A DNA stretch of 64,000 bases from IMG/VR virus record IMGVR_UViG_3300042465_003746, positions 23,414 through 87,413 of that record, one strand, 5' to 3'. This document shows positions 1-64,000 of the stretch, piece after piece. Source of the DNA: a virus. The translations under genes and the position numbers were made by a program. The notes beneath the pieces were generated by a model, which saw nothing but the letters and a program-made list of their open reading frames with translations, did not search any database and was not told where the DNA came from. The number at the start of each line of letters is the position of its first letter. Position 1 is the first letter of the stretch.

Positions 1-317
1 ACATCAGTATTTAATTTTAATCTTTTTGCAATAAACTCATAAGTCTTCTTATCACTAAGAGAACAAGTCTTTGTTAATTGAAAACCTTCTTCTCCATTAG
101 CTTTACGCAAATAGATATGAGCACCGTCTCCTGTAAATCCGAAACTAATTCTATCTTCTCCTTGAATACCTAATAATTCTTGAGTAGCTCTATTGAAAGT
201 AAACTTACGACCTGCTCCTTTCTCTACGATTGCAGACATTGTTACTACAGCAGTTGAATACTTCTCTTCTCTTCTTTTTCTTTGTGCAGGAACTTCTCCC
301 CAAATAATGTTTTCCAT
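1..317 (-). CDS. Conserved phage protein of unknown function, 3' end outside the window
   Basis: An open frame starts at an ATG on the minus strand (bases 315-317) and runs off the left edge, giving about 105 visible residues beginning MENIIWGEVPAQ. It is followed on its 5' side, 14 bases away, by the end of the RecA-like ATPase gene, so it is the distal gene of the replication operon as far as can be seen. The visible part is basic near residues 12-18 and then looks like a compact alpha/beta domain. No family motif was recognised. An early DNA-binding or replication accessory role is only inferred from position. Confidence 0.8.
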   Translation of the reverse strand, partial: MENIIWGEVPAQRKRREEKYSTAVVTMSAIVEKGAGRKFTFNRATQELLGIQGEDRISFGFTGDGAHIYLRKANGEEGFQLTKTCSLSDKKTYEFIAKRLKLNTD

Positions 318-331
318 GTTTTTACTTTTTT

Positions 332-1006
332 TTAAATTGAATAATAATCTCTAATTGCATCATTTACTATAACTAAATCATTAGCAATAGTGTTTTCCTC
401 GAACATCTCCAATGGAGTTTTACAAGTATCAGAACCTGATGACACAGTTCTAAATACATGTTGATTCGGTTGTCCAGGTGTTTTAATAATCTCTGCATAA
501 AGTACGATAGTACTAAATGATTCAGGCACAAAACGCTCAAGCATCTTGCCCTGTACGCCTATACGCTCACTTGCAAAACCTGCTTCATCATAATGAATAT
601 CTGGATGTGCAAATAAATAAACTATAATGTCCTCCCGCATTGTATCATTAATATAATTAATAAGGTCATACTGCGCTGCGGCCATCTTAGTCCATTTGTC
701 GAATCCTTTCTCTGCTCTAAATGAAGGATTCATAATAGCATCAGTCATAATTCTTGACCAAGTATCTATTATTATTGTTTTAACTTGTGGTAATGCGTTT
801 ACTTTACTTAAAGTTGCGATTACAATGTTTACATCAGAAGTCTTACGATAATTCCGTTTATCTTCATTGTATTTCAAGTTAAATTGCTTAAACGGAAGAG
901 CCTTTTGATCCGTATTAATAATAACTGTTTCGTCAGGATTTAGGTTCCGTAACGAGGTAGATTTCCCCATCCCTGATCTTCCGACCACGAATATTAATTG
1001 AGCCAT
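332..1006 (-). CDS. RecA-like P-loop ATPase, Sak4-like single-strand annealing/recombination protein
   Basis: A 224-aa protein with a Walker A motif GRSGMGKST at residues 9-17 and a Walker B-like hydrophobic strand ending in D (VKTIIIDTW, about residues 75-83). This small RecA-fold layout matches the phage AAA_24/Sak4 family, which promotes annealing of single strands during phage recombination. Family assignment is from motif and size; the recombination role follows from the family. The gene sits in the replication block, between two genes of unknown function, and is read in the same direction as the helicases and polymerase. It could also be a generic phage nucleotide-binding protein. Confidence 0.8.
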   Translation of the reverse strand: MAQLIFVVGRSGMGKSTSLRNLNPDETVIINTDQKALPFKQFNLKYNEDKRNYRKTSDVNIVIATLSKVNALPQVKTIIIDTWSRIMTDAIMNPSFRAEKGFDKWTKMAAAQYDLINYINDTMREDIIVYLFAHPDIHYDEAGFASERIGVQGKMLERFVPESFSTIVLYAEIIKTPGQPNQHVFRTVSSGSDTCKTPLEMFEENTIANDLVIVNDAIRDYYSI

Positions 1007-1051
1007 AAATAAATTGTTTTTGATTGTTTATACCTAATAAAGATACGAAAT

Positions 1052-1315
1052 TTAACTAAATTGTGCAACTTCTTCTACTACTTTTATAGACCCAGCATCC
1101 CTGTTTATTGCTAGCCATTCTTTGGCTCTACTGACATCATCGTCTGTATGCTGTGGTTCTTTAAGTAGTTCAAAGTAAATACCTTTAGTATCTATTTGTA
1201 CTTTATAAAATAATACTTTTCTTGCTTGTTCAGCAGCTTCTTCATAATCTAATGAAGGAATTCTTCCAGCAATACCATCAGGTTTGCCCCATTGTTCATA
1301 CATTACTCTCGTCAT
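1052..1315 (-). CDS. Hypothetical small acidic protein (87 aa)
   Basis: An 87-aa frame whose ATG overlaps the stop of the 106-aa gene upstream by 4 bases (ATGA), a sign of translational coupling in the replication operon. The sequence (MTRVMYEQWGKPDG...) shows no motif I recognise; it looks like a small alpha/beta domain rich in acidic residues. Function unknown. Confidence 0.75.
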   Translation of the reverse strand: MTRVMYEQWGKPDGIAGRIPSLDYEEAAEQARKVLFYKVQIDTKGIYFELLKEPQHTDDDVSRAKEWLAINRDAGSIKVVEEVAQFS

Positions 1316-1632
1316 GATAAATCTTGTATTTGTTTCTTTACTTCATCTTGTTTCTGCCCCTTTCTTTTCTTGTAACTAACTCCTCTTAAATGAGGGTGTT
1401 CTTCTTGTACTTTACGTGAGGCTCTTCCAAAAGAATCTAAGTAAGGAATTACACGCTGTTCCATATCTTTTAGAGAATCTTTAAATGATCTACTAGTATC
1501 ATACCCTATTTCCAAGAGATAATGATAATACAATCTTTCATTGGAATCTCTGAGTTCAGGATGAATACTTAACTTATTTTTTACCCATTCATACTTGTCC
1601 TTTATCATTGTGTAAAGTTTTATAATATTCAT
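1312..1632 (-). CDS. Hypothetical basic protein downstream of the replicative helicase (106 aa)
   Basis: Starts are ambiguous. The ATG at 1632 lies 4 bases after AAGGAGG, an unusually good Shine-Dalgarno match for this genome, but that string also encodes residues of the overlapping helicase; an internal ATG at 1608 would reduce the overlap. The C-terminal third is lysine and arginine rich (SYKKRKGQKQ), suggesting nucleic acid contact. It overlaps the helicase end by about 40 bases and the next gene by 4. No known family recognised. Confidence 0.75.
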   Translation of the reverse strand: MNIIKLYTMIKDKYEWVKNKLSIHPELRDSNERLYYHYLLEIGYDTSRSFKDSLKDMEQRVIPYLDSFGRASRKVQEEHPHLRGVSYKKRKGQKQDEVKKQIQDLS

Positions 1633-2677
1633 CAATCCTCCTTAATTCCTCTGGTTTACCTTGTATCTCTTCTGCTTTAGGTAATTGATAATAACCCCCA
1701 ATCTCTCCTATAAAAAGAAAGCTTGCTAAAAGATTTACATCACCATCTCTATTCTTACATAGTTTAGCTAATCTGTAACGATTCTTATACTTAGTAATAT
1801 CAAATCCTAGGCACTTATCTACTCCAAAATAAAAAGGAGCAGCTAGTCCTATAACAGTATTTGCATCTTCGGCAAGATTAGAGGTATTCTTAATATCACT
1901 CAGCATCGGCATCCAGTTTTCATTCTCTCGTCTATCCATTTGTTCCGAAGACCTATTGATTTGCACAATAGGCACAGGACTAAAATTGAACATATTACGA
2001 AAGAATACTAACGTTTTAGAGATTTTATCAATCGCCTCTTTTAAACTCCCATATTTTCCTAAGTCTACTAGTCCTACGTGGTCTATTACTATTAAAGTTA
2101 TTAAACTAGGATTATTAGGGACATAATCGACAATTAAACCGTCATCATTTCTAATGACTTTGCCTCTATTTTCTGCATACCCTATTAAATCTTTGTATAA
2201 GAAATCAGGATTCAAACTACTACGATAATGAAGATACTTATTTTGAATTTCTTGCATCTTCTCTTCGTAATAGGGAATTAGTTCTTCTACTTCAGGTCTA
2301 ATAGTTAGATTACCTCTTGATAATATCTCGTCCAAAGAAGTTAATATACCGTGCTCTCGCCAAATTAAACCTGCAATATGCTTGGCAATTTGATTCTCAG
2401 GAGGTATTTCTAGAGAATAATAAATAATCTCTACATCATGAATGTAGTTAGGATTAGCTTGTAAAAATTCTATAGCCCCATAAACATAAGCAGAATTAAC
2501 AAAACTAGTTTTACCTACACCTGGACCTGCAAAAATTAAATCATAGCGACCTTGTTGAATATTCTTAACATGATTACTTAAGGTAGTAAAACCTTGAAAA
2601 GGGATACCTGTATTTAAACCTTGTTTACCTCTGTTAATATTATTCTTTAGTCTGTCCCAATACCGTATTTTTGCCAT
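1589..2677 (-). CDS. Replicative DNA helicase, DnaB-type RecA-fold ATPase domain
   Basis: A 362-aa SF4 helicase core. Walker A is FAGPGVGKTSFVN (about residues 48-60); Walker B is TLIVIDHVGLVD (about 195-206); a downstream VQINRSSEQ and DIKNTSNLAEDANTVIGL segment matches the DnaB motifs H3/H4 region, where family members read Q-x-N-R and D-x-R/K-x-S. The usual DnaB N-terminal domain that binds primase is missing, since the protein begins almost directly with the ATPase core, as in many phage helicases. It should unwind the phage fork as a hexamer. It overlaps genes on both sides, so it belongs to a tight replication operon with PolA. Confidence 0.9.
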   Translation of the reverse strand: MAKIRYWDRLKNNINRGKQGLNTGIPFQGFTTLSNHVKNIQQGRYDLIFAGPGVGKTSFVNSAYVYGAIEFLQANPNYIHDVEIIYYSLEIPPENQIAKHIAGLIWREHGILTSLDEILSRGNLTIRPEVEELIPYYEEKMQEIQNKYLHYRSSLNPDFLYKDLIGYAENRGKVIRNDDGLIVDYVPNNPSLITLIVIDHVGLVDLGKYGSLKEAIDKISKTLVFFRNMFNFSPVPIVQINRSSEQMDRRENENWMPMLSDIKNTSNLAEDANTVIGLAAPFYFGVDKCLGFDITKYKNRYRLAKLCKNRDGDVNLLASFLFIGEIGGYYQLPKAEEIQGKPEELRRIDEYYKTLHNDKGQV

Positions 2678-2960
2678 TTTGTAAAATTTTAGTTACTGTT
2701 TCTATTTCTTCTAGAATATCTTGTGAATTTTGTCTAGTTAACCAAGTAATATTAGATCTTAAAACTATAATAGCATACTGAGGATCATAATTTTCAACAG
2801 TTCTTCCATTTAATAAATCTAAAGATTTTTCAAGAGAATCTAGTTTAGGCTGTAACATATTACATAATTGATAAATGTTCTTTCCCAGTTTAAGTAAATG
2901 AGTTAAATTAGCAAAATCTTTTTTAAAAACAGAAATACTAAATTCTAATGAATTTTCCAT
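2640..2960 (-). CDS. Hypothetical helical protein (106 aa) preceding the DnaB-like helicase
   Basis: A leucine- and lysine-rich, probably all-helical protein that overlaps the helicase start by 38 bases. The size and position directly before a DnaB-type helicase would fit a helicase-associated or loader protein, but no sequence motif supports this, so the role is only inferred. Start chosen as the first ATG, 10 bases after the previous gene ends. Confidence 0.7.
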   Translation of the reverse strand: MENSLEFSISVFKKDFANLTHLLKLGKNIYQLCNMLQPKLDSLEKSLDLLNGRTVENYDPQYAIIVLRSNITWLTRQNSQDILEEIETVTKILQNGKNTVLGQTKE

Positions 2961-2970
2961 AAATATTTAA

Positions 2971-3537
2971 TTAAATTGTGTCATTATTCCATTCTTTTTC
3001 TTCTGTACCTCCTTCTTGGATAAATACACTCCATTGCTCCCACATACTATTATTCATTACTGTTTCCATATTGGGTAAAAAGGATAGTTTATTAGCTCTC
3101 TTTTGCTGCGCTATAAAGGCTTCAATAGATGCTACAGCTAATTCGTGTTGTTCCGTAGTTTTAACTCTTGCTAAGTACTTCTTTTCATGCTTTTCTGCTA
3201 TTTGTGTAGTAGGACCTGCTGCTCTAAGAACTCTAGGGCCAACCTTTACAGGATAACAATTATAGAATTCCCAGAAATTAATAACATCACTACGTATTTC
3301 AAATAGTTTTTCTACTGCTTTATTACTCACAATAGTTTCAGTGAATTTTACAGTATGATGACTTAATATATACCCAGTAGTTACTATTAGTTTATTTCTA
3401 AGATTTATAGAATTAGTCTTACCAAATATTTCTGCAATATTATCAAACTTCTTATAATATAAAAGCTGTAACATCACTAGAGCATCAGGAGATAACCCAG
3501 ACTTTTTAAGTAAAGCTAAGTTTAGTTTTATATCCAT
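2971..3537 (-). CDS. Conserved replication-module protein of unknown function (188 aa)
   Basis: A 188-aa protein overlapping the end of the SF2 helicase gene by 10 bases. The N-terminal half contains a helix-rich segment resembling a helix-turn-helix layout (LSPDALVMLQLLYYKK); the C-terminal half has a basic stretch (KHEKKYLARVK) and a tryptophan-rich end. It lies between the SF2 helicase and the DnaB-like helicase. A replisome-organiser or helicase-loader role is possible by context but not shown by any motif. Confidence 0.75.
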   Translation of the reverse strand: MDIKLNLALLKKSGLSPDALVMLQLLYYKKFDNIAEIFGKTNSINLRNKLIVTTGYILSHHTVKFTETIVSNKAVEKLFEIRSDVINFWEFYNCYPVKVGPRVLRAAGPTTQIAEKHEKKYLARVKTTEQHELAVASIEAFIAQQKRANKLSFLPNMETVMNNSMWEQWSVFIQEGGTEEKEWNNDTI

Positions 3538-4616
3538 TTAATTTTAGTTTTTTCAAATCCCTGTAAAGCAGATGCCATCCAAATCTCGTCTTGTGTGCCT
3601 TTAAGATATACTATGTAAATCTTAGCCTTAGACTTTCCTTGGAGATTCATTGCTCTCATGGTTTGCTGAATACATAGACTTTCTACGCTTTTCAACTGAT
3701 TAAATACTGCTACTTTTAAATTAGGAATAGTAATGCCCATAGATATCATAGAAATTACAGATAATTTATTAATAGTTCCATTCTTGAAGTCCTCCAAAGA
3801 AGATTTATTAGCATTGCTATGATAACAACCTTCACCAATTTGATTAGCGATTTCTTGTCTACCTGTAAATACTAAACATCTACCCATCTTTGGGTCATCA
3901 ACTATTGCTTTAGTTGCTGCTACTTTACTTCTAGAATTATAAATAATACCTGTTCTCTTAGACATTAAAAATCGTAAGTTTTTATACTTACCCTGAACTA
4001 CATCTCTTTTATATCTACTATCCCAATAAGAATAAGCTTCTAACTCTGTTTGGTTAAATGGAGCAGCTTCTGTGCCTGCTAGAACATATTTGTCTGTATC
4101 ATCCAAAGGAACCCCTACACATATTATCTCATAGTCAGCAATAATTTTATCTTTAATAGCTTGTGCAAAAGTATAAGTATAAAAAGGCACTAAGCTTAGT
4201 ATATTACCTAGATTAAATTCATCTTGCTGTGTTAAAGTTCCCGTTAGTCCTAGAATTCTAGAACCTTTTATTTGACGTTTACGTAATTCTGCTAATACTT
4301 TTAGATTATAACTATGACATTCATCTGCTATAATTAGATTATAAGTGTCTTTGTTCTTCTTTAAACTATTACTCCATACATATTCTACTTCAATATTGTC
4401 TACTAAATTCCAAGTAACTATTTCTCTTTTCCAATCTTCTAGAATAGACAATTGGGGTGCCATTATTAGCACCTTAATTGTCTTATCTACAGTATTCAAT
4501 GCGTCAATTGTTATCTTGCATTTACCGACACGAGGACTTACAAAAAGAATTCCATTAAACCGATTTAGTACTACAGCATCACTTGCTTCTTTTTGTATTT
4601 TCTCTCGTTTCTTCAT
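3528..4616 (-). CDS. Superfamily 2 DNA helicase (SNF2/DEAD-like)
   Basis: A 362-aa two-domain SF2 helicase. Motif I is VSPRVGKC (about residues 27-34), keeping GK but lacking the usual GxGKT; motif II is IIADECH (DECH form); motif III is GLTGTL; the C-terminal domain carries VFTGRQE, VISMISMGITIPN and a motif VI of QQTMRAMN. crAss-like phages commonly carry an SNF2-type helicase in the replication block. It would remodel or unwind DNA during replication. It overlaps its neighbours by 4 and 10 bases. The weakened Walker A and the M in place of a second R in motif VI are noted as oddities. Confidence 0.85.
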   Translation of the reverse strand: MKKREKIQKEASDAVVLNRFNGILFVSPRVGKCKITIDALNTVDKTIKVLIMAPQLSILEDWKREIVTWNLVDNIEVEYVWSNSLKKNKDTYNLIIADECHSYNLKVLAELRKRQIKGSRILGLTGTLTQQDEFNLGNILSLVPFYTYTFAQAIKDKIIADYEIICVGVPLDDTDKYVLAGTEAAPFNQTELEAYSYWDSRYKRDVVQGKYKNLRFLMSKRTGIIYNSRSKVAATKAIVDDPKMGRCLVFTGRQEIANQIGEGCYHSNANKSSLEDFKNGTINKLSVISMISMGITIPNLKVAVFNQLKSVESLCIQQTMRAMNLQGKSKAKIYIVYLKGTQDEIWMASALQGFEKTKIKWI

Positions 4617-5041
4617 AGTGTTATTAATTTATAATCTGTTTTTTGCTTCCAACCTTGTAGATGTATATCAGAAGGAACCCATTTTAATAAAGGCATCGGA
4701 TGTCTATTATTCTCTAGCCATTCTTCATAGTTTTCCTTAATAACTTTTACTACTTCTGAGTCACTAGTAATTTTAAACAGGTGCAATATTGCACCATGAG
4801 ATCTAGATATTACTCTACCAATCTCTGCATAAGATAATCCTTTATCAAATAATGCATGAGCAGTTACTTTTCTCATTTCTACTAAATAACTATTTTGATA
4901 TCTAGCATTTAATGCAAAATAATTCCTTAAAGGCGTTAAACTTTCTAGTAATTGAATCTCTTTTTTTAATCTTTCAATTCTATCTTCAAAAGATTCTTCT
5001 TTAAACATTTTCTTACTTCCTACTTTCATTAGTGTTGCCAT
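4613..5041 (-). CDS. DNA-binding protein with DnaA domain IV-like helix-turn-helix
   Basis: A 142-aa protein. Residues about 61-84 read LSYAEIGRVISRSHGAILHLFK, which closely follows the signature of the DnaA C-terminal domain (SxxEIGrxfgRdHxTVlha), the part that reads DnaA boxes. There is no AAA+ ATPase domain. The N-terminal part is a charged coiled-coil-like helix (residues 14-33). It overlaps the PolA stop by 13 bases. By analogy it may recognise a phage origin or act as a repressor; the assignment rests on one motif and is not certain. Confidence 0.6.
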   Translation of the reverse strand: MATLMKVGSKKMFKEESFEDRIERLKKEIQLLESLTPLRNYFALNARYQNSYLVEMRKVTAHALFDKGLSYAEIGRVISRSHGAILHLFKITSDSEVVKVIKENYEEWLENNRHPMPLLKWVPSDIHLQGWKQKTDYKLITL

Positions 5042-7038
5042 TTATGAGTTATCATTGGTTCAGCTTTAAGTTTTACTACTTTGCAAAACACATCACCTGC
5101 TCTTTCCATACAATCTTGTAATACTTCCGCCATACCTTTAGCCATTTCTTCTGGACATTCTACTAACCACTCATCGTGAACTACATTAGGTAGTTTTACT
5201 TTGAATATTAGATCATTATCCGCTAGATACTTAAAGAAATATATACCAGCAAGTTTAGTTATATCAGCACTACTACCTTGAACAGGATAATTTAGAGACA
5301 TTCTTTCAATATCTCCACGCTTCATAAAATACTCTCGAACTTTTGGCTTAAAATGGGTCTTAAAGATACTAGAATCCATTGACTTTTCCAACTTATAACT
5401 GTCCCAAAATCCCTCAGTTTCATAAATTTCTTTATGAAGTTTTTGAAATTCTTCAAAGAAAGGAATAAAGCATTTTCTTCCACTAATATTATTAAATTGG
5501 ATATATCCTAATTCTATTGCTCTTTTCTTTTCTACCTTAAAATAGTTAGCTAATCCAGGAAATGCTTTAAAATAAGCCTTATAGACTGCTTCACCCTCTT
5601 CCATAGATATATTTAGATTCTGAGCAATAGTTATACCTGTACCGCCATAATTTATAGCAAAACCTGCACCTTTAGCAATCTGTCTTTTACTTTTATGATT
5701 ATTCTTTATCTCATCTAGACTTAAATCTCCTAACTCAGGAAATATCTTCGATGCGATAAACGAGTGCATATCCCCAAGACCTTTAGAATAAAATTCAAGT
5801 AAATCTTTGTCCAAAGATTTATTGGCCAATACTATCTGTTCTTGCCCACTGTAATCGCTTACTATTAGCACGTTGCCCTTCTCCGCTTGGAAGCAACTTC
5901 TAGTTCTACTATCAGCAGGTATATTTTGCATATTAGGCATTTGAGGCATACCCTTTTTAGGAGCTCCTTTCTGACCGCTAGACAGCCTGCCTGTGTTCAT
6001 AATTTGTGTATAGTTACTATGAATTCTTCCTGTTACAGAGCTTATATATTTAAACCAATTCTCACCATAAGTACTAACTACTTTTTGATGCTCAGTATAT
6101 TCTATATAAGTAGAAATAATAGTATGTTTCTTCTTTTGTGGGCCTAAGACTTTCTTGTCTACAGAATCTTTCATCATTCCCGTTAGTTTATCCTTAGTCA
6201 GCGTATCAACGCCTAAAGACTGCATAAAAGGAATAACTTGCTTAGAAGAAGCCCAATTAATTTTACAAGTAATACCCTCGTCAAATAAAGACAATTGATT
6301 ATTTACAAACTTTGGATAAGTATCTGCATTATCTAATATAAATTGATCTAATTGTTTTTTAACAACATCTAAATCTTTTAAATCTTCTGTGCACTTACTT
6401 TGCCAATCTTGACTATTCATAAACATACCACAATACTCTATATATGCTAACACACATACAAATTGATTATCTAAAGAAGCAGTTTTGTGTAATTGCTTTT
6501 CTTGAAGAGCAACTTCTTGTTTCCTTTTAACCTGATGAAGATATTTAACATCATCAGCAGCATATTTAATAACTCTTGTAGTCAATCCCTCTCTATGGAT
6601 ATTTCCTCTAATAGTTTTATCTAACTCTATTTTACAATATCTGTAAACTACAGCGTCTAACGATCTTCTAATAGTATCAATACCAGTAGTGAGAATTCTT
6701 TCTACTAAAAAAGTATCAAATATTTTCATAGGTACAATTTGATAATAATATAGGAACCTAAGATCAAATTTAGCATTGTGCATTATTAACACTTTGCTCT
6801 CTAATAATTCTTTATACAACTTAGGATTTACAGTAAGACAATCTATTACATATTGTTTACTTTCATCACCTAATTGCATACTTAGTAAATCCTTTGTGAA
6901 AGGATCCATTCCTCTAGTTTCTGTATCAAATCCTATAACATCTAAATCCTTTAAGTATTCTATTGACTCCTCTACAGTAGCCATAGAATAGCCAGAAGGA
7001 ATAAATAATTCCTTCTGACCAGTAACTAAATAAATCAT
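5029..7038 (-). CDS. polA: DNA polymerase I-type (family A) replicative polymerase with 3'-5' exonuclease
   Basis: A 669-aa family A polymerase. The exonuclease domain shows FDTET (D38, E40), HNAKFDLRF near residue 87 and YAADDVKYL near 160, so the proofreading residues are present. Polymerase motif A is SDYSGQEQ (near 393), motif B is KRQIAKGAGFAINYGG (near 450) and motif C is VHDEWLVE (near 619). No 5'-3' exonuclease domain precedes them. It is the phage replicase; crAss-like phages use either a family A or a family B enzyme. Its start overlaps the stop of a 46-aa gene (ATGA). Confidence 0.95.
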   Translation of the reverse strand: MIYLVTGQKELFIPSGYSMATVEESIEYLKDLDVIGFDTETRGMDPFTKDLLSMQLGDESKQYVIDCLTVNPKLYKELLESKVLIMHNAKFDLRFLYYYQIVPMKIFDTFLVERILTTGIDTIRRSLDAVVYRYCKIELDKTIRGNIHREGLTTRVIKYAADDVKYLHQVKRKQEVALQEKQLHKTASLDNQFVCVLAYIEYCGMFMNSQDWQSKCTEDLKDLDVVKKQLDQFILDNADTYPKFVNNQLSLFDEGITCKINWASSKQVIPFMQSLGVDTLTKDKLTGMMKDSVDKKVLGPQKKKHTIISTYIEYTEHQKVVSTYGENWFKYISSVTGRIHSNYTQIMNTGRLSSGQKGAPKKGMPQMPNMQNIPADSRTRSCFQAEKGNVLIVSDYSGQEQIVLANKSLDKDLLEFYSKGLGDMHSFIASKIFPELGDLSLDEIKNNHKSKRQIAKGAGFAINYGGTGITIAQNLNISMEEGEAVYKAYFKAFPGLANYFKVEKKRAIELGYIQFNNISGRKCFIPFFEEFQKLHKEIYETEGFWDSYKLEKSMDSSIFKTHFKPKVREYFMKRGDIERMSLNYPVQGSSADITKLAGIYFFKYLADNDLIFKVKLPNVVHDEWLVECPEEMAKGMAEVLQDCMERAGDVFCKVVKLKAEPMITHKWQH

Positions 7039-7175
7039 TCTCCCTCTTCGTTATTTTTTGTAATAATTATACGATTAACTCTAGTAGCTAAAAAAGATTT
7101 AAACCATGCTCTACTATAAGGCACGGTAGCTAAAGCAAGTCTGCCTAATACTAATTTTCTAGGAAATCTGCGCAT
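7035..7175 (-). CDS. Very small basic protein (46 aa) coupled to polA
   Basis: ATG at 7175-7173, stop TGA at 7037-7035 overlapping the polA ATG by 4 bases. It overlaps the preceding 72-aa gene by 17 bases. The product (MRRFPRKLVLGRLALATVPY...) has five arginines or lysines in its first 12 residues, then a hydrophobic patch, and an acidic tail. The coupling at both ends supports real translation. Function unknown. Confidence 0.55.
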   Translation of the reverse strand: MRRFPRKLVLGRLALATVPYSRAWFKSFLATRVNRIIITKNNEEGE

Positions 7176-7377
7176 AACTCTCTTGTCTTATTAATACTCT
7201 TAAACAAGCTTTTGCTGACTTTTCATTATCATACACACATACATTGCCTTTCTTTGATTCAGCAATACTCTTAGTAGTTTTATCTCCCCAAAATTTCCAG
7301 AAAGGCTTAACAATTGGTTCTACTACCATCACGATAAATTTACCGTCTAATTCTTCAATTAAAAATTCTCTTTTCAT
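7159..7377 (-). CDS. Hypothetical small protein (72 aa)
   Basis: Starts MKREFLIEELDGKF after an A-rich leader typical of Bacteroidota phages. The sequence looks like a small beta-rich domain with an aromatic loop (PFWKFWGDK). It precedes the 46-aa gene and polA in the same direction. No family recognised. Confidence 0.7.
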   Translation of the reverse strand: MKREFLIEELDGKFIVMVVEPIVKPFWKFWGDKTTKSIAESKKGNVCVYDNEKSAKACLRVLIRQESYAQIS

Positions 7378-7397
7378 CTTCTTTTTTTATTTGTTTA

Positions 7398-7613
7398 TTA
7401 CTTGTTTAAATTCTTAAGATCGTGTTCTTTCATAGAACATACAAACTCTACCTCTGTAGTAGCTGGCAATAGAAAGTTCTCATTATTATCAGTCTCGCAT
7501 ACTGCGTCTAGTGACTCTATATAATAAAAGTTAAATTCTTCTTTAAGCTTACCGTTTACTTCAAATCCTTCTATTCTTACTCTAGAATATCTAGGTATTT
7601 CAAATAGTGTCAT
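7398..7613 (-). CDS. Hypothetical acidic protein (71 aa)
   Basis: A 71-aa frame overlapping the 64-aa gene upstream by 4 bases (ATGA). Beta-strand-rich and acidic, with no recognised motif. Part of the early accessory gene string between polA and the lysozyme gene. Confidence 0.65.
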   Translation of the reverse strand: MTLFEIPRYSRVRIEGFEVNGKLKEEFNFYYIESLDAVCETDNNENFLLPATTEVEFVCSMKEHDLKNLNK

Positions 7614-7804
7614 AACTCTTTTCTACTTTTAGGTTTAATTACTAAGTGTTTGTCTACTTGTTTATCAAGTATTTGTGTTACTCTATCAACATAAGTTACT
7701 TCTACTTCTCCTTTTGCTAACATAGATAAAGCTATTTCCTCAAATTCATTTTCAGGAATATGTACAAACTTTATTGTACCGTTCATTATTATTTCTGTCT
7801 TCAT
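7610..7804 (-). CDS. Hypothetical small protein (64 aa)
   Basis: A 64-aa frame, start 2 bases after the stop of the membrane protein at 7807-7962 and coupled to the gene downstream. N-terminus predicted as short beta strands, C-terminus basic (KPKSRK). No family recognised. Confidence 0.65.
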   Translation of the reverse strand: MKTEIIMNGTIKFVHIPENEFEEIALSMLAKGEVEVTYVDRVTQILDKQVDKHLVIKPKSRKEL

Positions 7805-7806
7805 AA

Positions 7807-7962
7807 TTATTTTCTTTTACTTGTAATACTTATAAATAGTATTCCTGTTAATAAAAATCCAATTCCACCAAATATTTTTGATGAGTTATTAGCTCCATTC
7901 ATAGCTAAATATATTGACAATGCTGCTAAAATTGTAAATGCTATTATAAATAAATATTTCAT
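7807..7962 (-). CDS. Two-segment small membrane protein (51 aa)
   Basis: A short frame, ATG at 7962-7960, TAA at 7809-7807. The protein begins MKYLFIIAFTILAALSIYLA, a clear membrane segment, then a short polar turn (NGANNSSK) and a second hydrophobic segment (FGGIGFLLTGILFISI), ending in SKRK. It is likely an inner-membrane hairpin. It resembles in layout the 51-aa protein at 14205-14360. Possible roles include a small holin or a superinfection-exclusion factor; neither is shown. Confidence 0.6.
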   Translation of the reverse strand: MKYLFIIAFTILAALSIYLAMNGANNSSKIFGGIGFLLTGILFISITSKRK

Positions 7963-7965
7963 ATC

Positions 7966-8466
7966 TTACTTTTTAAGTATTAAACATCCTGATGAGTCAA
8001 GTTTTGGTTCAGGCACTGCGTATATGTTAGACATATCAATCACAACATCTATTTCTTTTGGTTGTTGAAGGGATTGGATAAGTTGTTGAAAAAATGTTGC
8101 ACCACTCTTACCATCTTCATAACCTACATAATATGCTTTCCTTATATCTTCCAAAGTAAACACCTTGTCTTTATTCAACTCCATTGCTTTGTTGAAGCCT
8201 GCCTCAAAATCTCTAACAGATTCTTTTTCCCATTCTTGCATCACCATACCTCCGTATGTATTTCGTACAATTTCTTTTGAATGCTCTATACCTAATGAGT
8301 GAACATCAACTACTCCAAATAGTTCATCACAGTTTTGTTTGGATAGTTTATAACATCCTTTTGTTTTACCAAAATACCATTCATCTGTGGTGGCAAATGT
8401 GGTTCCATCATTATTTGCAATAAAATAAAAATCAGGTTCTGAATGTTTAATTAGTTTTGCTTTCAT
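7966..8466 (-). CDS. Hypothetical protein (166 aa) with MKAKLIK start
   Basis: A 166-aa protein with a mixed alpha/beta look. The middle part (ELNKDKVFTLEDIRKAYYVGYEDGKSG...FFQQLIQSLQQP) is a pattern I know from accessory proteins of Bacteroidota phages and prophages, function unknown. The first seven residues and the DNA around the start are nearly identical to those of the next gene upstream (8447-8626), suggesting a duplicated initiation region. It overlaps that gene by 20 bases. Confidence 0.75.
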   Translation of the reverse strand: MKAKLIKHSEPDFYFIANNDGTTFATTDEWYFGKTKGCYKLSKQNCDELFGVVDVHSLGIEHSKEIVRNTYGGMVMQEWEKESVRDFEAGFNKAMELNKDKVFTLEDIRKAYYVGYEDGKSGATFFQQLIQSLQQPKEIDVVIDMSNIYAVPEPKLDSSGCLILKK

Positions 8467-8626
8467 TTTCTAAAAGTTTATTTAGTTCTTTATAAATACC
8501 TGCTGCTGTTATAATTGCAACAATAGTATTTGATACCCATACAGGAAAAGGATTATGATACAACCATATACCAAATACTATTGAAATTGCTAAGTATATT
8601 AATTTCTTAATTAGTTTTGCTTTCAT
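8447..8626 (-). CDS. Small membrane protein (59 aa)
   Basis: The start is taken as the ATG at 8626, not the upstream in-frame start, because this leaves no overlap with the 63-aa gene ending at 8628 and reproduces the MKAKLIK start of its neighbour. Residues about 8-20 and 27-42 are hydrophobic (LIYLAISIVFGIWLY; VSNTIVAIITAAGIY), giving two membrane segments. The tail is polar (NELKNE-type). Function unknown. Confidence 0.6.
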   Translation of the reverse strand: MKAKLIKKLIYLAISIVFGIWLYHNPFPVWVSNTIVAIITAAGIYKELNKLLENESKTN

Positions 8627-8627
8627 C

Positions 8628-8819
8628 TTATTCTGATTTAAAGGTTTCATTATAGTATTGTTCTGCTCTACCCATATTAGGGTCAAAGTTTGTTCCCATA
8701 GAATCATAGACTGCTTTCATTATCTGTTGCTTCTCCATTTCTTTGGCTTTTTCAAAATACCAACCATTATCTACTAAATCAATATCTAATTGTTTTTCTA
8801 ACCATTCTACTGCTGTCAT
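8628..8819 (-). CDS. Small phage protein, paralogue of the gene at 8858-9049 (63 aa)
   Basis: The sequence starts MTAVEWLEKQL and ends EQYYNETFKSE. The neighbouring 63-aa protein has the same length and plan (MTPIDLLVKRL ... EQYYNEFLKK), with a shared FxKAKExEKQQIM / FKQQIIDAY core. The two genes look like a tandem duplication. This short family with an EQYYNE end is common in phages and prophages of Bacteroidota; the function is unknown. Confidence 0.75.
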   Translation of the reverse strand: MTAVEWLEKQLDIDLVDNGWYFEKAKEMEKQQIMKAVYDSMGTNFDPNMGRAEQYYNETFKSE

Positions 8820-8857
8820 AATTTTAGTTTTTTTTAAATGTTATACTTTTCTGTTGT

Positions 8858-9049
8858 TCAATTATTATACTTTTCTGTTTTTTTTAAAAATTCATTATAA
8901 TATTGTTCACTTGTCATCATTGATATATGACTTGTTTCATAAGCATCTATTATCTGTTGCTTAAATAACTCATTAGCTTCTGCTATATCTGAGCTATGAA
9001 GTATTCCATTCTCTGCTAGTCTTTTTACTAGTAAATCTATTGGTGTCAT
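8858..9049 (-). CDS. Small phage protein, paralogue of the gene at 8628-8819 (63 aa)
   Basis: See the shared motifs EQYYNE and (K)QQI in the adjacent paralogue. The start overlaps the stop of the 128-aa gene upstream by 4 bases. The 38-base spacer between the paralogues is T-rich on the plus strand and holds no gene. Function unknown. Confidence 0.75.
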   Translation of the reverse strand: MTPIDLLVKRLAENGILHSSDIAEANELFKQQIIDAYETSHISMMTSEQYYNEFLKKTEKYNN

Positions 9050-9432
9050 AGTTCTGATATTTTTAGTTCTTCATTAGTCAATGCAAAATATAGATTCTGA
9101 AGTTGGTGGACGTGTTTTTCACCAAGTGATAAAAGTTGAATACTTCCTTTTTTTTCACCATCATAAAAGGATTCTAAACATAACATTTTAGAATTAATAT
9201 TATATGTAAAACAGTCAGAATCAGCTAAATTATCATAATCAAAATACAATCTAAACCAATTATGATTACCTTTCTCAAACCCAAACTTTAAAAGCCATTC
9301 TTCTGTTAGTGGGATTGGTTCGCAATAAACGGCTACATAATCTATTTCATGACCATATTTAATCTGATTAAATGGATTATCGATAGACATGTTTTTATAC
9401 CAATTATTAATCCTTAATTCTGCTGCTGTCAT
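9046..9432 (-). CDS. Conserved Bacteroidota phage accessory protein (128 aa)
   Basis: Begins MTAAELRINNWY, has IPLTEEWLLKFGFE in the middle and ends VHQLQNLYFALTNEEL. This combination is a widespread accessory protein of Bacteroidota phages and prophages that I recognise by pattern but whose role is not known. The ends overlap both neighbours by 4 bases, so it is translated as part of an operon with the EQYYNE paralogues. The pattern is a useful host-phylum marker. Confidence 0.8.
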   Translation of the reverse strand: MTAAELRINNWYKNMSIDNPFNQIKYGHEIDYVAVYCEPIPLTEEWLLKFGFEKGNHNWFRLYFDYDNLADSDCFTYNINSKMLCLESFYDGEKKGSIQLLSLGEKHVHQLQNLYFALTNEELKISEL

Positions 9433-9689
9433 AATTTTCTTATTTTATGATTAAAAATATCATCTAAGTAATCACTTCTAAAGGACATACCTCCTATTTC
9501 ATGGTCAGCTGGAGACTCAATTACATGGTCCTGCTTTACTTTAAATTCTGGAAATACATCTTTAAATATAGCTACTGAGTCACGTACCATAGACGGTGCG
9601 TATGTATGTCTTCCATGTGCATATCTTGCAGCCATCCATAAGATATTCTCAATAGCTGACTGAAGTTTTTTTTCATCTGATTTTTTCAT
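9429..9689 (-). CDS. Hypothetical protein (86 aa)
   Basis: An 86-aa frame starting MKKSDEKKLQSAIENIL with an amphipathic helix, followed by a His-rich part (RYAHGRHTYAP). It is the first gene of the coupled group running down to 8628. The 112 bases upstream (9690-9801) have no gene and contain small inverted repeats around 9715-9740. Function unknown. Confidence 0.7.
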   Translation of the reverse strand: MKKSDEKKLQSAIENILWMAARYAHGRHTYAPSMVRDSVAIFKDVFPEFKVKQDHVIESPADHEIGGMSFRSDYLDDIFNHKIRKL

Positions 9690-9801
9690 AATCTTTTTGT
9701 TTAATTATTACTGCTTAATCGGTTTTAATCCGTTTATGTGTGATTTTGTTTACATTAAGCGGTTTACTGTAACCTAGTATATCTATTTGTTAATGTCAAC
9801 A

Positions 9802-10089
9802 CTATAATACATCTTTTTTAAATTTAGGACTACATCCCATCATGATTGTAAACCTGAACGACTGCTTCAAAAAACTTCTATTAATCTTGTACATCTTAAT
9901 AGTGTCTGCCACTATCTTCTCAAACACGTCCTCGTCTATCTCGTAGTCCAAAAACGGTATGACCTTCTGTCTTTGTTCATTAGTAGTAGCGTTTTCTAAT
10001 AACTCATCAAAAGATGCAGGAGGAGTTGCATTTGCAAACAACTCCCTATAACAATGCATCATTGCTTTATCAATGTTTTTATTTGTCAT
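9802..10089 (-). CDS. Hypothetical protein (95 aa)
   Basis: A 95-aa protein starting MTNKNIDKAMMHCYRELFA, probably helical, with the C-terminus basic and hydrophobic (FLKQSFRFTIMMG). It overlaps the end of the 69-aa cysteine protein by 11 bases. No family recognised. Confidence 0.7.
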   Translation of the reverse strand: MTNKNIDKAMMHCYRELFANATPPASFDELLENATTNEQRQKVIPFLDYEIDEDVFEKIVADTIKMYKINRSFLKQSFRFTIMMGCSPKFKKDVL

Positions 10090-10288
10090 CTGTAATATCT
10101 TTTAATTTATTCCATATAGATTCTGCATTTTCTCCCCAATACATTTCACATGTAAATACACCGTCTTTTATCTCAAAAGGAGGCTCAAAGAAATAACTTT
10201 GTATAAATTCACTAGCTTTTGCTGTAAATCTATAGCACTTTTCTTTTACTGGGCAGTCCTTGCCCGAACAACATGTTATATCTGCCAT
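10079..10288 (-). CDS. Small cysteine-rich protein, possible metal-binding (69 aa)
   Basis: The N-terminus CCSGKDCPVKEKCYRF places four cysteines within 13 residues, with a fifth near residue 47 (FTCEMYW). Spacing suggests a zinc or iron-sulfur knuckle. Similar short CxxxxCPxxxxC proteins are frequent accessory genes in Bacteroidota phages. Role unknown. Confidence 0.7.
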   Translation of the reverse strand: MADITCCSGKDCPVKEKCYRFTAKASEFIQSYFFEPPFEIKDGVFTCEMYWGENAESIWNKLKDITDDK

Positions 10289-10308
10289 ATTATTTTTTTA
10301 TTTAAGTT

Positions 10309-10422
10309 TTATAAACATATAAAGGCAAACACTGTTATACCTATACAAGATGCTATACATCCTATAAACATTCCTATAAATAATCCATTATAGAAAGCAT
10401 TCTTAAGTTTTACTTCTTCCAT
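10309..10422 (-). CDS. Single-span membrane peptide (37 aa)
   Basis: Start taken as the internal ATG at 10422 because an upstream in-frame start would lie 56 bases inside the lysozyme gene. The product MEEVKLKNAFYNGLF then IGMFIGCIASCIGITVFAFI is one glycine-rich membrane helix with a short charged N-terminus. It follows a membrane-anchored lysozyme gene by 46 bases, so a holin or antiholin-like role is conceivable but unproven. Confidence 0.5.
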   Translation of the reverse strand: MEEVKLKNAFYNGLFIGMFIGCIASCIGITVFAFICL

Positions 10423-10468
10423 ATTTTCATTATAAATTAATGATATTAATAATAAATATAGATTATCC

Positions 10469-10969
10469 TTAACCATTAAGGATAATCTTTTTAAGTAATT
10501 CCACATATCTTTTATCTTCTGCATAATTCTTAGTTAAATAATTAAAATATTGTTCTTTAGTTTTTAATTTAGAAAGATAAGTAGATTGGTACAATGCATA
10601 ATCTATTACAGATTGTTTCCAGGATTTATATCTAGCATGTCCTAAATACTCTCCTATTGCTGTTGTAGCTCTTCTTCTAGCTTTCTTCATTCCAAATAGA
10701 TTATTACCTATTGTAAAAGATTTTGATTTAAAGTGTCCAGTTTCTAAAACTGCTTGAGCAAATACTATTTCATAGTGTTTAATATTTAACTCTTGTAAAA
10801 ATGCTAATAATTTAGCTTCACTAAATCGTTCTTCAATAGTAGGTAAGATAATAGTATTAGTCTTAGTTTCTACTATTTTTACAGGGTCTCTACTTATCGT
10901 AGCTGCCATAATAACTGTTGCAAATGCAATACCTCCAAATGCTATTAACAATCTCCTAAAAGGTTCCAT
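10469..10969 (-). CDS. Membrane-anchored GH73-type glucosaminidase (lysozyme-like)
   Basis: A 166-aa protein with a hydrophobic N-terminal segment (residues 7-24) likely to act as a signal anchor, a spacer, and then a GH73-like fold: AQAVLETGHFKS (E76 as the candidate catalytic acid) and GNNLFGMK at 88-95, followed by the conserved YKSWKQSVIDYALY helix. GH73 enzymes cut the N-acetylglucosaminyl bond of peptidoglycan. It is separate from, and read opposite to, the late lysis cassette at 37400-38842. It may be an early or alternative lysis enzyme, or act in entry exclusion. Confidence 0.8.
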   Translation of the reverse strand: MEPFRRLLIAFGGIAFATVIMAATISRDPVKIVETKTNTIILPTIEERFSEAKLLAFLQELNIKHYEIVFAQAVLETGHFKSKSFTIGNNLFGMKKARRRATTAIGEYLGHARYKSWKQSVIDYALYQSTYLSKLKTKEQYFNYLTKNYAEDKRYVELLKKIILNG

Positions 10970-10995
10970 AATGTATAATTTTAGTTAATAAAAAA

Positions 10996-11091
10996 GATAG
11001 TGGGATACTCCTCTCCCACCGTGAGCTTACCTATCTTCTAACCATAAACGAATGAATGAAATACTCCTCTTTCACAACGAGCTTACCTAAT
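10996..11091 (-). ncRNA. Tandem pair of small structured RNA motifs
   Basis: On the minus strand, two copies share TAGGTAAGCTC, then a hairpin with an identical loop GAGGAGTA. In the copy at 10996-11035 the stem is TGGGA/TCCCA; in the copy at about 11053-11091 it is TGAAA/TTTCA, so both stem sides changed together. The first copy also has an outer GATAG/CTATC closing stem. The paired change argues for a selected RNA structure. It sits between the lysozyme gene and the tRNA genes. It may be a cis-regulatory element or part of a longer RNA. Confidence 0.5.
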
Positions 11092-11123
11092 GACGTATTT
11101 AAAAAATAACTAAAAGTTATTCG

Positions 11124-11240
11124 TGGTTAGGGTGCGACTCGAACGCACGACCTATTGGCAAGACTAAATGTATATCCTCAGGCAATTACCCCTTACTTTT
11201 TACCGCTTACCAATCGAGCCACCAACTGCTCTACCTAACC
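11124..11240 (-). tRNA. tRNA gene with about 43 extra bases in the anticodon region
   Basis: Perfect cloverleaf parts on the minus strand: acceptor GGTTAGG/CCTAACC, D arm GAGC-AGTTGGTG-GCTC, variable AGGTC and T arm GTGCG-TTCGAGT-CGCAC. Between D arm and variable loop, ATTGG and CCAAT pair but enclose 51 bases instead of 7. The stem can extend to 9 bp (ATTGGTAAG with CTTGCCAAT, one G-U). No 7-base loop with T33 can be made by a simple junction, so the anticodon cannot be assigned. No CCA is encoded. Intron, expanded arm or decoy are all possible. Confidence 0.6.
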
Positions 11241-11314
11241 AAACACTAGTCTTTCCTAGTAGTCAACATGGATATTTTGTGTACAATTCAGGACTCTCAT
11301 GCTCTTCCTTAGTT

Positions 11315-11421
11315 GTAGTCGGACAGGATTCGAACCTGCACAGTAGTTCTCCGAGGTTGTATTTATAATCAGAACTACTTTAATTATCACCCTAAGCGTC
11401 TACCATTCCGCCACCTGACTA
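11315..11421 (-). tRNA. tRNA-like gene, class II layout with very long variable arm
   Basis: The minus strand reads a tRNA-Leu-like D region (GGTGGCGGAATGGTAGACGC) and a good T arm (GCAGG-TTCGAAT-CCTGT). The acceptor TAGTCAG/CCGACTA has one mismatch. An 8-bp stem GTAGTTCT/AGAACTAC with a 20-base loop occupies the variable-arm place. The anticodon stem is poor; taken literally the loop would be GTGATAA (anticodon GAT), but this disagrees with the leucine-like D arm, so I do not assign an amino acid. Ends are approximate. Confidence 0.5.
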
Positions 11422-11429
11422 AAAAAACA

Positions 11430-11930
11430 CACTCTTAAGCATTCTACTCCCAGCTACGAGGAATTGTATCTTACTTAGCCCATCTCACCGCTGTGTGGGT
11501 ACTTAAGTTTATGTGTCTTGAGGTTAAGAACTCCTCAGTGTTGTAAGAATCTATAGCATATCTTCATTACTTATGTTCGATTTCCTTTCTCAAGGGAACA
11601 ACAACTCTTTTAATAACATACCCTGTCAGCCCAAGCAGCTGAATATTAGACTTAGCATTAAAGGGTTGTCCTAATATCCTTCCATAAACAACTCCACTCT
11701 TGGTTGTGGATTCTAACTTTCTTTAGACTCTTGCTTACGTAGGGCCCTATAGTTTTTCAATATTAGCTATTTGTTTGCTTCAAGCAGGGTAATATTTTAT
11801 ACTGTGCCAAAACTATACATAAAGTTTACTTTTGGCTGGTTATAAATAGATAAAGTGCCTGATCCATGTACTACTGTGGGCACTTTTAGTTTATTTAGTT
11901 ACACTTCATGGTCATCTACTTACAATGTTT
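11430..11930 (-). ncRNA. About 500-base gene-free, hairpin-rich region; candidate large structured RNA
   Basis: No credible reading frame on either strand. Inverted repeats are dense: 11643-11651 with 11668-11677 (ATATTAGAC/GTCCTAATAT, one bulge), 11852-11859 with 11879-11886 (AAAGTGCC/GGCACTTT), a TGAGG/CCTCA hairpin near 11520-11540, an ATTC..GAAT hairpin near 11440-11465 and a 10-base palindrome TAGGGCCCTA near 11740. Base composition is less AT-rich than other gaps. It lies directly beside two tRNA genes, the setting known for the large phage RNAs GOLLD and ROOL. The strand is assumed from the tRNAs. Confidence 0.35.
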
Positions 11931-11934
11931 AAAT

Positions 11935-12204
11935 TTAATAAAAAGGATTACTTTGTCCTAATTGTCTAAAATATTTCTCTCTACGAGACATTAAATCATA
12001 ATCATTTTCTTCTATTAAACTATTATAATAGCACATTGTTTCATATTGCTCTATATCTTCTACTAGACATATTACAGGAAAATGTTCAGTTATTAAGTCA
12101 GCCATCTCTTGGTTATCTTTAGGCTTATAATCTAAATGTATAGTGCGTAAATACAGTCCTATGTCTAACATAGTTACTCTAGGTTTTGCTTGAATATCTT
12201 GCAT
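11935..12204 (-). CDS. Hypothetical protein (89 aa)
   Basis: An 89-aa protein starting MQDIQAKPRVTMLDIGLYLR and ending in an aromatic, basic tail (REKYFRQLGQSNPFY). It stands alone between the RNA region and the abundant-looking 172-aa gene. No motif recognised. Confidence 0.7.
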   Translation of the reverse strand: MQDIQAKPRVTMLDIGLYLRTIHLDYKPKDNQEMADLITEHFPVICLVEDIEQYETMCYYNSLIEENDYDLMSRREKYFRQLGQSNPFY

Positions 12205-12310
12205 AATGTATTTATTTAAAGTTCAAAACGTCAAATTTTTTAGTAATTCCTAAAAGAAAAAAAAGGGAAATAGCTGTAAAACTATTTCCCAATTTCTAAT
12301 CTTTAAAAGA

Positions 12311-12829
12311 TTATGCTCCTAAAGCATCTGCAATAGCAGATGAAGCATCTGTATTAAGAGCTAAACGAGTTGTATCTGTTAATAATACATGCTTAGGCTC
12401 TCCAATAACTACTGCAGTATTTACATAAATATACATACCATTGCTCATAATGAAATCACCATCTTTACCTGCTCTTTTAGCACGAGTTTCGAAGTTTGCA
12501 ACATCATAATCACTACCTTTAACGGTTTCTGTAATTTGAAGATTTAATGAACGATCATCACCTGTGATTTTAGGATCAATCATATTGATTTCCAATTCTT
12601 CACCTTCAGCTAAAAAGGTTGTATCAATTCCAAACTGCAATTGTACATCACTTGGTTGTGCAGATAACCAAGAATAACGAGGCTTAGATTGATTAAATCT
12701 TTCATCAGAAGCATTCAAGATACCCAACAAACCTGTTGGAGTTTTTCCTGTTTCTACTATTTGAGAAAAAGTTAATTGAACTTTTCCACCTTTAATTCCT
12801 TTTGCTGATACTAATGTTACTTTTTTCAT
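12311..12829 (-). CDS. Conserved crAss-like early protein, possible single-strand DNA-binding protein
   Basis: A 172-aa protein beginning MKKVTLVSAKGIKGGKVQLTF, with alternating beta strands and loops compatible with an OB-like fold, a central KPRYSWLSAQPSD segment and a small-residue C-terminus (TDASSAIADALGA). crAss-like replication sets normally include a divergent SSB, and no other candidate lies in this window. The C-terminus lacks the strongly acidic tip typical of SSB, so this is a guess. The gene stands alone with long untranslated flanks, suggesting its own promoter and possibly high expression. Confidence 0.55.
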   Translation of the reverse strand: MKKVTLVSAKGIKGGKVQLTFSQIVETGKTPTGLLGILNASDERFNQSKPRYSWLSAQPSDVQLQFGIDTTFLAEGEELEINMIDPKITGDDRSLNLQITETVKGSDYDVANFETRAKRAGKDGDFIMSNGMYIYVNTAVVIGEPKHVLLTDTTRLALNTDASSAIADALGA

Positions 12830-13069
12830 AATAATTTGTTTTAAAATAGTTAAAATATTTACTTATATATCTCCTATAATACAGACTTTTAAAGTCTAAG
12901 AATTAATAGCCTAGGATAAACTATTAGTCTTTTATTAAATAAACCTAATTATTGTGTAATTGCCTTTTTACTGCCTAGCGGCAAACAATTATCTATGTAT
13001 GTAAGCTTGTGTTAAGTAAATAAAATAGCGGTACTCTATCCACAATTTCCCGCTATTTTCCCTTAAACT
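12830..13069. other. Gene-free spacer with small inverted repeats
   Basis: 240 bases without a credible frame. It contains GACTTTTAAAGTC near 12885, an AATTG...CAATT arm pair near 12958-12990 enclosing TAGCGGCAA, and a poly-pyrimidine stretch before 13070. It probably holds the promoter of the 172-aa gene and the terminator of the secreted protein gene on the minus strand. Confidence 0.4.
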
Positions 13070-13477
13070 TTATCTTGCAAATGGTCTAAATAAGAACATT
13101 TTTGTGTCATAATCATATAATACAGATAATCCATCTGTACTATTAAAATCGGAAGTTACTGTAAATGCATTTTTAATGCTAGAAACATTTCCTGGTTCAA
13201 TATATATTAGTTTCCATTTATCAGTTATTGGATCAATGAAAGTAACAATATATTGATTGTTTATAGGTAAAGTTATTTCATACTTTGTAGAAGATAACTT
13301 CACCATAGATACTTCTTTTTCTAGCCACCAACCTACAAAGGTTGTGTCTTCATAGATAGCTCTTCTAAGTTCTACTTTTACATTATAAGCATCTTTCATA
13401 TAAGAAGTAAACTTAATGCTTTGTGATTGTACCAATTGACTAACCGTCAATAGTATTACTAAGATAGATAGTCTCAT
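13070..13477 (-). CDS. Secreted protein of unknown function (135 aa)
   Basis: Residues 1-18 form a Sec signal peptide (MRLSILVILLTVSQLVQS, cleavage probably before QSIKF). The mature part is beta-rich, without cysteines, and ends in an aromatic strand (FLFRPFAR). An exported early protein in a phage could act in the periplasm on receptor blocking or superinfection exclusion; this is inference. There is no lipobox. Confidence 0.7.
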   Translation of the reverse strand: MRLSILVILLTVSQLVQSQSIKFTSYMKDAYNVKVELRRAIYEDTTFVGWWLEKEVSMVKLSSTKYEITLPINNQYIVTFIDPITDKWKLIYIEPGNVSSIKNAFTVTSDFNSTDGLSVLYDYDTKMFLFRPFAR

Positions 13478-13505
13478 GATATTTAAATTTAAGGTTTAAT
13501 ATTAT

Positions 13506-13772
13506 TTATTGATATTCTAGTGTATAAGCTATAGCCTTCATAGCAAGCTTAGAGTTAAGAGTTCTAGGAACTCTTTTAATTAATTCTTTAAAGTCTTCAG
13601 TTAAGTTAACTACTGAGTATTTAGACTTATCAGGTTGAGCATCGTAATGCTGTTGATAAGTATAGTCAAGGATAATATCCTCGTTATTTTTAGGTCCATC
13701 AGTAAATATTACTAATGTCATTCCGTCTTCACATTTTACTGTTACTCGGTATAGTGCAATATCTTCCATCAT
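13506..13772 (-). CDS. Hypothetical protein (88 aa)
   Basis: The first in-frame start lies far upstream (13937) across a terminator-like hairpin and inside the neighbouring gene, so the start is placed at the ATGATG at 13772-13767, preceded by an A-rich leader. The product MMEDIALYRVTVKCEDGM... is a small alpha/beta protein with a helical, basic C-terminus. No motif recognised. Confidence 0.65.
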   Translation of the reverse strand: MMEDIALYRVTVKCEDGMTLVIFTDGPKNNEDIILDYTYQQHYDAQPDKSKYSVVNLTEDFKELIKRVPRTLNSKLAMKAIAYTLEYQ

Positions 13773-13805
13773 CTTTAGTTTTAATAAAGAATAAATATAC
13801 ATAAT

Positions 13806-13840
13806 AAAGAACTCCTGTAATAATTTACAAGAGTTCTTTT
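13806..13840 (-). terminator. Hairpin between 88-aa and 72-aa genes
   Basis: AAAGAACTC (13806-13814) pairs with GAGTTCTTTT (13831-13840), loop 16 bases. The arms end in A and T runs on both sides, so it can terminate in either direction; here it follows the minus-strand gene at 13855-14073. Confidence 0.5.
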
Positions 13841-13854
13841 CAGATCTATAAGAT

Positions 13855-14073
13855 CTATCGTGCAATATTGTGATTATAACAATTGTTTCTGTTGAACATT
13901 TTGTTAAACTTAATTGTACGATGTTGTTTTTTACCATGTTTCTTATAATTGAAACCTTTCTTTATCTTAAAGCTATGAGTCTTTGTAGAGCCTTTTTTAC
14001 TTGGCCATCCATCATTTCCTACTACAGTGTAGCTCATAACAAGCATTACTATAACTGCTATTACTCTTTTCAT
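13855..14073 (-). CDS. Small secreted highly basic protein (72 aa)
   Basis: A Sec-type signal peptide (MKRVIAVIVMLVMSYTVVG) precedes about 52 residues rich in lysine, histidine and asparagine (KKHGKKQHRTIKF). The exported part is strongly basic and could bind polyanions or membranes, but no family is recognised. It is the second signal-peptide gene of this early region. Confidence 0.6.
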   Translation of the reverse strand: MKRVIAVIVMLVMSYTVVGNDGWPSKKGSTKTHSFKIKKGFNYKKHGKKQHRTIKFNKMFNRNNCYNHNIAR

Positions 14074-14100
14074 ATATTTGTTTTTAAGTTTTAAGTAAAT

Positions 14101-14131
14101 AACCCCACATAAAGCTATAATATGTGGGGTT
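14101..14131 (-). terminator. Strong hairpin, probable terminator
   Basis: AACCCCACAT (14101-14110) and ATGTGGGGTT (14122-14131) form a 10-bp stem with an 11-base loop. On the minus strand it is followed by ATTTACTT. It separates the small membrane protein genes at 14205-14443 from the secreted protein gene. Confidence 0.6.
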
Positions 14132-14204
14132 TATGATCTATAAGATCGACTATTAGACTACGAAAGGTATAAGATTATCCTTGTGCCTATTTGTATGCGT
14201 AAGC

Positions 14205-14360
14205 TTAATCTTCCTTGGCAATAATAATAGTGCCAATGGCTCCTAAAGAACCTACTAATATCATTGTGCTACCGTGAGTATTACCTCCCAGTGTTAATAT
14301 AGCTCCTATTAATAAGACTATTGTACACAATACTCCTATTAAAAACAATTTATTTGTCAT
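14205..14360 (-). CDS. Small membrane protein with two segments (51 aa)
   Basis: ATG at 14360-14358, TAA at 14207-14205. The product starts MTNKLFLIGVLCTIVLLIGA, has a short turn (LGGNTHG), then a second segment (TMILVGSLGAIGTIIIA) and ends KED. The layout is the same as the 51-aa protein at 7807-7962. Its start overlaps the stop of a 28-aa frame (ATGA). Function unknown. Confidence 0.55.
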   Translation of the reverse strand: MTNKLFLIGVLCTIVLLIGAILTLGGNTHGSTMILVGSLGAIGTIIIAKED

Positions 14361-14443
14361 AATTTTTCTATTAAGATGATGGTTAATATTATAATTGCTA
14401 TTGTGTATAAGTAGAACATACCTATACTTGCTGAACGTTTCAT
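14357..14443 (-). CDS. Possible 28-aa membrane peptide
   Basis: ATG at 14443-14441 and TGA at 14359-14357 overlapping the next start by 4 bases. The product MKRSASIGMFYLYTIAIIIL then TIILIEKL is a single membrane helix with a basic N-terminus. The A/T-rich leader and the coupled stop support it, but a frame this short could be chance. Confidence 0.35.
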   Translation of the reverse strand: MKRSASIGMFYLYTIAIIILTIILIEKL

Positions 14444-14461
14444 AAGTATATTTTTAAGTTT

Positions 14462-14496
14462 AAAAATACATAAGCAAACTATTAAAAGCTTATGTG
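14462..14496 (-). terminator. Rho-independent terminator of the 61-aa gene transcript
   Basis: ACATAAGC (14468-14475) pairs with GCTTATGT (14488-14495), loop 12 bases; on the minus strand the stem is followed by a T run (14466-14462). The 182 bases between this hairpin and the 61-aa gene hold no gene but contain TAGCGGCAA at 14591-14599. Confidence 0.6.
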
Positions 14497-14677
14497 TGCA
14501 TCCTACTGTATTGGTAGTCTTTCCTCTCTTATTACTAAGTTTAAGGCGATGCTTTTCTACTAAGATGATTAGTCTTTTTTAGCTAATAGATAGCGGCAAT
14601 ACACAGAATGTTAAGTGTATGCATTTAGTCAGTTATTATAGAGAATCACTCATACTGACAGAAGTATTTTTAATAGA

Positions 14678-14863
14678 TTACTCTCCTGTATTACTTTCCA
14701 TTGCAGCTACATCAGCATCAATAGACATTTGTAGTTCTTCATTTAAACTACAAAGAGCAACTATTGCTCCTTGGTAAAAGGGATCATAAGGATCAGCTTT
14801 CTGATACATAGATATTCTTGCATCAATCATAGCGACAAGATCTATTTTATGAGTATTCTCCAT
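14678..14863 (-). CDS. Hypothetical acidic protein (61 aa)
   Basis: A helical acidic protein starting MENTHKIDLVAMIDARI and ending AAMESNTGE. It resembles the small acidic helical proteins common in phage early regions. It is divergent from the HNH gene, with 71 bases between. Function unknown. Confidence 0.65.
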   Translation of the reverse strand: MENTHKIDLVAMIDARISMYQKADPYDPFYQGAIVALCSLNEELQMSIDADVAAMESNTGE

Positions 14864-14922
14864 AAGTATAGTTTTAAGTTAATTATTAATCCCTCTGCCT
14901 TGTAGCTCTAATTATTTTGTTA

Positions 14923-14930
14923 TATATTTG
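14923..14930 (+). promoter_or_regulatory. Bacteroidota-type -7 promoter box before the HNH gene
   Basis: TATATTTG matches the TAnnTTTG box of Bacteroidota promoters and ends only 4 bases before the ATG at 14935. If active, transcription would start at or beside the start codon, giving a leaderless message. No clear -33 TTTG at the usual distance was found. Confidence 0.5.
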
Positions 14931-14934
14931 TATT

Positions 14935-15402
14935 ATGAAACAATTCAGAAATACACAATACTATGTTACTGATAAACAAGAAGTTTATAATGTAACAACA
15001 AAAAGATATGTAAAGCCTTATCTTGCATCTAATGGAAAGAATCCTAACAAGAAATACTTAGCGGTTGGTTTGTATATTGATGGTAAAAGAAAGAATATTC
15101 TTTACCATAGATTAATTGCCGAAGTACATATGCCCAATACTCTTAATTTACCACAGATAAATCACATTGATGGAGATATATATAACAATTCTATTTCTAA
15201 TTTAGAATGGTGTAGTGCTTCTATAAATAACATTCATGCTATTAGAACAGGACTAAGACCTACTAAATTAAATATGGAGAAAGCTAATGAGATTAGATCT
15301 TTATTAGCTAGTGGTCATACTATAAATGAAGTATGTAAAATTTACAATGTTGGTAGAACTATTGTCTCTAAAATAAGAGATAACATTTCTTGGAAAATAT
15401 AA
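14935..15402 (+). CDS. HNH homing endonuclease (free-standing)
   Basis: A 155-aa protein; start placed at the ATG at 14935 because an upstream TTG lies inside the promoter box. Residues 55-85 or so carry the HNH core: LYHRLIAEVHMPN, then INHIDGDIYNNSISNLEWC (HNH_3 type, with the NHIDG and N-x-x-x-N-LEW motifs). The C-terminal 45 residues form a helix-turn-helix resembling NUMOD1/HTH repeats (GHTINEVCKIYNVGRTIVSKI). It is the only plus-strand gene among minus-strand early genes, typical for a mobile endonuclease. No split host gene was found around it, so it seems free-standing. Confidence 0.9.
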   Translation: MKQFRNTQYYVTDKQEVYNVTTKRYVKPYLASNGKNPNKKYLAVGLYIDGKRKNILYHRLIAEVHMPNTLNLPQINHIDGDIYNNSISNLEWCSASINNIHAIRTGLRPTKLNMEKANEIRSLLASGHTINEVCKIYNVGRTIVSKIRDNISWKI

Positions 15403-15504
15403 TGCACCCCAGTTGTAATAGCTCTATTGGCTAAATGAAAGCATAAGTTCATATACAATCAATATTACAACTGCTCACCCTTGGGAAGTGAGTTGTGGTG
15501 CATT
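15401..15504 (+). ncRNA. Compact three-stem structured RNA directly after the HNH gene
   Basis: Three nested perfect stems in 104 bases: P1 AATGCACC (15401-15408) with GGTGCATT (15497-15504); P2 CAGTTGTAATA (15410-15420) with TATTACAACTG (15463-15473), 11 bp; P3 CTCAC (15474-15478) with GTGAG (15488-15492). Together they form a three-way junction with almost no unpaired linker. P1 starts in the HNH stop codon. It is not a tRNA (no T or D loop). It may be an intron remnant, ribozyme-like or target-related RNA. Strand is assumed from the HNH gene. Confidence 0.5.
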
Positions 15505-15544
15505 AAGTGAATAGTTTGTATACTTATTCAGGTATATTAAATTA

Positions 15545-15572
15545 AGCCATACCCTATTTAAAGGGTATGACT
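15545..15572 (+). terminator. Long hairpin without T run
   Basis: AAGCCATACCCT and AGGGTATGACTT pair over 11 of 12 positions around the loop TTTAA (core CATACCCT 15548-15555, AGGGTATG 15562-15569). It lies downstream of the HNH gene and its structured RNA. There is no T run, so termination is only possible, not shown. Confidence 0.4.
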
Positions 15573-15699
15573 TATCAATGCTTTAAGCATTCTCGTTACG
15601 TAACCATTCAAGGCTAGTAACTACTCCATTAACTATACACATAACTGAAAATCAATTAGTTAAGTAATAAAATAAGTACGTCACGTGTACTAACGTTGC

Positions 15700-15733
15700 T
15701 ATATTCACCGAGAGAGTGAAGGTATATTCACCG
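15700..15733. repeat. Direct repeat TATATTCACCG, two copies
   Basis: TATATTCACCG occurs at 15700-15710 and 15723-15733, 23 bases apart (about two helical turns), followed by a CACCGC-AAA-GCGGTG hairpin (15742-15756). The group lies just past the end of the 92-aa minus-strand gene, in a 358-base gap (15403-15760) that has no other gene. It could be a protein-binding site or part of the terminator. Confidence 0.4.
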
Positions 15734-15760
15734 AAGGACTGCACCGCAAAGCGGTGACCC

Positions 15761-16039
15761 TTAAAGGATCACTGCTTTGAAGTAGTTGCTGTCAGGCTTA
15801 GCCTCGAATGCTACTCTGTCTGAGTAGTCATCACCCATTGGCAATGCAGTTTGTACTGCTTCCAATGTGTGTTCACTCTTCATGAACAGAGATGCATAAG
15901 AACTGCCACAAGCTAAGCCGTTAAGCTCTTTGTCTTTGCGGAAGACAACTAGCACACGCGGTTCGAACTCGCCAGTCATCTTATCGTCAGCCCAAACTGG
16001 GCACTCAACTGTCTTAATTTGGTGGATTGAAATTTTCAT
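15761..16039 (-). CDS. Hypothetical protein of higher G+C (92 aa)
   Basis: A 92-aa protein starting MKISIHQIKTVECPVW. It contains a WADDKMTGEFEPRVLVVFRK segment and looks like a mixed alpha/beta domain; no family recognised. Its DNA is close to half G+C and uses codons such as CGC, GGC and CTG, unlike the AT-rich neighbours. Its 80-base leader (16040-16120) is also G+C-rich and contains a GTGGT-TAGC-ACCAC hairpin. Recent acquisition from another genome, or strong selection for expression, would explain this. Confidence 0.7.
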   Translation of the reverse strand: MKISIHQIKTVECPVWADDKMTGEFEPRVLVVFRKDKELNGLACGSSYASLFMKSEHTLEAVQTALPMGDDYSDRVAFEAKPDSNYFKAVIL

Positions 16040-16659
16040 AGTCTAAAGTTTAAAGGCGGGATGTGTTCCCCGTCCAAGATTTAGTGGGGGTTGTTGACTG
16101 TGGTGCTAACCACAAGATCGAATTTCTAATAAAAAATAATATAATAAAAAATAAAAAATAATACCATATATTACTTTGCACTAGATTTACTTTGTTTTAC
16201 TTAAAAACTATATTAGTAAGCATCATAAACTAGGAACATAAATAAAGGGATATAAAGGGGGGGTATAATTTAATACTCCATAGGGTATGAAGTTTGTTAA
16301 GAGAATAAAAAATAAAAATATAATTATAATTATAAATAAGGATGTACAATGCACATATCTAGTAGAATAGATATATGCATCTACGTTGTAGATTTATCTA
16401 TACTATACTTTAAAAAGATAATTACTTTCTTATCAACTAGTTACAACTTTTTACTATAGGTCCTCGGTGGCTACTAATATACCTACAGCTATAGTAGTGG
16501 CATACCTCTAGGGGTATGTTCATACTATACCTAGAGCTATAGTAAGCCTCATAACTATAATATTTTACAATGTCAAGCATTTATTAATATTTATTTTACA
16601 TCTACTATTTGTGAATAATATTATGTAATTTAGCGGCAACCAAACAATTCCCTCTCAAT
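16040..16659. promoter_or_regulatory. Divergent control region between early (minus) and late (plus) blocks
   Basis: 620 bases without a credible gene, located where transcription diverges. Parts are extremely AT-rich (16125-16160, 16300-16340). It includes a run of 7 G (16257-16263), the repeat cluster at 16479-16545 and the 9-mer TAGCGGCAA at 16631-16639 just before the exonuclease gene. It is a good place for promoters of both blocks, and AT-rich tracts plus repeats would also fit a replication origin; neither is proven. Confidence 0.5.
16479..16545. repeat. Imperfect 19-base direct repeats flanking a hairpin
   Basis: ATACCTACAGCTATAGTAG (16479-16497) and ATACCTAGAGCTATAGTAA (16527-16545) agree at 17 of 19 positions, 48 bases apart. 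Between them CATACC (16501-16506) pairs with GGTATG (16513-16518). A further ACTATAGGT at about 16453 is inverted relative to the repeat core. This looks like an operator or initiator-binding array. Confidence 0.45.
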
Positions 16660-17442
16660 ATGAAGACCGTAAGAAAAAGAATGTTTTACGATATTGAAGT
16701 ATCCTATTTTATCATCAGTGCATGGCGACTAGGATATAACCTTTCAATACAACCTCACCAAATTATTAAATACCCTGAAGTAATATGTATCTCCTGGAAG
16801 TGGGAAGGAGAAGATGAAGTCCATAATTTAAGATGGGACGAGAACCAAAGTGATAAGACTCTCATAGAAGATTTTATAAAGGAACTAAACAAAGCAAATC
16901 AAATAGTAGCACACAACGGAGATAGATTCGATTTAAAATGGTTAAGAACTAGGGCTATTCTACATGGCCTATATATGGCTCCTAGATATGAAACTATAGA
17001 TACCCTTAAAATAGCTAAGTCACAATTTAACTTTGCCTCTAATAAACTTGACGAGTTAGGTAAATTCTTAGGACTAGGACAAAAGATTCATACAGATTAT
17101 TCTCTATGGGATAAAATATGTCAAGAGAAGTCAGAAGAAGCCCTAAACGATATGGTTACTTACTGCGATCAAGATGTTAAATTACTTGAAAAGATATATG
17201 AGAAACTAAGACCTTACGCTAAAACACAATTCAACTACGGTAAACTTTACGGTGATGACAATTGGGCATGTCCAGAATGCGGTTCCCTAAAAGTACGAGT
17301 TAACAAGTCATATACTACTCCTATGGGAGTAAGAAGATATTATCTACGATGTCTAACTAAATCATGCAGCACTAACTTCCCTGTAAGCAACAGAACCTAT
17401 CTTAAAATGATGGAGTGGAAGATTAAATCAGATAACATCTAA
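16660..17442 (+). CDS. RNase H-fold 3'-5' exonuclease with C-terminal zinc ribbon
   Basis: A 260-aa DEDD-type nuclease. Exo I is YDIEVS (residues 10-15, D11 and E13), exo II is IVAHNGDRFDLKWL (near 84-97), exo III is MVTYCDQDVKLLEKI (Y-x-x-x-D, near 165-180). This is the YprB-like RNase_H_2 layout. Residues about 205-243 add a zinc ribbon (CPECG ... CLTKSC), which may bind DNA or RNA. It is the first gene of the plus-strand block. A role in DNA processing or host DNA breakdown is inferred. Confidence 0.85.
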   Translation: MKTVRKRMFYDIEVSYFIISAWRLGYNLSIQPHQIIKYPEVICISWKWEGEDEVHNLRWDENQSDKTLIEDFIKELNKANQIVAHNGDRFDLKWLRTRAILHGLYMAPRYETIDTLKIAKSQFNFASNKLDELGKFLGLGQKIHTDYSLWDKICQEKSEEALNDMVTYCDQDVKLLEKIYEKLRPYAKTQFNYGKLYGDDNWACPECGSLKVRVNKSYTTPMGVRRYYLRCLTKSCSTNFPVSNRTYLKMMEWKIKSDNI

Positions 17443-17516
17443 ACCCTTTTTAAATATTTTAACTATAAAATTTGGATAGTAACTTATTAATATTGATATT
17501 TGTACTATCAAATTTG

Positions 17517-17524
17517 TATATTTG
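17517..17524 (+). promoter_or_regulatory. Bacteroidota-type -7 box before the winged-helix gene
   Basis: TATATTTG, with a TTTG 14 bases upstream (17499-17502; the usual spacing is nearer 19). It lies between the exonuclease stop and the ATG at 17556. A start site near 17530 would leave a leader of about 26 bases with AAGGAAG before the ATG. Confidence 0.5.
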
Positions 17525-17555
17525 CATGTTTAGTAGAAATAAAAAAGGAAGAAAA

Positions 17556-17828
17556 ATGGTAATGGTTTACTTAGATACAAAGGATAGTATTCTTTTAAAA
17601 TCTAATGACAGAACATTTCATGTGTTGTATTATATATTACGTCAAACTAATTTTGAAACTAATCTTTGGTATTCAGATAAGATTAACAAAACTTATATAA
17701 TGAACAAACTCGGTATATCTGTACCTGGTTTAGACAAGCACATAGCTTCCCTAAAGGAAAGAGAATTTATTAGACCTGCCGAAGTTAGGGGGAGGTATAG
17801 AATTAATTTAGAATTACTATCGACATAA
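17556..17828 (+). CDS. Winged-helix DNA-binding regulator (90 aa)
   Basis: Start set at the ATG at 17556, downstream of the promoter box and preceded by AAGGAAG; the longer frame from 17472 would run through the promoter. The protein MVMVYLDTKDSILL... shows the winged-helix plan: a helix with YIMNKLGISVPGLDKHIASLKE as the recognition part and EFIRPAEVRGRYRIN as the wing. Similar domains occur in plasmid RepL-type initiators and phage regulators. It may control the early-to-late switch. Confidence 0.7.
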   Translation: MVMVYLDTKDSILLKSNDRTFHVLYYILRQTNFETNLWYSDKINKTYIMNKLGISVPGLDKHIASLKEREFIRPAEVRGRYRINLELLST

Positions 17829-17839
17829 GCTACTGAGGA

Positions 17840-18043
17840 ATGAAAGTTGGAGAATTCATATCGGATGACTTAGACATATTATTTAAAAAGGAACAGAGAT
17901 TTGCGAATCAATTTGAGTACTACTGTAAAGAACACAATAAGATATTCAGTACTCAGATTTGTTTGACAGCCGCAAATCCTGTTTTATTCATCTTACAAAT
18001 TATAATAAAAAATGGGAACAACGGAGAAATTAAAAGTAGCTAA
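17840..18043 (+). CDS. Hypothetical protein (67 aa)
   Basis: A 67-aa frame starting MKVGEFISDDLDILFKKEQ, 11 bases after the regulator gene and overlapping the next gene by 32 bases. The N-terminal half is charged and helical. The overlap is longer than usual here, so the C-terminal part or the whole gene is less certain. Confidence 0.45.
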   Translation: MKVGEFISDDLDILFKKEQRFANQFEYYCKEHNKIFSTQICLTAANPVLFILQIIIKNGNNGEIKSS

Positions 18044-18398
18044 GGAAATCTTAGCAATGGCATTTTTAGGAGCAACTGACAAAGCAATTGCTGAAGGATT
18101 ACAGTTTAAGTATTCTTCTTATTCAGTAGAAGACGGAGAAAACAAAGGTTGGGTAGTAGATATCATAGTTAAAGAAGCAGGTTATAGTGAAAGAACTATA
18201 CAGCAACTTAAGTACAATTGGCCTACTAACATAGACCCTAAGAATATGGAGTATCATGTTATACTTGATACTATTTCAGCTCTTACACAAGGGGCATTAA
18301 CAATGTGGTACGAGGTAGCTAAGATGTTATCTACTGATGAAGGTTTACAAAAAGCAATTATAGATGAAACAAAGAAAGGTAATATCCCTTCCTACTAA
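18012..18398 (+). CDS. Hypothetical protein with possible helix-turn-helix (128 aa)
   Basis: A 128-aa protein starting MGTTEKLKVAKEILAMAFLGA. Two segments look like helix-turn-helix units: AFLGATDKAIAEGLQF and VKEAGYSERTIQQLKYNW. The C-terminal half is helical and acidic. It may be a regulator; the call is weak. Confidence 0.6.
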   Translation: MGTTEKLKVAKEILAMAFLGATDKAIAEGLQFKYSSYSVEDGENKGWVVDIIVKEAGYSERTIQQLKYNWPTNIDPKNMEYHVILDTISALTQGALTMWYEVAKMLSTDEGLQKAIIDETKKGNIPSY

Positions 18399-18984
18399 TA
18401 GTAGTAAGATATATCGTCAGATTCTTGCATTCATGAATTTTATGCTGAATCTAACACCGCAAGAACGAGATGTATTAGCAGAGATTATTAAGCTAGACAA
18501 TGAATACGAAGCTCTTCCACCAGAGAAGAGAGCTAAGTTTATTTTATCTACAGACATGCGTAAGGAAATAAGAGAAACTCTTAACATAGAAGAGAAACAG
18601 TTTAATGTTATTATATCTAGACTTAAGAGTGATAAGAAATTCTTTATGGGCAAACCCTTACTAGATGATAAAAATATAATTCATCCTCAATTACGGTTTA
18701 AAGCTGATGAAGAAGGATTTCAATTTGAAGTAAATCTTATCATGACTACTATTACCCCAACTACAGGTAAATTTGATAAATTTGTTGATACTCTTCATGA
18801 AGAGATGGGTAATAAAATTATTGAAAAGTATGCTGACGAAACGACATTTGCTACTAAAGAATTAGACACAGCAATGGAACATGCTAAAGCTGCAGTTAAT
18901 GCGTCTAGAGATATAGATGCTTCTAAAGCAAAAGTAATAGAAGAGGAAGATTGGGGAATTGAAATAGAACTACCTAATGACTAG
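18364..18984 (+). CDS. Conserved protein upstream of the packaging genes (206 aa)
   Basis: A 206-aa, mostly helical protein. NLTPQERDVLAEIIKLD near the N-terminus is reminiscent of a LuxR/sigma-type helix-turn-helix start, and EEKQFNVIISRLKSDKKFF could be its recognition helix. The C-terminus is acidic (VIEEEDWGIEIELPND). The first ATG overlaps the previous gene by 35 bases, and internal ATGs at about 18430 are alternatives. Role unknown, possibly DNA binding. Confidence 0.65.
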   Translation: MKQRKVISLPTNSSKIYRQILAFMNFMLNLTPQERDVLAEIIKLDNEYEALPPEKRAKFILSTDMRKEIRETLNIEEKQFNVIISRLKSDKKFFMGKPLLDDKNIIHPQLRFKADEEGFQFEVNLIMTTITPTTGKFDKFVDTLHEEMGNKIIEKYADETTFATKELDTAMEHAKAAVNASRDIDASKAKVIEEEDWGIEIELPND

Positions 18985-19267
18985 TCAACGAGAGATACTA
19001 TTAAAGGTTGCAAAAAAACATGGAATTAATATAGGCCAAGCAGAAGAGATATGGAATTTAATAGGAAATAAAATTGCAGAAGTAATAGGTGATTTAGATA
19101 AAAAAACAAATGACCTATATGATGCAGATAAATTTCACATAATTCATATAGATAATTTTGGTAAATTTATTCCTAATAAAAATAAAATAAGACATGCTAA
19201 TCATTGTCTAAAATTAAAATTAAAACAAAATGGAAGTAAACATAACACTACCGATATTGAAGAATGA
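18977..19267 (+). CDS. HU/IHF-like DNA-bending protein
   Basis: A 96-aa protein. Residues 2-45 give the two N-terminal helices of the HU fold, followed by FHIIHIDNFGKFIPNKNKIRHAN, which matches the HU/IHF beta-arm entry (I-x-x-FGxF). The DNA-binding arm appears shortened: the usual proline at the tip is not seen and the C-terminus is instead lysine- and histidine-rich. crAss-like phages are known to carry IHF-type subunits in this area. It probably bends DNA during packaging or regulation. Confidence 0.75.
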   Translation: MTSQREILLKVAKKHGINIGQAEEIWNLIGNKIAEVIGDLDKKTNDLYDADKFHIIHIDNFGKFIPNKNKIRHANHCLKLKLKQNGSKHNTTDIEE

Positions 19268-19430
19268 CAAAGAAGTTAGTACAACTTTTTACTACATAGT
19301 TGCCATATCTGCAGGTGAAGCTAATACCTCTACTATTTATACTAATGGCCAAGAGTTTACTTGTACAATAGCTTCAGGAGAACTTTGGAATAAAATAAGA
19401 GAGAATAATGCGAGCATTACACGAAAATAA
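19230..19430 (+). CDS. Hypothetical small protein (66 aa)
   Basis: A 66-aa beta-rich frame (MEVNITLPILKNDKEVSTTF...) overlapping the HU-like gene by 38 bases and the next gene by 23. The codon use resembles neighbours. No family recognised. Confidence 0.6.
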   Translation: MEVNITLPILKNDKEVSTTFYYIVAISAGEANTSTIYTNGQEFTCTIASGELWNKIRENNASITRK

Positions 19431-19929
19431 TTATTGGGATATAAACCCTGAATTAGTAATACTAGATGAGTTTAATAAATTCTATACTAAGGATAAATCT
19501 AAGGGCAAAGAAGATAGCTCAAGGATTTTATGGAGTATATACTATGCATATAGCCCCGATTCTAAATTCTTTAATTACCCTAATAAGTTAGATGTTCTTG
19601 CTAGAGATTTCTTAAAAGACCCTAAGTTTAAATGGGAAAGCATTAAAGATATAGTAGGAGCTTTTAGAAATTTAGTACTTACTGATGTAGAAAGATCTCT
19701 AGTAAATTGGAACGAGATAATGGTACTTAGAGATAATTCCCTAAAAGATTTATACAAAGAAGCCATAGAAGCAAAAGATACTGACGAGTTAGTAAAAATA
19801 GATAAGATGCTAAGTAATACTCCTAAAATGTTCGAAGATTACAAGAAGATTAAAAGAGATTACGAAGAAGAAAAAACTACTAAGAAAGGTAAATCAATTA
19901 AATCACTATCAGATAGCGGAGAGATATAA
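19408..19929 (+). CDS. Conserved packaging-region protein (173 aa), possible small-terminase candidate
   Basis: A 173-aa helical protein with an acidic-basic coiled-coil-like C-terminus (DYKKIKRDYEEEKTTKKGKS). It lies four genes before TerL, where a small terminase could be expected, but no DNA-binding motif is visible. It starts MRALHENNYWDINPELVILDEF. Role inferred from position only. Confidence 0.65.
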   Translation: MRALHENNYWDINPELVILDEFNKFYTKDKSKGKEDSSRILWSIYYAYSPDSKFFNYPNKLDVLARDFLKDPKFKWESIKDIVGAFRNLVLTDVERSLVNWNEIMVLRDNSLKDLYKEAIEAKDTDELVKIDKMLSNTPKMFEDYKKIKRDYEEEKTTKKGKSIKSLSDSGEI

Positions 19930-20300
19930 TGATAAATAAAAAACCTTTAACAGAATTACAATTAAATAAATTAGGGTTTTTACCTTATACACAAATTAAA
20001 AATGAACATCGTTATACGTTTTATAATCCTGTATTAGAAGTGGCATTTAATATAAATTATTTTAGTGGATTTAATTATCATAATGAAGAAGATAGAAAAA
20101 ATACAGAAATAATAATTTATGTAAATCCTGATAAATTTTTATATCTTGTTATTTGGAAACATAAGGATATTTCTATTGTAAATTATTTAGTATGTGGTTA
20201 TGCAAAAGAAATATTATATTATGGAAGAATTTTTAATAAATCTATTTTAAATTCTATTAATATAGGAAAACAGTTTAAATATAAAAAAGATTTAATTTAA
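19929..20300 (+). CDS. Hypothetical protein (123 aa)
   Basis: A 123-aa protein rich in tyrosine, asparagine and isoleucine, coupled to the gene before (TAATGATAA overlap) and followed immediately by the cysteine protein. AT-rich throughout. No motif recognised. Confidence 0.65.
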   Translation: MINKKPLTELQLNKLGFLPYTQIKNEHRYTFYNPVLEVAFNINYFSGFNYHNEEDRKNTEIIIYVNPDKFLYLVIWKHKDISIVNYLVCGYAKEILYYGRIFNKSILNSINIGKQFKYKKDLI

Positions 20301-20549
20301 ATGGAACACACTTGGGAAAAATATAAAGCAATTCTTACAGGAATAGGAAATACTTTACTAAAAAATAAAGCAATTGAAGATGTAGCTGCTGACCGTAAAA
20401 AAATATGTGATAGCTGTCCAAGTAAAAAAAGAAACTGTGCTCCAATGATTGGTGAATGCTGTGGAGTATGTGGATGTTCTTTAAGTTTTAAGACAAGAGT
20501 ACTAACAGAGAAATGCCCTAGTAATAAGTGGCCAGCTTTAGAAGAATAA
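20301..20549 (+). CDS. Cysteine-rich zinc-ribbon-like protein (82 aa)
   Basis: Eight cysteines in a pattern CDSCPSKKRNC, then CCGVCGCSL and a later C (TEKCPSNKWP). Two CxxC-type knuckles suggest a structural zinc site. Small proteins of this kind ending in KCP..KW are common next to packaging genes of Bacteroidota phages. Function unknown. Confidence 0.75.
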   Translation: MEHTWEKYKAILTGIGNTLLKNKAIEDVAADRKKICDSCPSKKRNCAPMIGECCGVCGCSLSFKTRVLTEKCPSNKWPALEE

Positions 20550-20550
20550 T

Positions 20551-20841
20551 ATGAGCACAGGGATAAATTATTATTATTTACAAGAAATAATAAATGGAGA
20601 ATTAGTAATAGATTTTATAAAGACTGATCCATGGTGGAAAAAATATATATTAGAAATAGTAGTTCCATTTAATACTTTTAAAGGTAGGGAAGACTTTTTA
20701 AAAAATAGATATTTTTATTTTAGTGATGGAGAATTTAAAGGCACTAAAACTAAAAGTTCTAAAATAAAAAAAATGAAAATAGTAGACTACTTAGAATTAC
20801 ATAATACTGAAGTAGAGAAACCTATTATAAATATATTTTAG
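20551..20841 (+). CDS. Hypothetical protein (96 aa) directly before TerL
   Basis: A 96-aa protein starting MSTGINYYYLQEIINGELV. The stop is TAG, 1 base before the TerL ATG, which also shows that TAG is a real stop in this genome. A basic patch (KGTKTKSSKIKKMK) lies near residue 70. No family recognised. Confidence 0.65.
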   Translation: MSTGINYYYLQEIINGELVIDFIKTDPWWKKYILEIVVPFNTFKGREDFLKNRYFYFSDGEFKGTKTKSSKIKKMKIVDYLELHNTEVEKPIINIF

Positions 20842-20842
20842 T

Positions 20843-23020
20843 ATGATAGTAAACAATTCTAATTTCCGACTTAAAGATATCCCTAATTTTCACCCTGAAT
20901 TAGAGTACTATGAACGTGTAGGATTTTGGAAAGAAGAGAAACGTAAATGTATAGAAGGATATTGGTCATCGGGAAAGTGGATGCCAGGCCCTTTATACTA
21001 CTATGTAAACTTTCATAATATACAATTTGAAGATGAAACTTCAGTAGCTCAAGCATTTGGCTTGCCGTTTCTACGAGATATAGATTGGGAGTTATTTTTT
21101 ATATATGAAGAGTGTAGAGGGTTCTCAGGCTTTAGTGACGATAAGAAATTTACATGTGATAGAAAGTACGGTCCTGAAAAAGAACTAAGTATAAAACTAC
21201 AAAGAATTACAAAAGCAGAATCAGAATCTAAAATTTATATAACAGCTAGAGAATATCTAAGAAAGAATCACGGTAAATCCCTAGGGAAGCCTCTATACAA
21301 AAATGCTTCTCAACATTTTATGTCTATACAGGCACGGGGATCGGGTAAGAGTTACTCTACTTCAGCAATAGTTGCCCATAACTTTCTATTTGATGGTTCA
21401 ACAGATTATGATGACTACGTAGAAAGAAGAAAGCTAAAACAATATACTTCATCTGAAAGTATTATTGGGGCAATTGATACCAAGTATACTATGCCATTAG
21501 TGGATAAAGTAAAGATTGCTCTAGAATTATTACCTGGAACATTTACAATGGGCGATGATATCTATCCGTCACCTTTAGCAGCAGAGTTCTCAGGTTCACT
21601 GCAAGCTAATAAGTTTATTACTTCAGATTTATCTAAATCTAAACTATACCACAGAACCTTTAAAGATAACCCACTAGCAGCCAATGGTACTCGTCCTAAT
21701 ATAGTAGCACTAGATGAAGTTGGTTTCATGTATAATATAAAGGAATCTTGGGGAGCCATTGAAGCAACACAAGCATCTAAAGCTAAAAAGAATCTAGTTA
21801 TATGGGCACTAGGAACAGGGGGACTTGTTTCAGGTAGAGCTGCACTATATGCAGAAAGTATCTTTAGAAATCCTTCTGAATATAACTGCGTAGAGTTTGA
21901 AGATGTATTTGAACACAGAGGAAAGATAGGATACTTTGTTCCTTATTCATTAACAATGAATGAGTTTAAGAAGAATGCTAACAAGGACACAGATTTAGAA
22001 TTAGCTAGAATGTTTATAGAAAATAAACGACAAATAGCTAAGAAATCATCTGACCCTACTGTATATCAAACAGAGATTATTAACGGACCTATGGTTCCGA
22101 GTGAAGCATTCTTAGTATTAGAAGGAGCATTCTTCCCTACGTTACAACTTAAAGAACAACTAGCTGAAGTAGAAGGAGGTAAGTATAAAAAATATATGGA
22201 AGCTTCTTTTAAGGGACACATTAGTTTTAATGAAAAGAATGAGCCAGAGTTTTACACTCAACAAGATGCTCTACCTATAAGAAGTTTTCCACTAGGAAAG
22301 AACGATGAGAAAAAAGGTTGCATAGAAGTTTGGGTAAAACCCCAAAGAAATGACGAAGGAGTTATACCAAGAGGAACTTATATAGCAGGAATAGATGTCG
22401 TTGACAAAGATAAGTCAACTACTGATTCCTTGCCATCTATAGTTGTAATGAATAGGTACACTCGACAAATAGTAGCTGAATACACAGGTAGAACTACTGA
22501 GGCCAAAGATTTCTACGAAATATGTAGAAAGCTGTTGTTATATTTTAATGCAATAGGGATGTATGAGAAAAACCTTATTGGTCTTTATAATTACTTTGAT
22601 CAAAATAAGTGTACTTACTTGCTAGCAGATACTCCTTATCAATTAAGAAGTACTGATACATATAAAGCAGGTACTAACACTTCTAAAGGTATTAACGCTT
22701 CTGGTACAATTAATGCTGAAGCTAGAAGTATGATTAAATCTTGGCTACAAGAAAGAATATCTACTAATTCTGAAACAAGAGTTTACGAAACAATCTATTC
22801 TCCTGCTATGTTAACAGAGTTAGTGATGTGGAATCCTAGTGGTAACTTTGACCGTGTATCCTCACTAGGGATGCTAATGTGGTTAGACGCTACAATGTTC
22901 AAAGAAGCTACACAAAGAGTAGTAGAAACTAAAGGTTTTATGGAGAATCCCTATTGGGCAGAGATGGGTGTATTAAAAAAGAAACCTGTAGGAACCATTA
23001 ATTCCAATTTTTATCCATAA
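20843..23020 (+). CDS. terL: Terminase large subunit (packaging ATPase and nuclease)
   Basis: A 725-aa TerL of crAss-like type. ATPase: ARGSGKSYST (Walker A, near residue 165) and NIVALDEVGF (Walker B, near 290). Nuclease (RNase H fold): YIAGIDVVDKDKS (first Asp, near 514), CTYLLADTP (near 592) and a late D in GNFDRVSSLG (near 670). It drives DNA into the procapsid through the portal and cuts genome units. It is followed 26 bases later by the portal gene. The long N-terminal extension before Walker A is normal for the crAss group. Confidence 0.95.
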   Translation: MIVNNSNFRLKDIPNFHPELEYYERVGFWKEEKRKCIEGYWSSGKWMPGPLYYYVNFHNIQFEDETSVAQAFGLPFLRDIDWELFFIYEECRGFSGFSDDKKFTCDRKYGPEKELSIKLQRITKAESESKIYITAREYLRKNHGKSLGKPLYKNASQHFMSIQARGSGKSYSTSAIVAHNFLFDGSTDYDDYVERRKLKQYTSSESIIGAIDTKYTMPLVDKVKIALELLPGTFTMGDDIYPSPLAAEFSGSLQANKFITSDLSKSKLYHRTFKDNPLAANGTRPNIVALDEVGFMYNIKESWGAIEATQASKAKKNLVIWALGTGGLVSGRAALYAESIFRNPSEYNCVEFEDVFEHRGKIGYFVPYSLTMNEFKKNANKDTDLELARMFIENKRQIAKKSSDPTVYQTEIINGPMVPSEAFLVLEGAFFPTLQLKEQLAEVEGGKYKKYMEASFKGHISFNEKNEPEFYTQQDALPIRSFPLGKNDEKKGCIEVWVKPQRNDEGVIPRGTYIAGIDVVDKDKSTTDSLPSIVVMNRYTRQIVAEYTGRTTEAKDFYEICRKLLLYFNAIGMYEKNLIGLYNYFDQNKCTYLLADTPYQLRSTDTYKAGTNTSKGINASGTINAEARSMIKSWLQERISTNSETRVYETIYSPAMLTELVMWNPSGNFDRVSSLGMLMWLDATMFKEATQRVVETKGFMENPYWAEMGVLKKKPVGTINSNFYP

Positions 23021-23046
23021 ATTTGTATCTTAAATAAATTATTACT

Positions 23047-25476
23047 ATGAGTTCTCCAGTTAAAATGCAAGGATATATTAGTTTCCCTAGACAGAAACTA
23101 CCTGATTCTAAAAAAGATGACAATTGGTTTAAAAAGAATATGGACTTTGCAGAGCATTTATTAACCTCTGATGTAAACCTACGTTCTAACTTTAAGAATA
23201 AAAAAGCTAACTATAATCTAAGAGCTAATATAATTAACGTCAAGGATTTTGAAAAATTTATTAATCCTGATAATTTAGACCTAGAATCCCTTCCTGCATC
23301 TTTTCAGCATATAGGAATAGAGAATTCTAAGATTAATTTATTACTTGGAGAATATTCTAAAAGAAAAAAAGAATTTAAAGCATATATCTCAGCTAACGAT
23401 AAAGACGGTATCTCTAGAAAAGAAGAACAATTAATGGAGCAAATTACTTCAGAAATAACTTCTATGATTAAGAGTACTTCTATTTCTGAAGAAGAAATTA
23501 AGAAACGATTAGAGCAATTAAATAAGTATCAAACTTATGATTTCCAAGATATCGCAGAAATAACTGCTAATAAAATCCTTAAGAAAGAATACAAAGAAGG
23601 AGACTTCGATTTTACTTTCCTACGTACTTTTGAAGACCTACTAGTTGGGGGCGAGGAAATAATGTATTGTGGAGTACTTGGGGGTAACCCAGTAATGAGA
23701 CGAGTAAATCCAATGAATCTATATACAATGGGGGGTAACTCTATGTATATTGAAGATGCAGATATTATTGTTGAATACGGATATAAATCAGTAGGGCAGA
23801 TAATAGATGATTATTGGGAAGAACTTTCTGAAGACGATGTAGATTTCTTAGAAAGAGGTAAGTCTGATGCTTCTGCAGGAGGCGGTGGTATAGGATTAAA
23901 TAGAGATGTATCTGTTTATGATTACTACGGAGAACAAGGAGCCTTAAGTATTTTCCATCCTAATGAGATGGGGACTAGAACTTTCTCAGGAGCTTTTGAT
24001 ACTTATGGAAACGTAAGAGTACTTAAAGTATGTTGGAGATCAAGAAGAAAGATTGGTGAATTAACTTTCTTTGATGATGAAGGACAAGAACAAAAAGATT
24101 GGGTTCCTGAAGATTACAAAGTTAATAAAGACTTAGGTGAAACAGTAAAATGGATATGGGTAAATGAGTGGATGGAAGGTACTAAAATTGCTGACCACGT
24201 TTACACACTAATGCGTCCTGTACCTTATGCTAGTAAATCTATAGTTAATAAATCCAAAGGAACTCCTCCTTACGTAGGAAGTGTGAATTCAACAAATGAT
24301 TACAAAGTACAATCATTGATGGATATTATGAAGCCAATGAGTTACTCTTATGATATTGCTTATTACAAAAGAGAATTAGCTATTGCTACTTATAAAGGTT
24401 CTTTCACTGCACTTAATTCTTCACTGGTGCCTTCAGGATGGGACCCAAAAGAGTGGATGCGATATGTTACTATAAACAAATTTGCTTGGCTAGACCCAAC
24501 TAATGAAATACTTAAAGGGCCTTCTCAAGGTAAATCAGCAGGAGCTTTCAACACACTTACAGCTCAACAAATACAAGTAGGAGATCCAAATGAAATAGGT
24601 ATGTATACTAATCTGATGTTGGACATAGAAAATACTCTAGGTAAATTAGCAGGTGTAACAGGAGCCAGAGAAGGACAAATAGAAAATAGAGAAGCAGTAG
24701 GAAATGTAGAGAGAGAAGTTGCACAGACTAATCATATCACTGAGAAGTGGTTTGCTATAGATGCTAACTTCCGTAAAAGAGTTCTTACTAAGTTCCTAGA
24801 ATGTTGTAAATACTCTTATAAGAAAAATCCTAAGAAAGGACAGTTCTTGTTAGATGATATGGGGCAAGTAATGATTAATAATTTTGATGAATTTGTTGCA
24901 ACTGAATATGACTTACATGTATCTAATGCTACAGCAGATACGCAGTTATACAATGACCTAAGATCTTTAGCACAAGCAGCTATCCAAAATGGCCAAGCTA
25001 CTATTGCAGACTTAGCAGCAATATCACAATCAGAATCTGTACAAGAAGTTGCTAGAAGACTTGATGATTCAGCTAGAAAAATCAAAGAGCAAAATGATGC
25101 GATGCAAGAAAAACAACTTGCTGCACAACAGGAAAATGCTCAAATGCAAATGAAAGAGAAACAGGATACCCGTGCATTTGAAGCAGGTGAAGCAGAAAAA
25201 GATAGAGATCTTAAACGAGAAGAAATCGCTTCCAAAGAAAGAATGCATGAACTAGGTCAATTATCTACTCACGTTAGAGAGATAGAAGGCAGAGAAGATA
25301 TGGACACAGATAGTAACGGTGTGGGAGATTATTTAGATATCAAACGTACAGAAGTTGACGAAGAATATAAACAAAATCAAATTAGATTAGGAGAAGCTAA
25401 ACTAGCTGAACAAATAAGATCTAATACTGCTAAAGAGAAAATAGCTAAAGAAAAAGGAAATAACCCAACTAAATAA
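23047..25476 (+). CDS. Portal protein
   Basis: An 809-aa protein immediately after TerL. The length, the central beta/alpha core (YDFQDIAEITANKIL, MRRVNPMNLYTMGG) and the long helical, Q/E/K-rich C-terminal region (about residues 690-760) fit the barrel-bearing portals of crAss-like and P22-like podoviruses. It forms the 12-fold ring through which DNA passes. Identification is by position, length and architecture rather than one motif. A partial -7-like TATCTTAA lies at 23026. Confidence 0.88.
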   Translation: MSSPVKMQGYISFPRQKLPDSKKDDNWFKKNMDFAEHLLTSDVNLRSNFKNKKANYNLRANIINVKDFEKFINPDNLDLESLPASFQHIGIENSKINLLLGEYSKRKKEFKAYISANDKDGISRKEEQLMEQITSEITSMIKSTSISEEEIKKRLEQLNKYQTYDFQDIAEITANKILKKEYKEGDFDFTFLRTFEDLLVGGEEIMYCGVLGGNPVMRRVNPMNLYTMGGNSMYIEDADIIVEYGYKSVGQIIDDYWEELSEDDVDFLERGKSDASAGGGGIGLNRDVSVYDYYGEQGALSIFHPNEMGTRTFSGAFDTYGNVRVLKVCWRSRRKIGELTFFDDEGQEQKDWVPEDYKVNKDLGETVKWIWVNEWMEGTKIADHVYTLMRPVPYASKSIVNKSKGTPPYVGSVNSTNDYKVQSLMDIMKPMSYSYDIAYYKRELAIATYKGSFTALNSSLVPSGWDPKEWMRYVTINKFAWLDPTNEILKGPSQGKSAGAFNTLTAQQIQVGDPNEIGMYTNLMLDIENTLGKLAGVTGAREGQIENREAVGNVEREVAQTNHITEKWFAIDANFRKRVLTKFLECCKYSYKKNPKKGQFLLDDMGQVMINNFDEFVATEYDLHVSNATADTQLYNDLRSLAQAAIQNGQATIADLAAISQSESVQEVARRLDDSARKIKEQNDAMQEKQLAAQQENAQMQMKEKQDTRAFEAGEAEKDRDLKREEIASKERMHELGQLSTHVREIEGREDMDTDSNGVGDYLDIKRTEVDEEYKQNQIRLGEAKLAEQIRSNTAKEKIAKEKGNNPTK

Positions 25477-25552
25477 AGCTATAGCCCTATAGAAGAAATG
25501 ATAAAAAATATATAGGCTATTTATAAAAATTATTTTAATATTGTAACCAAAT

Positions 25553-25563
25553 AACGACAGCAA
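25553..25563 (+). promoter_or_regulatory. Leader motif AACGACAGCAA, copy 1
   Basis: The 11-base motif ends 2 bases before the ATG of the scaffold-like gene. An identical copy ends 2 bases before the ATG at 28385. No Shine-Dalgarno site is present at either place, so it may be a translation-enhancing leader. Confidence 0.4.
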
Positions 25564-25565
25564 AT

Positions 25566-26753
25566 ATGAGTGAAGAAACTAATGACCTATTTGAAGGACT
25601 TCAAATAATGTCACCAGCTGAGTTAAATTCAGCTATAGAATCTAAAAATGAAAGTGAAGAACCTTCACAAAGAAAAGAGGAGGAAGAGGAAGAAGAAGAG
25701 TTTACTCTTAATCCTGTAGAAGCAGAAAGAGGAGATGATGAAACTACTAGAGAGAATAGAGTAGTTGCAGAAAAAACTGAAAAAAATACTAATTCTAACG
25801 AGAATAGGAATGAAGTAGTTTATAAAGCCTTAATGAAGGAACTAGTTACCGCAGGAGTTTTAACCATTGAAGAAATGGAAAAACTAGATGAGATGCCAGG
25901 AACCTTTGATTCAATTAAGGAATTAGTAAACAAAACAGTTGAAACAAATTTTAAAGCTAAAGAGAGCAATTGGAAAAGTAATATGTCTTCTGCAAAGAAA
26001 AGATTTTTAGAAATCGAAGATGCATTTGATGAAACTGACCAAGCAATCTTAATGGCACAGAGATTAGAGTTCTTTGATACAGTAAGTATAGATGCAGTTA
26101 AAGCTGATGTAGGTTTGCAAAAACAAATCTATTATGAGCAACTAAAAGCTAAAAACTTCTCAGATGCAGATGCACTAGAAGCAATTGAAGATGCAGAAGC
26201 TATTAATAAATTAGAGGAAAAGTCTTTAAAAGCAATTCCTGAATTAAAGGCAATGTCTCAACATGTAGTTAGTGAGTCTAGAAATAATAAAGAATTAAAA
26301 ACTAAGGCAGAACAAAAAGCTCAAATGGATGCTTTTGAAAACTTACTTGGACATATAGATACAAGAGAATTTTTTATCGATGGTTTAAATTTAAATAAAA
26401 TTGCTAAAGATAAATTAAAAAGTAACATAGTAAATCCTGTTTACACAGACCCTAAATCAGGCAAAGAGTTTAACAGTTTAATGTATAAACAACAAAGAAA
26501 TCCAGTAGAGTTTGAAATGTTGATTAATTACTATGATACTATGGGATTGTTTAACTTAGATAAGGAGGGTAAATTTAAACCCGATATTGCTAAGTTAAAA
26601 GCAGTCGCTAAAACAGCAGCTATTAATGAATTAGATAAAGTAATAGCAGCAGAAGAACAAAGAGGCGTAGGTAGAAATACATCTGTAGAAACCTCTAAGA
26701 AAACAGAAGGGATTTTAAGCATGCTTGAAAAAGCAACTGGAAATAATAAATAA
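25566..26753 (+). CDS. Scaffold-like acidic coiled-coil protein
   Basis: A 395-aa protein between portal and major capsid protein. The first 85 residues are very acidic (a run of EEEEEEE near 39-45), the rest is mostly helical with many Lys/Glu heptads and a helical C-terminus (ILSMLEKATGNN). Position, charge and helix content match phage scaffolding proteins, which fill the procapsid and leave before packaging. No protease motif is visible. A 90-base spacer precedes it and contains no gene. Confidence 0.7.
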   Translation: MSEETNDLFEGLQIMSPAELNSAIESKNESEEPSQRKEEEEEEEEFTLNPVEAERGDDETTRENRVVAEKTEKNTNSNENRNEVVYKALMKELVTAGVLTIEEMEKLDEMPGTFDSIKELVNKTVETNFKAKESNWKSNMSSAKKRFLEIEDAFDETDQAILMAQRLEFFDTVSIDAVKADVGLQKQIYYEQLKAKNFSDADALEAIEDAEAINKLEEKSLKAIPELKAMSQHVVSESRNNKELKTKAEQKAQMDAFENLLGHIDTREFFIDGLNLNKIAKDKLKSNIVNPVYTDPKSGKEFNSLMYKQQRNPVEFEMLINYYDTMGLFNLDKEGKFKPDIAKLKAVAKTAAINELDKVIAAEEQRGVGRNTSVETSKKTEGILSMLEKATGNNK

Positions 26754-26789
26754 AAATAATTCGTCTAACAAATTAATTAAAAACAAAAA

Positions 26790-28301
26790 ATGGCTCAATT
26801 ACTTCCATTACAACGGTATGAAGCTAAAGACTACAATGGTTTGGTTACTGATAACCACTTCCATTCTTTGTATCAACAAAAACCTCAGTTGATTAGTAAT
26901 GTGATTAAACAAATCTACAAAACTAACCTACAAGGTAAATTACGTGAATTCGTAGATCGTTTTCCTGTTAAAGAAGTAGAACAAGAAAATGGTTTCTACA
27001 ACTGGATGTTGCAAGGACAACATGATAAAAATCTTCCTCTAGTAGATGCTGAAACTATTGACGGACGTACTATCTCTGCAGGGACTTTCCCAGCAAACGT
27101 TGGTGCTAACGGAGAACGTTTCTATTTAGTATTTGACGAGCCTTTGTTCGAAGAAACTAACGTATTACGTGGAGAAGTTGATGATTATCATTTGTTGGTT
27201 AAGAAATCGATGGACGCAGGTTCTCGTTACAAAGTTGAAGTTGAATTAGTAACTGATAACTCTAATAAGACTATTCCTTCTGAGGAATTGACTATTGGTT
27301 CTCGTTGGTCTAAATTCTACTCTCTTTCTCCTTCTACATTATCTTACCAAGGTGCTAAGCCTTATTTCACTTCTCCTTGGAGAATGGAAAATCGTCCTTC
27401 TACATTACGTATGGAGTATGAAGTTGCAGGTAACACAATCAACAAAGGTAAGAACGAACCATTAGAGTTTGGATTCTCTTACAAAGGACAACAAGAATCT
27501 ATCTGGGTAAATTACCAAGATTTGGTAGCTCACCACCAGTGTGAAGAAATGTTTGCTCGTATGTTGATGTACGGTAAGAAAAACTGGACAGCTGACCACA
27601 AATATTTGAACAAAGATGACAAAACGAAATATGCTATCGAATCAGGTGCAGGTTTCTTTGAGCAAATTGCTCCATCTAACGTTCACTACTACAACTCTTA
27701 TGACCTTGATTGGCATTTAGAATTGTTATTAGATATGGGTGTTGGTAAAATTGAAAGAGGTAAGCGTGTAATTCACTTGTTAACAGGAGAATTTGGTGCT
27801 ATTGAAATCTCTAAGCAAATCCAAGCTAAATCTGGAACAGGTAAGTTTACTGTAATCTCTGACAAATTCTTAATGTCTAATACAGACGCTGGGAACCTAG
27901 GTGGTAAAAACACTAAAGGATTGATGGAGCCACAGTGGAACGTGTACGAATGGTACAATGGTGTTGTTATCAAAGTTGAAATCGTTGATTTCTTCGATGA
28001 TGATGTATACTTCCCACAACGTCACCCAGATGGAAAAGGTATCGTAGAATCTCACAGAATCCTTGCTTTGGATTATGGAGACAATGCAGGTATCTACCGT
28101 GTTAAACCAAAAGGAGTTCCTGATTATAATTGGGCTTATATCCCAGGTATGAGAGACCCGTTCTCTCCAGCAGGAAAAGGTTCACCTAAAATGGTTGCAT
28201 CACGTGTTGACGGTTATGAAGTACATTTCCAGAAATGGGGTGGATTAATGATTGAAGACCCTACAAAAGTAGTTGACCTACGTCTTTCAGTAGAAAGATA
28301 A
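26790..28301 (+). CDS. Major capsid protein (HK97 fold expected)
   Basis: A 503-aa protein in the capsid position and of the length usual for crAss-like major capsid proteins. It begins MAQLLPLQRYEAKDYNGLV and has the Bacteroidota phage capsid style of alternating beta strands and aromatic turns. Codon use differs from all neighbours: CGT for arginine and GGT for glycine are common, and the sequence is less AT-rich, as expected of the most strongly expressed gene. A terminator follows within 20 bases. Confidence 0.88.
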   Translation: MAQLLPLQRYEAKDYNGLVTDNHFHSLYQQKPQLISNVIKQIYKTNLQGKLREFVDRFPVKEVEQENGFYNWMLQGQHDKNLPLVDAETIDGRTISAGTFPANVGANGERFYLVFDEPLFEETNVLRGEVDDYHLLVKKSMDAGSRYKVEVELVTDNSNKTIPSEELTIGSRWSKFYSLSPSTLSYQGAKPYFTSPWRMENRPSTLRMEYEVAGNTINKGKNEPLEFGFSYKGQQESIWVNYQDLVAHHQCEEMFARMLMYGKKNWTADHKYLNKDDKTKYAIESGAGFFEQIAPSNVHYYNSYDLDWHLELLLDMGVGKIERGKRVIHLLTGEFGAIEISKQIQAKSGTGKFTVISDKFLMSNTDAGNLGGKNTKGLMEPQWNVYEWYNGVVIKVEIVDFFDDDVYFPQRHPDGKGIVESHRILALDYGDNAGIYRVKPKGVPDYNWAYIPGMRDPFSPAGKGSPKMVASRVDGYEVHFQKWGGLMIEDPTKVVDLRLSVER

Positions 28302-28319
28302 CCTACTATACAAAATGAT

Positions 28320-28352
28320 CCCCTCGGAGTTGAACGCCTCGAGGGGACATTT
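28320..28352 (+). terminator. Strong terminator after the major capsid gene
   Basis: CCCCTCG (28320-28326) pairs with CGAGGGG (28340-28346), loop 13 bases, followed by ACATTTTT. It may cap the capsid transcript or attenuate read-through into the structural genes downstream. Confidence 0.75.
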
Positions 28353-28371
28353 TTAATAAAGAGAATTAACA

Positions 28372-28382
28372 AACGACAGCAA
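28372..28382 (+). promoter_or_regulatory. Leader motif AACGACAGCAA, copy 2
   Basis: Identical to the motif at 25553-25563 and with the same 2-base spacing to the start codon (28385). Confidence 0.4.
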
Positions 28383-28384
28383 TA

Positions 28385-29323
28385 ATGGAGACAGCAGAAA
28401 AAGAAAAAGTAGTTTTCGGTACATTTTTACAAGATAGAATTGTAGCCGTAAAGCCAGTAGAATCAGGGGGTAAATGGAGTACCTTATTAGTTGCAAATCA
28501 GGATAACAAAAAAGATCCTTTTTTATACAACAAAGCAAAACGAAGCTACCAAGTTCCACTTAACAGTGAGCAAAGAGGCGGAGGAGTAAAAGTAGTTCTA
28601 GACGATCAAAAGAGAGTTAGAATTCAAAAATACATGGAGTCCTTTCCTAATGGAATGACTCAAAAAGAGTTCTTTGAAAAAGAATTAGGAGTAGATTTAA
28701 ACCCTACACTTAAAGCAGAAGATAACTTCTGGAGAACAGATAGAAGAGGTAGAGTAGTATTAACTAAAGAAGGTACTACATTAAATCTTAATCATTCTCT
28801 AGATATGTTAAAGTATCTTATATTATTAGCTAATAAGATGTTAGTATCTCCTTCTTATGATGAAAGAGTATTAAAAGCAACTTACGAGTTTATGATTGTA
28901 GATGAGAGCAAAGTAACAGTTAAGAAATTGGCCGAAGCTAGCGTTAAAGCTAATGCATACATTAAGTTTGCAGAAGTTACTAATAGCAAGAAATCAACCA
29001 TTGGATTTATCAAATCTCTTGGAAGAACTATACCTGCAACTGCTACAGAAGATTGGTTGAAAAACGAAGTATTAAATATTGTGGATAGTAATCCTGAATA
29101 TTTCTTAGAGATTGTTAATCACCCACAATACAATGAAAGAATTTTTGTACAAGAATCAGTAGAAGCTGGTGCAATTATCCGTAAAGGAGAAAAGAGATAT
29201 ACTCTTGATAATGGTTCAGAATTAGGTGACCTTACAGATGTTGTAAATTACTTATTAAACCCTGACAATCAAGAAGTAAAAATGAGAATAAAAGGAAAAA
29301 TTGATTTAGCAAAACGTAACTAA
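28385..29323 (+). CDS. Conserved structural or assembly protein after the capsid gene (312 aa)
   Basis: A 312-aa protein with a beta-rich N-terminal third (METAEKEKVVFGTFLQDRIV...) and a helical rest. It holds the position directly after the major capsid gene where crAss-like genomes keep a conserved structural protein. No cysteine, no membrane segment. The exact role is unknown; a head completion or decoration role is inferred. Confidence 0.7.
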   Translation: METAEKEKVVFGTFLQDRIVAVKPVESGGKWSTLLVANQDNKKDPFLYNKAKRSYQVPLNSEQRGGGVKVVLDDQKRVRIQKYMESFPNGMTQKEFFEKELGVDLNPTLKAEDNFWRTDRRGRVVLTKEGTTLNLNHSLDMLKYLILLANKMLVSPSYDERVLKATYEFMIVDESKVTVKKLAEASVKANAYIKFAEVTNSKKSTIGFIKSLGRTIPATATEDWLKNEVLNIVDSNPEYFLEIVNHPQYNERIFVQESVEAGAIIRKGEKRYTLDNGSELGDLTDVVNYLLNPDNQEVKMRIKGKIDLAKRN

Positions 29324-29325
29324 TT

Positions 29326-30090
29326 ATGACTGCAAACCAAATGGCCGATGCATTAGAATTAAAACTAGACAGAAGTGATAGTTTTGGTTCTCCTGGATAT
29401 GAAGATTTTGAATTATCTTCTGTCTTAAGTGAGGCTAATGAATTGTATGTTAAAAAGTACTTTGATGAATTAAACAACAGAAAGGGTAAAGGCTTTCAAG
29501 AAACAGAGATTAGGGACCAAGGTTTGGGAGCGTTAATAAAAGACGCTCCTTCTCTAATTCCTTCAACTTCACAAGTCGGTATAATAGTTAATACCGATGT
29601 AGTAGGAAAGTTCTTTGACTTACCACGTGACCACATGTATACTATTTACGAAGAATGTATAATAGATAAAACAACATGTGGAACAACAAGTAATATAGTA
29701 GCTTATGTTATACCAATAGCTCATACAGAAATGCAGAGATTTAGTTGGAGTAAATATAAGAAACCTTTTTATAGAATTTCAGGGGACTCAAGAGTATGGA
29801 GATCTGAATTTTCTAGACAAGTAACAGGAATTAACCCAGCAACACCTGCAACTGCAAAAAGACACGAAATGTTTACAGACGGTACTTTTAACATTAACAC
29901 TTATCATATGCGTTATGTTAAAAATCCTGAAGCAATTGTAGTAGACAGAGATACTCCTGCTAATCAACGTAACTGCGAGTTAGATAATTCTACTCACATA
30001 GTTATAATAGACATAGCAATGAGTTTAATGTCTGATAGAATAAGAGAACAAAGAATGCAAAACATAGAGCAATTTAAAGAGCTCGAATAA
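29326..30090 (+). CDS. Head-tail connection candidate (254 aa)
   Basis: A 254-aa protein starting MTANQMADALELKLDRSDSFG, followed by a mixed domain with DLPRDHMYTIYEECIIDKTTCG and a helical C-terminus (LMSDRIREQRMQNIEQFKELE). The N-terminal helix, long beta-rich middle and helical end fit a neck or ring protein of the portal-proximal tail. Assignment is by position and general layout. Confidence 0.65.
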   Translation: MTANQMADALELKLDRSDSFGSPGYEDFELSSVLSEANELYVKKYFDELNNRKGKGFQETEIRDQGLGALIKDAPSLIPSTSQVGIIVNTDVVGKFFDLPRDHMYTIYEECIIDKTTCGTTSNIVAYVIPIAHTEMQRFSWSKYKKPFYRISGDSRVWRSEFSRQVTGINPATPATAKRHEMFTDGTFNINTYHMRYVKNPEAIVVDRDTPANQRNCELDNSTHIVIIDIAMSLMSDRIREQRMQNIEQFKELE

Positions 30091-30121
30091 ATAATAATTA
30101 TTAATTATAAAACAAACAGAA

Positions 30122-31459
30122 ATGTTAAGAAAAGCAAACAACGTATTCAGCGTTTTACTGAATGATGCTTCTAAGTTAACTTCAGCTTTGCCAGCAACAA
30201 CTGCAGGGGTAGTTGTAACTGATGCAAATCTTGAAGCAGGTGCTATTGTTGTAACTGATTTAGGGCTACAAAGATTAAGTGCTGCAGAATATACTGCATT
30301 AGCAAATGGTGACCAATTTCTTGTAGTGCAAGGAAAAGGTGTTGGACAGCCTCTTATGAAGTCTCCAGTATTAACTAAAGGTAAGATCAAATTGACTGCA
30401 GCTCGTTTTAAAGCAGCTGTTCAACAAGTTACTACAATTGGTTATAATGGAACAACAGGAGCTCTTCCTGTAGCTAATTCAACTGATTTCTGGATCAAAA
30501 TCCGTAAGCGTGATAATGATGCAGCTAACCGTTCTCAACCAATGAGTTTATTTGCAGGACCTGTTCGTACAGACCTTACAGGTACTCAAGCAGAACTTGC
30601 TACTTTACTTGTAACTAGTGGAGCAAGAAACTTTAAAGATGAGCCTGCAAATGGTTATCTAAAATTTGAAATGATTTGTGATAATGCAGGCGCAGCTTCT
30701 ACAGCAGCTTCAGGAACTATCACTTTTACTAATGGTTCTAGAGTTATTACAACTTCTGGAGTTACTCCAGCAACTGATTACCCAATAGGGTCATTTATTA
30801 GAATTGGAACTACAGTAACTTCTCCAGTATACAAAGTAGCAGCTGTTAGCAATGCTTTGCAGACAATTACTTTAACATCTGCTTATACAGGAACAACAGG
30901 TACTTTAACTGTTACTAACCATCAATTTATAACTGCAGTTTTAGCAGCAGCAGCTAATTTTGGAATTACTATAACAGGTAAAGCAGCTCCATTTAATGTT
31001 AATACATTCCGTGATTATTATGCTAACCGTTTTACTGCAACTTTCTCTGATTCTAGTACTTTAAATACACCTACAATGGGAGCTCGTAATGGTAATGGAG
31101 TATGGCAACAAGTTGCTATGGACGAGTACATGAACTATGGTTTTGAAGGTCAAAATAATCAGTTGGCTACTCCAGCATTAAATCGTGATCAAGTAGTTAA
31201 AATCCCTGGTGTAGGAACTGCAACAGCATTAACTTCTAAATATTGCGCTTTAAACATTGCTTGGGAAGAATCTCTTTCAGGACTTGTTTCTATGGCAGGT
31301 GGAAAAGGTAATGTAGTAGTTTACATTAATCTTACAGATAGTTCAGGTTTAGGAAAAATTTCTACTCCAACAACTACTACAGGAAATGAATTCATCACAG
31401 TATTTGGAGGTCCTACTGCTTTTGGCGTAGCTGCCCTTACAGATTTGGATGAAATTTAA
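30122..31459 (+). CDS. Auxiliary or minor capsid structural protein (445 aa)
   Basis: A 445-aa protein poor in charged residues and rich in A, T, G and V, with many predicted beta strands. It includes a segment TLTSAYTGTTGTLTVTNH that resembles an inserted Ig- or collagen-free beta domain. It is followed by a strong terminator, suggesting an abundant product. crAss-like heads carry an auxiliary capsid protein encoded in this area, and this is the best candidate here. The specific role is inferred. Confidence 0.65.
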   Translation: MLRKANNVFSVLLNDASKLTSALPATTAGVVVTDANLEAGAIVVTDLGLQRLSAAEYTALANGDQFLVVQGKGVGQPLMKSPVLTKGKIKLTAARFKAAVQQVTTIGYNGTTGALPVANSTDFWIKIRKRDNDAANRSQPMSLFAGPVRTDLTGTQAELATLLVTSGARNFKDEPANGYLKFEMICDNAGAASTAASGTITFTNGSRVITTSGVTPATDYPIGSFIRIGTTVTSPVYKVAAVSNALQTITLTSAYTGTTGTLTVTNHQFITAVLAAAANFGITITGKAAPFNVNTFRDYYANRFTATFSDSSTLNTPTMGARNGNGVWQQVAMDEYMNYGFEGQNNQLATPALNRDQVVKIPGVGTATALTSKYCALNIAWEESLSGLVSMAGGKGNVVVYINLTDSSGLGKISTPTTTTGNEFITVFGGPTAFGVAALTDLDEI

Positions 31460-31479
31460 TTTGTAATTCTCCAACCCTC

Positions 31480-31535
31480 AGTAGCCTGCCACACATTTGC
31501 TGTCAACAAAAGTGGTGGGCTACTATATTTTTTTT
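31480..31535 (+). terminator. Terminator after the 445-aa structural gene
   Basis: AGTAGCC..CCAC (31480-31492) pairs with GTGG..GGCTACT (31512-31524), with TG mismatches between the two stem blocks, followed by TATATTTTTTTT. This is the clearest rho-independent terminator in the late region. Confidence 0.85.
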
Positions 31536-31536
31536 G

Positions 31537-31544
31537 TATCTTTG
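31537..31544 (+). promoter_or_regulatory. Bacteroidota-type -7 box restarting transcription of the fibre cluster
   Basis: TATCTTTG directly follows the terminator T run and lies 20 bases before the ATG at 31565. The terminator-promoter pair indicates that the fibre genes have their own transcript. Confidence 0.65.
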
Positions 31545-31564
31545 ACAAACTTTAAATTACTTCT

Positions 31565-32377
31565 ATGTCTTTAGTTCCTAAAATATCTCTTACTTTAAGT
31601 AATAAATGTAACAAAGTAACCCTTAATGAGGAAACTAGTGCTTACTCTTTAACTAATACAGGAGGATGGGGAGGTCCTAATATAGATACTTCAGATATAG
31701 ATGTAGCAACTGTAAATGTTTTTCCATTTACTTATAGTTCTTTAACTAACGCTGTAGGTCTAGGAGATATCTCAGGAGTTATATTTACTGATACTACACA
31801 TCTTTCAGGAATATTTACAGTAGGACAAACTTTAACGGGAATAGGAGTAACTCCAGGAACTGTTATTACAGCTTTACTAACAGGCACAGGGGCTAACAAT
31901 GGAGGTACTTATCAAGTAAGTATTTCACAAACAGTAACCACTACTCCAATCACAGGAGCTAGTGTTTTAGCACAATTTATATTAAAGAATTCTACTATTG
32001 ATGTATACCCAAGTTTAACGCCAGCTCCTTTTATTGCTATATCAGAAGCTAATTGGGCACAGCCTGATGGTGTTTACCAAGTTATATATTCTGTAACATC
32101 AGGAGTAACTGAATATAAAAATGCTACACAACACGAACTATTCTTATGCAATCTATGTAATTGTAAAGATAGACTTGTTGTAGCTTTAATTGATGCATGT
32201 GATTCTATCACTGTAAAGAAATTAAAAGACCAAGTAGATCAAATGGAAATCTTTATCTACGGAATACAATCTGCATTTGCTTGCGGAGATTTTGATACTG
32301 CTGAAGCTATACTTACTGCAGCAACTACTTATTGTCAAACAATTGTCGACTGTGGCTGCGGCTGCGGAGGCTGCTAA
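31565..32377 (+). CDS. Fibre-cluster structural protein with cysteine-rich tail (270 aa)
   Basis: A beta-rich protein starting MSLVPKISLTLSNKCNKVTL. Residues about 75-125 form a module GQTLTGIGVTPGTVITALLTGTG plus GGTYQVSISQ that I know from phage fibre and structural proteins. The C-terminal 70 residues are helical with paired cysteines (LCNLCNCKDRL, ACGDFDTAEA) and end in CGCGCGGC. The final cysteines could bind a metal or cross-link to the neighbouring fibres, which start MCGCK. Probably a base or adapter for the head fibres. Confidence 0.65.
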   Translation: MSLVPKISLTLSNKCNKVTLNEETSAYSLTNTGGWGGPNIDTSDIDVATVNVFPFTYSSLTNAVGLGDISGVIFTDTTHLSGIFTVGQTLTGIGVTPGTVITALLTGTGANNGGTYQVSISQTVTTTPITGASVLAQFILKNSTIDVYPSLTPAPFIAISEANWAQPDGVYQVIYSVTSGVTEYKNATQHELFLCNLCNCKDRLVVALIDACDSITVKKLKDQVDQMEIFIYGIQSAFACGDFDTAEAILTAATTYCQTIVDCGCGCGGC

Positions 32378-32387
32378 TATAATTATT

Positions 32388-32888
32388 ATGTGCGGATGTA
32401 AAGACTGTCAAGGTATAACACTATTAAAAGGTACAGATGGAAACGGTATTGTTTCTATTACTGATAATGGTGATGGTACGTTAACTATTTTATATACAGA
32501 TGGCACTATATATATTACTCCTAATTTTACGGGACCTCAAGGAGAACAAGGTGTTCAAGGAATACAAGGTCCAGCGGGAGTTAATGCCTTTAAATTTACC
32601 CAGCAATTTACAATGGTTGAAGGTAGTTCAGTAACTATTGCAAGAAGTGCTTTAACAACTTGTGGAGTTATACCATTAGGTTGTTTAGGACGTAGTACAA
32701 GTGCTTCTTTGATGGATTTACATATACAAATATGGACATCAAATGCAGAAGTGGTTACTACTACTTGGGCTAGAGAAGATGTTAATAATACTTTTTCTAT
32801 AACAATTAACGATGTAACAGGATTAATTACTATTACTAGAGTAGTAGGAAGTATAGACTTATATGTACGAGTAGTAATATTAGCTTAA
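32388..32888 (+). CDS. Collagen-like fibre, paralogue A (166 aa)
   Basis: The start is placed at the ATG at 32388 because the protein then begins MCGCKDCQGITLLKGTDG, matching the next gene. A short GPQGEQGVQGIQGPAG collagen-like stretch (about residues 45-61) separates the N-terminal anchor from a beta-rich C-terminal head. Trimeric head fibres commonly use this plan: conserved anchor, collagen shaft, variable receptor-binding head. It shares the anchor with the paralogue at 32910 but not the head. Confidence 0.75.
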   Translation: MCGCKDCQGITLLKGTDGNGIVSITDNGDGTLTILYTDGTIYITPNFTGPQGEQGVQGIQGPAGVNAFKFTQQFTMVEGSSVTIARSALTTCGVIPLGCLGRSTSASLMDLHIQIWTSNAEVVTTTWAREDVNNTFSITINDVTGLITITRVVGSIDLYVRVVILA

Positions 32889-32909
32889 TTAATATAAATA
32901 ATTAAAAAT

Positions 32910-33521
32910 ATGTGTGGTTGTAAAAATTGTCAAGGTATTACTTTTTTAACAGGAATCGATGGAAGAGGAATAGTAAGTATTACTGCTCAAGAAGACGGTA
33001 CTTTTATTTATTTATACACAGATGGTACAACATACACTAGTCCTGATTTAACGGGCCCAGCAGGTCCAGCAGGAGTAAGTAACTTTGTTTTGTTTAATGA
33101 AATGCCTATACAGTTTGATATTGAAATGCCAGGAGGATATCCTTTTATTTCAGGTACAACTTATTCGGTAGCTGCAGGAGTTTTACAAGAAGTAGCTCCT
33201 TTAACTTTAACAGTTATAGAAGCAGGTAATTATATTGTAAATGCAGAAGTAGTTTTTGATGCAGGAAGTCCTACTCCTAAATGGCTAGGATATGAAATTA
33301 GAGTAAATGGAATAGTAGTTCCTTTTACAACAAGATCAATTAGAATTACAGGAGGAACTCCTGCCGATGTTATAGGATCTTATTCAGTAAATGCAGAAAT
33401 AGTAGGACTTTCTACAGGAGATACTATTTCATTTTGGGCAGCAAATATAGATGATAATCCTCCTCTAACTACTTTTGGTATTTTAATATTAGGTGGGTCA
33501 ATGACTGCAAGAAGTTACTAA
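32910..33521 (+). CDS. Collagen-like fibre, paralogue B (203 aa)
   Basis: Begins MCGCKNCQGITFLTGIDGRG and carries a very short GPAGPAGVS shaft before a C-terminal beta domain (residues about 60-203). That domain has the TNF/C1q-like jelly-roll look common in phage fibre tips (YSVAAGVLQEVAPLTLTV, GNYIVNAEVVFDAG). The anchor is shared with paralogue A. Likely another trimeric fibre with a different ligand. Confidence 0.75.
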   Translation: MCGCKNCQGITFLTGIDGRGIVSITAQEDGTFIYLYTDGTTYTSPDLTGPAGPAGVSNFVLFNEMPIQFDIEMPGGYPFISGTTYSVAAGVLQEVAPLTLTVIEAGNYIVNAEVVFDAGSPTPKWLGYEIRVNGIVVPFTTRSIRITGGTPADVIGSYSVNAEIVGLSTGDTISFWAANIDDNPPLTTFGILILGGSMTARSY

Positions 33522-33561
33522 AAACTATTTAAAAAAAATATAATATATAATATTAAAAAAA

Positions 33562-33569
33562 TAACTTTG
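33562..33569 (+). promoter_or_regulatory. Bacteroidota-type -7 box, 5 bases before a start codon
   Basis: TAACTTTG matches TAnnTTTG and ends 5 bases before the ATG at 33575. If used, the transcript would be leaderless or nearly so. Confidence 0.45.
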
Positions 33570-33574
33570 TATAA

Positions 33575-34177
33575 ATGGGATGTCCTAACGAAATATTATT
33601 TGGATTTAGTATGCTGGGGAAACCTGATATTGTAATAGGACCTTATGCTATAACTCCTACGGGAACTTATAATGGACAATCTTTTTATACTTGGTTTGAT
33701 GTAGATGCAGGTGTTGATTTTATATTAAGATGGGATATTACAAATAATCGTTGGGAATTAGGTGTACCTAATTTACCTTATTCAGATTTCGAACTTCAAG
33801 CTTATTTAGCTTACGATCTTTTTATAGAATGCCCATTAGACCCAACACAACCTTTTAAATGGGAAGTAGTAAGTGGAGAGTTATTTGATTATAATACTTC
33901 TTTTGGAGACCCTATTCCTGTAGAAGGATTAACTCCTGAACAAGAATGTTATCCTATATTAGTTTGGAATACACAATGTGAGTTTGCCCAAGCAACTTTA
34001 AAGTATGTACAACAAATGCAGTTTGGAATATTTTGTTGTGAGACATTAGATAAATTAAAAAATAAATATAGAGCTCTAGAAATACTCAACTGTTATGATG
34101 TTAGAGATATTCCTAATAATACAACAGATTATAATGCTCTAACATATCAACAAATTAAAAACTTATTAAATAGTTAA
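33575..34177 (+). CDS. Fibre-cluster protein (200 aa)
   Basis: A 200-aa protein starting MGCPNEILFGFSMLGKPD. The N-terminal 125 residues are beta-rich with many aromatic residues and the last 60 are helical, with cysteine pairs (FCCETLDKL, NCYDVRD). The arrangement resembles the gene at 31565 (beta module then Cys-bearing helices). Possible fibre or its attachment protein; no family name can be given. Confidence 0.6.
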   Translation: MGCPNEILFGFSMLGKPDIVIGPYAITPTGTYNGQSFYTWFDVDAGVDFILRWDITNNRWELGVPNLPYSDFELQAYLAYDLFIECPLDPTQPFKWEVVSGELFDYNTSFGDPIPVEGLTPEQECYPILVWNTQCEFAQATLKYVQQMQFGIFCCETLDKLKNKYRALEILNCYDVRDIPNNTTDYNALTYQQIKNLLNS

Positions 34178-34179
34178 TC

Positions 34180-34776
34180 ATGGAAATTGAAAAAAAATTC
34201 ACTAGAGAAGCTAATGCTGCAACAAGTACTACTGTAGATTTATTCGTAGATAAATCAACTAAAGAATTAAAATTCTTAGATTATTATAAACAAGAAACTA
34301 TTTTAGCTGAAAAAGCTATTTATAAAGTAGTTTCTGGATATATTACTCAAGAAGATGTTGTTCTCAATGGTGGGGAATTAATAGTAGGACATACATATTT
34401 TATTTCTGACTATATAGAAGGGGATGATTTTACTAACGTAGGAGCAGACTTAAATGAGGCAGGAATAACTTTTGTAGCTACAGGAACACTTCCAACAGAT
34501 TGGACTAATAGTAGTAGCCTTATTGCTGCAGAAGAATCTTTACCTATTTTAACTATTTTTGAAAATACTTTAGGACCTATTGCTGCAGGTTGGGATCGAG
34601 GGGATTCTTATATTGCTAGTAATGAATTATTTACTAGAGATAAAACTTGGAAAACCCCCGATGTAGCTAACGGTGCTTATTTAAATTACCACGGTTCTTC
34701 TAGAATTAATATTTATACTACTGTAGAGGGGATTCTAGGAAGAGGATGTTCTTTCGAAATTAGAGTTTACAATTAA
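34180..34776 (+). CDS. Fibre-cluster protein (198 aa)
   Basis: A 198-aa protein starting MEIEKKFTREANAATSTTVD. It contains a GELIVGHTYFISDYIEGDDFTNVGA segment that I associate with a beta-structured module of Bacteroidota phage tail proteins (T-Y-x-I-x-D-Y-x-x-GDDFTNVG). It is 2 bases after the preceding gene. The C-terminus returns to beta strands. Probably part of a receptor-binding fibre. Confidence 0.65.
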   Translation: MEIEKKFTREANAATSTTVDLFVDKSTKELKFLDYYKQETILAEKAIYKVVSGYITQEDVVLNGGELIVGHTYFISDYIEGDDFTNVGADLNEAGITFVATGTLPTDWTNSSSLIAAEESLPILTIFENTLGPIAAGWDRGDSYIASNELFTRDKTWKTPDVANGAYLNYHGSSRINIYTTVEGILGRGCSFEIRVYN

Positions 34777-34788
34777 AAAATTTAAGTT

Positions 34789-35136
34789 ATGTCACAAAAA
34801 CACGTAGCCATAGTCGGGCACAATAATACGCAAGCACAGGTAACTGGTCAAAATGAGTTACTTGTAAAAGTAAATAACATACCACCAGCAACAATGGTAG
34901 CAGCAGGAGTTGCTAAAACAACTACTATAGCTCGTCCTACAAATTCAGGAACAGTTGCTGCGGGAGCTAGTGCTGTTTCTATAGCTAATGTAGGAGCAGC
35001 AAGTGGTACAGTAAAAACAATTACATTAAAAGCAGGAGAAACTGTTAACTTTGATGGAGGAGCAGTTAATAATACTTTAGATGCTATTGCCTACAATGCA
35101 ACAGGTACTGAGTTCTTAATTATAACTATTTTATAA
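34789..35136 (+). CDS. Small fibre-cluster protein (115 aa)
   Basis: A 115-aa protein starting MSQKHVAIVGHNNTQAQVTG, low in charge and rich in A, T, V and N. The last half (SAVSIANVGAASGTVKTITL, GETVNFDGG) is a compact beta sandwich pattern seen in structural proteins of Flavobacteriia phages. Its stop overlaps the next start by one base. Confidence 0.65.
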   Translation: MSQKHVAIVGHNNTQAQVTGQNELLVKVNNIPPATMVAAGVAKTTTIARPTNSGTVAAGASAVSIANVGAASGTVKTITLKAGETVNFDGGAVNNTLDAIAYNATGTEFLIITIL

Positions 35137-35687
35137 TGTCTACGCATATAGACATATCCCCTAATTTAAGTGGCTTCGGTAGAGGACTATTTGCTCAAAC
35201 TGCATTAGGAACTGCAATTACTAATACTATTGTAGAAACATCTCTTGTAGGACCTGGTGTAGGCACAATGACAGTTCCTGCTAATACATTTAAAGTAGGA
35301 GATAGTTTTGTCGCTAAAATGTGTGGTAATTTATCGTGTGCAAATAATGAAACAATACATATTAGAATCAAATCTGATGGTCTTACTATAGCAGATGCAG
35401 GTGTTTTTCAAATGAAAATAACAACTAATAAATTCTTTGAACTTACTTTAGATTTTACAGTTACTAAAATAGGTGTAGCAGGAGTTGCTGAGTTATTTAC
35501 AAATGGTCAATATAGTTATAATCATAATGCTGCGGGAGAAATAGCTGGAAATAATTTTGCTTTAATTACTACTACTATATTTGATACTACTGTATTAAAT
35601 ACTTTATCAATAACAGCTCAATGGGGATTAGAAAAAACAGCAAATAAAATTCAATCACAGAACTTTGTTCTACAAAAAGTATATTAA
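35136..35687 (+). CDS. Jelly-roll-like fibre tip protein (183 aa)
   Basis: A 183-aa protein, almost all beta strand. A SFVAKMCGNLSCANNETIHIRI segment, followed by FFELTLDFTVTKIG and SITAQWGLEK near the end, is typical of phage tail fibre tips. It overlaps both neighbours by one base. Likely receptor binding or fibre capping. Confidence 0.65.
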   Translation: MSTHIDISPNLSGFGRGLFAQTALGTAITNTIVETSLVGPGVGTMTVPANTFKVGDSFVAKMCGNLSCANNETIHIRIKSDGLTIADAGVFQMKITTNKFFELTLDFTVTKIGVAGVAELFTNGQYSYNHNAAGEIAGNNFALITTTIFDTTVLNTLSITAQWGLEKTANKIQSQNFVLQKVY

Positions 35688-37081
35688 TGAGCACTCAAAT
35701 TCAAATAGCATCAAAGGCAACACCCGCAGGAATAACGGGACAAATTCAGTTTAATAATGCGGGTGCATTTGGAGCAGATTCATCTTTATTTTGGGATAAT
35801 ACAAATAAACGTTTAGGAATAGGAGCAAACTCCAATTCTCCTTCAGCTGCTTTACAAGTAAGAACAAATGTAAATACAGCACACGATGTATTTAATTTGC
35901 AGAATGGTTTATATGGAGACCCATTATTTAGAGTTAGAGATAATGCGACAGGCAGCGCAGCAAGTACTTGTTCTTTTTTTATGAATGGTCGAATTTATGG
36001 TGGTAATTCAACTTTAACATTTAAAGAATTTGATTTAGGTGGCTATGGTTTGGGAGCAAGTTATGGAGATGCTGCTAGCAATGGAGTGTGGTTAAATAAT
36101 CAAGGAAATATAGGCGATGGAGTTGGCTCATCTGTAATATCAGTAAGTTCAAATGTTTACATAAATTTACAAACAACTAAAAAGTATAAATTTGAAGCTC
36201 AAACTGGTAACTTTGGTATTGGTAATGTAGGAACTTTAGGAGCTAGACTAGACGTAAGAGCCCAAGGTGCGTTAAGTACTGATATAGCATTTAGGGTTAG
36301 GAATAGTGCTGATACTGCAAATATAATAAGTGCAAACGGAAGAGGTGATGTATTTATAGGTCTTAATGCAGGACGAATAACAACTGGTATTAATAATACA
36401 TTTGTTGGTATTCAATCAGGTTTTTCTAACATAACTGGTCAAGAAAATACTGCGATTGGTACAAATGCAGGATTCGCAAATTTAGGCTCATATAATACGT
36501 ATTTAGGAGTTTCAGCAGGGCAAAATGGAACAACTGCAACGGGTTGCACCTTTATAGGCTATAATGCAGGGCAAAGTTCTAATGCTCAATATGGAGTTTT
36601 TATTGGTTATTCAGCAAGCACAACGGGAGGAAATGGAACGGTAGCAATAGGATATAATGCAGGAGCAGGAACGGGGGTTCACAATCTTTCATTAGGTCAA
36701 TCCTCAGGTGTAGGAATGACAACGGGAAATTATAACACACATTTAGGTTATAGAAGTGTAGCGAGTGGTATTACAACGGGAAACTATAATAATTTATTAG
36801 GTAGCGACATAGTTGTCGGGGCAGTTTCAAACAATGCAGTACTAGCTGATAATCAAGGAAATCAAGCTATTAGAAAAGATGCTAATCATAATGTTTTATT
36901 AGGAAAAGAAGTAGCACTTGCAACTAATGCAACAAATGGATTTGCTTATTTTCCTACGTGTGCGGGTATTCCAACGGGTGTTCCTGCTGCGAGTTTTACG
37001 GGTAAAGCACCAATAGTAATAGATTCAACAAATAATAAAATGTACATTTACACAAACGCTGCTTGGGTGGCTTTAAACTAA
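35687..37081 (+). CDS. Repeat-rich tail fibre/adhesin (464 aa)
   Basis: An N-terminal module (PAGITGQIQFNNAGAFGAD, LFWDNTNKRLGIG) typical of Bacteroidota phage tail fibres leads into about nine degenerate repeats of 18-24 residues: NTFVGIQSG, NTAIGTNAG, NTYLGVSAG, TFIGYNAG, VFIGYSAS, VAIGYNAG, LSLGQSSG, THLGYRSV. These follow a G-x-x-x-G beta-helix rule as in trimeric adhesins. The C-terminus (PIVIDSTNNKMYIYTNAAW) is a common fibre end. Codons such as ACG and GGG are more frequent than in neighbours, suggesting exchange by recombination. Best host-range candidate. Confidence 0.8.
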   Translation: MSTQIQIASKATPAGITGQIQFNNAGAFGADSSLFWDNTNKRLGIGANSNSPSAALQVRTNVNTAHDVFNLQNGLYGDPLFRVRDNATGSAASTCSFFMNGRIYGGNSTLTFKEFDLGGYGLGASYGDAASNGVWLNNQGNIGDGVGSSVISVSSNVYINLQTTKKYKFEAQTGNFGIGNVGTLGARLDVRAQGALSTDIAFRVRNSADTANIISANGRGDVFIGLNAGRITTGINNTFVGIQSGFSNITGQENTAIGTNAGFANLGSYNTYLGVSAGQNGTTATGCTFIGYNAGQSSNAQYGVFIGYSASTTGGNGTVAIGYNAGAGTGVHNLSLGQSSGVGMTTGNYNTHLGYRSVASGITTGNYNNLLGSDIVVGAVSNNAVLADNQGNQAIRKDANHNVLLGKEVALATNATNGFAYFPTCAGIPTGVPAASFTGKAPIVIDSTNNKMYIYTNAAWVALN

Positions 37082-37085
37082 AATT

Positions 37086-37397
37086 ATGGCAATTTTAATA
37101 AAATCAAACAAAGACAAGAGTATCACAATTTCAGGTACTGAGTTAACTTTAGAAAGCATTTATGCACGACTTGAATTTGCAGCGAGAGCAGACGGTAAAA
37201 CACTTGAAATAGCAGTTGTAACATACGCAAGTCAAGCAACGTATGAAAGCAACCAGCCTATCTTTACAGATGTTCAACAAGGTAGTTTTACAGTTGAGAT
37301 TTTAGATACGGAATTACAAGATATCAACGCTGCTAATAAGTACGCAAGTTTAGCATTTGAGCAACTAGGCTACACAACTGAAATTATACCAGTATAA
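37086..37397 (+). CDS. Hypothetical protein after the adhesin (103 aa)
   Basis: A 103-aa alpha/beta protein (MAILIKSNKDKSITISG...ELTLESIYARLEFAAR). It lies between the adhesin and the spanin gene, so it may be a fibre chaperone or accessory. Similar short proteins follow tail fibre genes in Flavobacteriia phages. No domain can be named. Confidence 0.6.
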   Translation: MAILIKSNKDKSITISGTELTLESIYARLEFAARADGKTLEIAVVTYASQATYESNQPIFTDVQQGSFTVEILDTELQDINAANKYASLAFEQLGYTTEIIPV

Positions 37398-37399
37398 AA

Positions 37400-37837
37400 A
37401 TGAAAAAGTTAATTTACATAATAGCACTAATTGCTTTAGTTATTTCTTGTACTCCACAGAGAAGATTAGAAAGATTACTTAGAAAACATCCTGAGCTTAC
37501 TTCTATTGACTCTATTATTATTCATGATACTATTAGAGTAATAGTTCCTGAAGTACGTGTAGATACTATTGTAACACTAGAACAATTATATGATACAGTT
37601 TACTTAGAGCAAGAACAGCTTAAAGTAAAAGTGTGGATGGATAAATATCATAAAGTTTATATCCAAGGTAAATGTGATACTGTGTATATTGATAAAGTAG
37701 TTACTAGAAAAATACCAATAAGAATCTACGAAAAAACACCACTGTGGAAAAAAATCCTAAACTGGATTTTTGCACTACTATTAATTGTTACTGTCTGCGT
37801 AACATTATATAAGGTAATTAAATCAAAACTTTTTTAA
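37400..37837 (+). CDS. Unimolecular spanin (u-spanin) candidate
   Basis: A 145-aa protein with both signatures of a u-spanin: a lipoprotein signal peptide with lipobox VISC (C17) at the N-terminus and a single membrane helix near the C-terminus (residues 118-138, WIFALLLIVTVCVTLY). Between them lie about 95 periplasmic residues of beta-rich sequence (VRVDTIVTLEQLYDTVYLE). It would tie outer and inner membrane together and fuse them after peptidoglycan is cut. The residue after C17 is Thr, consistent with sorting to the outer membrane. It directly precedes the holin and endolysin genes. Confidence 0.75.
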   Translation: MKKLIYIIALIALVISCTPQRRLERLLRKHPELTSIDSIIIHDTIRVIVPEVRVDTIVTLEQLYDTVYLEQEQLKVKVWMDKYHKVYIQGKCDTVYIDKVVTRKIPIRIYEKTPLWKKILNWIFALLLIVTVCVTLYKVIKSKLF

Positions 37838-37838
37838 A

Positions 37839-38276
37839 ATGAAAAATTACCTAACCACTCACATCATGATTATTTTTAAAGTACTATTAGTATTTTTTGC
37901 ACCCATTTACGGAATTATAATATTAGTAGCCCTGTCAACTATTATAGACACAGGGTTTGGTTTCTGGAAAGCTAAAAAGTTAAAACAAGACATAACATCT
38001 AAAAAATGGAGATTTGGTTTTGTACCTAAAATATTAAGTTATATAGCAGCAGTAATGCTTACTTATGCATCTGACTTTTTTATAATCAATGAACTAACTA
38101 AAATGATTATTAGTGTAGAATTTTTATCTACCAAATTAATAGCTTTAATTCTTATAAGTATAGAAGTTAAAAGTATGGATGAATCATTTGTAAAAGTTAA
38201 AGGTTGGTCATTTTTAGAAAAGATTACAGGAATGCTTAGGAAAGCTAAAGACATTAAAAAAGAAATAGAAGCATGA
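37839..38276 (+). CDS. Phage holin
   Basis: A 145-aa protein with three to four hydrophobic segments: residues about 10-30 (IIFKVLLVFFAPIYGIIILV), 67-80 (ILSYIAAVMLTYAS) and 98-110 (TKLIALILISI). The arrangement with a TGFGFWKAKKL loop and the charged cytoplasmic tail (KDIKKEIEA) matches the holin family often found beside GH108 lysozymes. It should form the lysis-timing pore in the inner membrane. A second ATG at residue 10 could give a dual start. It overlaps the endolysin gene by 4 bases. Confidence 0.8.
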   Translation: MKNYLTTHIMIIFKVLLVFFAPIYGIIILVALSTIIDTGFGFWKAKKLKQDITSKKWRFGFVPKILSYIAAVMLTYASDFFIINELTKMIISVEFLSTKLIALILISIEVKSMDESFVKVKGWSFLEKITGMLRKAKDIKKEIEA

Positions 38277-38842
38277 GTTTAACAGAAAAATATATAGAGT
38301 TTACAAAGCGTTGGGAAGGGGGATTATCTAGAGATAAGGCTGACAGCGCATCTAAGAATCCTTGTCCTACTCCTTATAAAGGTTTAGGAGGTTATCATAC
38401 TAACATTGGAATTACTTACGCAGTATGGAAAAACATGTATGGTAGTGCAAATGATGCAAGATTCTTTGCTATGAATAATGAAGATTGGTTTAATGTATTT
38501 AAAACACTTTATTGGAATACAGTAAGAGCTTCAGAGTATACTTCACAAAATGTTGCAATATTTGTGACAGGTATGGCGTGGGGAAGTGGTAAGAAACAAG
38601 CAGTAACTTCTTTACAACAAGCAATTCTTAACTGTGGTATTAAAGTAGATAAAGATGGGGTACTTGGTAATAAAACTATTGCTGCAGCTAATAGTATTCC
38701 ACCACAAGTATTGTTTGATGCATTAACTACAGAGAGAGAAAGATTCTTTAGATATATAGGAAGACCAGGGAGTAAGAATGCTAAGTTCCTTAAAGGTTGG
38801 TTAAATAGATTAGCAGATTATAAAAAAACATTTAGACCATGA
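38273..38842 (+). CDS. Endolysin, GH108 N-acetylmuramidase with peptidoglycan-binding domain
   Basis: A 189-aa enzyme. The N-terminal FTKRWEGGLSRD (E15 catalytic) and GGYHTNIGITYAVW segments match the GH108 (ZliS-like) lysozyme domain, and the C-terminal half (ILNCGIKVDKDGVLGNKTIAAAN, FLKGWLNRL) matches the PG_binding_3 domain that usually follows it. It degrades peptidoglycan at lysis. No signal peptide, so export depends on the holin just upstream. Confidence 0.92.
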   Translation: MSLTEKYIEFTKRWEGGLSRDKADSASKNPCPTPYKGLGGYHTNIGITYAVWKNMYGSANDARFFAMNNEDWFNVFKTLYWNTVRASEYTSQNVAIFVTGMAWGSGKKQAVTSLQQAILNCGIKVDKDGVLGNKTIAAANSIPPQVLFDALTTERERFFRYIGRPGSKNAKFLKGWLNRLADYKKTFRP

Positions 38843-38997
38843 AATTTAGAAACAATTGGAGAATAAAACATAAGCAATGGGATAAATTATCTATTCGAGT
38901 TAGAGTAGGTAAATTAGATATCTTAACTGTTGAAGTAGATAAATCTAAATCTTTCTACATGCTTACCGTGTGTAATTTTACTATTAAAAATAGATAA
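38839..38997 (+). CDS. Small basic protein (52 aa)
   Basis: ATG overlaps the endolysin stop (ATGA) and the frame ends TAA at 38995-38997. The product MKFRNNWRIKHKQWDKLSI... is basic with alternating beta strands (RVRVGKLDILTVEVDKSK). The coupled start supports a real gene. Function unknown. Confidence 0.5.
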   Translation: MKFRNNWRIKHKQWDKLSIRVRVGKLDILTVEVDKSKSFYMLTVCNFTIKNR

Positions 38998-38999
38998 TT

Positions 39000-39140
39000 A
39001 TGGCAAGAGTTAAAGAAGGTGGAATAGGTCGCATGTCTGCTACTAAGATATCTAGACCTAACATTCATGCTAAAACTAAGACTTCAAAATCTAAGACTTC
39101 TAAAAATTATAAGAAGGGCTACGGTGGGCAAGGTCGTTAA
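39000..39140 (+). CDS. Small strongly basic protein (46 aa)
   Basis: ATG at 39000, TAA at 39138-39140. The product MARVKEGGIGRMSATKISRP then a KTKTSKSKTSKNYKKG tract and an end GYGGQGR is positively charged (over a quarter Lys/Arg) and probably disordered. It may bind DNA or be a minor virion component. A promoter box follows at 39156. Confidence 0.5.
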   Translation: MARVKEGGIGRMSATKISRPNIHAKTKTSKSKTSKNYKKGYGGQGR

Positions 39141-39155
39141 TTAATAAATTTAGTG

Positions 39156-39163
39156 TATCTTTG
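39156..39163 (+). promoter_or_regulatory. Bacteroidota-type -7 box, 5 bases before the ring-protein gene
   Basis: TATCTTTG ends 5 bases before the ATG at 39169. The spacing is the same as at 33562-33569, which suggests a leaderless start of the tail-gene transcript. Confidence 0.55.
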
Positions 39164-39168
39164 TTATT

Positions 39169-39909
39169 ATGTTATCACTACAGGATTTACAAGCACAAAT
39201 AGATGAAGCTCTTGCGATTAACTCCATAGAGTCATCTTACTCATATGAGTTTTACACAGACTTAATTAATGAGCAGAGATCTTTATGGCTAAGAAATGAG
39301 TATAACAAAAATAGAAGTATTGACCCTTACGTAGTTCAAGACTTAAATTGTCTAGAATTAGAAATAGTAAGTCCTATTGATTGTTGTATAACCGTTCCTA
39401 CTGGGTGCCAAGTACTACGAACTAAAAAGAAAATACCTAATACTATTGAATTCTTTTTTAATAAAGGAATAGTTACAGTTGGGCCTGCTGACATAATGCA
39501 ACCTAGATTTCTTTTAATAGATTATTCTAGAGTTCCCTATGTAGGCAACGGAAGAACAACTAAGAATTCTATATATGCTTTCTTATACGGAGGCTATATG
39601 TATGTTACTAGTAAAAATTCTAGTAGTATGATGATGAAATATCTTACTATTAGAGGAATTTTTGAAGACCCTACATCTTTAGGAGACTTTATGAATTGTC
39701 AAACTAATAATAGTTGTTGGTCGCCATCAGACCCTTATCCAATAAATCAATGGATGTGGGCATATATTAAACCTTATATATTACAACAGTTGATTCAGAA
39801 AGGAAGTTTTCCATATGATAATGCTAATAACGCACAAGATCAAAGAACAGATTCTCCAAGCCAAGGAGGTGGAGGAGGACCACAACAACAACAAGGTGGA
39901 AAACAATAA
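39169..39909 (+). CDS. Tail ring (neck) protein candidate (246 aa)
   Basis: A 246-aa protein starting MLSLQDLQAQIDEALAINSI, a helix, followed by a mixed beta core with NCLELEIVSPIDCCITVPTG and a low-complexity tail of G and Q (GGGGGPQQQQGGKQ, last 20 residues). In crAss-like phages the block before the muzzle gene encodes the ring proteins stacked below the portal, and this gene sits at that place. Assigned by position and size. Confidence 0.65.
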   Translation: MLSLQDLQAQIDEALAINSIESSYSYEFYTDLINEQRSLWLRNEYNKNRSIDPYVVQDLNCLELEIVSPIDCCITVPTGCQVLRTKKKIPNTIEFFFNKGIVTVGPADIMQPRFLLIDYSRVPYVGNGRTTKNSIYAFLYGGYMYVTSKNSSSMMMKYLTIRGIFEDPTSLGDFMNCQTNNSCWSPSDPYPINQWMWAYIKPYILQQLIQKGSFPYDNANNAQDQRTDSPSQGGGGGPQQQQGGKQ

Positions 39910-40438
39910 TACATATTTAAAAAGAGGCAAAGGAAGATTGGCAGGTGGAGTTAAAAAAGCTGCTTTTTTTTCTTTTTATAAAAAGAATGCAAAAGAAACT
40001 GTAATTGATCAAGTAACTTACAATGCTTTTATAAAAGATTTATTAGAAACTTATAGTACAGCAATTGTAGAAACAGGATTAGAATTAAAAATTACTAAAG
40101 TAGGAAAATTAAGAATACGCAGTAGTCATCTTAATTTTTTTAAAGCAAATGGAGAAAGATCTAAAAGTCTTAAACCAAATTGGAAAGCAACTTGGGAATT
40201 TTGGTTAACTAAATACCCAGGATTAACTAGAGATGAGATTGTAAATACAACTAATAAAAGAGTTATATATCATGAAAATGAACATACGGATCAAGAATTC
40301 TATGAGCATTATTGGGATAAAATAACTTCTAATTTAAAATTTAAGAGTTTTTATATTTTTAAAGCTTCTAGACAATACTCTAGATTAATAGCTAAGACAG
40401 TAAAAGACCCTAACAGAAAAGTATTTTATTATGGATAA
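39896..40438 (+). CDS. Tail ring protein candidate (about 180 aa)
   Basis: The frame extends upstream to an ATG at 39815, but that part reads through the Gln/Gly tail of the preceding gene in another frame; a GTG at 39896 (VENNNTYLKRGKGRLAGG) or a TTG at 39938 is more likely. The core (AFFSFYKKNAKETVID, KLRIRSSHLNFFK, SFYIFKASRQYSRLIAKT, ending RKVFYYG) is basic and aromatic. It lies in the ring-protein block and may be a conserved crAss-like structural protein. Start uncertain. Confidence 0.65.
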   Translation: MENNNTYLKRGKGRLAGGVKKAAFFSFYKKNAKETVIDQVTYNAFIKDLLETYSTAIVETGLELKITKVGKLRIRSSHLNFFKANGERSKSLKPNWKATWEFWLTKYPGLTRDEIVNTTNKRVIYHENEHTDQEFYEHYWDKITSNLKFKSFYIFKASRQYSRLIAKTVKDPNRKVFYYG

Positions 40439-40709
40439 CGAAGCAATGGAAAACGAAGGTTCTTCTAAAGGAGTAGAATCAGTAGTAAAGATAACTCGTA
40501 AGGAGTTTGAGGACGGTAGTCATGAAGAAACTAAAGTAGAGCAAGTAGACGGAGGCTTTATCAAAACTATCTGTAAAAGATATAAAGATAAAGACGGATG
40601 CTGGCAATATTCAGATGAAAAGTCTGTAAGTGTAGAAGACCCAAACAAAGATATTTCTTCTGGAGGTATCGCAAGTAGATTAGAGAGCATACTTAAAAAC
40701 TTAGAATAA
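40431..40709 (+). CDS. Hypothetical acidic protein in the tail block (92 aa)
   Basis: A 92-aa charged protein (MDNEAMENEGSSKGVESVVK...) with a central beta hairpin (FEDGSHEETKVEQVDGGF) and a helical end. It overlaps the neighbours by 8 and 1 bases. It could be an assembly factor for the ring proteins. Confidence 0.65.
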   Translation: MDNEAMENEGSSKGVESVVKITRKEFEDGSHEETKVEQVDGGFIKTICKRYKDKDGCWQYSDEKSVSVEDPNKDISSGGIASRLESILKNLE

Positions 40710-41548
40710 TGTACGCAGGAAAGACCGTTTCATATAAAGCAATCCTTGATAAATGTATCAGGGATTTTGGCTTTAACTATGATATCCATGAAGAAGAAGG
40801 GGTTGAATGGTTAGCAGAATTTATGGCTCACACTAACGTAGGTGTGACTATGGAGGAGAATATTGCTTATATTGAAATATGTGACGGACGAGGTGACCTA
40901 CCATTTGACTTATACAAAATAGGACAAGTGGCTCATATTACTGGTGTTCAAACTATTGAAGAAGCAGAATGTGGAGCAGGTAAAATGTATCCAATGCGTT
41001 GGAAGACTGACTACTTTCACAAAAGATATCATCGTGATGAAAGAGATTATACTACTGAGTCTCGTGAAACTTACACAGTTGGCCAAGGATACATTTTCCC
41101 ATCAATGAATGACGGTATACTTGCAATGTCTTATTCGGCCATTCCTACAGACGATTGTGGCTATCCTACTATTCCTGCAGAACAACAATGGTTAGAAGCA
41201 GGAGCACATTATATTGCACATAAAATAGCTAGAAAACTTTGGATACGCAACGAATTAGCTGCCGATAAATTCCAAATTATAGAAAGAGATAGAGATTGGT
41301 ATTTTGCTCAAGCAGTAAATCATGCTAAACAATGGCATAACGTAGATGAAGCAGAAAGTGTTAAGAATAGTGTAGTAAGAACTATTCCTGATATACAAGC
41401 TCACGCTTCTTTCTTTGCTAATATGCAGTTACCTGAACAACGTAAATTTAGACCAAAAGCAGGAGTCGCTCTTGTGTCTACAATAAATGTATTAACATCA
41501 AATGGCCAAGGCCCTAATCCAGCAACTGTAATACCATCTAATACATAA
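40709..41548 (+). CDS. Tail ring protein directly before the muzzle (279 aa)
   Basis: A 279-aa protein. The N-terminal helix bundle (YKAILDKCIRDFGFNYDI) is followed by a beta module (ICDGRGDLPFDLYKIGQVAHI) and a helical region (IPAEQQWLEAGAHYIAHKIARKLWIRNEL). This plan matches tail tubular protein A / gp4-type rings of podoviruses and the conserved ring gene just before the muzzle in crAss-like phages. Assigned by layout and position. Confidence 0.75.
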   Translation: MYAGKTVSYKAILDKCIRDFGFNYDIHEEEGVEWLAEFMAHTNVGVTMEENIAYIEICDGRGDLPFDLYKIGQVAHITGVQTIEEAECGAGKMYPMRWKTDYFHKRYHRDERDYTTESRETYTVGQGYIFPSMNDGILAMSYSAIPTDDCGYPTIPAEQQWLEAGAHYIAHKIARKLWIRNELAADKFQIIERDRDWYFAQAVNHAKQWHNVDEAESVKNSVVRTIPDIQAHASFFANMQLPEQRKFRPKAGVALVSTINVLTSNGQGPNPATVIPSNT

Positions 41549-41550
41549 TA

Positions 41551-44500
41551 ATGGAAAGACAAATTAATGCATATCAAGGGATAAATAAGGATGCTGGATA
41601 TGATAGCATCCCTAATACTCATTACGTTAATGCCGTAGATATTAGAATAACTACGACTACGGGAGAATCTATGGGGTCTTTTACTAACATTAAAGGAAAT
41701 GTAGAATCTTTTTCTATACCACAAATAGGCGTAGGATTATCAGAAATAATTGGTTATACTACAATAAGAGATAAGATTATTTTATTTGTAGCAGATGACT
41801 CAGGCATTGGAGGTTGGATTTATTTAGTAAAATATGACCCTGCTACTAGAATAGTGGACACTGCCATATATCCAGAATTATTATATACGGCTCCAGAATT
41901 AAATTTTAATAAAACACAGCCTATAGAAGCTATAGGAAGATTTGAATCAGAGTGTATTCAAAGAGTTTATTGGACAGATTACGAGAATTACTTAAGATCA
42001 ATTAATATTGCTGACCCTAACATTCTTACCTTTGACCCTAACATAATAGATATTTTTCCTGCTGTAACTTACCAACAACCTTTATTAACAGCTATTTTAG
42101 GAAGTGGAAGTTTATTAGTAGGAGAATACCAAGTTGCATATTTACTACGCACAGAAGATGGAAAAGAAACATTAGTTTCTCCTCCAAGTAACTTAATACA
42201 TCTTACAGATACTTCTGAAGCCTTAGTACAATCTGCCCAATATCGAGGAAATATTAAAGGAACTAATTCTGGAAAAGCTATTCAAATAACTATAGATACT
42301 AGTGCTTACGTAGGAGTTTTTAAAGAGATGGATATTATTTCTGTATTTCACGAAGACTTAGGAGGTACACCAGAAGTTACTTATATAGAAACTAAAGATG
42401 TAGTAGGAAGTTCTTTAGAATTTACTATAACAGGAAATGAAACAGGTAGTTATCCTATTGAATTTTTTACTTATACTCTAAAGAATTACCCTTTTAAAAC
42501 TTGTAAAACTCTTACACAAAAAGATAATTCATTAGTAGTAGCTAATATTAAAGCATCTACTTTTGATTTACAAGCATTAATTCCAGGAATCTTTGATGCA
42601 AAAACTAAAAGATATAACTATTTAGGTAATGATTGGAATACTGAGAATCCCGTAGGACCAGTTAAAACAGAATTAGATTTAGCATTTAATACTAATTATA
42701 ATTTAGATGCTCATTGGGATTCTGATTGGCAGGTAAACGAACAATATAAATATCAATCTGACGGAATTACCTTGGGAGGAGAAGGTCCTAATATTAGTTA
42801 TAAATTTCATTTAGAGAAATTTACTGTAGATGGGAATAATACTGAAGTAGGATTTGCTAATATATCTAATATACCAGATTATTTTTCTCATGATTTACAA
42901 GATGGTTATAATTACAATAATACTACTTACCCCAACAACGCCTCACCTTTTATTTCAGGATTACTAAGAGGATACAAGCGTGGGGAAACTTATAGATTTG
43001 GTATAATCTTTTATAACGTAAAAGGAGAAGCTTCTTTTGTTGAATATATAGGAGATATTAAATTCCCTGATATTTCTGAACAAGATGGAGATATTAATGC
43101 ATCAGGTTCTGAGTATTGGCCATTAAGTACTCAAAGTGGATTAGACACTATAGCATATTCTATGGGAATAGAATTTACATTTAATTTTCCTCCAGAATTA
43201 GTAGATATTGTTACTAGCTATCAAGTAGTAAGACTTAAAAGAAATATAGAAGATACTAGAAGACTTACTCAAGGAATTGTAAAGCCTTTTTGGTATAATC
43301 CTATAACAGAGCCTGGAGCAAGTATGAATATTGACTTACGAGTTAATAATAGTCATAATGTTTATCATTTAATGCCTGTATATCCTCAAGATGATGGTGC
43401 AGGATATATTTTAGCATTTTTAAATCCAGGAACATTTAATACATTAAATAATAGTGTACATGGAGATTATCAAGATTACCTTATACAACCAGAATGTTTA
43501 GGATATTATTCTCCCGAAATAAGTTATGATTTTAATACAGTAAAAGATGTAGCTACTAATTTTACTACAGCTCCTTGTTTATTAATTACAGGAGCATATA
43601 ATAAATTTGATTTACAAATTTATGACGATACTCCCGATAAAAATTTAAGTGCAATAGATTTATCGGAACACTGCATAGATAAAAGAAATATCGCTAGAAG
43701 TACTATTCCCGTTAGTTTTAACAGCATAGAAAATATTAGAAAATGGAAAACTAATAAATATATGAGCATGCCTCATAGTACACAATATGGAAAAAATACT
43801 CCTGAATGTGCTATGACAATTGCTACAGATGTTTGGTTACGAAACTATTATGCTGCAGATAACTTTAGTATAGGGGGAGCAGGGATGGATTCTGATTTAA
43901 ATAATCCAGAATTAAATCCAACAACTGCTCAAGGTAAATCTATTATTTTTAAAGGAGGTAGTAGTATAATAGGAGATATAGAAGGAATTACTGTAGACCC
44001 TATAACAGGTATTCCTGTGCCTATGGGACCTTCTACAAATTATTTTAATACTCCTAATACAGTAGTCACATTAGATTTAAGTAAATTACCTGATAGTATC
44101 CCTATTATAGATACATTAACACCTAAATTAGAAATTTATGGAGGATTTGATCAATCTGTTTTAGAGACAAATATATTTCAAATAACTTCTCCTGTAATAG
44201 ATATAAGTCAAACAAATCCTAGAGTATTTGGTGGAGATATTTTCTTAAACATGGTGACTATGCAAACTGGTACTATGGAATTAGCTACTAGTTTTTATGA
44301 AAATCCAACAAGAGATTATCGTTCTAATTCCTCTAGAACAGAATTATATGTGATGGAATCTACTATAAACATAGATTTAGCACATGGTACTACCCTTAAG
44401 ACAGGAGTTAGATATTTAGAAACAGGAGTTGAAGAAGTGGTGTTACGCCAAGAAACTAATAACACTGATTTTGGTTATGGTGTAGGAACTGCTATGTATG

Positions 44501-45855
44501 CTTATAATACTGTATATTCTAGAGAGAGTGAAGATTTAGCTTTTGGAGTTAGTCCCCTAGATAATACCAATTGTGGAGGTAATGATATTAGAGCTTATTT
44601 ATCCAAAGTAAAAATTAATGGAGAACTTATAGATTCCTGGACGAAGTTCGGAAGTAATGATTACTATGATGTAGATGACTACGGTCCCATTAATAAAATA
44701 CTTAACTGGAAGGATTTAGTATATTTCATACAAGATAAAGGAGTAGGGACTTATGCAATTAACCCTAGAGCTCTTACTACTAGTACTGATGGAGTTCCTA
44801 CACAATTAGGGGCAGGACAAGGATTTGGAAAACATTTATATATTTCTAAAGAACACGGTAGTATTCATCAATATGGAGTTAAGGCAACTAATACTGCTAT
44901 TTATTTCTTTGATGCAATTCATAGAAAATTATTTAGTATAGGAGTTGGAGCAAGGGGAGAATCAGGATTAGTTCCTTTATCAGAAAAAGGAATCCATAGT
45001 TTTCTTCAAACTTTACCTGAAGCAGTTTTTAGTAGAAAAGCTGATGGAGGAGATAATCCTATTTTAAGAAAAGGAATTTCAATAGGAAGAGATAAAATAA
45101 ATGATGAAATATTATTTACTTTCTTAGGAACAGGTATAGCTAGAACACTTGAATTAGAAACTACATATTTAGTAGGAGAAATTGTACTTGTTTATATTAC
45201 GGGAGTTTATTATATAGTAACTAATGAATTTACTACAGGAGAAGACCCTTTTACAGCAATAGGACAATTAGTTGCTAATAGTGATAAATTATCAGATTTA
45301 ACCTCTCCTTATAATAGTACAATAGTTTATGATGAATTATTATCTGAATTTTCTTCTATGTATTCTGCAACTCCTCAAATATGGATAGACAACGGAGATA
45401 TATTAATGACTCCTGGACCTATTAATAGCGGAGGTGATCTTAATGTTTATACTCATAATATAGGAAATTGGGGAGAATTTTATGGAGATATTAAAGAAGC
45501 TTCTATTACTTTAGTAATTAATCCCAATGCAGATATAAATAAAGTCTTAAGAACTTTAGAATATAATTCTATTGTTAGAGACAATAATAAAATAGTAGAT
45601 AGGGCAGCAACTATTACTGCTTTTAGAATTCAAAATCAAACTCAAGATACAGGAATTATTCCTTTTTCTTCGGGAAGAATTAAAAGAAAATTTGATAAGT
45701 GGAGAGTTAAAATCCCTAGAGATATAACTACTACTAGTCAAAAGGGAAGATTGAGAAGTTCTTATTTTGTTATAACTTTATACTTTGATAATACTTCTAA
45801 CAAAGAACTTATAATGAATAAGTTAATGTCTTACTACGATGTACAAATGTTCTAA
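41551..45855 (+). CDS. Tail muzzle (P22 gp10-like tail stabilisation protein)
   Basis: A 1434-aa beta-propeller-like protein. It starts MERQINAYQGINKDAGYDSI and continues NTHYVNAVDIRITT with a GSFTNIKGN turn, the pattern of the crAss-like muzzle/stabilisation proteins whose N-terminus reads G-x-N-x-D-x-S and then A-x-N-x-R. The length fits the muzzle of crAss-like virions. It closes the tail tube and likely mediates DNA and cargo release. One base overlap with the 861-aa gene that follows. Confidence 0.85.
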   Translation: MERQINAYQGINKDAGYDSIPNTHYVNAVDIRITTTTGESMGSFTNIKGNVESFSIPQIGVGLSEIIGYTTIRDKIILFVADDSGIGGWIYLVKYDPATRIVDTAIYPELLYTAPELNFNKTQPIEAIGRFESECIQRVYWTDYENYLRSINIADPNILTFDPNIIDIFPAVTYQQPLLTAILGSGSLLVGEYQVAYLLRTEDGKETLVSPPSNLIHLTDTSEALVQSAQYRGNIKGTNSGKAIQITIDTSAYVGVFKEMDIISVFHEDLGGTPEVTYIETKDVVGSSLEFTITGNETGSYPIEFFTYTLKNYPFKTCKTLTQKDNSLVVANIKASTFDLQALIPGIFDAKTKRYNYLGNDWNTENPVGPVKTELDLAFNTNYNLDAHWDSDWQVNEQYKYQSDGITLGGEGPNISYKFHLEKFTVDGNNTEVGFANISNIPDYFSHDLQDGYNYNNTTYPNNASPFISGLLRGYKRGETYRFGIIFYNVKGEASFVEYIGDIKFPDISEQDGDINASGSEYWPLSTQSGLDTIAYSMGIEFTFNFPPELVDIVTSYQVVRLKRNIEDTRRLTQGIVKPFWYNPITEPGASMNIDLRVNNSHNVYHLMPVYPQDDGAGYILAFLNPGTFNTLNNSVHGDYQDYLIQPECLGYYSPEISYDFNTVKDVATNFTTAPCLLITGAYNKFDLQIYDDTPDKNLSAIDLSEHCIDKRNIARSTIPVSFNSIENIRKWKTNKYMSMPHSTQYGKNTPECAMTIATDVWLRNYYAADNFSIGGAGMDSDLNNPELNPTTAQGKSIIFKGGSSIIGDIEGITVDPITGIPVPMGPSTNYFNTPNTVVTLDLSKLPDSIPIIDTLTPKLEIYGGFDQSVLETNIFQITSPVIDISQTNPRVFGGDIFLNMVTMQTGTMELATSFYENPTRDYRSNSSRTELYVMESTINIDLAHGTTLKTGVRYLETGVEEVVLRQETNNTDFGYGVGTAMYAYNTVYSRESEDLAFGVSPLDNTNCGGNDIRAYLSKVKINGELIDSWTKFGSNDYYDVDDYGPINKILNWKDLVYFIQDKGVGTYAINPRALTTSTDGVPTQLGAGQGFGKHLYISKEHGSIHQYGVKATNTAIYFFDAIHRKLFSIGVGARGESGLVPLSEKGIHSFLQTLPEAVFSRKADGGDNPILRKGISIGRDKINDEILFTFLGTGIARTLELETTYLVGEIVLVYITGVYYIVTNEFTTGEDPFTAIGQLVANSDKLSDLTSPYNSTIVYDELLSEFSSMYSATPQIWIDNGDILMTPGPINSGGDLNVYTHNIGNWGEFYGDIKEASITLVINPNADINKVLRTLEYNSIVRDNNKIVDRAATITAFRIQNQTQDTGIIPFSSGRIKRKFDKWRVKIPRDITTTSQKGRLRSSYFVITLYFDNTSNKELIMNKLMSYYDVQMF

Positions 45856-48440
45856 TGGAAAAGAAACCTAAAAATATACCGAGCCCTTATAACTTCCCAG
45901 GTACTCCAATCTTTAGAGATACTACTGCTCTTCCATTTGCAGCAGGAGGTCCTCTCAACGATAGAGATATTAATGGTAAATTATTAAATAGTGCTTACGC
46001 TAGTCCTTTAGGGAATATGTTTAAGTATGGAGGATTTGGTGAAGACCAAGGAACATTTGATTATGCTAGAAGTAATTATGCATCTCAGCCAGGAAATTCA
46101 TATAAAGACGGAGGACCTGTTAATAATAGTGGTCCTAGAGTAGATTCTACTCCTTCTTTATCTGATTACCAAATGAAAGCAAAAATGGCTTATGAAGCAG
46201 CTATGGGGAATAAAGCTGCTCAAAGAATGCTATCGTTAAACCCTAAGACTTACGATTTTGGTAACGGTGATTACGGAACTCACTATATGAGTTCAATAGA
46301 TAATTATGCAGTTCCTGAATTACAAGATAAAGGAGAAACTCAACTAACTAATGTTGGAGCATTTCCTCCTCCTAGTGATGAAGATTTTAAATTTCAAACT
46401 CCTGAAGAAGCTGATTATTTTGCTACTCATTATAAAACAGTAGCTCCTATGATGACTAGACAATATAAAGATGGAGGACAGTTCCAAGGTAATTACTCAT
46501 TACCTGAAGATAGTTACCGTCAAGGAGGAAATAATTTACACGATAGTGTATATGCTTCTTCTCCTCAGCAATACCCTGCTGTGTATAATTTAGGAGGTAA
46601 TTTAAATGATAGACAACAAATGTATATGCCCCTTGACCATGTTACTCGTAACGGTGGAAGTATATTATCAATGTCCAATACTCCACAAATAGAAGGAGAA
46701 GGAAAAGACTTAGTATACGAAGGAGGAGGTACTCTATATACTTATGCAGGAAGACCAGGTGCTAAATACCAAAAAGACTCCCAAGGAAATTGGTTAATAA
46801 ACACAAATGAAGGAAAAGAATTTACTCCTATAAAAGACCCAACAGGAAAGAGGGCTGCTTTATTAAATAAACAAGCTACTGTTTATAGAGATCCTAATAA
46901 ATATAAAAAAACTTACGATCCTTTACTAGATAATCCATCTATTGCAGCAGATAATACAAGAGATGTAACTGCAGATAAAGCATTAGCAGCTGTACAAAAT
47001 GCAGCCTATATGGCATCTCCTGAATATAAAGCAAAACAAAAAGCTGAAAAGGAAGCTCAAGCTAAATTTGAAAAAGAACAGTGGGCTAACTATAATAAAA
47101 TGTCTCTTGGTGAAAAAGTATTAGATAGAACTAATGCTGCTTTAAATCAACCTTTATTAATGGCATCAAATGCTTTAATGGGAGAGCAAGCTTATATACC
47201 AGGAATGGCAGAAGGATTAGGAGGAGAGGGTATTAATTATGATAAATATTTAAAAGCTACTGGACAATCTAGAGGATTAAGTGTTAATGATGTATTTAAT
47301 ACAGTTAACCCTGGTAATTGGGGAGGACATGCAGGAAGAGAATATGGTGAAGGTAATTATGCACAAGGAGCAACAGAATTAGGTTTAGGTTTATTAGGAT
47401 TAAAAGGTGCTCCATTAATGGGAAATCAACTAGCAAAAAGTTCTGCTAATAAATTAATAAACATAGAAAAAAAATTACCACAGTCTTCTTTTATAAATGA
47501 AATCATAGCAAGTAAAACTCCTGGTAGACAAGAAACATTACGAGAAGCTGAAAATTGGACAAAAGATTGGGTAAACCATCCTGCTACTCAAGAAAAAATT
47601 ATTAATAGTTATAAAGAAGGTTTAAAGTTACCTAATGAACATTCTGTATTTGGTAAAGTTGCAGATTCACCGACTGCTAAACATAACTTAGAAGAAGCAA
47701 TTAAATTTTCTAGTGGATATGATCCTTCAGGAAGATTACAAGAATATCCTTTATTAAATCAATTTGTAGAATATCCACAGTTAAATAACCCTAATATTCA
47801 TAAAGGAAATTTAGGAGTTAATTATACTCATCACGATACCCCTGGAGAATTTATAAAAATTGAAAATTCTTTTATTCCAAATGGACCTTTTTCTCCTCCC
47901 CCTGCTCCTTCGTTTGATCCTAGTTATCCTAATGCATTAGCCACTACACCTGCTTTTAACAGACACGGTACTTGGGTTTCAAGAACTTTAAGTCCAGAAA
48001 ACCGTTTAAGTACAGGAGTACATGAATTAGGACATGATTGGTTAAAAGCAAAAACTTTAAAATTAACAGATCAAGAAAAAGTTATTAAAGATGCCATAGA
48101 CTATGATCGTATTAATGCTCTTAAAAAAGAATATCCAGATAATAACGAATATTTCGATTATCTAGCAAAACCCACAGAAGTACATGCAAGACTAATGGAA
48201 GCTAGAAAATATTTTAATTTATCTCCTAATGACGTTATAAGTCCTGAACAAGCTGACGATATGTTAAATGAAATATATCATGGTCGAACACCTATAGATG
48301 AATATTTTCCCCAGGTAATAAAAGATTCTGAAGCAGCTGCTAAATTATTTAATAAAGCTTGGGGAGTAGTTCCTGCAGCAGGTGTAGCAGGAGGAGCAGC
48401 TTTAGCAAATCCTTGGCAGGAAAAACCTAAGGGATTATAA
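45855..48440 (+). CDS. Virion cargo protein with C-terminal zincin-like domain (861 aa)
   Basis: The N-terminal 270 residues carry recurring GG turns (AGGPLNDR, YGGFGED, YKDGGPVN, YKDGGQFQ, RQGGNNLHD, NLGGNLNDR). After a helical middle, the C-terminal domain has TGVHELGHDWLKA (HExxH, H723 and H727) and, about 50 residues later, KPTEVHARLME (E775 as possible third ligand), a gluzincin-like arrangement. It may be a metallopeptidase that processes cargo proteins or cuts envelope proteins during entry. Position between the muzzle and other giant proteins marks it as cargo. Confidence 0.7.
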   Translation: MEKKPKNIPSPYNFPGTPIFRDTTALPFAAGGPLNDRDINGKLLNSAYASPLGNMFKYGGFGEDQGTFDYARSNYASQPGNSYKDGGPVNNSGPRVDSTPSLSDYQMKAKMAYEAAMGNKAAQRMLSLNPKTYDFGNGDYGTHYMSSIDNYAVPELQDKGETQLTNVGAFPPPSDEDFKFQTPEEADYFATHYKTVAPMMTRQYKDGGQFQGNYSLPEDSYRQGGNNLHDSVYASSPQQYPAVYNLGGNLNDRQQMYMPLDHVTRNGGSILSMSNTPQIEGEGKDLVYEGGGTLYTYAGRPGAKYQKDSQGNWLINTNEGKEFTPIKDPTGKRAALLNKQATVYRDPNKYKKTYDPLLDNPSIAADNTRDVTADKALAAVQNAAYMASPEYKAKQKAEKEAQAKFEKEQWANYNKMSLGEKVLDRTNAALNQPLLMASNALMGEQAYIPGMAEGLGGEGINYDKYLKATGQSRGLSVNDVFNTVNPGNWGGHAGREYGEGNYAQGATELGLGLLGLKGAPLMGNQLAKSSANKLINIEKKLPQSSFINEIIASKTPGRQETLREAENWTKDWVNHPATQEKIINSYKEGLKLPNEHSVFGKVADSPTAKHNLEEAIKFSSGYDPSGRLQEYPLLNQFVEYPQLNNPNIHKGNLGVNYTHHDTPGEFIKIENSFIPNGPFSPPPAPSFDPSYPNALATTPAFNRHGTWVSRTLSPENRLSTGVHELGHDWLKAKTLKLTDQEKVIKDAIDYDRINALKKEYPDNNEYFDYLAKPTEVHARLMEARKYFNLSPNDVISPEQADDMLNEIYHGRTPIDEYFPQVIKDSEAAAKLFNKAWGVVPAAGVAGGAALANPWQEKPKGL

Positions 48441-48466
48441 TATTAAAAAAAATAAATAAAAAATTG

Positions 48467-48474
48467 TATCTTTA
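48467..48474 (+). promoter_or_regulatory. Promoter-like -7 box before the 1419-aa cargo gene
   Basis: TATCTTTA differs from TAnnTTTG in the last base only. It lies 17 bases before the ATG at 48492, in a gap of 51 bases that starts with an A-rich tract. Confidence 0.4.
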
Positions 48475-48491
48475 CACATAAATTTACCTAT

Positions 48492-51400
48492 ATGCCTAAT
48501 GATTTAACTTACGGTGATATTCCTCCACAAATACAGCAGTATCTAGCAAGACCTGGTGTTAATAAGGAAAAAGCTATGCAATGGTTTAGCTTAGGAATAT
48601 CTGAACCTCAAACTTATAACCAAGCTAAGTTATTAGCAGAGGCTGTAGGTAATTCTCCTGAGCAAGCTAAAGTAGTTGCAGGACAATGGCAATTTGAATC
48701 TGGAGGAGGTGCTCATATGGGAGCTAATCATAATTACTTTGGAATACAAGCTCATACTCAAGCTGTTAGAGATAGATTAATTGCTAGAGGTATTAATGTA
48801 GGAGTAGGCGCTCTTACAGATACACCTGAAGTACGTGATGGAAAAAAAGTAAATACTAAGAATAAATTTATGGAGTTTGATAATGCCTTTGACGGTTTTC
48901 AAGCTCATAGAGTATTTTTAGAAACAAATCCTATATATGAAAAAGCTTTAGCAGCACCTAGTGCTAAAGAATTTGCTTTAGGATTACAGAATGCAGGATA
49001 CGCTACAGCAAAAGATTACGGAAGTAATCTTTATAATAACTTTGTATTACCTAAAGAAAAGAGTCCTATGTCAGGAGACAAGAGACCTTCTAGTTTAGGT
49101 AAAACAGTATCTAAAGTAAAGTTAGGAACATCTACAGAAGATCAAATTCCTGAGATAGTTCCTGCTTTACCTACTAGACCAATAGAACAAATAGAAACAA
49201 ATACACTTGGGATTAGACCAGAAATTTCAACTAGTCCCGCACAAACTAATTATATACCTACTAATTCTGCACCGATAGTGATGCCTGCAAGTGAAGCCAT
49301 GCAAATGGGAGCACCTAAAGGATGGTTCGGTAGTGGTAAATCAACTTTTAATGCTATGGGAGGATCTCTAAATAACGCAGGTTTTAATGCATTGCCTCAA
49401 GAAGTGCAAAATAAAATTAGAACTAATATGAATAATAAACGTTTTGCGGAAGGAGGTCCAATGGGACAACTTACTGAATTTAATGCAGGAGGTTCTCATG
49501 AAGAAAGTCCTTTAGGAGGAATACCTCAAGGACAAGCTCCTGACGGAGGTATGAATTTAGTAGAACAAGGAGAAACTAAATTAAATGCTGACAATTATAT
49601 ATTTTCTAAGACTTTAAAAATAGATAGTGAGACTGCAAAACAATTTAATCTTAAACCTACTTTTGTAGGTAAAGATTTTGCTGAAGCTTCTAAAATTGCT
49701 AATAGAAAAGATTCTCGTAGAGAAAATGATACTATAGAAGAAGCTGCTATTCAAAGAGATTTAGATAATCTAATGAATGCTCAAGAAGCATTTAAACAAA
49801 AATTAGTAGAAGAGAAATTAGCAGAAATCCAATCTCTTGACCCTAATGCTTTAGCACAAATAGCACAATCTTATCAACCTCAAGGAATGCCTCCTCAAGG
49901 TATGGAGCAAGGTATGGGGCAAGAGCAAATGCCTCAAGGGCAACCATCTCCTGAAGAAATGGCTATGATGCAACAGCAACAAGGACAAGGTCAAGGACAA
50001 CCTCCTATGGATCCTGCAATGATGCAACAAATGATGGCACAGCAACAAGGTGCTCCGCAAATGCCTATGCAATACGGAGGCCCTATGTCGTACAAGTGCG
50101 GTGGAGGAATGTACGAATACGGTGGAGATTTATCTAGACAGTTTTATGATGGAGGGACTATGTCAGGTTCTAATTTTGGAAATGGGTATGCTACATTAAA
50201 TAATCCTTATGCACAGAATAATGGATTAAATGGTCCTGCTAACAATGGTTTAAATACACAAGGTTTTGGTAGTCCAGGAGTAAGTGAACAAGCACCTGAA
50301 GCAATGGAAAATCCTGCAGCAGGATTAACAGGAAATCAGTATGCACAAATAGGATCAGCTTTAGTAGGAGGTGCTACACAAACTTATAATAACTTTAATG
50401 ACCCTAATGCTTCTATAAGAACTAAATCCGAATCTTTAGACGGAGCTGTTCAAGGAGTTGCTGGAGCTATTAACCCTATTGTAGGAACAGCTATTGCAGC
50501 AGGTAATATGATTGGTAAACCAATTAGAACAAGTTTAGAAAAAACAGATGAACAAGGTAATTTAGAAAATAAATCAGGTGCTCAAGCAGGAGCAATTGTA
50601 GGAAGTTTCTTTGACCCTGTTAAAGCAATAATGACTAGATCAAGTTATAAAGGAGGTTGGACAGACTTTTCAGGTAAAGGATATGTAAATGCTTTAGAAG
50701 CAGAAGCAAAGAAAAACATTGCAGATCAAAAAGCCGCAGAAGAATCATATAATACACAACAATTAGCTTTACAAAAACAACAACAAGATGCTATTAATAG
50801 TGCTATTCAAGCAGGTATAGCAGGTGCTCAAAAGCAAGATGATAGTAATTCTAATTTTGCTAAGTATGGTGGACACCAATTCCCTATGTTAACTCCTAGA
50901 TATAAAGATAATGCAGGACCTATGGGACAAGACTTAGGTAACCTATATGCAGATGGCGGAATATTAGACGGTCCTGGAGATCCTCCTAAAGCAGCAGCAA
51001 CTACCATTGCTCCTGATATTACAACTCCTCCTATTGCTCCTGTAATTACTCCTCCAAAATATTCAGCTCCTCCTATTGCTACTTATAATCCTACATTGTC
51101 TAGTACATATGGAAAAGAATATGCTCAGAATTTAAAACAATTTACGGACAACCCTATAGATCCAAAAACAGGTGCTCCTTATCAAGGTTCAGGAGGTGGT
51201 GACGCAGGATCTCCTACAGGAACAGGTGGAGATTATCATCCATTAACTCCTGCCCAAAGAGCTGCAGCAATTAAAGATTTAGAAGGATATGGTACTGCAG
51301 ATTTACGTCCAGATATTTTAGAACGATATTTAAGTCTTAAAAATGATAAACCTTACTTTGTAAATGAATACGGAGATAAATTTTTAAGCAAACCGTATGA

Positions 51401-52751
51401 TTTACGAGATTATAAAACGCCTTCTGAGGAAAGTTTAGCAAGTATGTACCCATATATGCCCCCTTCTTCTGCTTCATCTACGCCTCCTCCACATTTGTAT
51501 TTATCTGCAAATACAGGACAACCTGTTTATGACATAAATGCTGCAGGACAAAAAGAAGCTAGAGTAATGCCTACAGGATCTCTAGGTCCTAGACAATATG
51601 CTAATTACTTAGAAGAAGCAGCTAACTCGCCTGAAGCAATTGCACAGAGAGCAGATGTTGATGCCAGAAGCAATGCTAATATACAAAGATTTGCTACAGA
51701 AGGAACTCCTGCAAAAGAAACTCCTCAACAACAAAATATAAGAGAAAAAGCAGAGTTTCAAGCAAAGAATCAACAATATGCAAGAGAGCTTAAAATGAAA
51801 AGACAAGGAACTCCTAATCAATATGCTATGGGAGGTAATATGAATCACTACTTTGATGGTATATCAGGTCCTTCTCAAATGGAAACTACAGGAGGAATGA
51901 ATGATGAAAATTATGATTGGACAGCTGATTACAATAGAAGAATGAGTCAAGCAGCTAATACTCCTCCTACATTTACATCAGATTTTCCTTCTATGTATCA
52001 AGGAAATACAGGTTTAACTACAGGTATTGAAGGTAATCCTAGTGCAGAATATTTTGCACAAAGAGCTCAAGCAGCTCAAGCAGCTCAAGGATTAAATACT
52101 CCTATAGAAGGATTTAAAACTGATCAAGATAAAACAAACATTAAGTCTGAACATAAAGAAGGTTTAGGAGACTTTGCTGCTAATATGGCTCCTATTGCTT
52201 ACAATGCTTATCAAGGTTGGTTAGCTAAAAACATGGCTTTACCTGAAAATATGGCATATCATTATGACCCTTACTTACAAAATATTAATTCTCAATTAAG
52301 AGATGCTGATAAAATGGGAGCACAGGCATATGCTTCTTTAAGAAATATGGGTAATCCAGGAGCAATCGCTGCTAACTTAGGAAATATAACTCATGAACTT
52401 GCTTTAGCAAAAGCTAAGATAAGAGAAGCTAAAGAAAATGCGGATAACTTATCTAAGACTGAAGCTGCTAAATACAATGATAAGAGCCTTAAAGATGCTA
52501 AGTTGATGAAATATCAATTAGAAGCGCAGATGAAAAATGCTAGAGAAGAATCTCGAAAAGAATCTTTAAAAGGTATACAGGATTATATCAATAATAAAAC
52601 TGCTAATGAAATAGCAGGTGATTATAATGCTATGGCAGGTGAAGGTAATTATAGTTATAAGAACGTACCTTACCTACAAGGATTACAGAGAACATTTGCT
52701 GCATCACAAGCTGCAAAAGACAAGAAAAAAGAAGACAATAAAACAGTATAA
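48492..52751 (+). CDS. Virion cargo protein with N-terminal GH73-like lysin domain (1419 aa)
   Basis: Residues 45-160 resemble a glucosaminidase: VVAGQWQFESGGGAHMG (E69) and NHNYFGIQAHT, as in GH73 (A-Q-x-x-x-E-S-G-x-G, N-x-F-G-I). Next come FAEGGPMGQLTEFNAGGSHE and GGIPQGQAPDGGMNLVEQGE, a motif known from crAss-like cargo proteins, then Q/M/P-rich low complexity (about 465-525), GG turns and a helical C-terminus. It probably digests the cell wall during ejection and is carried inside the virion. It continues directly into the 937-aa gene (2 bases). Confidence 0.7.
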   Translation: MPNDLTYGDIPPQIQQYLARPGVNKEKAMQWFSLGISEPQTYNQAKLLAEAVGNSPEQAKVVAGQWQFESGGGAHMGANHNYFGIQAHTQAVRDRLIARGINVGVGALTDTPEVRDGKKVNTKNKFMEFDNAFDGFQAHRVFLETNPIYEKALAAPSAKEFALGLQNAGYATAKDYGSNLYNNFVLPKEKSPMSGDKRPSSLGKTVSKVKLGTSTEDQIPEIVPALPTRPIEQIETNTLGIRPEISTSPAQTNYIPTNSAPIVMPASEAMQMGAPKGWFGSGKSTFNAMGGSLNNAGFNALPQEVQNKIRTNMNNKRFAEGGPMGQLTEFNAGGSHEESPLGGIPQGQAPDGGMNLVEQGETKLNADNYIFSKTLKIDSETAKQFNLKPTFVGKDFAEASKIANRKDSRRENDTIEEAAIQRDLDNLMNAQEAFKQKLVEEKLAEIQSLDPNALAQIAQSYQPQGMPPQGMEQGMGQEQMPQGQPSPEEMAMMQQQQGQGQGQPPMDPAMMQQMMAQQQGAPQMPMQYGGPMSYKCGGGMYEYGGDLSRQFYDGGTMSGSNFGNGYATLNNPYAQNNGLNGPANNGLNTQGFGSPGVSEQAPEAMENPAAGLTGNQYAQIGSALVGGATQTYNNFNDPNASIRTKSESLDGAVQGVAGAINPIVGTAIAAGNMIGKPIRTSLEKTDEQGNLENKSGAQAGAIVGSFFDPVKAIMTRSSYKGGWTDFSGKGYVNALEAEAKKNIADQKAAEESYNTQQLALQKQQQDAINSAIQAGIAGAQKQDDSNSNFAKYGGHQFPMLTPRYKDNAGPMGQDLGNLYADGGILDGPGDPPKAAATTIAPDITTPPIAPVITPPKYSAPPIATYNPTLSSTYGKEYAQNLKQFTDNPIDPKTGAPYQGSGGGDAGSPTGTGGDYHPLTPAQRAAAIKDLEGYGTADLRPDILERYLSLKNDKPYFVNEYGDKFLSKPYDLRDYKTPSEESLASMYPYMPPSSASSTPPPHLYLSANTGQPVYDINAAGQKEARVMPTGSLGPRQYANYLEEAANSPEAIAQRADVDARSNANIQRFATEGTPAKETPQQQNIREKAEFQAKNQQYARELKMKRQGTPNQYAMGGNMNHYFDGISGPSQMETTGGMNDENYDWTADYNRRMSQAANTPPTFTSDFPSMYQGNTGLTTGIEGNPSAEYFAQRAQAAQAAQGLNTPIEGFKTDQDKTNIKSEHKEGLGDFAANMAPIAYNAYQGWLAKNMALPENMAYHYDPYLQNINSQLRDADKMGAQAYASLRNMGNPGAIAANLGNITHELALAKAKIREAKENADNLSKTEAAKYNDKSLKDAKLMKYQLEAQMKNAREESRKESLKGIQDYINNKTANEIAGDYNAMAGEGNYSYKNVPYLQGLQRTFAASQAAKDKKKEDNKTV

Positions 52752-52753
52752 TT

Positions 52754-55567
52754 ATGATAACTCCATATTCTACACCATTAAAAACTGAATATAAGCCTCT
52801 AGGATTAGAGGCTTTTGCTCAACCTTTATCACAAATGTCTGAGAAATTAGAAACAGCAAAAAGTCTTGCTGCTAATGCAGATTTTGAAATGAGTAGATTA
52901 AATCAAGATGACCCACGGAGTAAAGAATTAATGGAGTTACTAGAGAAGAAAAGAAATGAAATAGCTACTAATCTTAATACTTCTAAAAACTATCGTCAAG
53001 CTACTCAGCAAATTGCTGACTTAAACAAAATGTTTAATAAAGACCCTGAATTACAATCTGTAAAAAGTAATTACGAAGGTTATAAAAAGATGGAAGCCGA
53101 GCATAAAGCTATGGTAGAAAAAGGCACTATATCACAAAAAGATATGGACGTTTGGAAAATGAAAACTTTAGGGGAATTTAAAGGAACAAACTACAATCCA
53201 GAGAATAAAGATTATACTGCCATAAGTTTACAACCTCGTTCTAAAAATATGGAAGAGGATATGCGTAAAGAATCTTTAGAGTTAGCCAGAATGGCTGTAG
53301 CACAACAGAAATCTGATTTTGGGGATTACATAGAAACTTCTCCTGGAGTAAAGACTCGTGTAGAAACTACTTTAGAGCATAGAAACTTAGAACAAGTAGC
53401 GGGAGAAATCCAACGTATGTTAGCTACTTCTGATAAGTATAAAGATTGGGTACAAGAAGATGCTGATTTTACTTTTTACGCTAATTCCCAAGGACCTAAA
53501 GGACAAGAATTCCAAGAAGGGGTCTTAGAAGGAACAGTAGGGATATTAAAGAATCAAATTGCTAATGCACCTGACCCTAAAAAAGCAGCAGAACTTAATG
53601 CGCAGTTAAATCAAACTATGGCAGAAATAGCGCAAGCTAAAGAAACTGGTACTAGTAGTAATTTAGCTGAAAAATATTATAAGAATGCTGCTTATAATAA
53701 GTTTGGACAATTAGGAATGGCAGCATCTGACTTAGTAGATTTTGCAAAACTAGGACAAAAAGAAGTTGAGAAAATAGATGAGGCTGCTAAAGCTGGACAT
53801 GCTGCTGGAGTTAAGAAGTTAGAGGAAATGACTCCTTTAACAGCTAATATAACTAGTGCAACTATTCAACCAGGTATAAGTGTATCTGGTTCCCCTACAT
53901 CTTCTGCAGAAGAAGAAGCAGCTTATTTATGGAATCAAAATACTAAAGAAAGATTAAATGGTACTTCAGCAGATGAAGTTTCTATTTTAAAAAATATTCC
54001 TAAAATAGATGAAATTTCTGGTTATAATGATGTTAGAGATGCTACTAAAGATATTCATTTAATAGATCTTGGATTAGGTCAATTAGAAAAAGGAATGAAA
54101 GAAGTAGAGGATAATATAAAACTTAAACAAATTGAATTAGGTAAAGCAACTACTTCTGAAGATAAGCAATTAATAGCTCATGAAATAGATGGACTAAAAA
54201 AGAAAAAAGAAGGAGTGCATTTATCTTTAGTAAATGAAGGAAAAACTTTAGAAAATATTATAGAAAGAGATGTAGCCAATGACCCAGAATTTAAGGAATT
54301 ATGGACTACTACTGCTAAAAAAGATGTTAGAACATTCTTAGATTTATTAGAAAAAGGTAACTTAGAATATTTAAAAAATGCTAGTGGAAGTATAATAAAT
54401 CCTAATCGTAAGTTAGACCCATTATCTCCTGAAGGACAATTAGCAATAGAAGCTAAAGGAAAGGGCTTAATTACTGCTGACATGATAGAACTACCTTTAA
54501 TATATGGTAAAGAGGTTCCAAAAAATAAATTAGTTACATTCTCAGAAAAATTAATAAAAAATTATAACTGGAATTTAGATGCACAATTGGCATCTGCAAC
54601 TACTCCGTTAGAAATAAACGGGGATAAATCTTTAGATACTTACACAGGAGGGGCCGTAACTATTTTAGATGGCTATATAAAAAATAATCAAGGAGGTAAA
54701 TCTAGAGTAGAACGAGTTACTATGAGCCCTCTTACTGGAAAAACTACTAAAAATCTAGAACAACAAGATTTTGATTTATCTGCTTATAATCCAGTATGGC
54801 ATTATGCAGGAGTTAATCAAAATGAAGAACCTGTAGTTCGTTATGTATTAGATAGAAAATTCCAAGATGTAGCAACTGCTAATAGTTATATAGCCTCTCA
54901 AGTAAGAACTCAAAAAGGATATGCAGAAACTGTTGCTGTGAATGCAGGAGAAGTTGCTGCTTGGAAAAAAGCAAATCCTACTGATTTATATATAGCTGTA
55001 CCTGGTATATCTAATAGTGCTACTATTGCAGTGCCTGCAGAAAAAAATTATGTAGAATATTCTAAAACTGCTCTTGCAATAGGAAGTGATAAGTTTATGG
55101 AAAATGTCGATAATTATGCAAAAATTGGATTAATATCTAATCCTGATAGAAGAAAAGGTTATTCAGAGATGGCAGCTATATTACAAGATGCTATAGAAAA
55201 TAAACACACTACTACAGAAATTATTCAAGGACCTGCAGCTTATAAAGAAAATTTAGGAAAAGACGGAAGACCTGATGGAACTTCTTCAGGATTTGTATTA
55301 ACATATAAACCAGAAGGAGATAATTTAGTAATGACTATTAATAAAGTTACTCTTAATACAGCTAACAGTACTCCTACATATGAATTTGTCGGTAGAAAAA
55401 CTTTAAATCCTGGAGGTAATCTTCCTACTCAGTTATACTCTATAGATTTAATTTATGGAACAGGTGCAGAAAGAGATTTAGTACATGAAACATCTAATTG
55501 GGAAGAACGTGTTTTTGTACCTGCATTTACAAATCCAGCAGCAGCATTACAAGGACTTTCTAAGTAA
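52754..55567 (+). CDS. Large virion cargo protein, helical (937 aa)
   Basis: A 937-aa protein whose first 500 residues are almost all helical and coiled-coil-like (QMSEKLETAKSLAANADFEM, LEKKRNEIATNLNTSKNY), then alternating alpha/beta regions. There are no cysteines in most of the protein and no membrane segment. In crAss-like phages such genes lie between the muzzle and the virion RNA polymerase and encode proteins released into the cell with the DNA. No enzymatic motif was found. Confidence 0.65.
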   Translation: MITPYSTPLKTEYKPLGLEAFAQPLSQMSEKLETAKSLAANADFEMSRLNQDDPRSKELMELLEKKRNEIATNLNTSKNYRQATQQIADLNKMFNKDPELQSVKSNYEGYKKMEAEHKAMVEKGTISQKDMDVWKMKTLGEFKGTNYNPENKDYTAISLQPRSKNMEEDMRKESLELARMAVAQQKSDFGDYIETSPGVKTRVETTLEHRNLEQVAGEIQRMLATSDKYKDWVQEDADFTFYANSQGPKGQEFQEGVLEGTVGILKNQIANAPDPKKAAELNAQLNQTMAEIAQAKETGTSSNLAEKYYKNAAYNKFGQLGMAASDLVDFAKLGQKEVEKIDEAAKAGHAAGVKKLEEMTPLTANITSATIQPGISVSGSPTSSAEEEAAYLWNQNTKERLNGTSADEVSILKNIPKIDEISGYNDVRDATKDIHLIDLGLGQLEKGMKEVEDNIKLKQIELGKATTSEDKQLIAHEIDGLKKKKEGVHLSLVNEGKTLENIIERDVANDPEFKELWTTTAKKDVRTFLDLLEKGNLEYLKNASGSIINPNRKLDPLSPEGQLAIEAKGKGLITADMIELPLIYGKEVPKNKLVTFSEKLIKNYNWNLDAQLASATTPLEINGDKSLDTYTGGAVTILDGYIKNNQGGKSRVERVTMSPLTGKTTKNLEQQDFDLSAYNPVWHYAGVNQNEEPVVRYVLDRKFQDVATANSYIASQVRTQKGYAETVAVNAGEVAAWKKANPTDLYIAVPGISNSATIAVPAEKNYVEYSKTALAIGSDKFMENVDNYAKIGLISNPDRRKGYSEMAAILQDAIENKHTTTEIIQGPAAYKENLGKDGRPDGTSSGFVLTYKPEGDNLVMTINKVTLNTANSTPTYEFVGRKTLNPGGNLPTQLYSIDLIYGTGAERDLVHETSNWEERVFVPAFTNPAAALQGLSK

Positions 55568-55588
55568 GTAGTATAATAAAATTTTAAG

Positions 55589-55596
55589 TATCTTTG
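55589..55596 (+). promoter_or_regulatory. Bacteroidota-type -7 box before the 1290-aa cargo gene
   Basis: TATCTTTG, 16 bases before the ATG at 55613, in a 45-base gap after the preceding gene. It may start a separate transcript for the 1290-aa protein, the ferritin and the giant last gene. Confidence 0.55.
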
Positions 55597-55612
55597 AATA
55601 ATAAAATATTTT

Positions 55613-58600
55613 ATGGAAGAAGAAGAAAAACCAGTTAAATTAAAAGGAGTAGATACTGGAAAAGAAGGAGGAACTTATTCTATTTTACCTGTTTCTAAAC
55701 CTTCCGATGTCTATAAAATACCTAAAACTGAAGAACAAGCCTTTGCTCAAAAATTAGGAAATATAGCAGAAATTACTACAAATTCTATTGCAGGAACTGA
55801 TTTTAATGTAGACCCTAGAGCAGCTATGCTCTATACTCCTATAGATTTAGCAGCAGGAATTAGAGACCCTAATGAAAGAGCTAAATTTCTAAACGAACAT
55901 GGTTCTCGCATGGTTAAATTGATGGGTCAAGATCAATATGGTATTAGATTTAATCATGAAATAAAAGATTATGCAGCCTATAAAGAAAAATTATACGATA
56001 AACGTGTAGATAAATTCTTAGATGATTTAGATGAAGGTCAAAGTTTTTTAGCTGAGGCAGGTAATACTGCAACTAAATTAATTGGAAATCTTGCAGTAAA
56101 TATAGCGGGTATTTTGCCTGTAGTATATGGTATGGGAAAAGGGTTATTTACTTGGGATGCTCAAAATATTTATAATAATGGGATGTTTGATGCATGGGAA
56201 ACCATGGAAGAAGAAATCAATAACAAATTTGCAGTATACGGAGGTTCTGATTATGATTTAAATGAAGACGGAAGTCAGAAAGGATTCTTCTCTAGATTTG
56301 TATCACATCCAATGAAATCTTTAAATAAAGATATTGCTCCCGCAATTTCTTTTATTGCAGGAGCTATTATCACAGAAATGATAGCTGCTCCCCTAGGAGT
56401 AGTAACAGGAGGTACTTCTGTAGTAGCAGCCACAGCTAAATTAGGAGCACAGGCTACTAGATTATTTGCAAGAGGTGCGGGGGAAGTAGGAGCATTAGGA
56501 GTAAAAGGAACTAATTTATTATTACCTAAAGGAATGAAAATCCTAAGAGGATTAGATAAGTTAGACGATGCTGCTAATATGACAAAGATAACTGATTTAT
56601 CAGCTAAATATAGAGCTACTTTAGGAACAGCTACTTCTATGGTAAGAAGTGCAGGTTATGAATCTTCTTTAATAGCTAGAGATACTTATGATAGTACTTT
56701 AGAAAGTTTATTAGCAAATCATGCTGCATTAAATGCTGAACCTCCTACAGAATCAGAAATGGCTTTGTATAAACAAAAAGCAGGTGATGCTTCTGAGTAT
56801 GCATGGTTTACTAATATTCCGTTAGTAGGCTTTTCTAATATGATGCAATTTCCTAAGATATTTGCAGGAGGATATAAAGTTAATCAAGCATTGTCTAGAT
56901 TAAGTCCTTTAAAATCTACAGGAACTATAATTAATAAAGAAGGACAAAGACAGGCTCGATCAGAAGTACTCGGTAAATGGGGTCGTACAGCTGCAGTTGG
57001 TGGAGCAATGTTAAAGTCAGGAGTTACAGAAGGATTTGAAGAATTTTCTCAAGGAGTTCTTGAACATGGATTAGCTGATTACTATACTGCAAAATATACT
57101 AAGAATTCTAGAGAAACTTCTATAGGTTTACTATCAGCTATGAATACTGCTGCTAGAAACTACGCAGGCTCAACTGAGGGACAAGATTCAATGACTATTG
57201 GGTTCTTAATGGGGATGGTGGGGTTACGTCTTCCTATGAGAATTAATAAAGAATCAGGTAAGTTAGAGAGAGGTTGGGCATCTTATGGAGGAGCTAGAGA
57301 AGCTCGTAAAGAACTTAAACAAAAATGGGCCCAAGATGCAGTAAATGCAGAGTACCTGAATACTAATTCTACGCAAGATGCACTAAAGTCCAACTATGAT
57401 AACATGGCTCGTGGGGTAACTACCCAAGAAGACCAAGATGCTGCTTTAGCTAAAGGAGATAAGTTTGGATTTAAGAATTCCGAGCATTCTTCAATGCACT
57501 CCTTTGTATCTACAAGGATACAACTAGGTTTATCAGATACTATTTTTCAAGATTTAGATGCATTCCAAGCTTTACCTCTTGCTAACTTTAATGATCAATT
57601 TGCTACTAAAGGAGTAAAAGATTTTACTGAAGAAACTCGGAAAGAATCTCTTGATAAAGTTAGAGTAGAGACAGAAAATGTTATAACAGCTACTAGAGAA
57701 GTAGAATCATTATTTAATGATACTAAAGTATTAGTAGATTTATTTTCAAAAGATTATAAAGGATTACAAGATCCTAAGAACATAACAGGAGCTCTAAAAG
57801 AGCAAATGATTTATTTACATTCAGCTAATAAAAACTTTAGTGAAAGAGAGAAATCTCTGGAGTCAGAAGTTCAAGACTTGACTGATGGTAAAATCAATCC
57901 TACTGTATTTAGAAATATTATAGGAAGAATTACAGGAGTAAGAAAAGATGATGGCAGTGCAGAGATGATTACTTCTGCTAAAGAATTGTACAAAGCTGCT
58001 ATGCAAGATTGGAAGTCAGAAGACCCAGTTGGATATAATCAACACTCTAAAGAAGTTGCTCCTATTTTACAAGATTTAATAAAGATAAAAGTAAAGAGAG
58101 CACAATTAAGTACGTTATATAATGTACTATTTACTAAATCGGGTGCAGAGAAATTTGGTAAATTTTACGAATTACTAGAGGAGCACTATGTAGGAGAGGC
58201 TCATAAACAAGTATTAGAACAAATTGCTAATGCTACTAAAAACTCTAAGACAGCTGCTAGAACTACTAAAAATTCTATGGATGAGAAGTCTATTACTGGT
58301 GATACTCCTATTGTAAATGCACAAACTAAGAGAGAAGCAGATTTAGCAGATGCAGAAGTATCTGCAATGATTAATGCAAGTTCTCCTCAAGATGCTTCTC
58401 AAGTAGCAGATTTAAATTCTTTAATTCCCTTAGTCAGTCCTACTGAAATTTTAAAAATACTTGAAGATAAACCAGGATTATTTGCAGCAATAAGAAAAAG
58501 TTTATTAGACAAAGGCATTGTTATAGGAGATACTGTTTCTGAAGTAAGAGAAAATCTAGTAGAGGATCCTAAAATAGGTGCAGCAATTGTTGCAGAATTT

Positions 58601-59485
58601 GCTAAGTTGATGTCCGCTAATTCTTCAGAAGAATCTGTTAAAGACCCAAGTCTAGATTTTGCAGATGAACAAGATGCTTCTCAACCTAATCCTGTACCTC
58701 AAGATGAGTTAACTTTAGAACAACAGTTAGAACAATCTTTAAATAAATTAGAAAGAACTTTTGCACCTAAACAACAAGTAAATCCTACAGCAATTATAGG
58801 AGTAACTCACCATAAAGAAATAAAAGGTGGAAAACTTTTAAGAGACCCTAAAACAGGAAAATTTATTAAAAAAATAACTGACCAACCTGTAGATAATGCA
58901 TTATTAAATTCTCCTGAGTTTTTATCTAATGCAGAATTAAAAGCTGAGTTTAAATATGTACAGTTTAAATTAGAGGAAACTATTCCTTGGAAAGATTCTA
59001 AAGGCAACACTGTAGAAATAACAGATGCCAATACTAGAATAGGTGCATACCATAATGGTATATTCTTAATGGATTTACCTGCTTTTACAGCAGGTATGCC
59101 GCTAAATTTTTTAGCACTCAGAAAAGCTATTATAGCTCAAGAAACTGGGGTTATAGAAGAAGCTCCTACGGTAAATATCCAAGAGCAAATAGAAATTAAA
59201 AAGAATCAACTAGAAGAGTTAGATGCTAAATACGTAAGAGATCAACAAGCGATAGAAGATAAGTTTGCTAAAACAGGCTTTATGAAAACAATGTTTGGAG
59301 ATCCTGCAGCTAGAGTAAATGCTGACTATGCATTAGAACTAGAATATGAAGAAGCTAAAGAAAAACTTACTAATGAACTAGTTGCTTTAAAAAATCCTGT
59401 AGTATCAGAAAGAGAAGCACTTATTGCGCAGTATTTAAAAACAATTGCAGAACAAGCAGAAATTAATACACAAGGTTGTAAATAA
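55613..59485 (+). CDS. Large virion cargo protein with membrane-active segments (1290 aa)
   Basis: A 1290-aa protein. Two hydrophobic regions stand out: residues about 148-172 (NTATKLIGNLAVNIAGILPV) and about 240-265 (DIAPAISFIAGAIITEMIAA, followed by PLGVVTGGTSVVAATA). Such segments in an internal protein suggest insertion in the cell envelope to form an ejection channel, as T7 gp15/gp16-type proteins do. The remainder is helical with a lysine-rich coiled coil near the C-terminus (about 1205-1260). It is followed 11 bases later by the ferritin gene. Confidence 0.65.
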   Translation: MEEEEKPVKLKGVDTGKEGGTYSILPVSKPSDVYKIPKTEEQAFAQKLGNIAEITTNSIAGTDFNVDPRAAMLYTPIDLAAGIRDPNERAKFLNEHGSRMVKLMGQDQYGIRFNHEIKDYAAYKEKLYDKRVDKFLDDLDEGQSFLAEAGNTATKLIGNLAVNIAGILPVVYGMGKGLFTWDAQNIYNNGMFDAWETMEEEINNKFAVYGGSDYDLNEDGSQKGFFSRFVSHPMKSLNKDIAPAISFIAGAIITEMIAAPLGVVTGGTSVVAATAKLGAQATRLFARGAGEVGALGVKGTNLLLPKGMKILRGLDKLDDAANMTKITDLSAKYRATLGTATSMVRSAGYESSLIARDTYDSTLESLLANHAALNAEPPTESEMALYKQKAGDASEYAWFTNIPLVGFSNMMQFPKIFAGGYKVNQALSRLSPLKSTGTIINKEGQRQARSEVLGKWGRTAAVGGAMLKSGVTEGFEEFSQGVLEHGLADYYTAKYTKNSRETSIGLLSAMNTAARNYAGSTEGQDSMTIGFLMGMVGLRLPMRINKESGKLERGWASYGGAREARKELKQKWAQDAVNAEYLNTNSTQDALKSNYDNMARGVTTQEDQDAALAKGDKFGFKNSEHSSMHSFVSTRIQLGLSDTIFQDLDAFQALPLANFNDQFATKGVKDFTEETRKESLDKVRVETENVITATREVESLFNDTKVLVDLFSKDYKGLQDPKNITGALKEQMIYLHSANKNFSEREKSLESEVQDLTDGKINPTVFRNIIGRITGVRKDDGSAEMITSAKELYKAAMQDWKSEDPVGYNQHSKEVAPILQDLIKIKVKRAQLSTLYNVLFTKSGAEKFGKFYELLEEHYVGEAHKQVLEQIANATKNSKTAARTTKNSMDEKSITGDTPIVNAQTKREADLADAEVSAMINASSPQDASQVADLNSLIPLVSPTEILKILEDKPGLFAAIRKSLLDKGIVIGDTVSEVRENLVEDPKIGAAIVAEFAKLMSANSSEESVKDPSLDFADEQDASQPNPVPQDELTLEQQLEQSLNKLERTFAPKQQVNPTAIIGVTHHKEIKGGKLLRDPKTGKFIKKITDQPVDNALLNSPEFLSNAELKAEFKYVQFKLEETIPWKDSKGNTVEITDANTRIGAYHNGIFLMDLPAFTAGMPLNFLALRKAIIAQETGVIEEAPTVNIQEQIEIKKNQLEELDAKYVRDQQAIEDKFAKTGFMKTMFGDPAARVNADYALELEYEEAKEKLTNELVALKNPVVSEREALIAQYLKTIAEQAEINTQGCK

Positions 59486-59496
59486 AATAAATAACA

Positions 59497-59970
59497 ATGG
59501 AAAATTTATTAAGTGAAATAGAACAAAAAGAATTAAACAAGTTTGGTTTACTAGAACTAACTGCTTCTCAGAATTATTTACATCTTAGTAATAGGATGAA
59601 AACTTTAGGTTACTTTGGGGCTGAAAAGTTTTTCTTAAGTGAGGCTAACAGTGAAAGAGATCACTATGGTAAAATTGAAAAATTTGCTAATGATTTAGGA
59701 GGAGAAGTATCAGTAGAATCTTTGGAAAAAGTAACCAGCACTGTTGCTAATATTAAAGAAGCATTGGAACATGCTTATCAGATGGAAAAAGATTTAATGA
59801 TGGAGTATGAGAAAGCGGCAATACGCACTGACTTATCATTAAAAGTTGTACTTTTGTTGCAAGACTTCACAACACATCAAGTAGGAGCAGTAGGTGAATA
59901 TGGAGATTTACTTGCTAGACTAGCTCTTACTGACAATATGTTGTTGTTTGATCAAGAACTTGGTAATTAA
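59497..59970 (+). CDS. Ferritin (classical non-haem type)
   Basis: A 157-aa protein that lines up with bacterial ferritin such as E. coli FtnA over its whole length. Matching positions (FtnA in brackets): E20 (E17), Y27 (Y24), E53 (E50), H56 (H53), E97 (E94), Q128 (Q127). The context also fits: LLELTASQNYLHL, SERDHYGKIEKF, QMEKDLMMEYEKA and the end LLFDQELGN, like the FIDKELS end of FtnA. The second-site residues E129 and E130 are replaced (G130, A131), so B or C site binding may be weaker. It should form an iron-binding cage or four-helix protein. It lies in the cargo operon, with 11-base gaps on both sides. Confidence 0.85.
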   Translation: MENLLSEIEQKELNKFGLLELTASQNYLHLSNRMKTLGYFGAEKFFLSEANSERDHYGKIEKFANDLGGEVSVESLEKVTSTVANIKEALEHAYQMEKDLMMEYEKAAIRTDLSLKVVLLLQDFTTHQVGAVGEYGDLLARLALTDNMLLFDQELGN

Positions 59971-59981
59971 AAAATTAAATT

Positions 59982-62900
59982 ATGGCTTGTCAATATTGGT
60001 ACAATGACGCTTGGCGTTCTGAAGAAGAATTCAAACAAATTTTAAATAACGGATTACTAGATACTTTAATTAAGGACAAGAAAGTTAAAATTCCTGGATT
60101 AAAAGCTAATGCTAAAAAAGTTAAAGAATTTGCTAAAGCAGGAATCAAGAAACAGCCAATACAACTACGTATTTTAAGTAAAATACAATCTAGAATTAAT
60201 AACGATAGAGAAGCAGGTACTCTAGCATTTGTTAATGCTAATCCCGTAGAGATACTTAAGAAAGCCAATGCTGAAAGAAAAGCTAGGAATCCTAAAGCTA
60301 AAGACATTCCTTTTACAATTGTTATTAAAGTAGCAGGAATAATTAAAGTAGGTAGGCCGACTAAAACTAATGAAAAAATTAGAAAAGAACTATTAGCATC
60401 TAGTGTAAATATTGAGAAGAATCTTAAGGAAGGTATTCCATATATGTTAGTGCCTTCTGCTTATGGATTATATCCTATACAGATGAAGTCTCACGCTATT
60501 AAAGATACTATTGCATTTCCTTTACTGCAGAATGCTGTTAAAGCTTTAGCTAAATCTGAATTAGGAGATTTCCAAAGTAACAGAAGAAATATAGAAAAGT
60601 TACTCTACCAAACTACCGTAGATATGAAAGACGGCAAATTTGTAGTAACTCGCATTGACCCTAAAACAAAAAAGGCTATACCTTCTACTTTTAGTACAGC
60701 TGAAGAAACTAGTGCTTACTTAGGAAATCTACTTTATAGATGTGACTATGAGAAGATAAACTCTATGTATCTAGGAGAAGACTATAATAGCAAATTGGCT
60801 AAAGTAGGAGCAATCTCTACAGATTTATTTAGTGAGGACGGTAACTTTTTTAACTCTAGTTCTTTTGTTATAGAAGCTTATCAACTTTCTGAAGAAGATA
60901 AACGTACCTTAGAAATAGTAATGGAGAAAGAAATGCCTAATACAGAGGCTACTATAACTTTTTCTGAAGCAGTTGCTGCTAATAAAACAGCTGCTCCTAA
61001 ATCTACTACTAACAAAAAAGATGAAGGGCCTATATTTAATACCCCAATTAACGAAGTAAACGCTGCAATGAATGCAGTTGCTGGGCAAGTTACTAAAGAC
61101 ATTGAATTAGGCACAGGTTCTTACTCTATAGCAAGAGTAATTGCTACTATTAAAGATGGTGTAGTTTCTATAGATTCTATACAAATGATTTCTAAGGTTA
61201 AAAGAAAAAATGCAAATGATAAAATTACAGCTTCTCCTACTACAATAAGTAATACAGAAAAGCAAGCTGCTACTAAAGCATTTTTTGAATTAGATGACAT
61301 TAAAGCAGTTAAAGTAAAAGTAACACCTACTTCCACAGCTCCCGCAACTACTAATTGGGCCTCTCTTGTTGCAGCGGCAACTTCTGGGGGAGAGTTAGAT
61401 ACTATTATAGATCAAATGGATAAAGCAGGTGTTAAACCTTCTCCTGATTTATTTATGGAAATTTCTGTACAAAGAGAAGTACTTCCTAAAGCAACTCCTA
61501 CATCTACAGCAGGTTCTGTTATCAAAAATGCCCTTAAACAAATGGCAGATTTAGCGGCAACTGAAAAGATGGAAGAAGCCCCTGCTGCAGAAGAATTAGA
61601 TACTTTATCAGACATGATTGCTAATTCTAAAGTAATTATAGCAGAAGACCCTATAGCTACTACAGAAGAAGCTCCCGAAGAAGATTTTGGGGATATGTTT
61701 GACGATGAAGTAGGTTTAATAGGTAAGTCTTTAGAAGATGACCCTAACGCAGATAAAGTTGCTTTTAGATTAACTCCTAAAGTTGATGGAACTAAATGGA
61801 ATAGACAGGAAGAATTAAATAAATTAAAAGAAATAATTGGTAATAAGAATAGAAAGCAAAAAGGTAAAATAAGAATCTTTAAAAATATTGAAGATCTGCA
61901 GAATTATCTACCTGCAGAAACTTACGAAATGCTTTTAGAAGCTCGTAGAAACGGTAAAGAACTTCACGGTTTATTTACAGAAGCAGCTTTATACTTAAGT
62001 GCTAATGCTGATGCAGGCACTACTTACCACGAAGCTTTCCATATTATATTTACACTTGCCCTACCTTTAGAAACTAGAGTTAAGATTTTAAATGAAGCAT
62101 TAGAAAAATATGGAGACGAATTACCATTAGTAAAGTTTAAGAATAAAAAAGGAGAAGAAGAAGTAAGATTCCCTACTTTCATAGAAATAGAAGAATTACT
62201 TGCTGATAAGTTTATGGACTACGTTCAGTCTAAAGAAGCTGATAAATTTGGAGATAAGGACTTTGAATTTACTACTTTGGGAAAAACTTTTAAAGGATTA
62301 TATAGAATGCTTGAAGTATTTTTTAATCCAGGAAGAAGAATTGATATAGACCAATTATTTGAAGATATTAATTTAGGAGTATACAAACATTCTGTTAATT
62401 TCAAGAATACTAGTCTTCCTACTCAAATTAAATTTAGACAAACTGATTATAAATATGATAATGGAGAAGAAGAGCGTCAATCTTTTGTGTATATGCAAAC
62501 TAGGATGGACGATATCTTTAATGTCTATAGAGGAAAAAATATAGAAAACGAGTTAAAAACTGAGAGAGAAATTATTAGTGAGATGGGCGTAGATATGTTC
62601 TACACGTTACTTTTAAGTAACATCTATGCAGATGCTCGACTTAATATGAATAACAGTGCAGGACCTTATATAATGAAGTTGTATTCTGTATTAACTAATA
62701 AAGGAGAAGCAGCTTCTACAGTTGAAATAGATAGCCAAGTTCTTAAACAGTTTAACAGACCAACAGATTTACTAGAAAGATTTAATCATTCATTAGTTAA
62801 CCGTGGCTTACATATGGACTACAAAGGAGTTCGTAATGTTGAAAATAATTTATTAGAGGATGATACTAATCCAATGGAAACTAATGAAGAAAACACAAAA

Positions 62901-64000
62901 GCCGAAGCATGGATGAAGGGAAGTATAGAAATGGACCCTAAAGACAGCATGAGTCAGAGACTTAAAAGTTTCTTTGCTACTATTCCTAAATTTACTTCTA
63001 GTAGAAAAAATGCTAAACCTTTAGTAAACTCTTTTAATGTACAAGAAACTGAAAATGCTAATGAAGTATTTGGGTATTTAATTTCTAGAATCTCAGATAG
63101 CACTTCTTCAGTAGAAGATATGATGGATAAGTTAAATGCTTTAGCTAATAAAAAGCCTTACATCAATCACATTATTAATAAGTTAAACCAAGACCCTATT
63201 CTTAAATCAGAATTATGGTTAGCTATAGGACAAAAACATTATGCTACATTCTCTTTTGCTTATGAAAAAGATGGAGAATATACTATTGTTAATTCTAATA
63301 GAAAATCTGTAGAGAATATAATTAGAGATACTTTAATTGGAGAGTTTTTAGTTCAAGGTAATCCTTTATTTAATAAAGATAAAACTGGAAAAACTAATTT
63401 TGAAGATATTAATCATGAAAAAGTAGATGAATTATTTGAAGCATTAACTGCTAAGAAATTACAAGGAACATCTATTTCAAATGCTGTAGATAAAAAAGAA
63501 ACAGCAGCTTTATTTTTTAGGACTTTAGAAGAAATTTTAAATAAAGCAAACATCAACATTAGTGCTGATGATATAGCAACTGTATGGAATCCTGAATCAG
63601 GAAATGCTTCTTGGAAAAATGTAGAAAATTTAATAGATACTTTAATTAAAATTACAGAAGAATTAGCTACAGATAAGAATCCTTTCTTAGCAATGAAACC
63701 CGATGAAGATATCGTTAATAAGAAAATCAAAGGAAATAAAAACTCTATTGAAAAATTAGGTAGATTATTACAACCTGCATTAGAAAGAGAAGTAGTATCT
63801 TCTTTTAGAAATATAGAAGGCAAGACTGTGTATAATTTAATGCTAGCTAATTTCCTTAGTAAGCAAGTTAATAAATTTAAGAATCCAGAATTACTACAAG
63901 AATATTTAGAAGAAGTTGCAGGTGATAATTTAATAAGCAATTTGCCATTCTTAAAGGATTTATCCAATGATGACTCTTATGTTAATGGTTTATTAGAAAT
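59982..64000 (+). CDS. Giant virion protein with zincin-like domain, start of probable virion RNA polymerase polyprotein (runs off the window)
   Basis: An open frame of at least 1339 residues with no stop up to the right edge. The start ATG is 11 bases after the ferritin stop; the product begins MACQYWYNDAWRSEEEFKQ. A mainly helical N-terminal part with an acidic linker (EEAPEEDFGDMFDDE, near 560) is followed by GTTYHEAFHIIFTLAL (HExxH, H683 and H687) and EIEELLADKFMDYV (E737/E738 as third ligand). crAss-like phages encode giant proteins with a zincin domain and a DxDxD virion RNA polymerase here; the polymerase signature is not in the visible part. Confidence 0.75.
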   Translation, partial: MACQYWYNDAWRSEEEFKQILNNGLLDTLIKDKKVKIPGLKANAKKVKEFAKAGIKKQPIQLRILSKIQSRINNDREAGTLAFVNANPVEILKKANAERKARNPKAKDIPFTIVIKVAGIIKVGRPTKTNEKIRKELLASSVNIEKNLKEGIPYMLVPSAYGLYPIQMKSHAIKDTIAFPLLQNAVKALAKSELGDFQSNRRNIEKLLYQTTVDMKDGKFVVTRIDPKTKKAIPSTFSTAEETSAYLGNLLYRCDYEKINSMYLGEDYNSKLAKVGAISTDLFSEDGNFFNSSSFVIEAYQLSEEDKRTLEIVMEKEMPNTEATITFSEAVAANKTAAPKSTTNKKDEGPIFNTPINEVNAAMNAVAGQVTKDIELGTGSYSIARVIATIKDGVVSIDSIQMISKVKRKNANDKITASPTTISNTEKQAATKAFFELDDIKAVKVKVTPTSTAPATTNWASLVAAATSGGELDTIIDQMDKAGVKPSPDLFMEISVQREVLPKATPTSTAGSVIKNALKQMADLAATEKMEEAPAAEELDTLSDMIANSKVIIAEDPIATTEEAPEEDFGDMFDDEVGLIGKSLEDDPNADKVAFRLTPKVDGTKWNRQEELNKLKEIIGNKNRKQKGKIRIFKNIEDLQNYLPAETYEMLLEARRNGKELHGLFTEAALYLSANADAGTTYHEAFHIIFTLALPLETRVKILNEALEKYGDELPLVKFKNKKGEEEVRFPTFIEIEELLADKFMDYVQSKEADKFGDKDFEFTTLGKTFKGLYRMLEVFFNPGRRIDIDQLFEDINLGVYKHSVNFKNTSLPTQIKFRQTDYKYDNGEEERQSFVYMQTRMDDIFNVYRGKNIENELKTEREIISEMGVDMFYTLLLSNIYADARLNMNNSAGPYIMKLYSVLTNKGEAASTVEIDSQVLKQFNRPTDLLERFNHSLVNRGLHMDYKGVRNVENNLLEDDTNPMETNEENTKAEAWMKGSIEMDPKDSMSQRLKSFFATIPKFTSSRKNAKPLVNSFNVQETENANEVFGYLISRISDSTSSVEDMMDKLNALANKKPYINHIINKLNQDPILKSELWLAIGQKHYATFSFAYEKDGEYTIVNSNRKSVENIIRDTLIGEFLVQGNPLFNKDKTGKTNFEDINHEKVDELFEALTAKKLQGTSISNAVDKKETAALFFRTLEEILNKANINISADDIATVWNPESGNASWKNVENLIDTLIKITEELATDKNPFLAMKPDEDIVNKKIKGNKNSIEKLGRLLQPALEREVVSSFRNIEGKTVYNLMLANFLSKQVNKFKNPELLQEYLEEVAGDNLISNLPFLKDLSNDDSYVNGLLE

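Follow-up and report, generated by a model that had tools for sequence, protein, structure and literature searches.

A divergent ferritin gene located next to the vRNAP gene of a crAss-like phage

The crAss-like phages bring transcription machinery into the host. In crAss001, gp45, gp46, gp47, gp49, and gp50 were identified by mass spectrometry (MS) as virion cargo (PMC10172136), and seven of the seven genes of the muzzle-to-RNAP block of phage phi14:2 are annotated as MS-detected structural proteins. The locus described here carries homologues of gp47 and of gp50/gp077, the virion RNA polymerase (vRNAP), on the two sides of a ferritin gene, whereas ferritin is absent from the cargo/vRNAP blocks of both crAss001 and phi14:2.

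Phage ferritins as such are already known. In Sajous1, an enterobacterial Vi01-like phage, the putative ferritin gp217, encoded near a tail completion gene, was detected by MS in CsCl-purified phage; it was assigned to ferritins by Phyre2 only. It was linked to the Ferrojan-horse idea, and dependence on the pathway was not seen with the one host tested (PMC10892097). The likeness of gp217, a phage ferritin near a tail gene, to the gene studied here is by description. DPS-like enzymes of Gratiaviridae (PMC8008677) and DPS-like proteins of Lactobacillus plantarum phages, located near DNA-metabolism genes (PMC6669764), have been read as oxidative-stress protection; they share the ferritin superfamily with our protein but are of the Dps type and belong to other phages. 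The best viral structural match was the BFVD entry A0A8D9C9X5, a "putative bacterial non-heme ferritin" of an uncultured marine phage (TM 0.91), with 22% identity. No paper describing a ferritin in crAss-like phages was found in the openly licensed literature, in line with the initial annotation, which knew of none in this cargo position.

The window, that is, the whole stretch of DNA analyzed, comprises 64,000 nucleotides (positions 23,414 to 87,413 of the IMG/VR record IMGVR_UViG_3300042465_003746, which is 87,413 bp long). Because the two ends of the record share an overlap of about 149 nt (with a single mismatch after 126 exact nt; window 63852-64000 against L301:1-149), the genome is probably complete and circular, with the contig break inside the vRNAP gene. 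The following genes were recognized:

20843-23020, + strand: terminase large subunit (phrog_6681, 7.5e-89)
23047-25476, + strand: portal (phrog_6547, 2.2e-110)
26790..28301, + strand: major capsid protein, MCP (phrog_11589, 1.2e-65; 84-97% identity in ferritin-bearing relatives)
41551..45855, + strand: Crassvirus muzzle protein (PF25731, 5.8e-146)
48492..52751, + strand: homologue of cargo protein C1, crAss_CARG1 (PF25725, 3.5e-23; crAss001 gp45, 2.3e-19)
52754..55567, + strand: 937-aa product of the cargo block without a family match, assigned to the gp46 (cargo 2) slot by position only
55613..59485, + strand: gp47-like RNAP-associated cargo protein of 1290 aa (phmmer with crAss001 gp47, E 2.4e-17; family profile against gp47, prob 99)
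59497..59970, + strand: ferritin, CDS P0001, 157 aa with an ATG start (ORF call, Pfam, AlphaFold, Foldseek)
59982..63998, + strand: N-terminal 1339 aa of the vRNAP, cut by the contig end

The muzzle protein, the C1 homologue, the PHROG assignments of the terminase, portal, and MCP, and the crAss-type vRNAP bear out the initial annotation of the virus as a crAss-like phage. Its placement of the ferritin gene inside a virion cargo block also held, the neighbours being homologous to crAss001 and phi14:2 proteins found in virions by MS. The adjoining 1290-aa ORF, described there as an ejection-type protein, is present, but the description is corrected to a gp47 homologue, an RNAP-associated cargo protein. 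The supposed "giant last gene" downstream turned out to be the interrupted vRNAP gene, whose catalytic half lies at the record start; the frame there (L301) matched crAss001 gp50 with an E value of 4e-101 and contained the motif GLDFDID. Full-length downstream genes of relatives matched gp50 with E values of 1e-90 to 1e-113 and contained the motif DFDID.

Several further properties of the block were observed. Residues 58-181 of the C1 homologue (48492-52751) comprise a Glucosaminidase domain (PF01832, 5e-13), and judging by this match an ejected cargo protein here likely bears a fused peptidoglycan hydrolase at its N-terminus. The vRNAP opens with an N-terminal mini-domain of about 45 aa (MACQYWYNDAWRSEEEFKQILNNGLLDTL; window 59982-60120), found in related lineages with ferritin or without it. 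Pairing of the ferritin and this mini-domain as a functional unit was considered and rejected, since ferritin-less vRNAPs carry the mini-domain too (L217, L219, L222, L283). A start of the form M-(A/S)-x(0-3)-C is shared by many giant proteins associated with the vRNAP, including crAss001 gp49 and gp50, phi14:2 gp076 and gp077, the window gene at 59982, and G002.

The ferritin ORF is separated by 11 nt on each side from the ORFs 55613-59485 and 59982->63998, and the coordinates thus agree with the 11-base gaps reported initially for the 157-aa protein. Its product scored 53.5 bits with the Pfam family Ferritin PF00210 against a cut-off of 24.5 (E 3.3e-14). The AlphaFold2 model, computed for the monomer from an input with 18 family members, had a pLDDT of 94.7. 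Helices A-E span residues 7-37, 40-66, 86-108, 115-144, and 148-156 in the order of maxi-ferritins, and the four-helix bundle, the long B-C crossover, and the C-terminal helix E are all present:

59938..59964, + strand: C-terminal maxi-ferritin helix E, residues 148-156 (assigned by DSSP in the AlphaFold model), with conserved D152

A prediction other than a four-helix ferritin bundle had been named as grounds for rejecting an iron role, and the bundle was found. Foldseek, proposed for comparison with FtnA, returned V. cholerae and E. coli FtnA as the top PDB folds (TMq 0.91, rmsd 1.5). The best phmmer matches among PDB sequences were ferritins, with E values of ~1e-8 to 1e-6, many of them from animals. 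The Pfam score, the five-helix model, and FtnA as the closest fold confirm the claim that 59497-59970 encodes a genuine classical maxi-ferritin, with the full set of ferroxidase ligands. The protein is not of the Dps type: the B-C helix is absent, helix E is present, and the ligands lie within one subunit. Nor is it a bacterioferritin: at the helix-B position of the haem-ligand methionine (54) the window gene has R54, and 42 of the 47 phage sequences have R or L, with no M among the residues listed. FtnA of E. coli and V. cholerae, being the closest solved fold, shares the A-site ligands and helix E; it differs in that the main phage family has A131 where FtnA has E130 and varies at position 52, and identity is ~20-22% (Foldseek).

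The ferroxidase site was compared in alignments of phage and cellular ferritins:

59554..59556, + strand: codon of E20, ferroxidase ligand; invariant in alignments A1-A3, in 46/46 phage (one row gapped) and 101/101 cellular sequences
59653..59664, + strand: codons of E53-R-D-H56 with the ferroxidase ligands E53 and H56; 47/47 phage, 101/101 cellular
59785..59787, + strand: codon of E97, ferroxidase ligand; 47/47 phage, 101/101 cellular
59878..59889, + strand: codons of Q128...A131; Q128 in 47/47 phage, A131 in 47/47 phage versus E or D in 101/101 cellular

E20, Y27, E53, H56, E97, and Q128 correspond to E27, Y34, E62, H65, E107, and Q141 of the human H-chain, and A131 to E130 of E. coli FtnA, which belongs to the B-site/third iron site. 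All six A-site residues named in the initial annotation are present and unchanged across 18 close relatives with 59-98% identity; among the 47 phage sequences only Y27 varies, being W in eight. Loss of all iron ligands in homologues, part of the other stated ground for rejecting an iron role, was not observed, the ligands being invariant in these 47 sequences. The "FtnA-like spacing" stood for the A-site residues as named and failed at the B-site, where the E130 that marks the FtnA subtype is replaced by A131 throughout the main family. Position 134 is E in phage ferritins and mostly N or L in cellular ones (n=101), while position 52, E in 101/101 cellular ferritins, is variable in the phage family.

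The end of the site without FtnA E130 resembles in sequence that of the animal H-chain (Q141, A144, E147). The likeness covers the whole ligand pattern, E27/Y34/E62/H65/E107/Q141 in the human protein, along with the equivalents of A144 and E147. The animal H-chain differs in that the acidic residues of its three-fold iron-entry channel are not conserved in the phage ferritin, which has V118 and L121 there, and the two are not close in the tree. Pairwise dN/dS values against the window gene were ~0.03-0.18, and the protein is therefore under purifying selection. Sequence and model together make a genuine iron-oxidising ferritin very likely. Reuse of the ferritin shell to scaffold the vRNAP and cargo or to serve as their assembly hub, with iron chemistry secondary or absent, would agree with the close association with the vRNAP in several slots. 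It is nevertheless very unlikely: across 22 diverse phage ferritins, with identity down to ~32%, all five ligands are among the only 20 invariant columns, which is unexpected for a purely structural role.

In a tree of 97 sequences, the 27 phage ferritins grouped together with 100/100 support, and the stem of this group measured 2.0 changes per site. When the L220, L224, L226, and L227 types were included, the phage ferritins could still all be placed on one side of a branch; separate capture of the L220/L224/L226 ferritins, which have the cellular E at position 131, is thus unsupported. No cellular ferritin with more than ~34% identity to the phage family was found in 395 Bacteroidia genomes, and recent capture from a Bacteroidia host is not supported, no donor-like ferritin having been found in them. 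By sequence comparison, the window ferritin belongs to a divergent phage-specific family, far from the sampled cellular ferritins. A search of the genome-contig collection with the phage ferritin profile found no relative. Likewise, tblastn of P0001 against annotated phages gave no match, so the family is absent from that collection or undetectably diverged in it. Matches in a Staphylococcus phage and in faecal scaffolds were weak and were not accepted as phage ferritins, the best faecal one being of the Bacteroides FtnA type. The patchy presence of the gene (6/50 crAss-like contigs) could indicate a passenger, i.e. a captured host ferritin in an accidental location. This explanation is extremely unlikely in view of the lack of close cellular relatives in the 395 Bacteroidia genomes, the single fully supported phage group with its long stem, the low dN/dS, and the recurring location.

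The surroundings of the gene were compared in relatives. Wherever the flanks are visible in close IMG/VR relatives, two giant genes enclose the ferritin gene. G002 and G004, designated type B, have an MCP 94-97% identical to that of the window, and their DNA after the start of the C1 gene is similar to the window only at 59492-60089. This island, the sole one from ~50 kb to the window end, covers the ferritin gene and roughly 30 codons at the start of the gene that follows. The type-B vRNAP is split: profile comparison assigned the N-terminal half to the gene preceding the ferritin (E 4e-19) and the catalytic half to the one following it (E 7e-25). The ferritin, located at the split, thus holds the junction while its surroundings change. 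Window 50126-64000 and its counterpart in G002/G004 (L087-L091) were observed to be wholly different cargo/vRNAP blocks despite the near-identical MCP.

Ferritins were found near 9 of 80 vRNAP loci, four of them outside the clade of the window. In L227 the order is a gene similar to the type-B upstream cargo gene, ferritin (FTN), and vRNAP; in L220 it is gp47-like, FTN, 288 aa, and vRNAP; in L224 and L226 it is vRNAP, FTN, and gp49-like. Searching crAss-like genomes for the gene among cargo genes, as the initial annotation proposed, thus revealed the same neighbourhood in other lineages. A Pfam Ferritin search of 50 of these crAss-like contigs over their whole length found six above the cut-off, with one ferritin each:

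G003, G006, G427: cargo gene, FTN, vRNAP
G421: gp47-like, FTN, 288 aa, vRNAP
G424, G426: vRNAP, FTN, gp49-like

All six ferritins (6/6) are within two genes of the vRNAP, in differing slots. The contigs were picked by vRNAP and not by ferritin, and therefore the ferritin location was not built into the search. The chance of such placement in five lineages was estimated at ~4e-7, a rough, indicative value that assumes independence of lineages and uniform placement. Empty sites were also found: in L217, L222, and L283 the vRNAP comes immediately after the gp47-like gene, and in L219 an 84-aa ORF and no ferritin separates them. Since these four loci, crAss001, and phi14:2 have no ferritin, it is dispensable for vRNAP packaging.

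Against a tie to the vRNAP, some ferritins of the same family adjoin the portal gene instead (L062/L070, L050). In group 3 the ferritin directly follows the portal gene (phrog_6547, 2e-64; L062:3701-6530, L070:5820-8649), and the family is thereby tied to head genes as well. A group-3 order of portal, ferritin, and MCP was considered; the portal was confirmed, but no MCP identity could be demonstrated for the 451-aa gene. The L050 contig encodes a tail sheath, a portal, and a Clp-type protease. In group 2 the ferritin is flanked by giant genes on both sides, and the terminase and portal PHROGs are like those of the window. The giant upstream protein at L055:4704-9992 contains an ART-PolyVal ADP-ribosyltransferase domain (PF18760, 7e-13).

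On the whole, a function of the ferritin in late virion or vRNAP biology is probable. From the 11-nt gaps and a junction free of terminator-like sites we infer late co-expression with the flanking genes; a search for promoter or terminator consensus around the gene found nothing above chance. Being encoded in the late vRNAP/cargo operon, the ferritin would be made together with the virion-loaded proteins. Its subunits may assemble into a cage of 24, in which Fe(II) would be oxidised and Fe(III) stored. Most likely, it would scavenge Fe(II) at the sites of synthesis and packing of the vRNAP, the cargo proteins, and progeny DNA and so spare them damage by Fenton chemistry; at least part of the ferritin may also enter the virion along with the vRNAP cargo. 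We give an even chance to this best reading, in which the protein is a late ferroxidase produced together with the vRNAP cargo and possibly packaged alongside it.

Alternatively, the ferritin may stay in the host cytoplasm as a late iron sink that takes up Fe(II) from the dismantled cell or stores iron for phage enzymes; the vRNAP slot would then mean only late, high expression. Late operons provide such timing without packaging, the DPS-like enzymes of other phages were read as protection from oxidative stress (PMC8008677, PMC6669764), and a 24-mer is hard to eject. This explanation fails to account for the location of all six ferritins of the 50 contigs within two genes of the vRNAP, given that capsid, lysis, and tail slots also belong to the late block, and we regard it as a substantial minority possibility.

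As to packaging itself, we put the chance that the ferritin is physically part of the virion just short of even. That it is internal cargo accompanying the vRNAP, delivered or retained, in interchangeable slots in several lineages, is possible, with the balance tilted against it. Packaging of an intact 24-mer (12 nm) followed by ejection through the tail is unlikely on size, so packaging would need retention in the head or ejection as (unfolded) subunits. Particle ferritin loaded with iron might instead help the phage to use host iron-uptake receptors, as proposed in the Ferrojan-horse model for the Vi01-like phage with MS-detected gp217 (PMC10892097). Here the operon consists of internal cargo genes and not of surface receptor-binding proteins, and the missing pathway dependence in the host tested (PMC10892097) speaks against the idea in our case by analogy only; such an entry role has very little probability.

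In the preferred reading, a late ferroxidase is produced alongside the vRNAP cargo, and iron chemistry is thereby linked with the vRNAP module of crAss-like phages. Even if the ferritin is not packaged, it represents a divergent phage family with a distinctive ferroxidase site and a repeatedly used position beside the vRNAP. If it is packaged, the particle would contain an iron-oxidising nanocage encoded by the virus, or the subunits of one, a new and cleanly testable kind of virion cargo by which a virus would manage iron in its own particle. Since relatives keep ferritins beside the same polymerase gene, our results suggest that these crAss-like phages handle iron in the course of building or delivering their particles.
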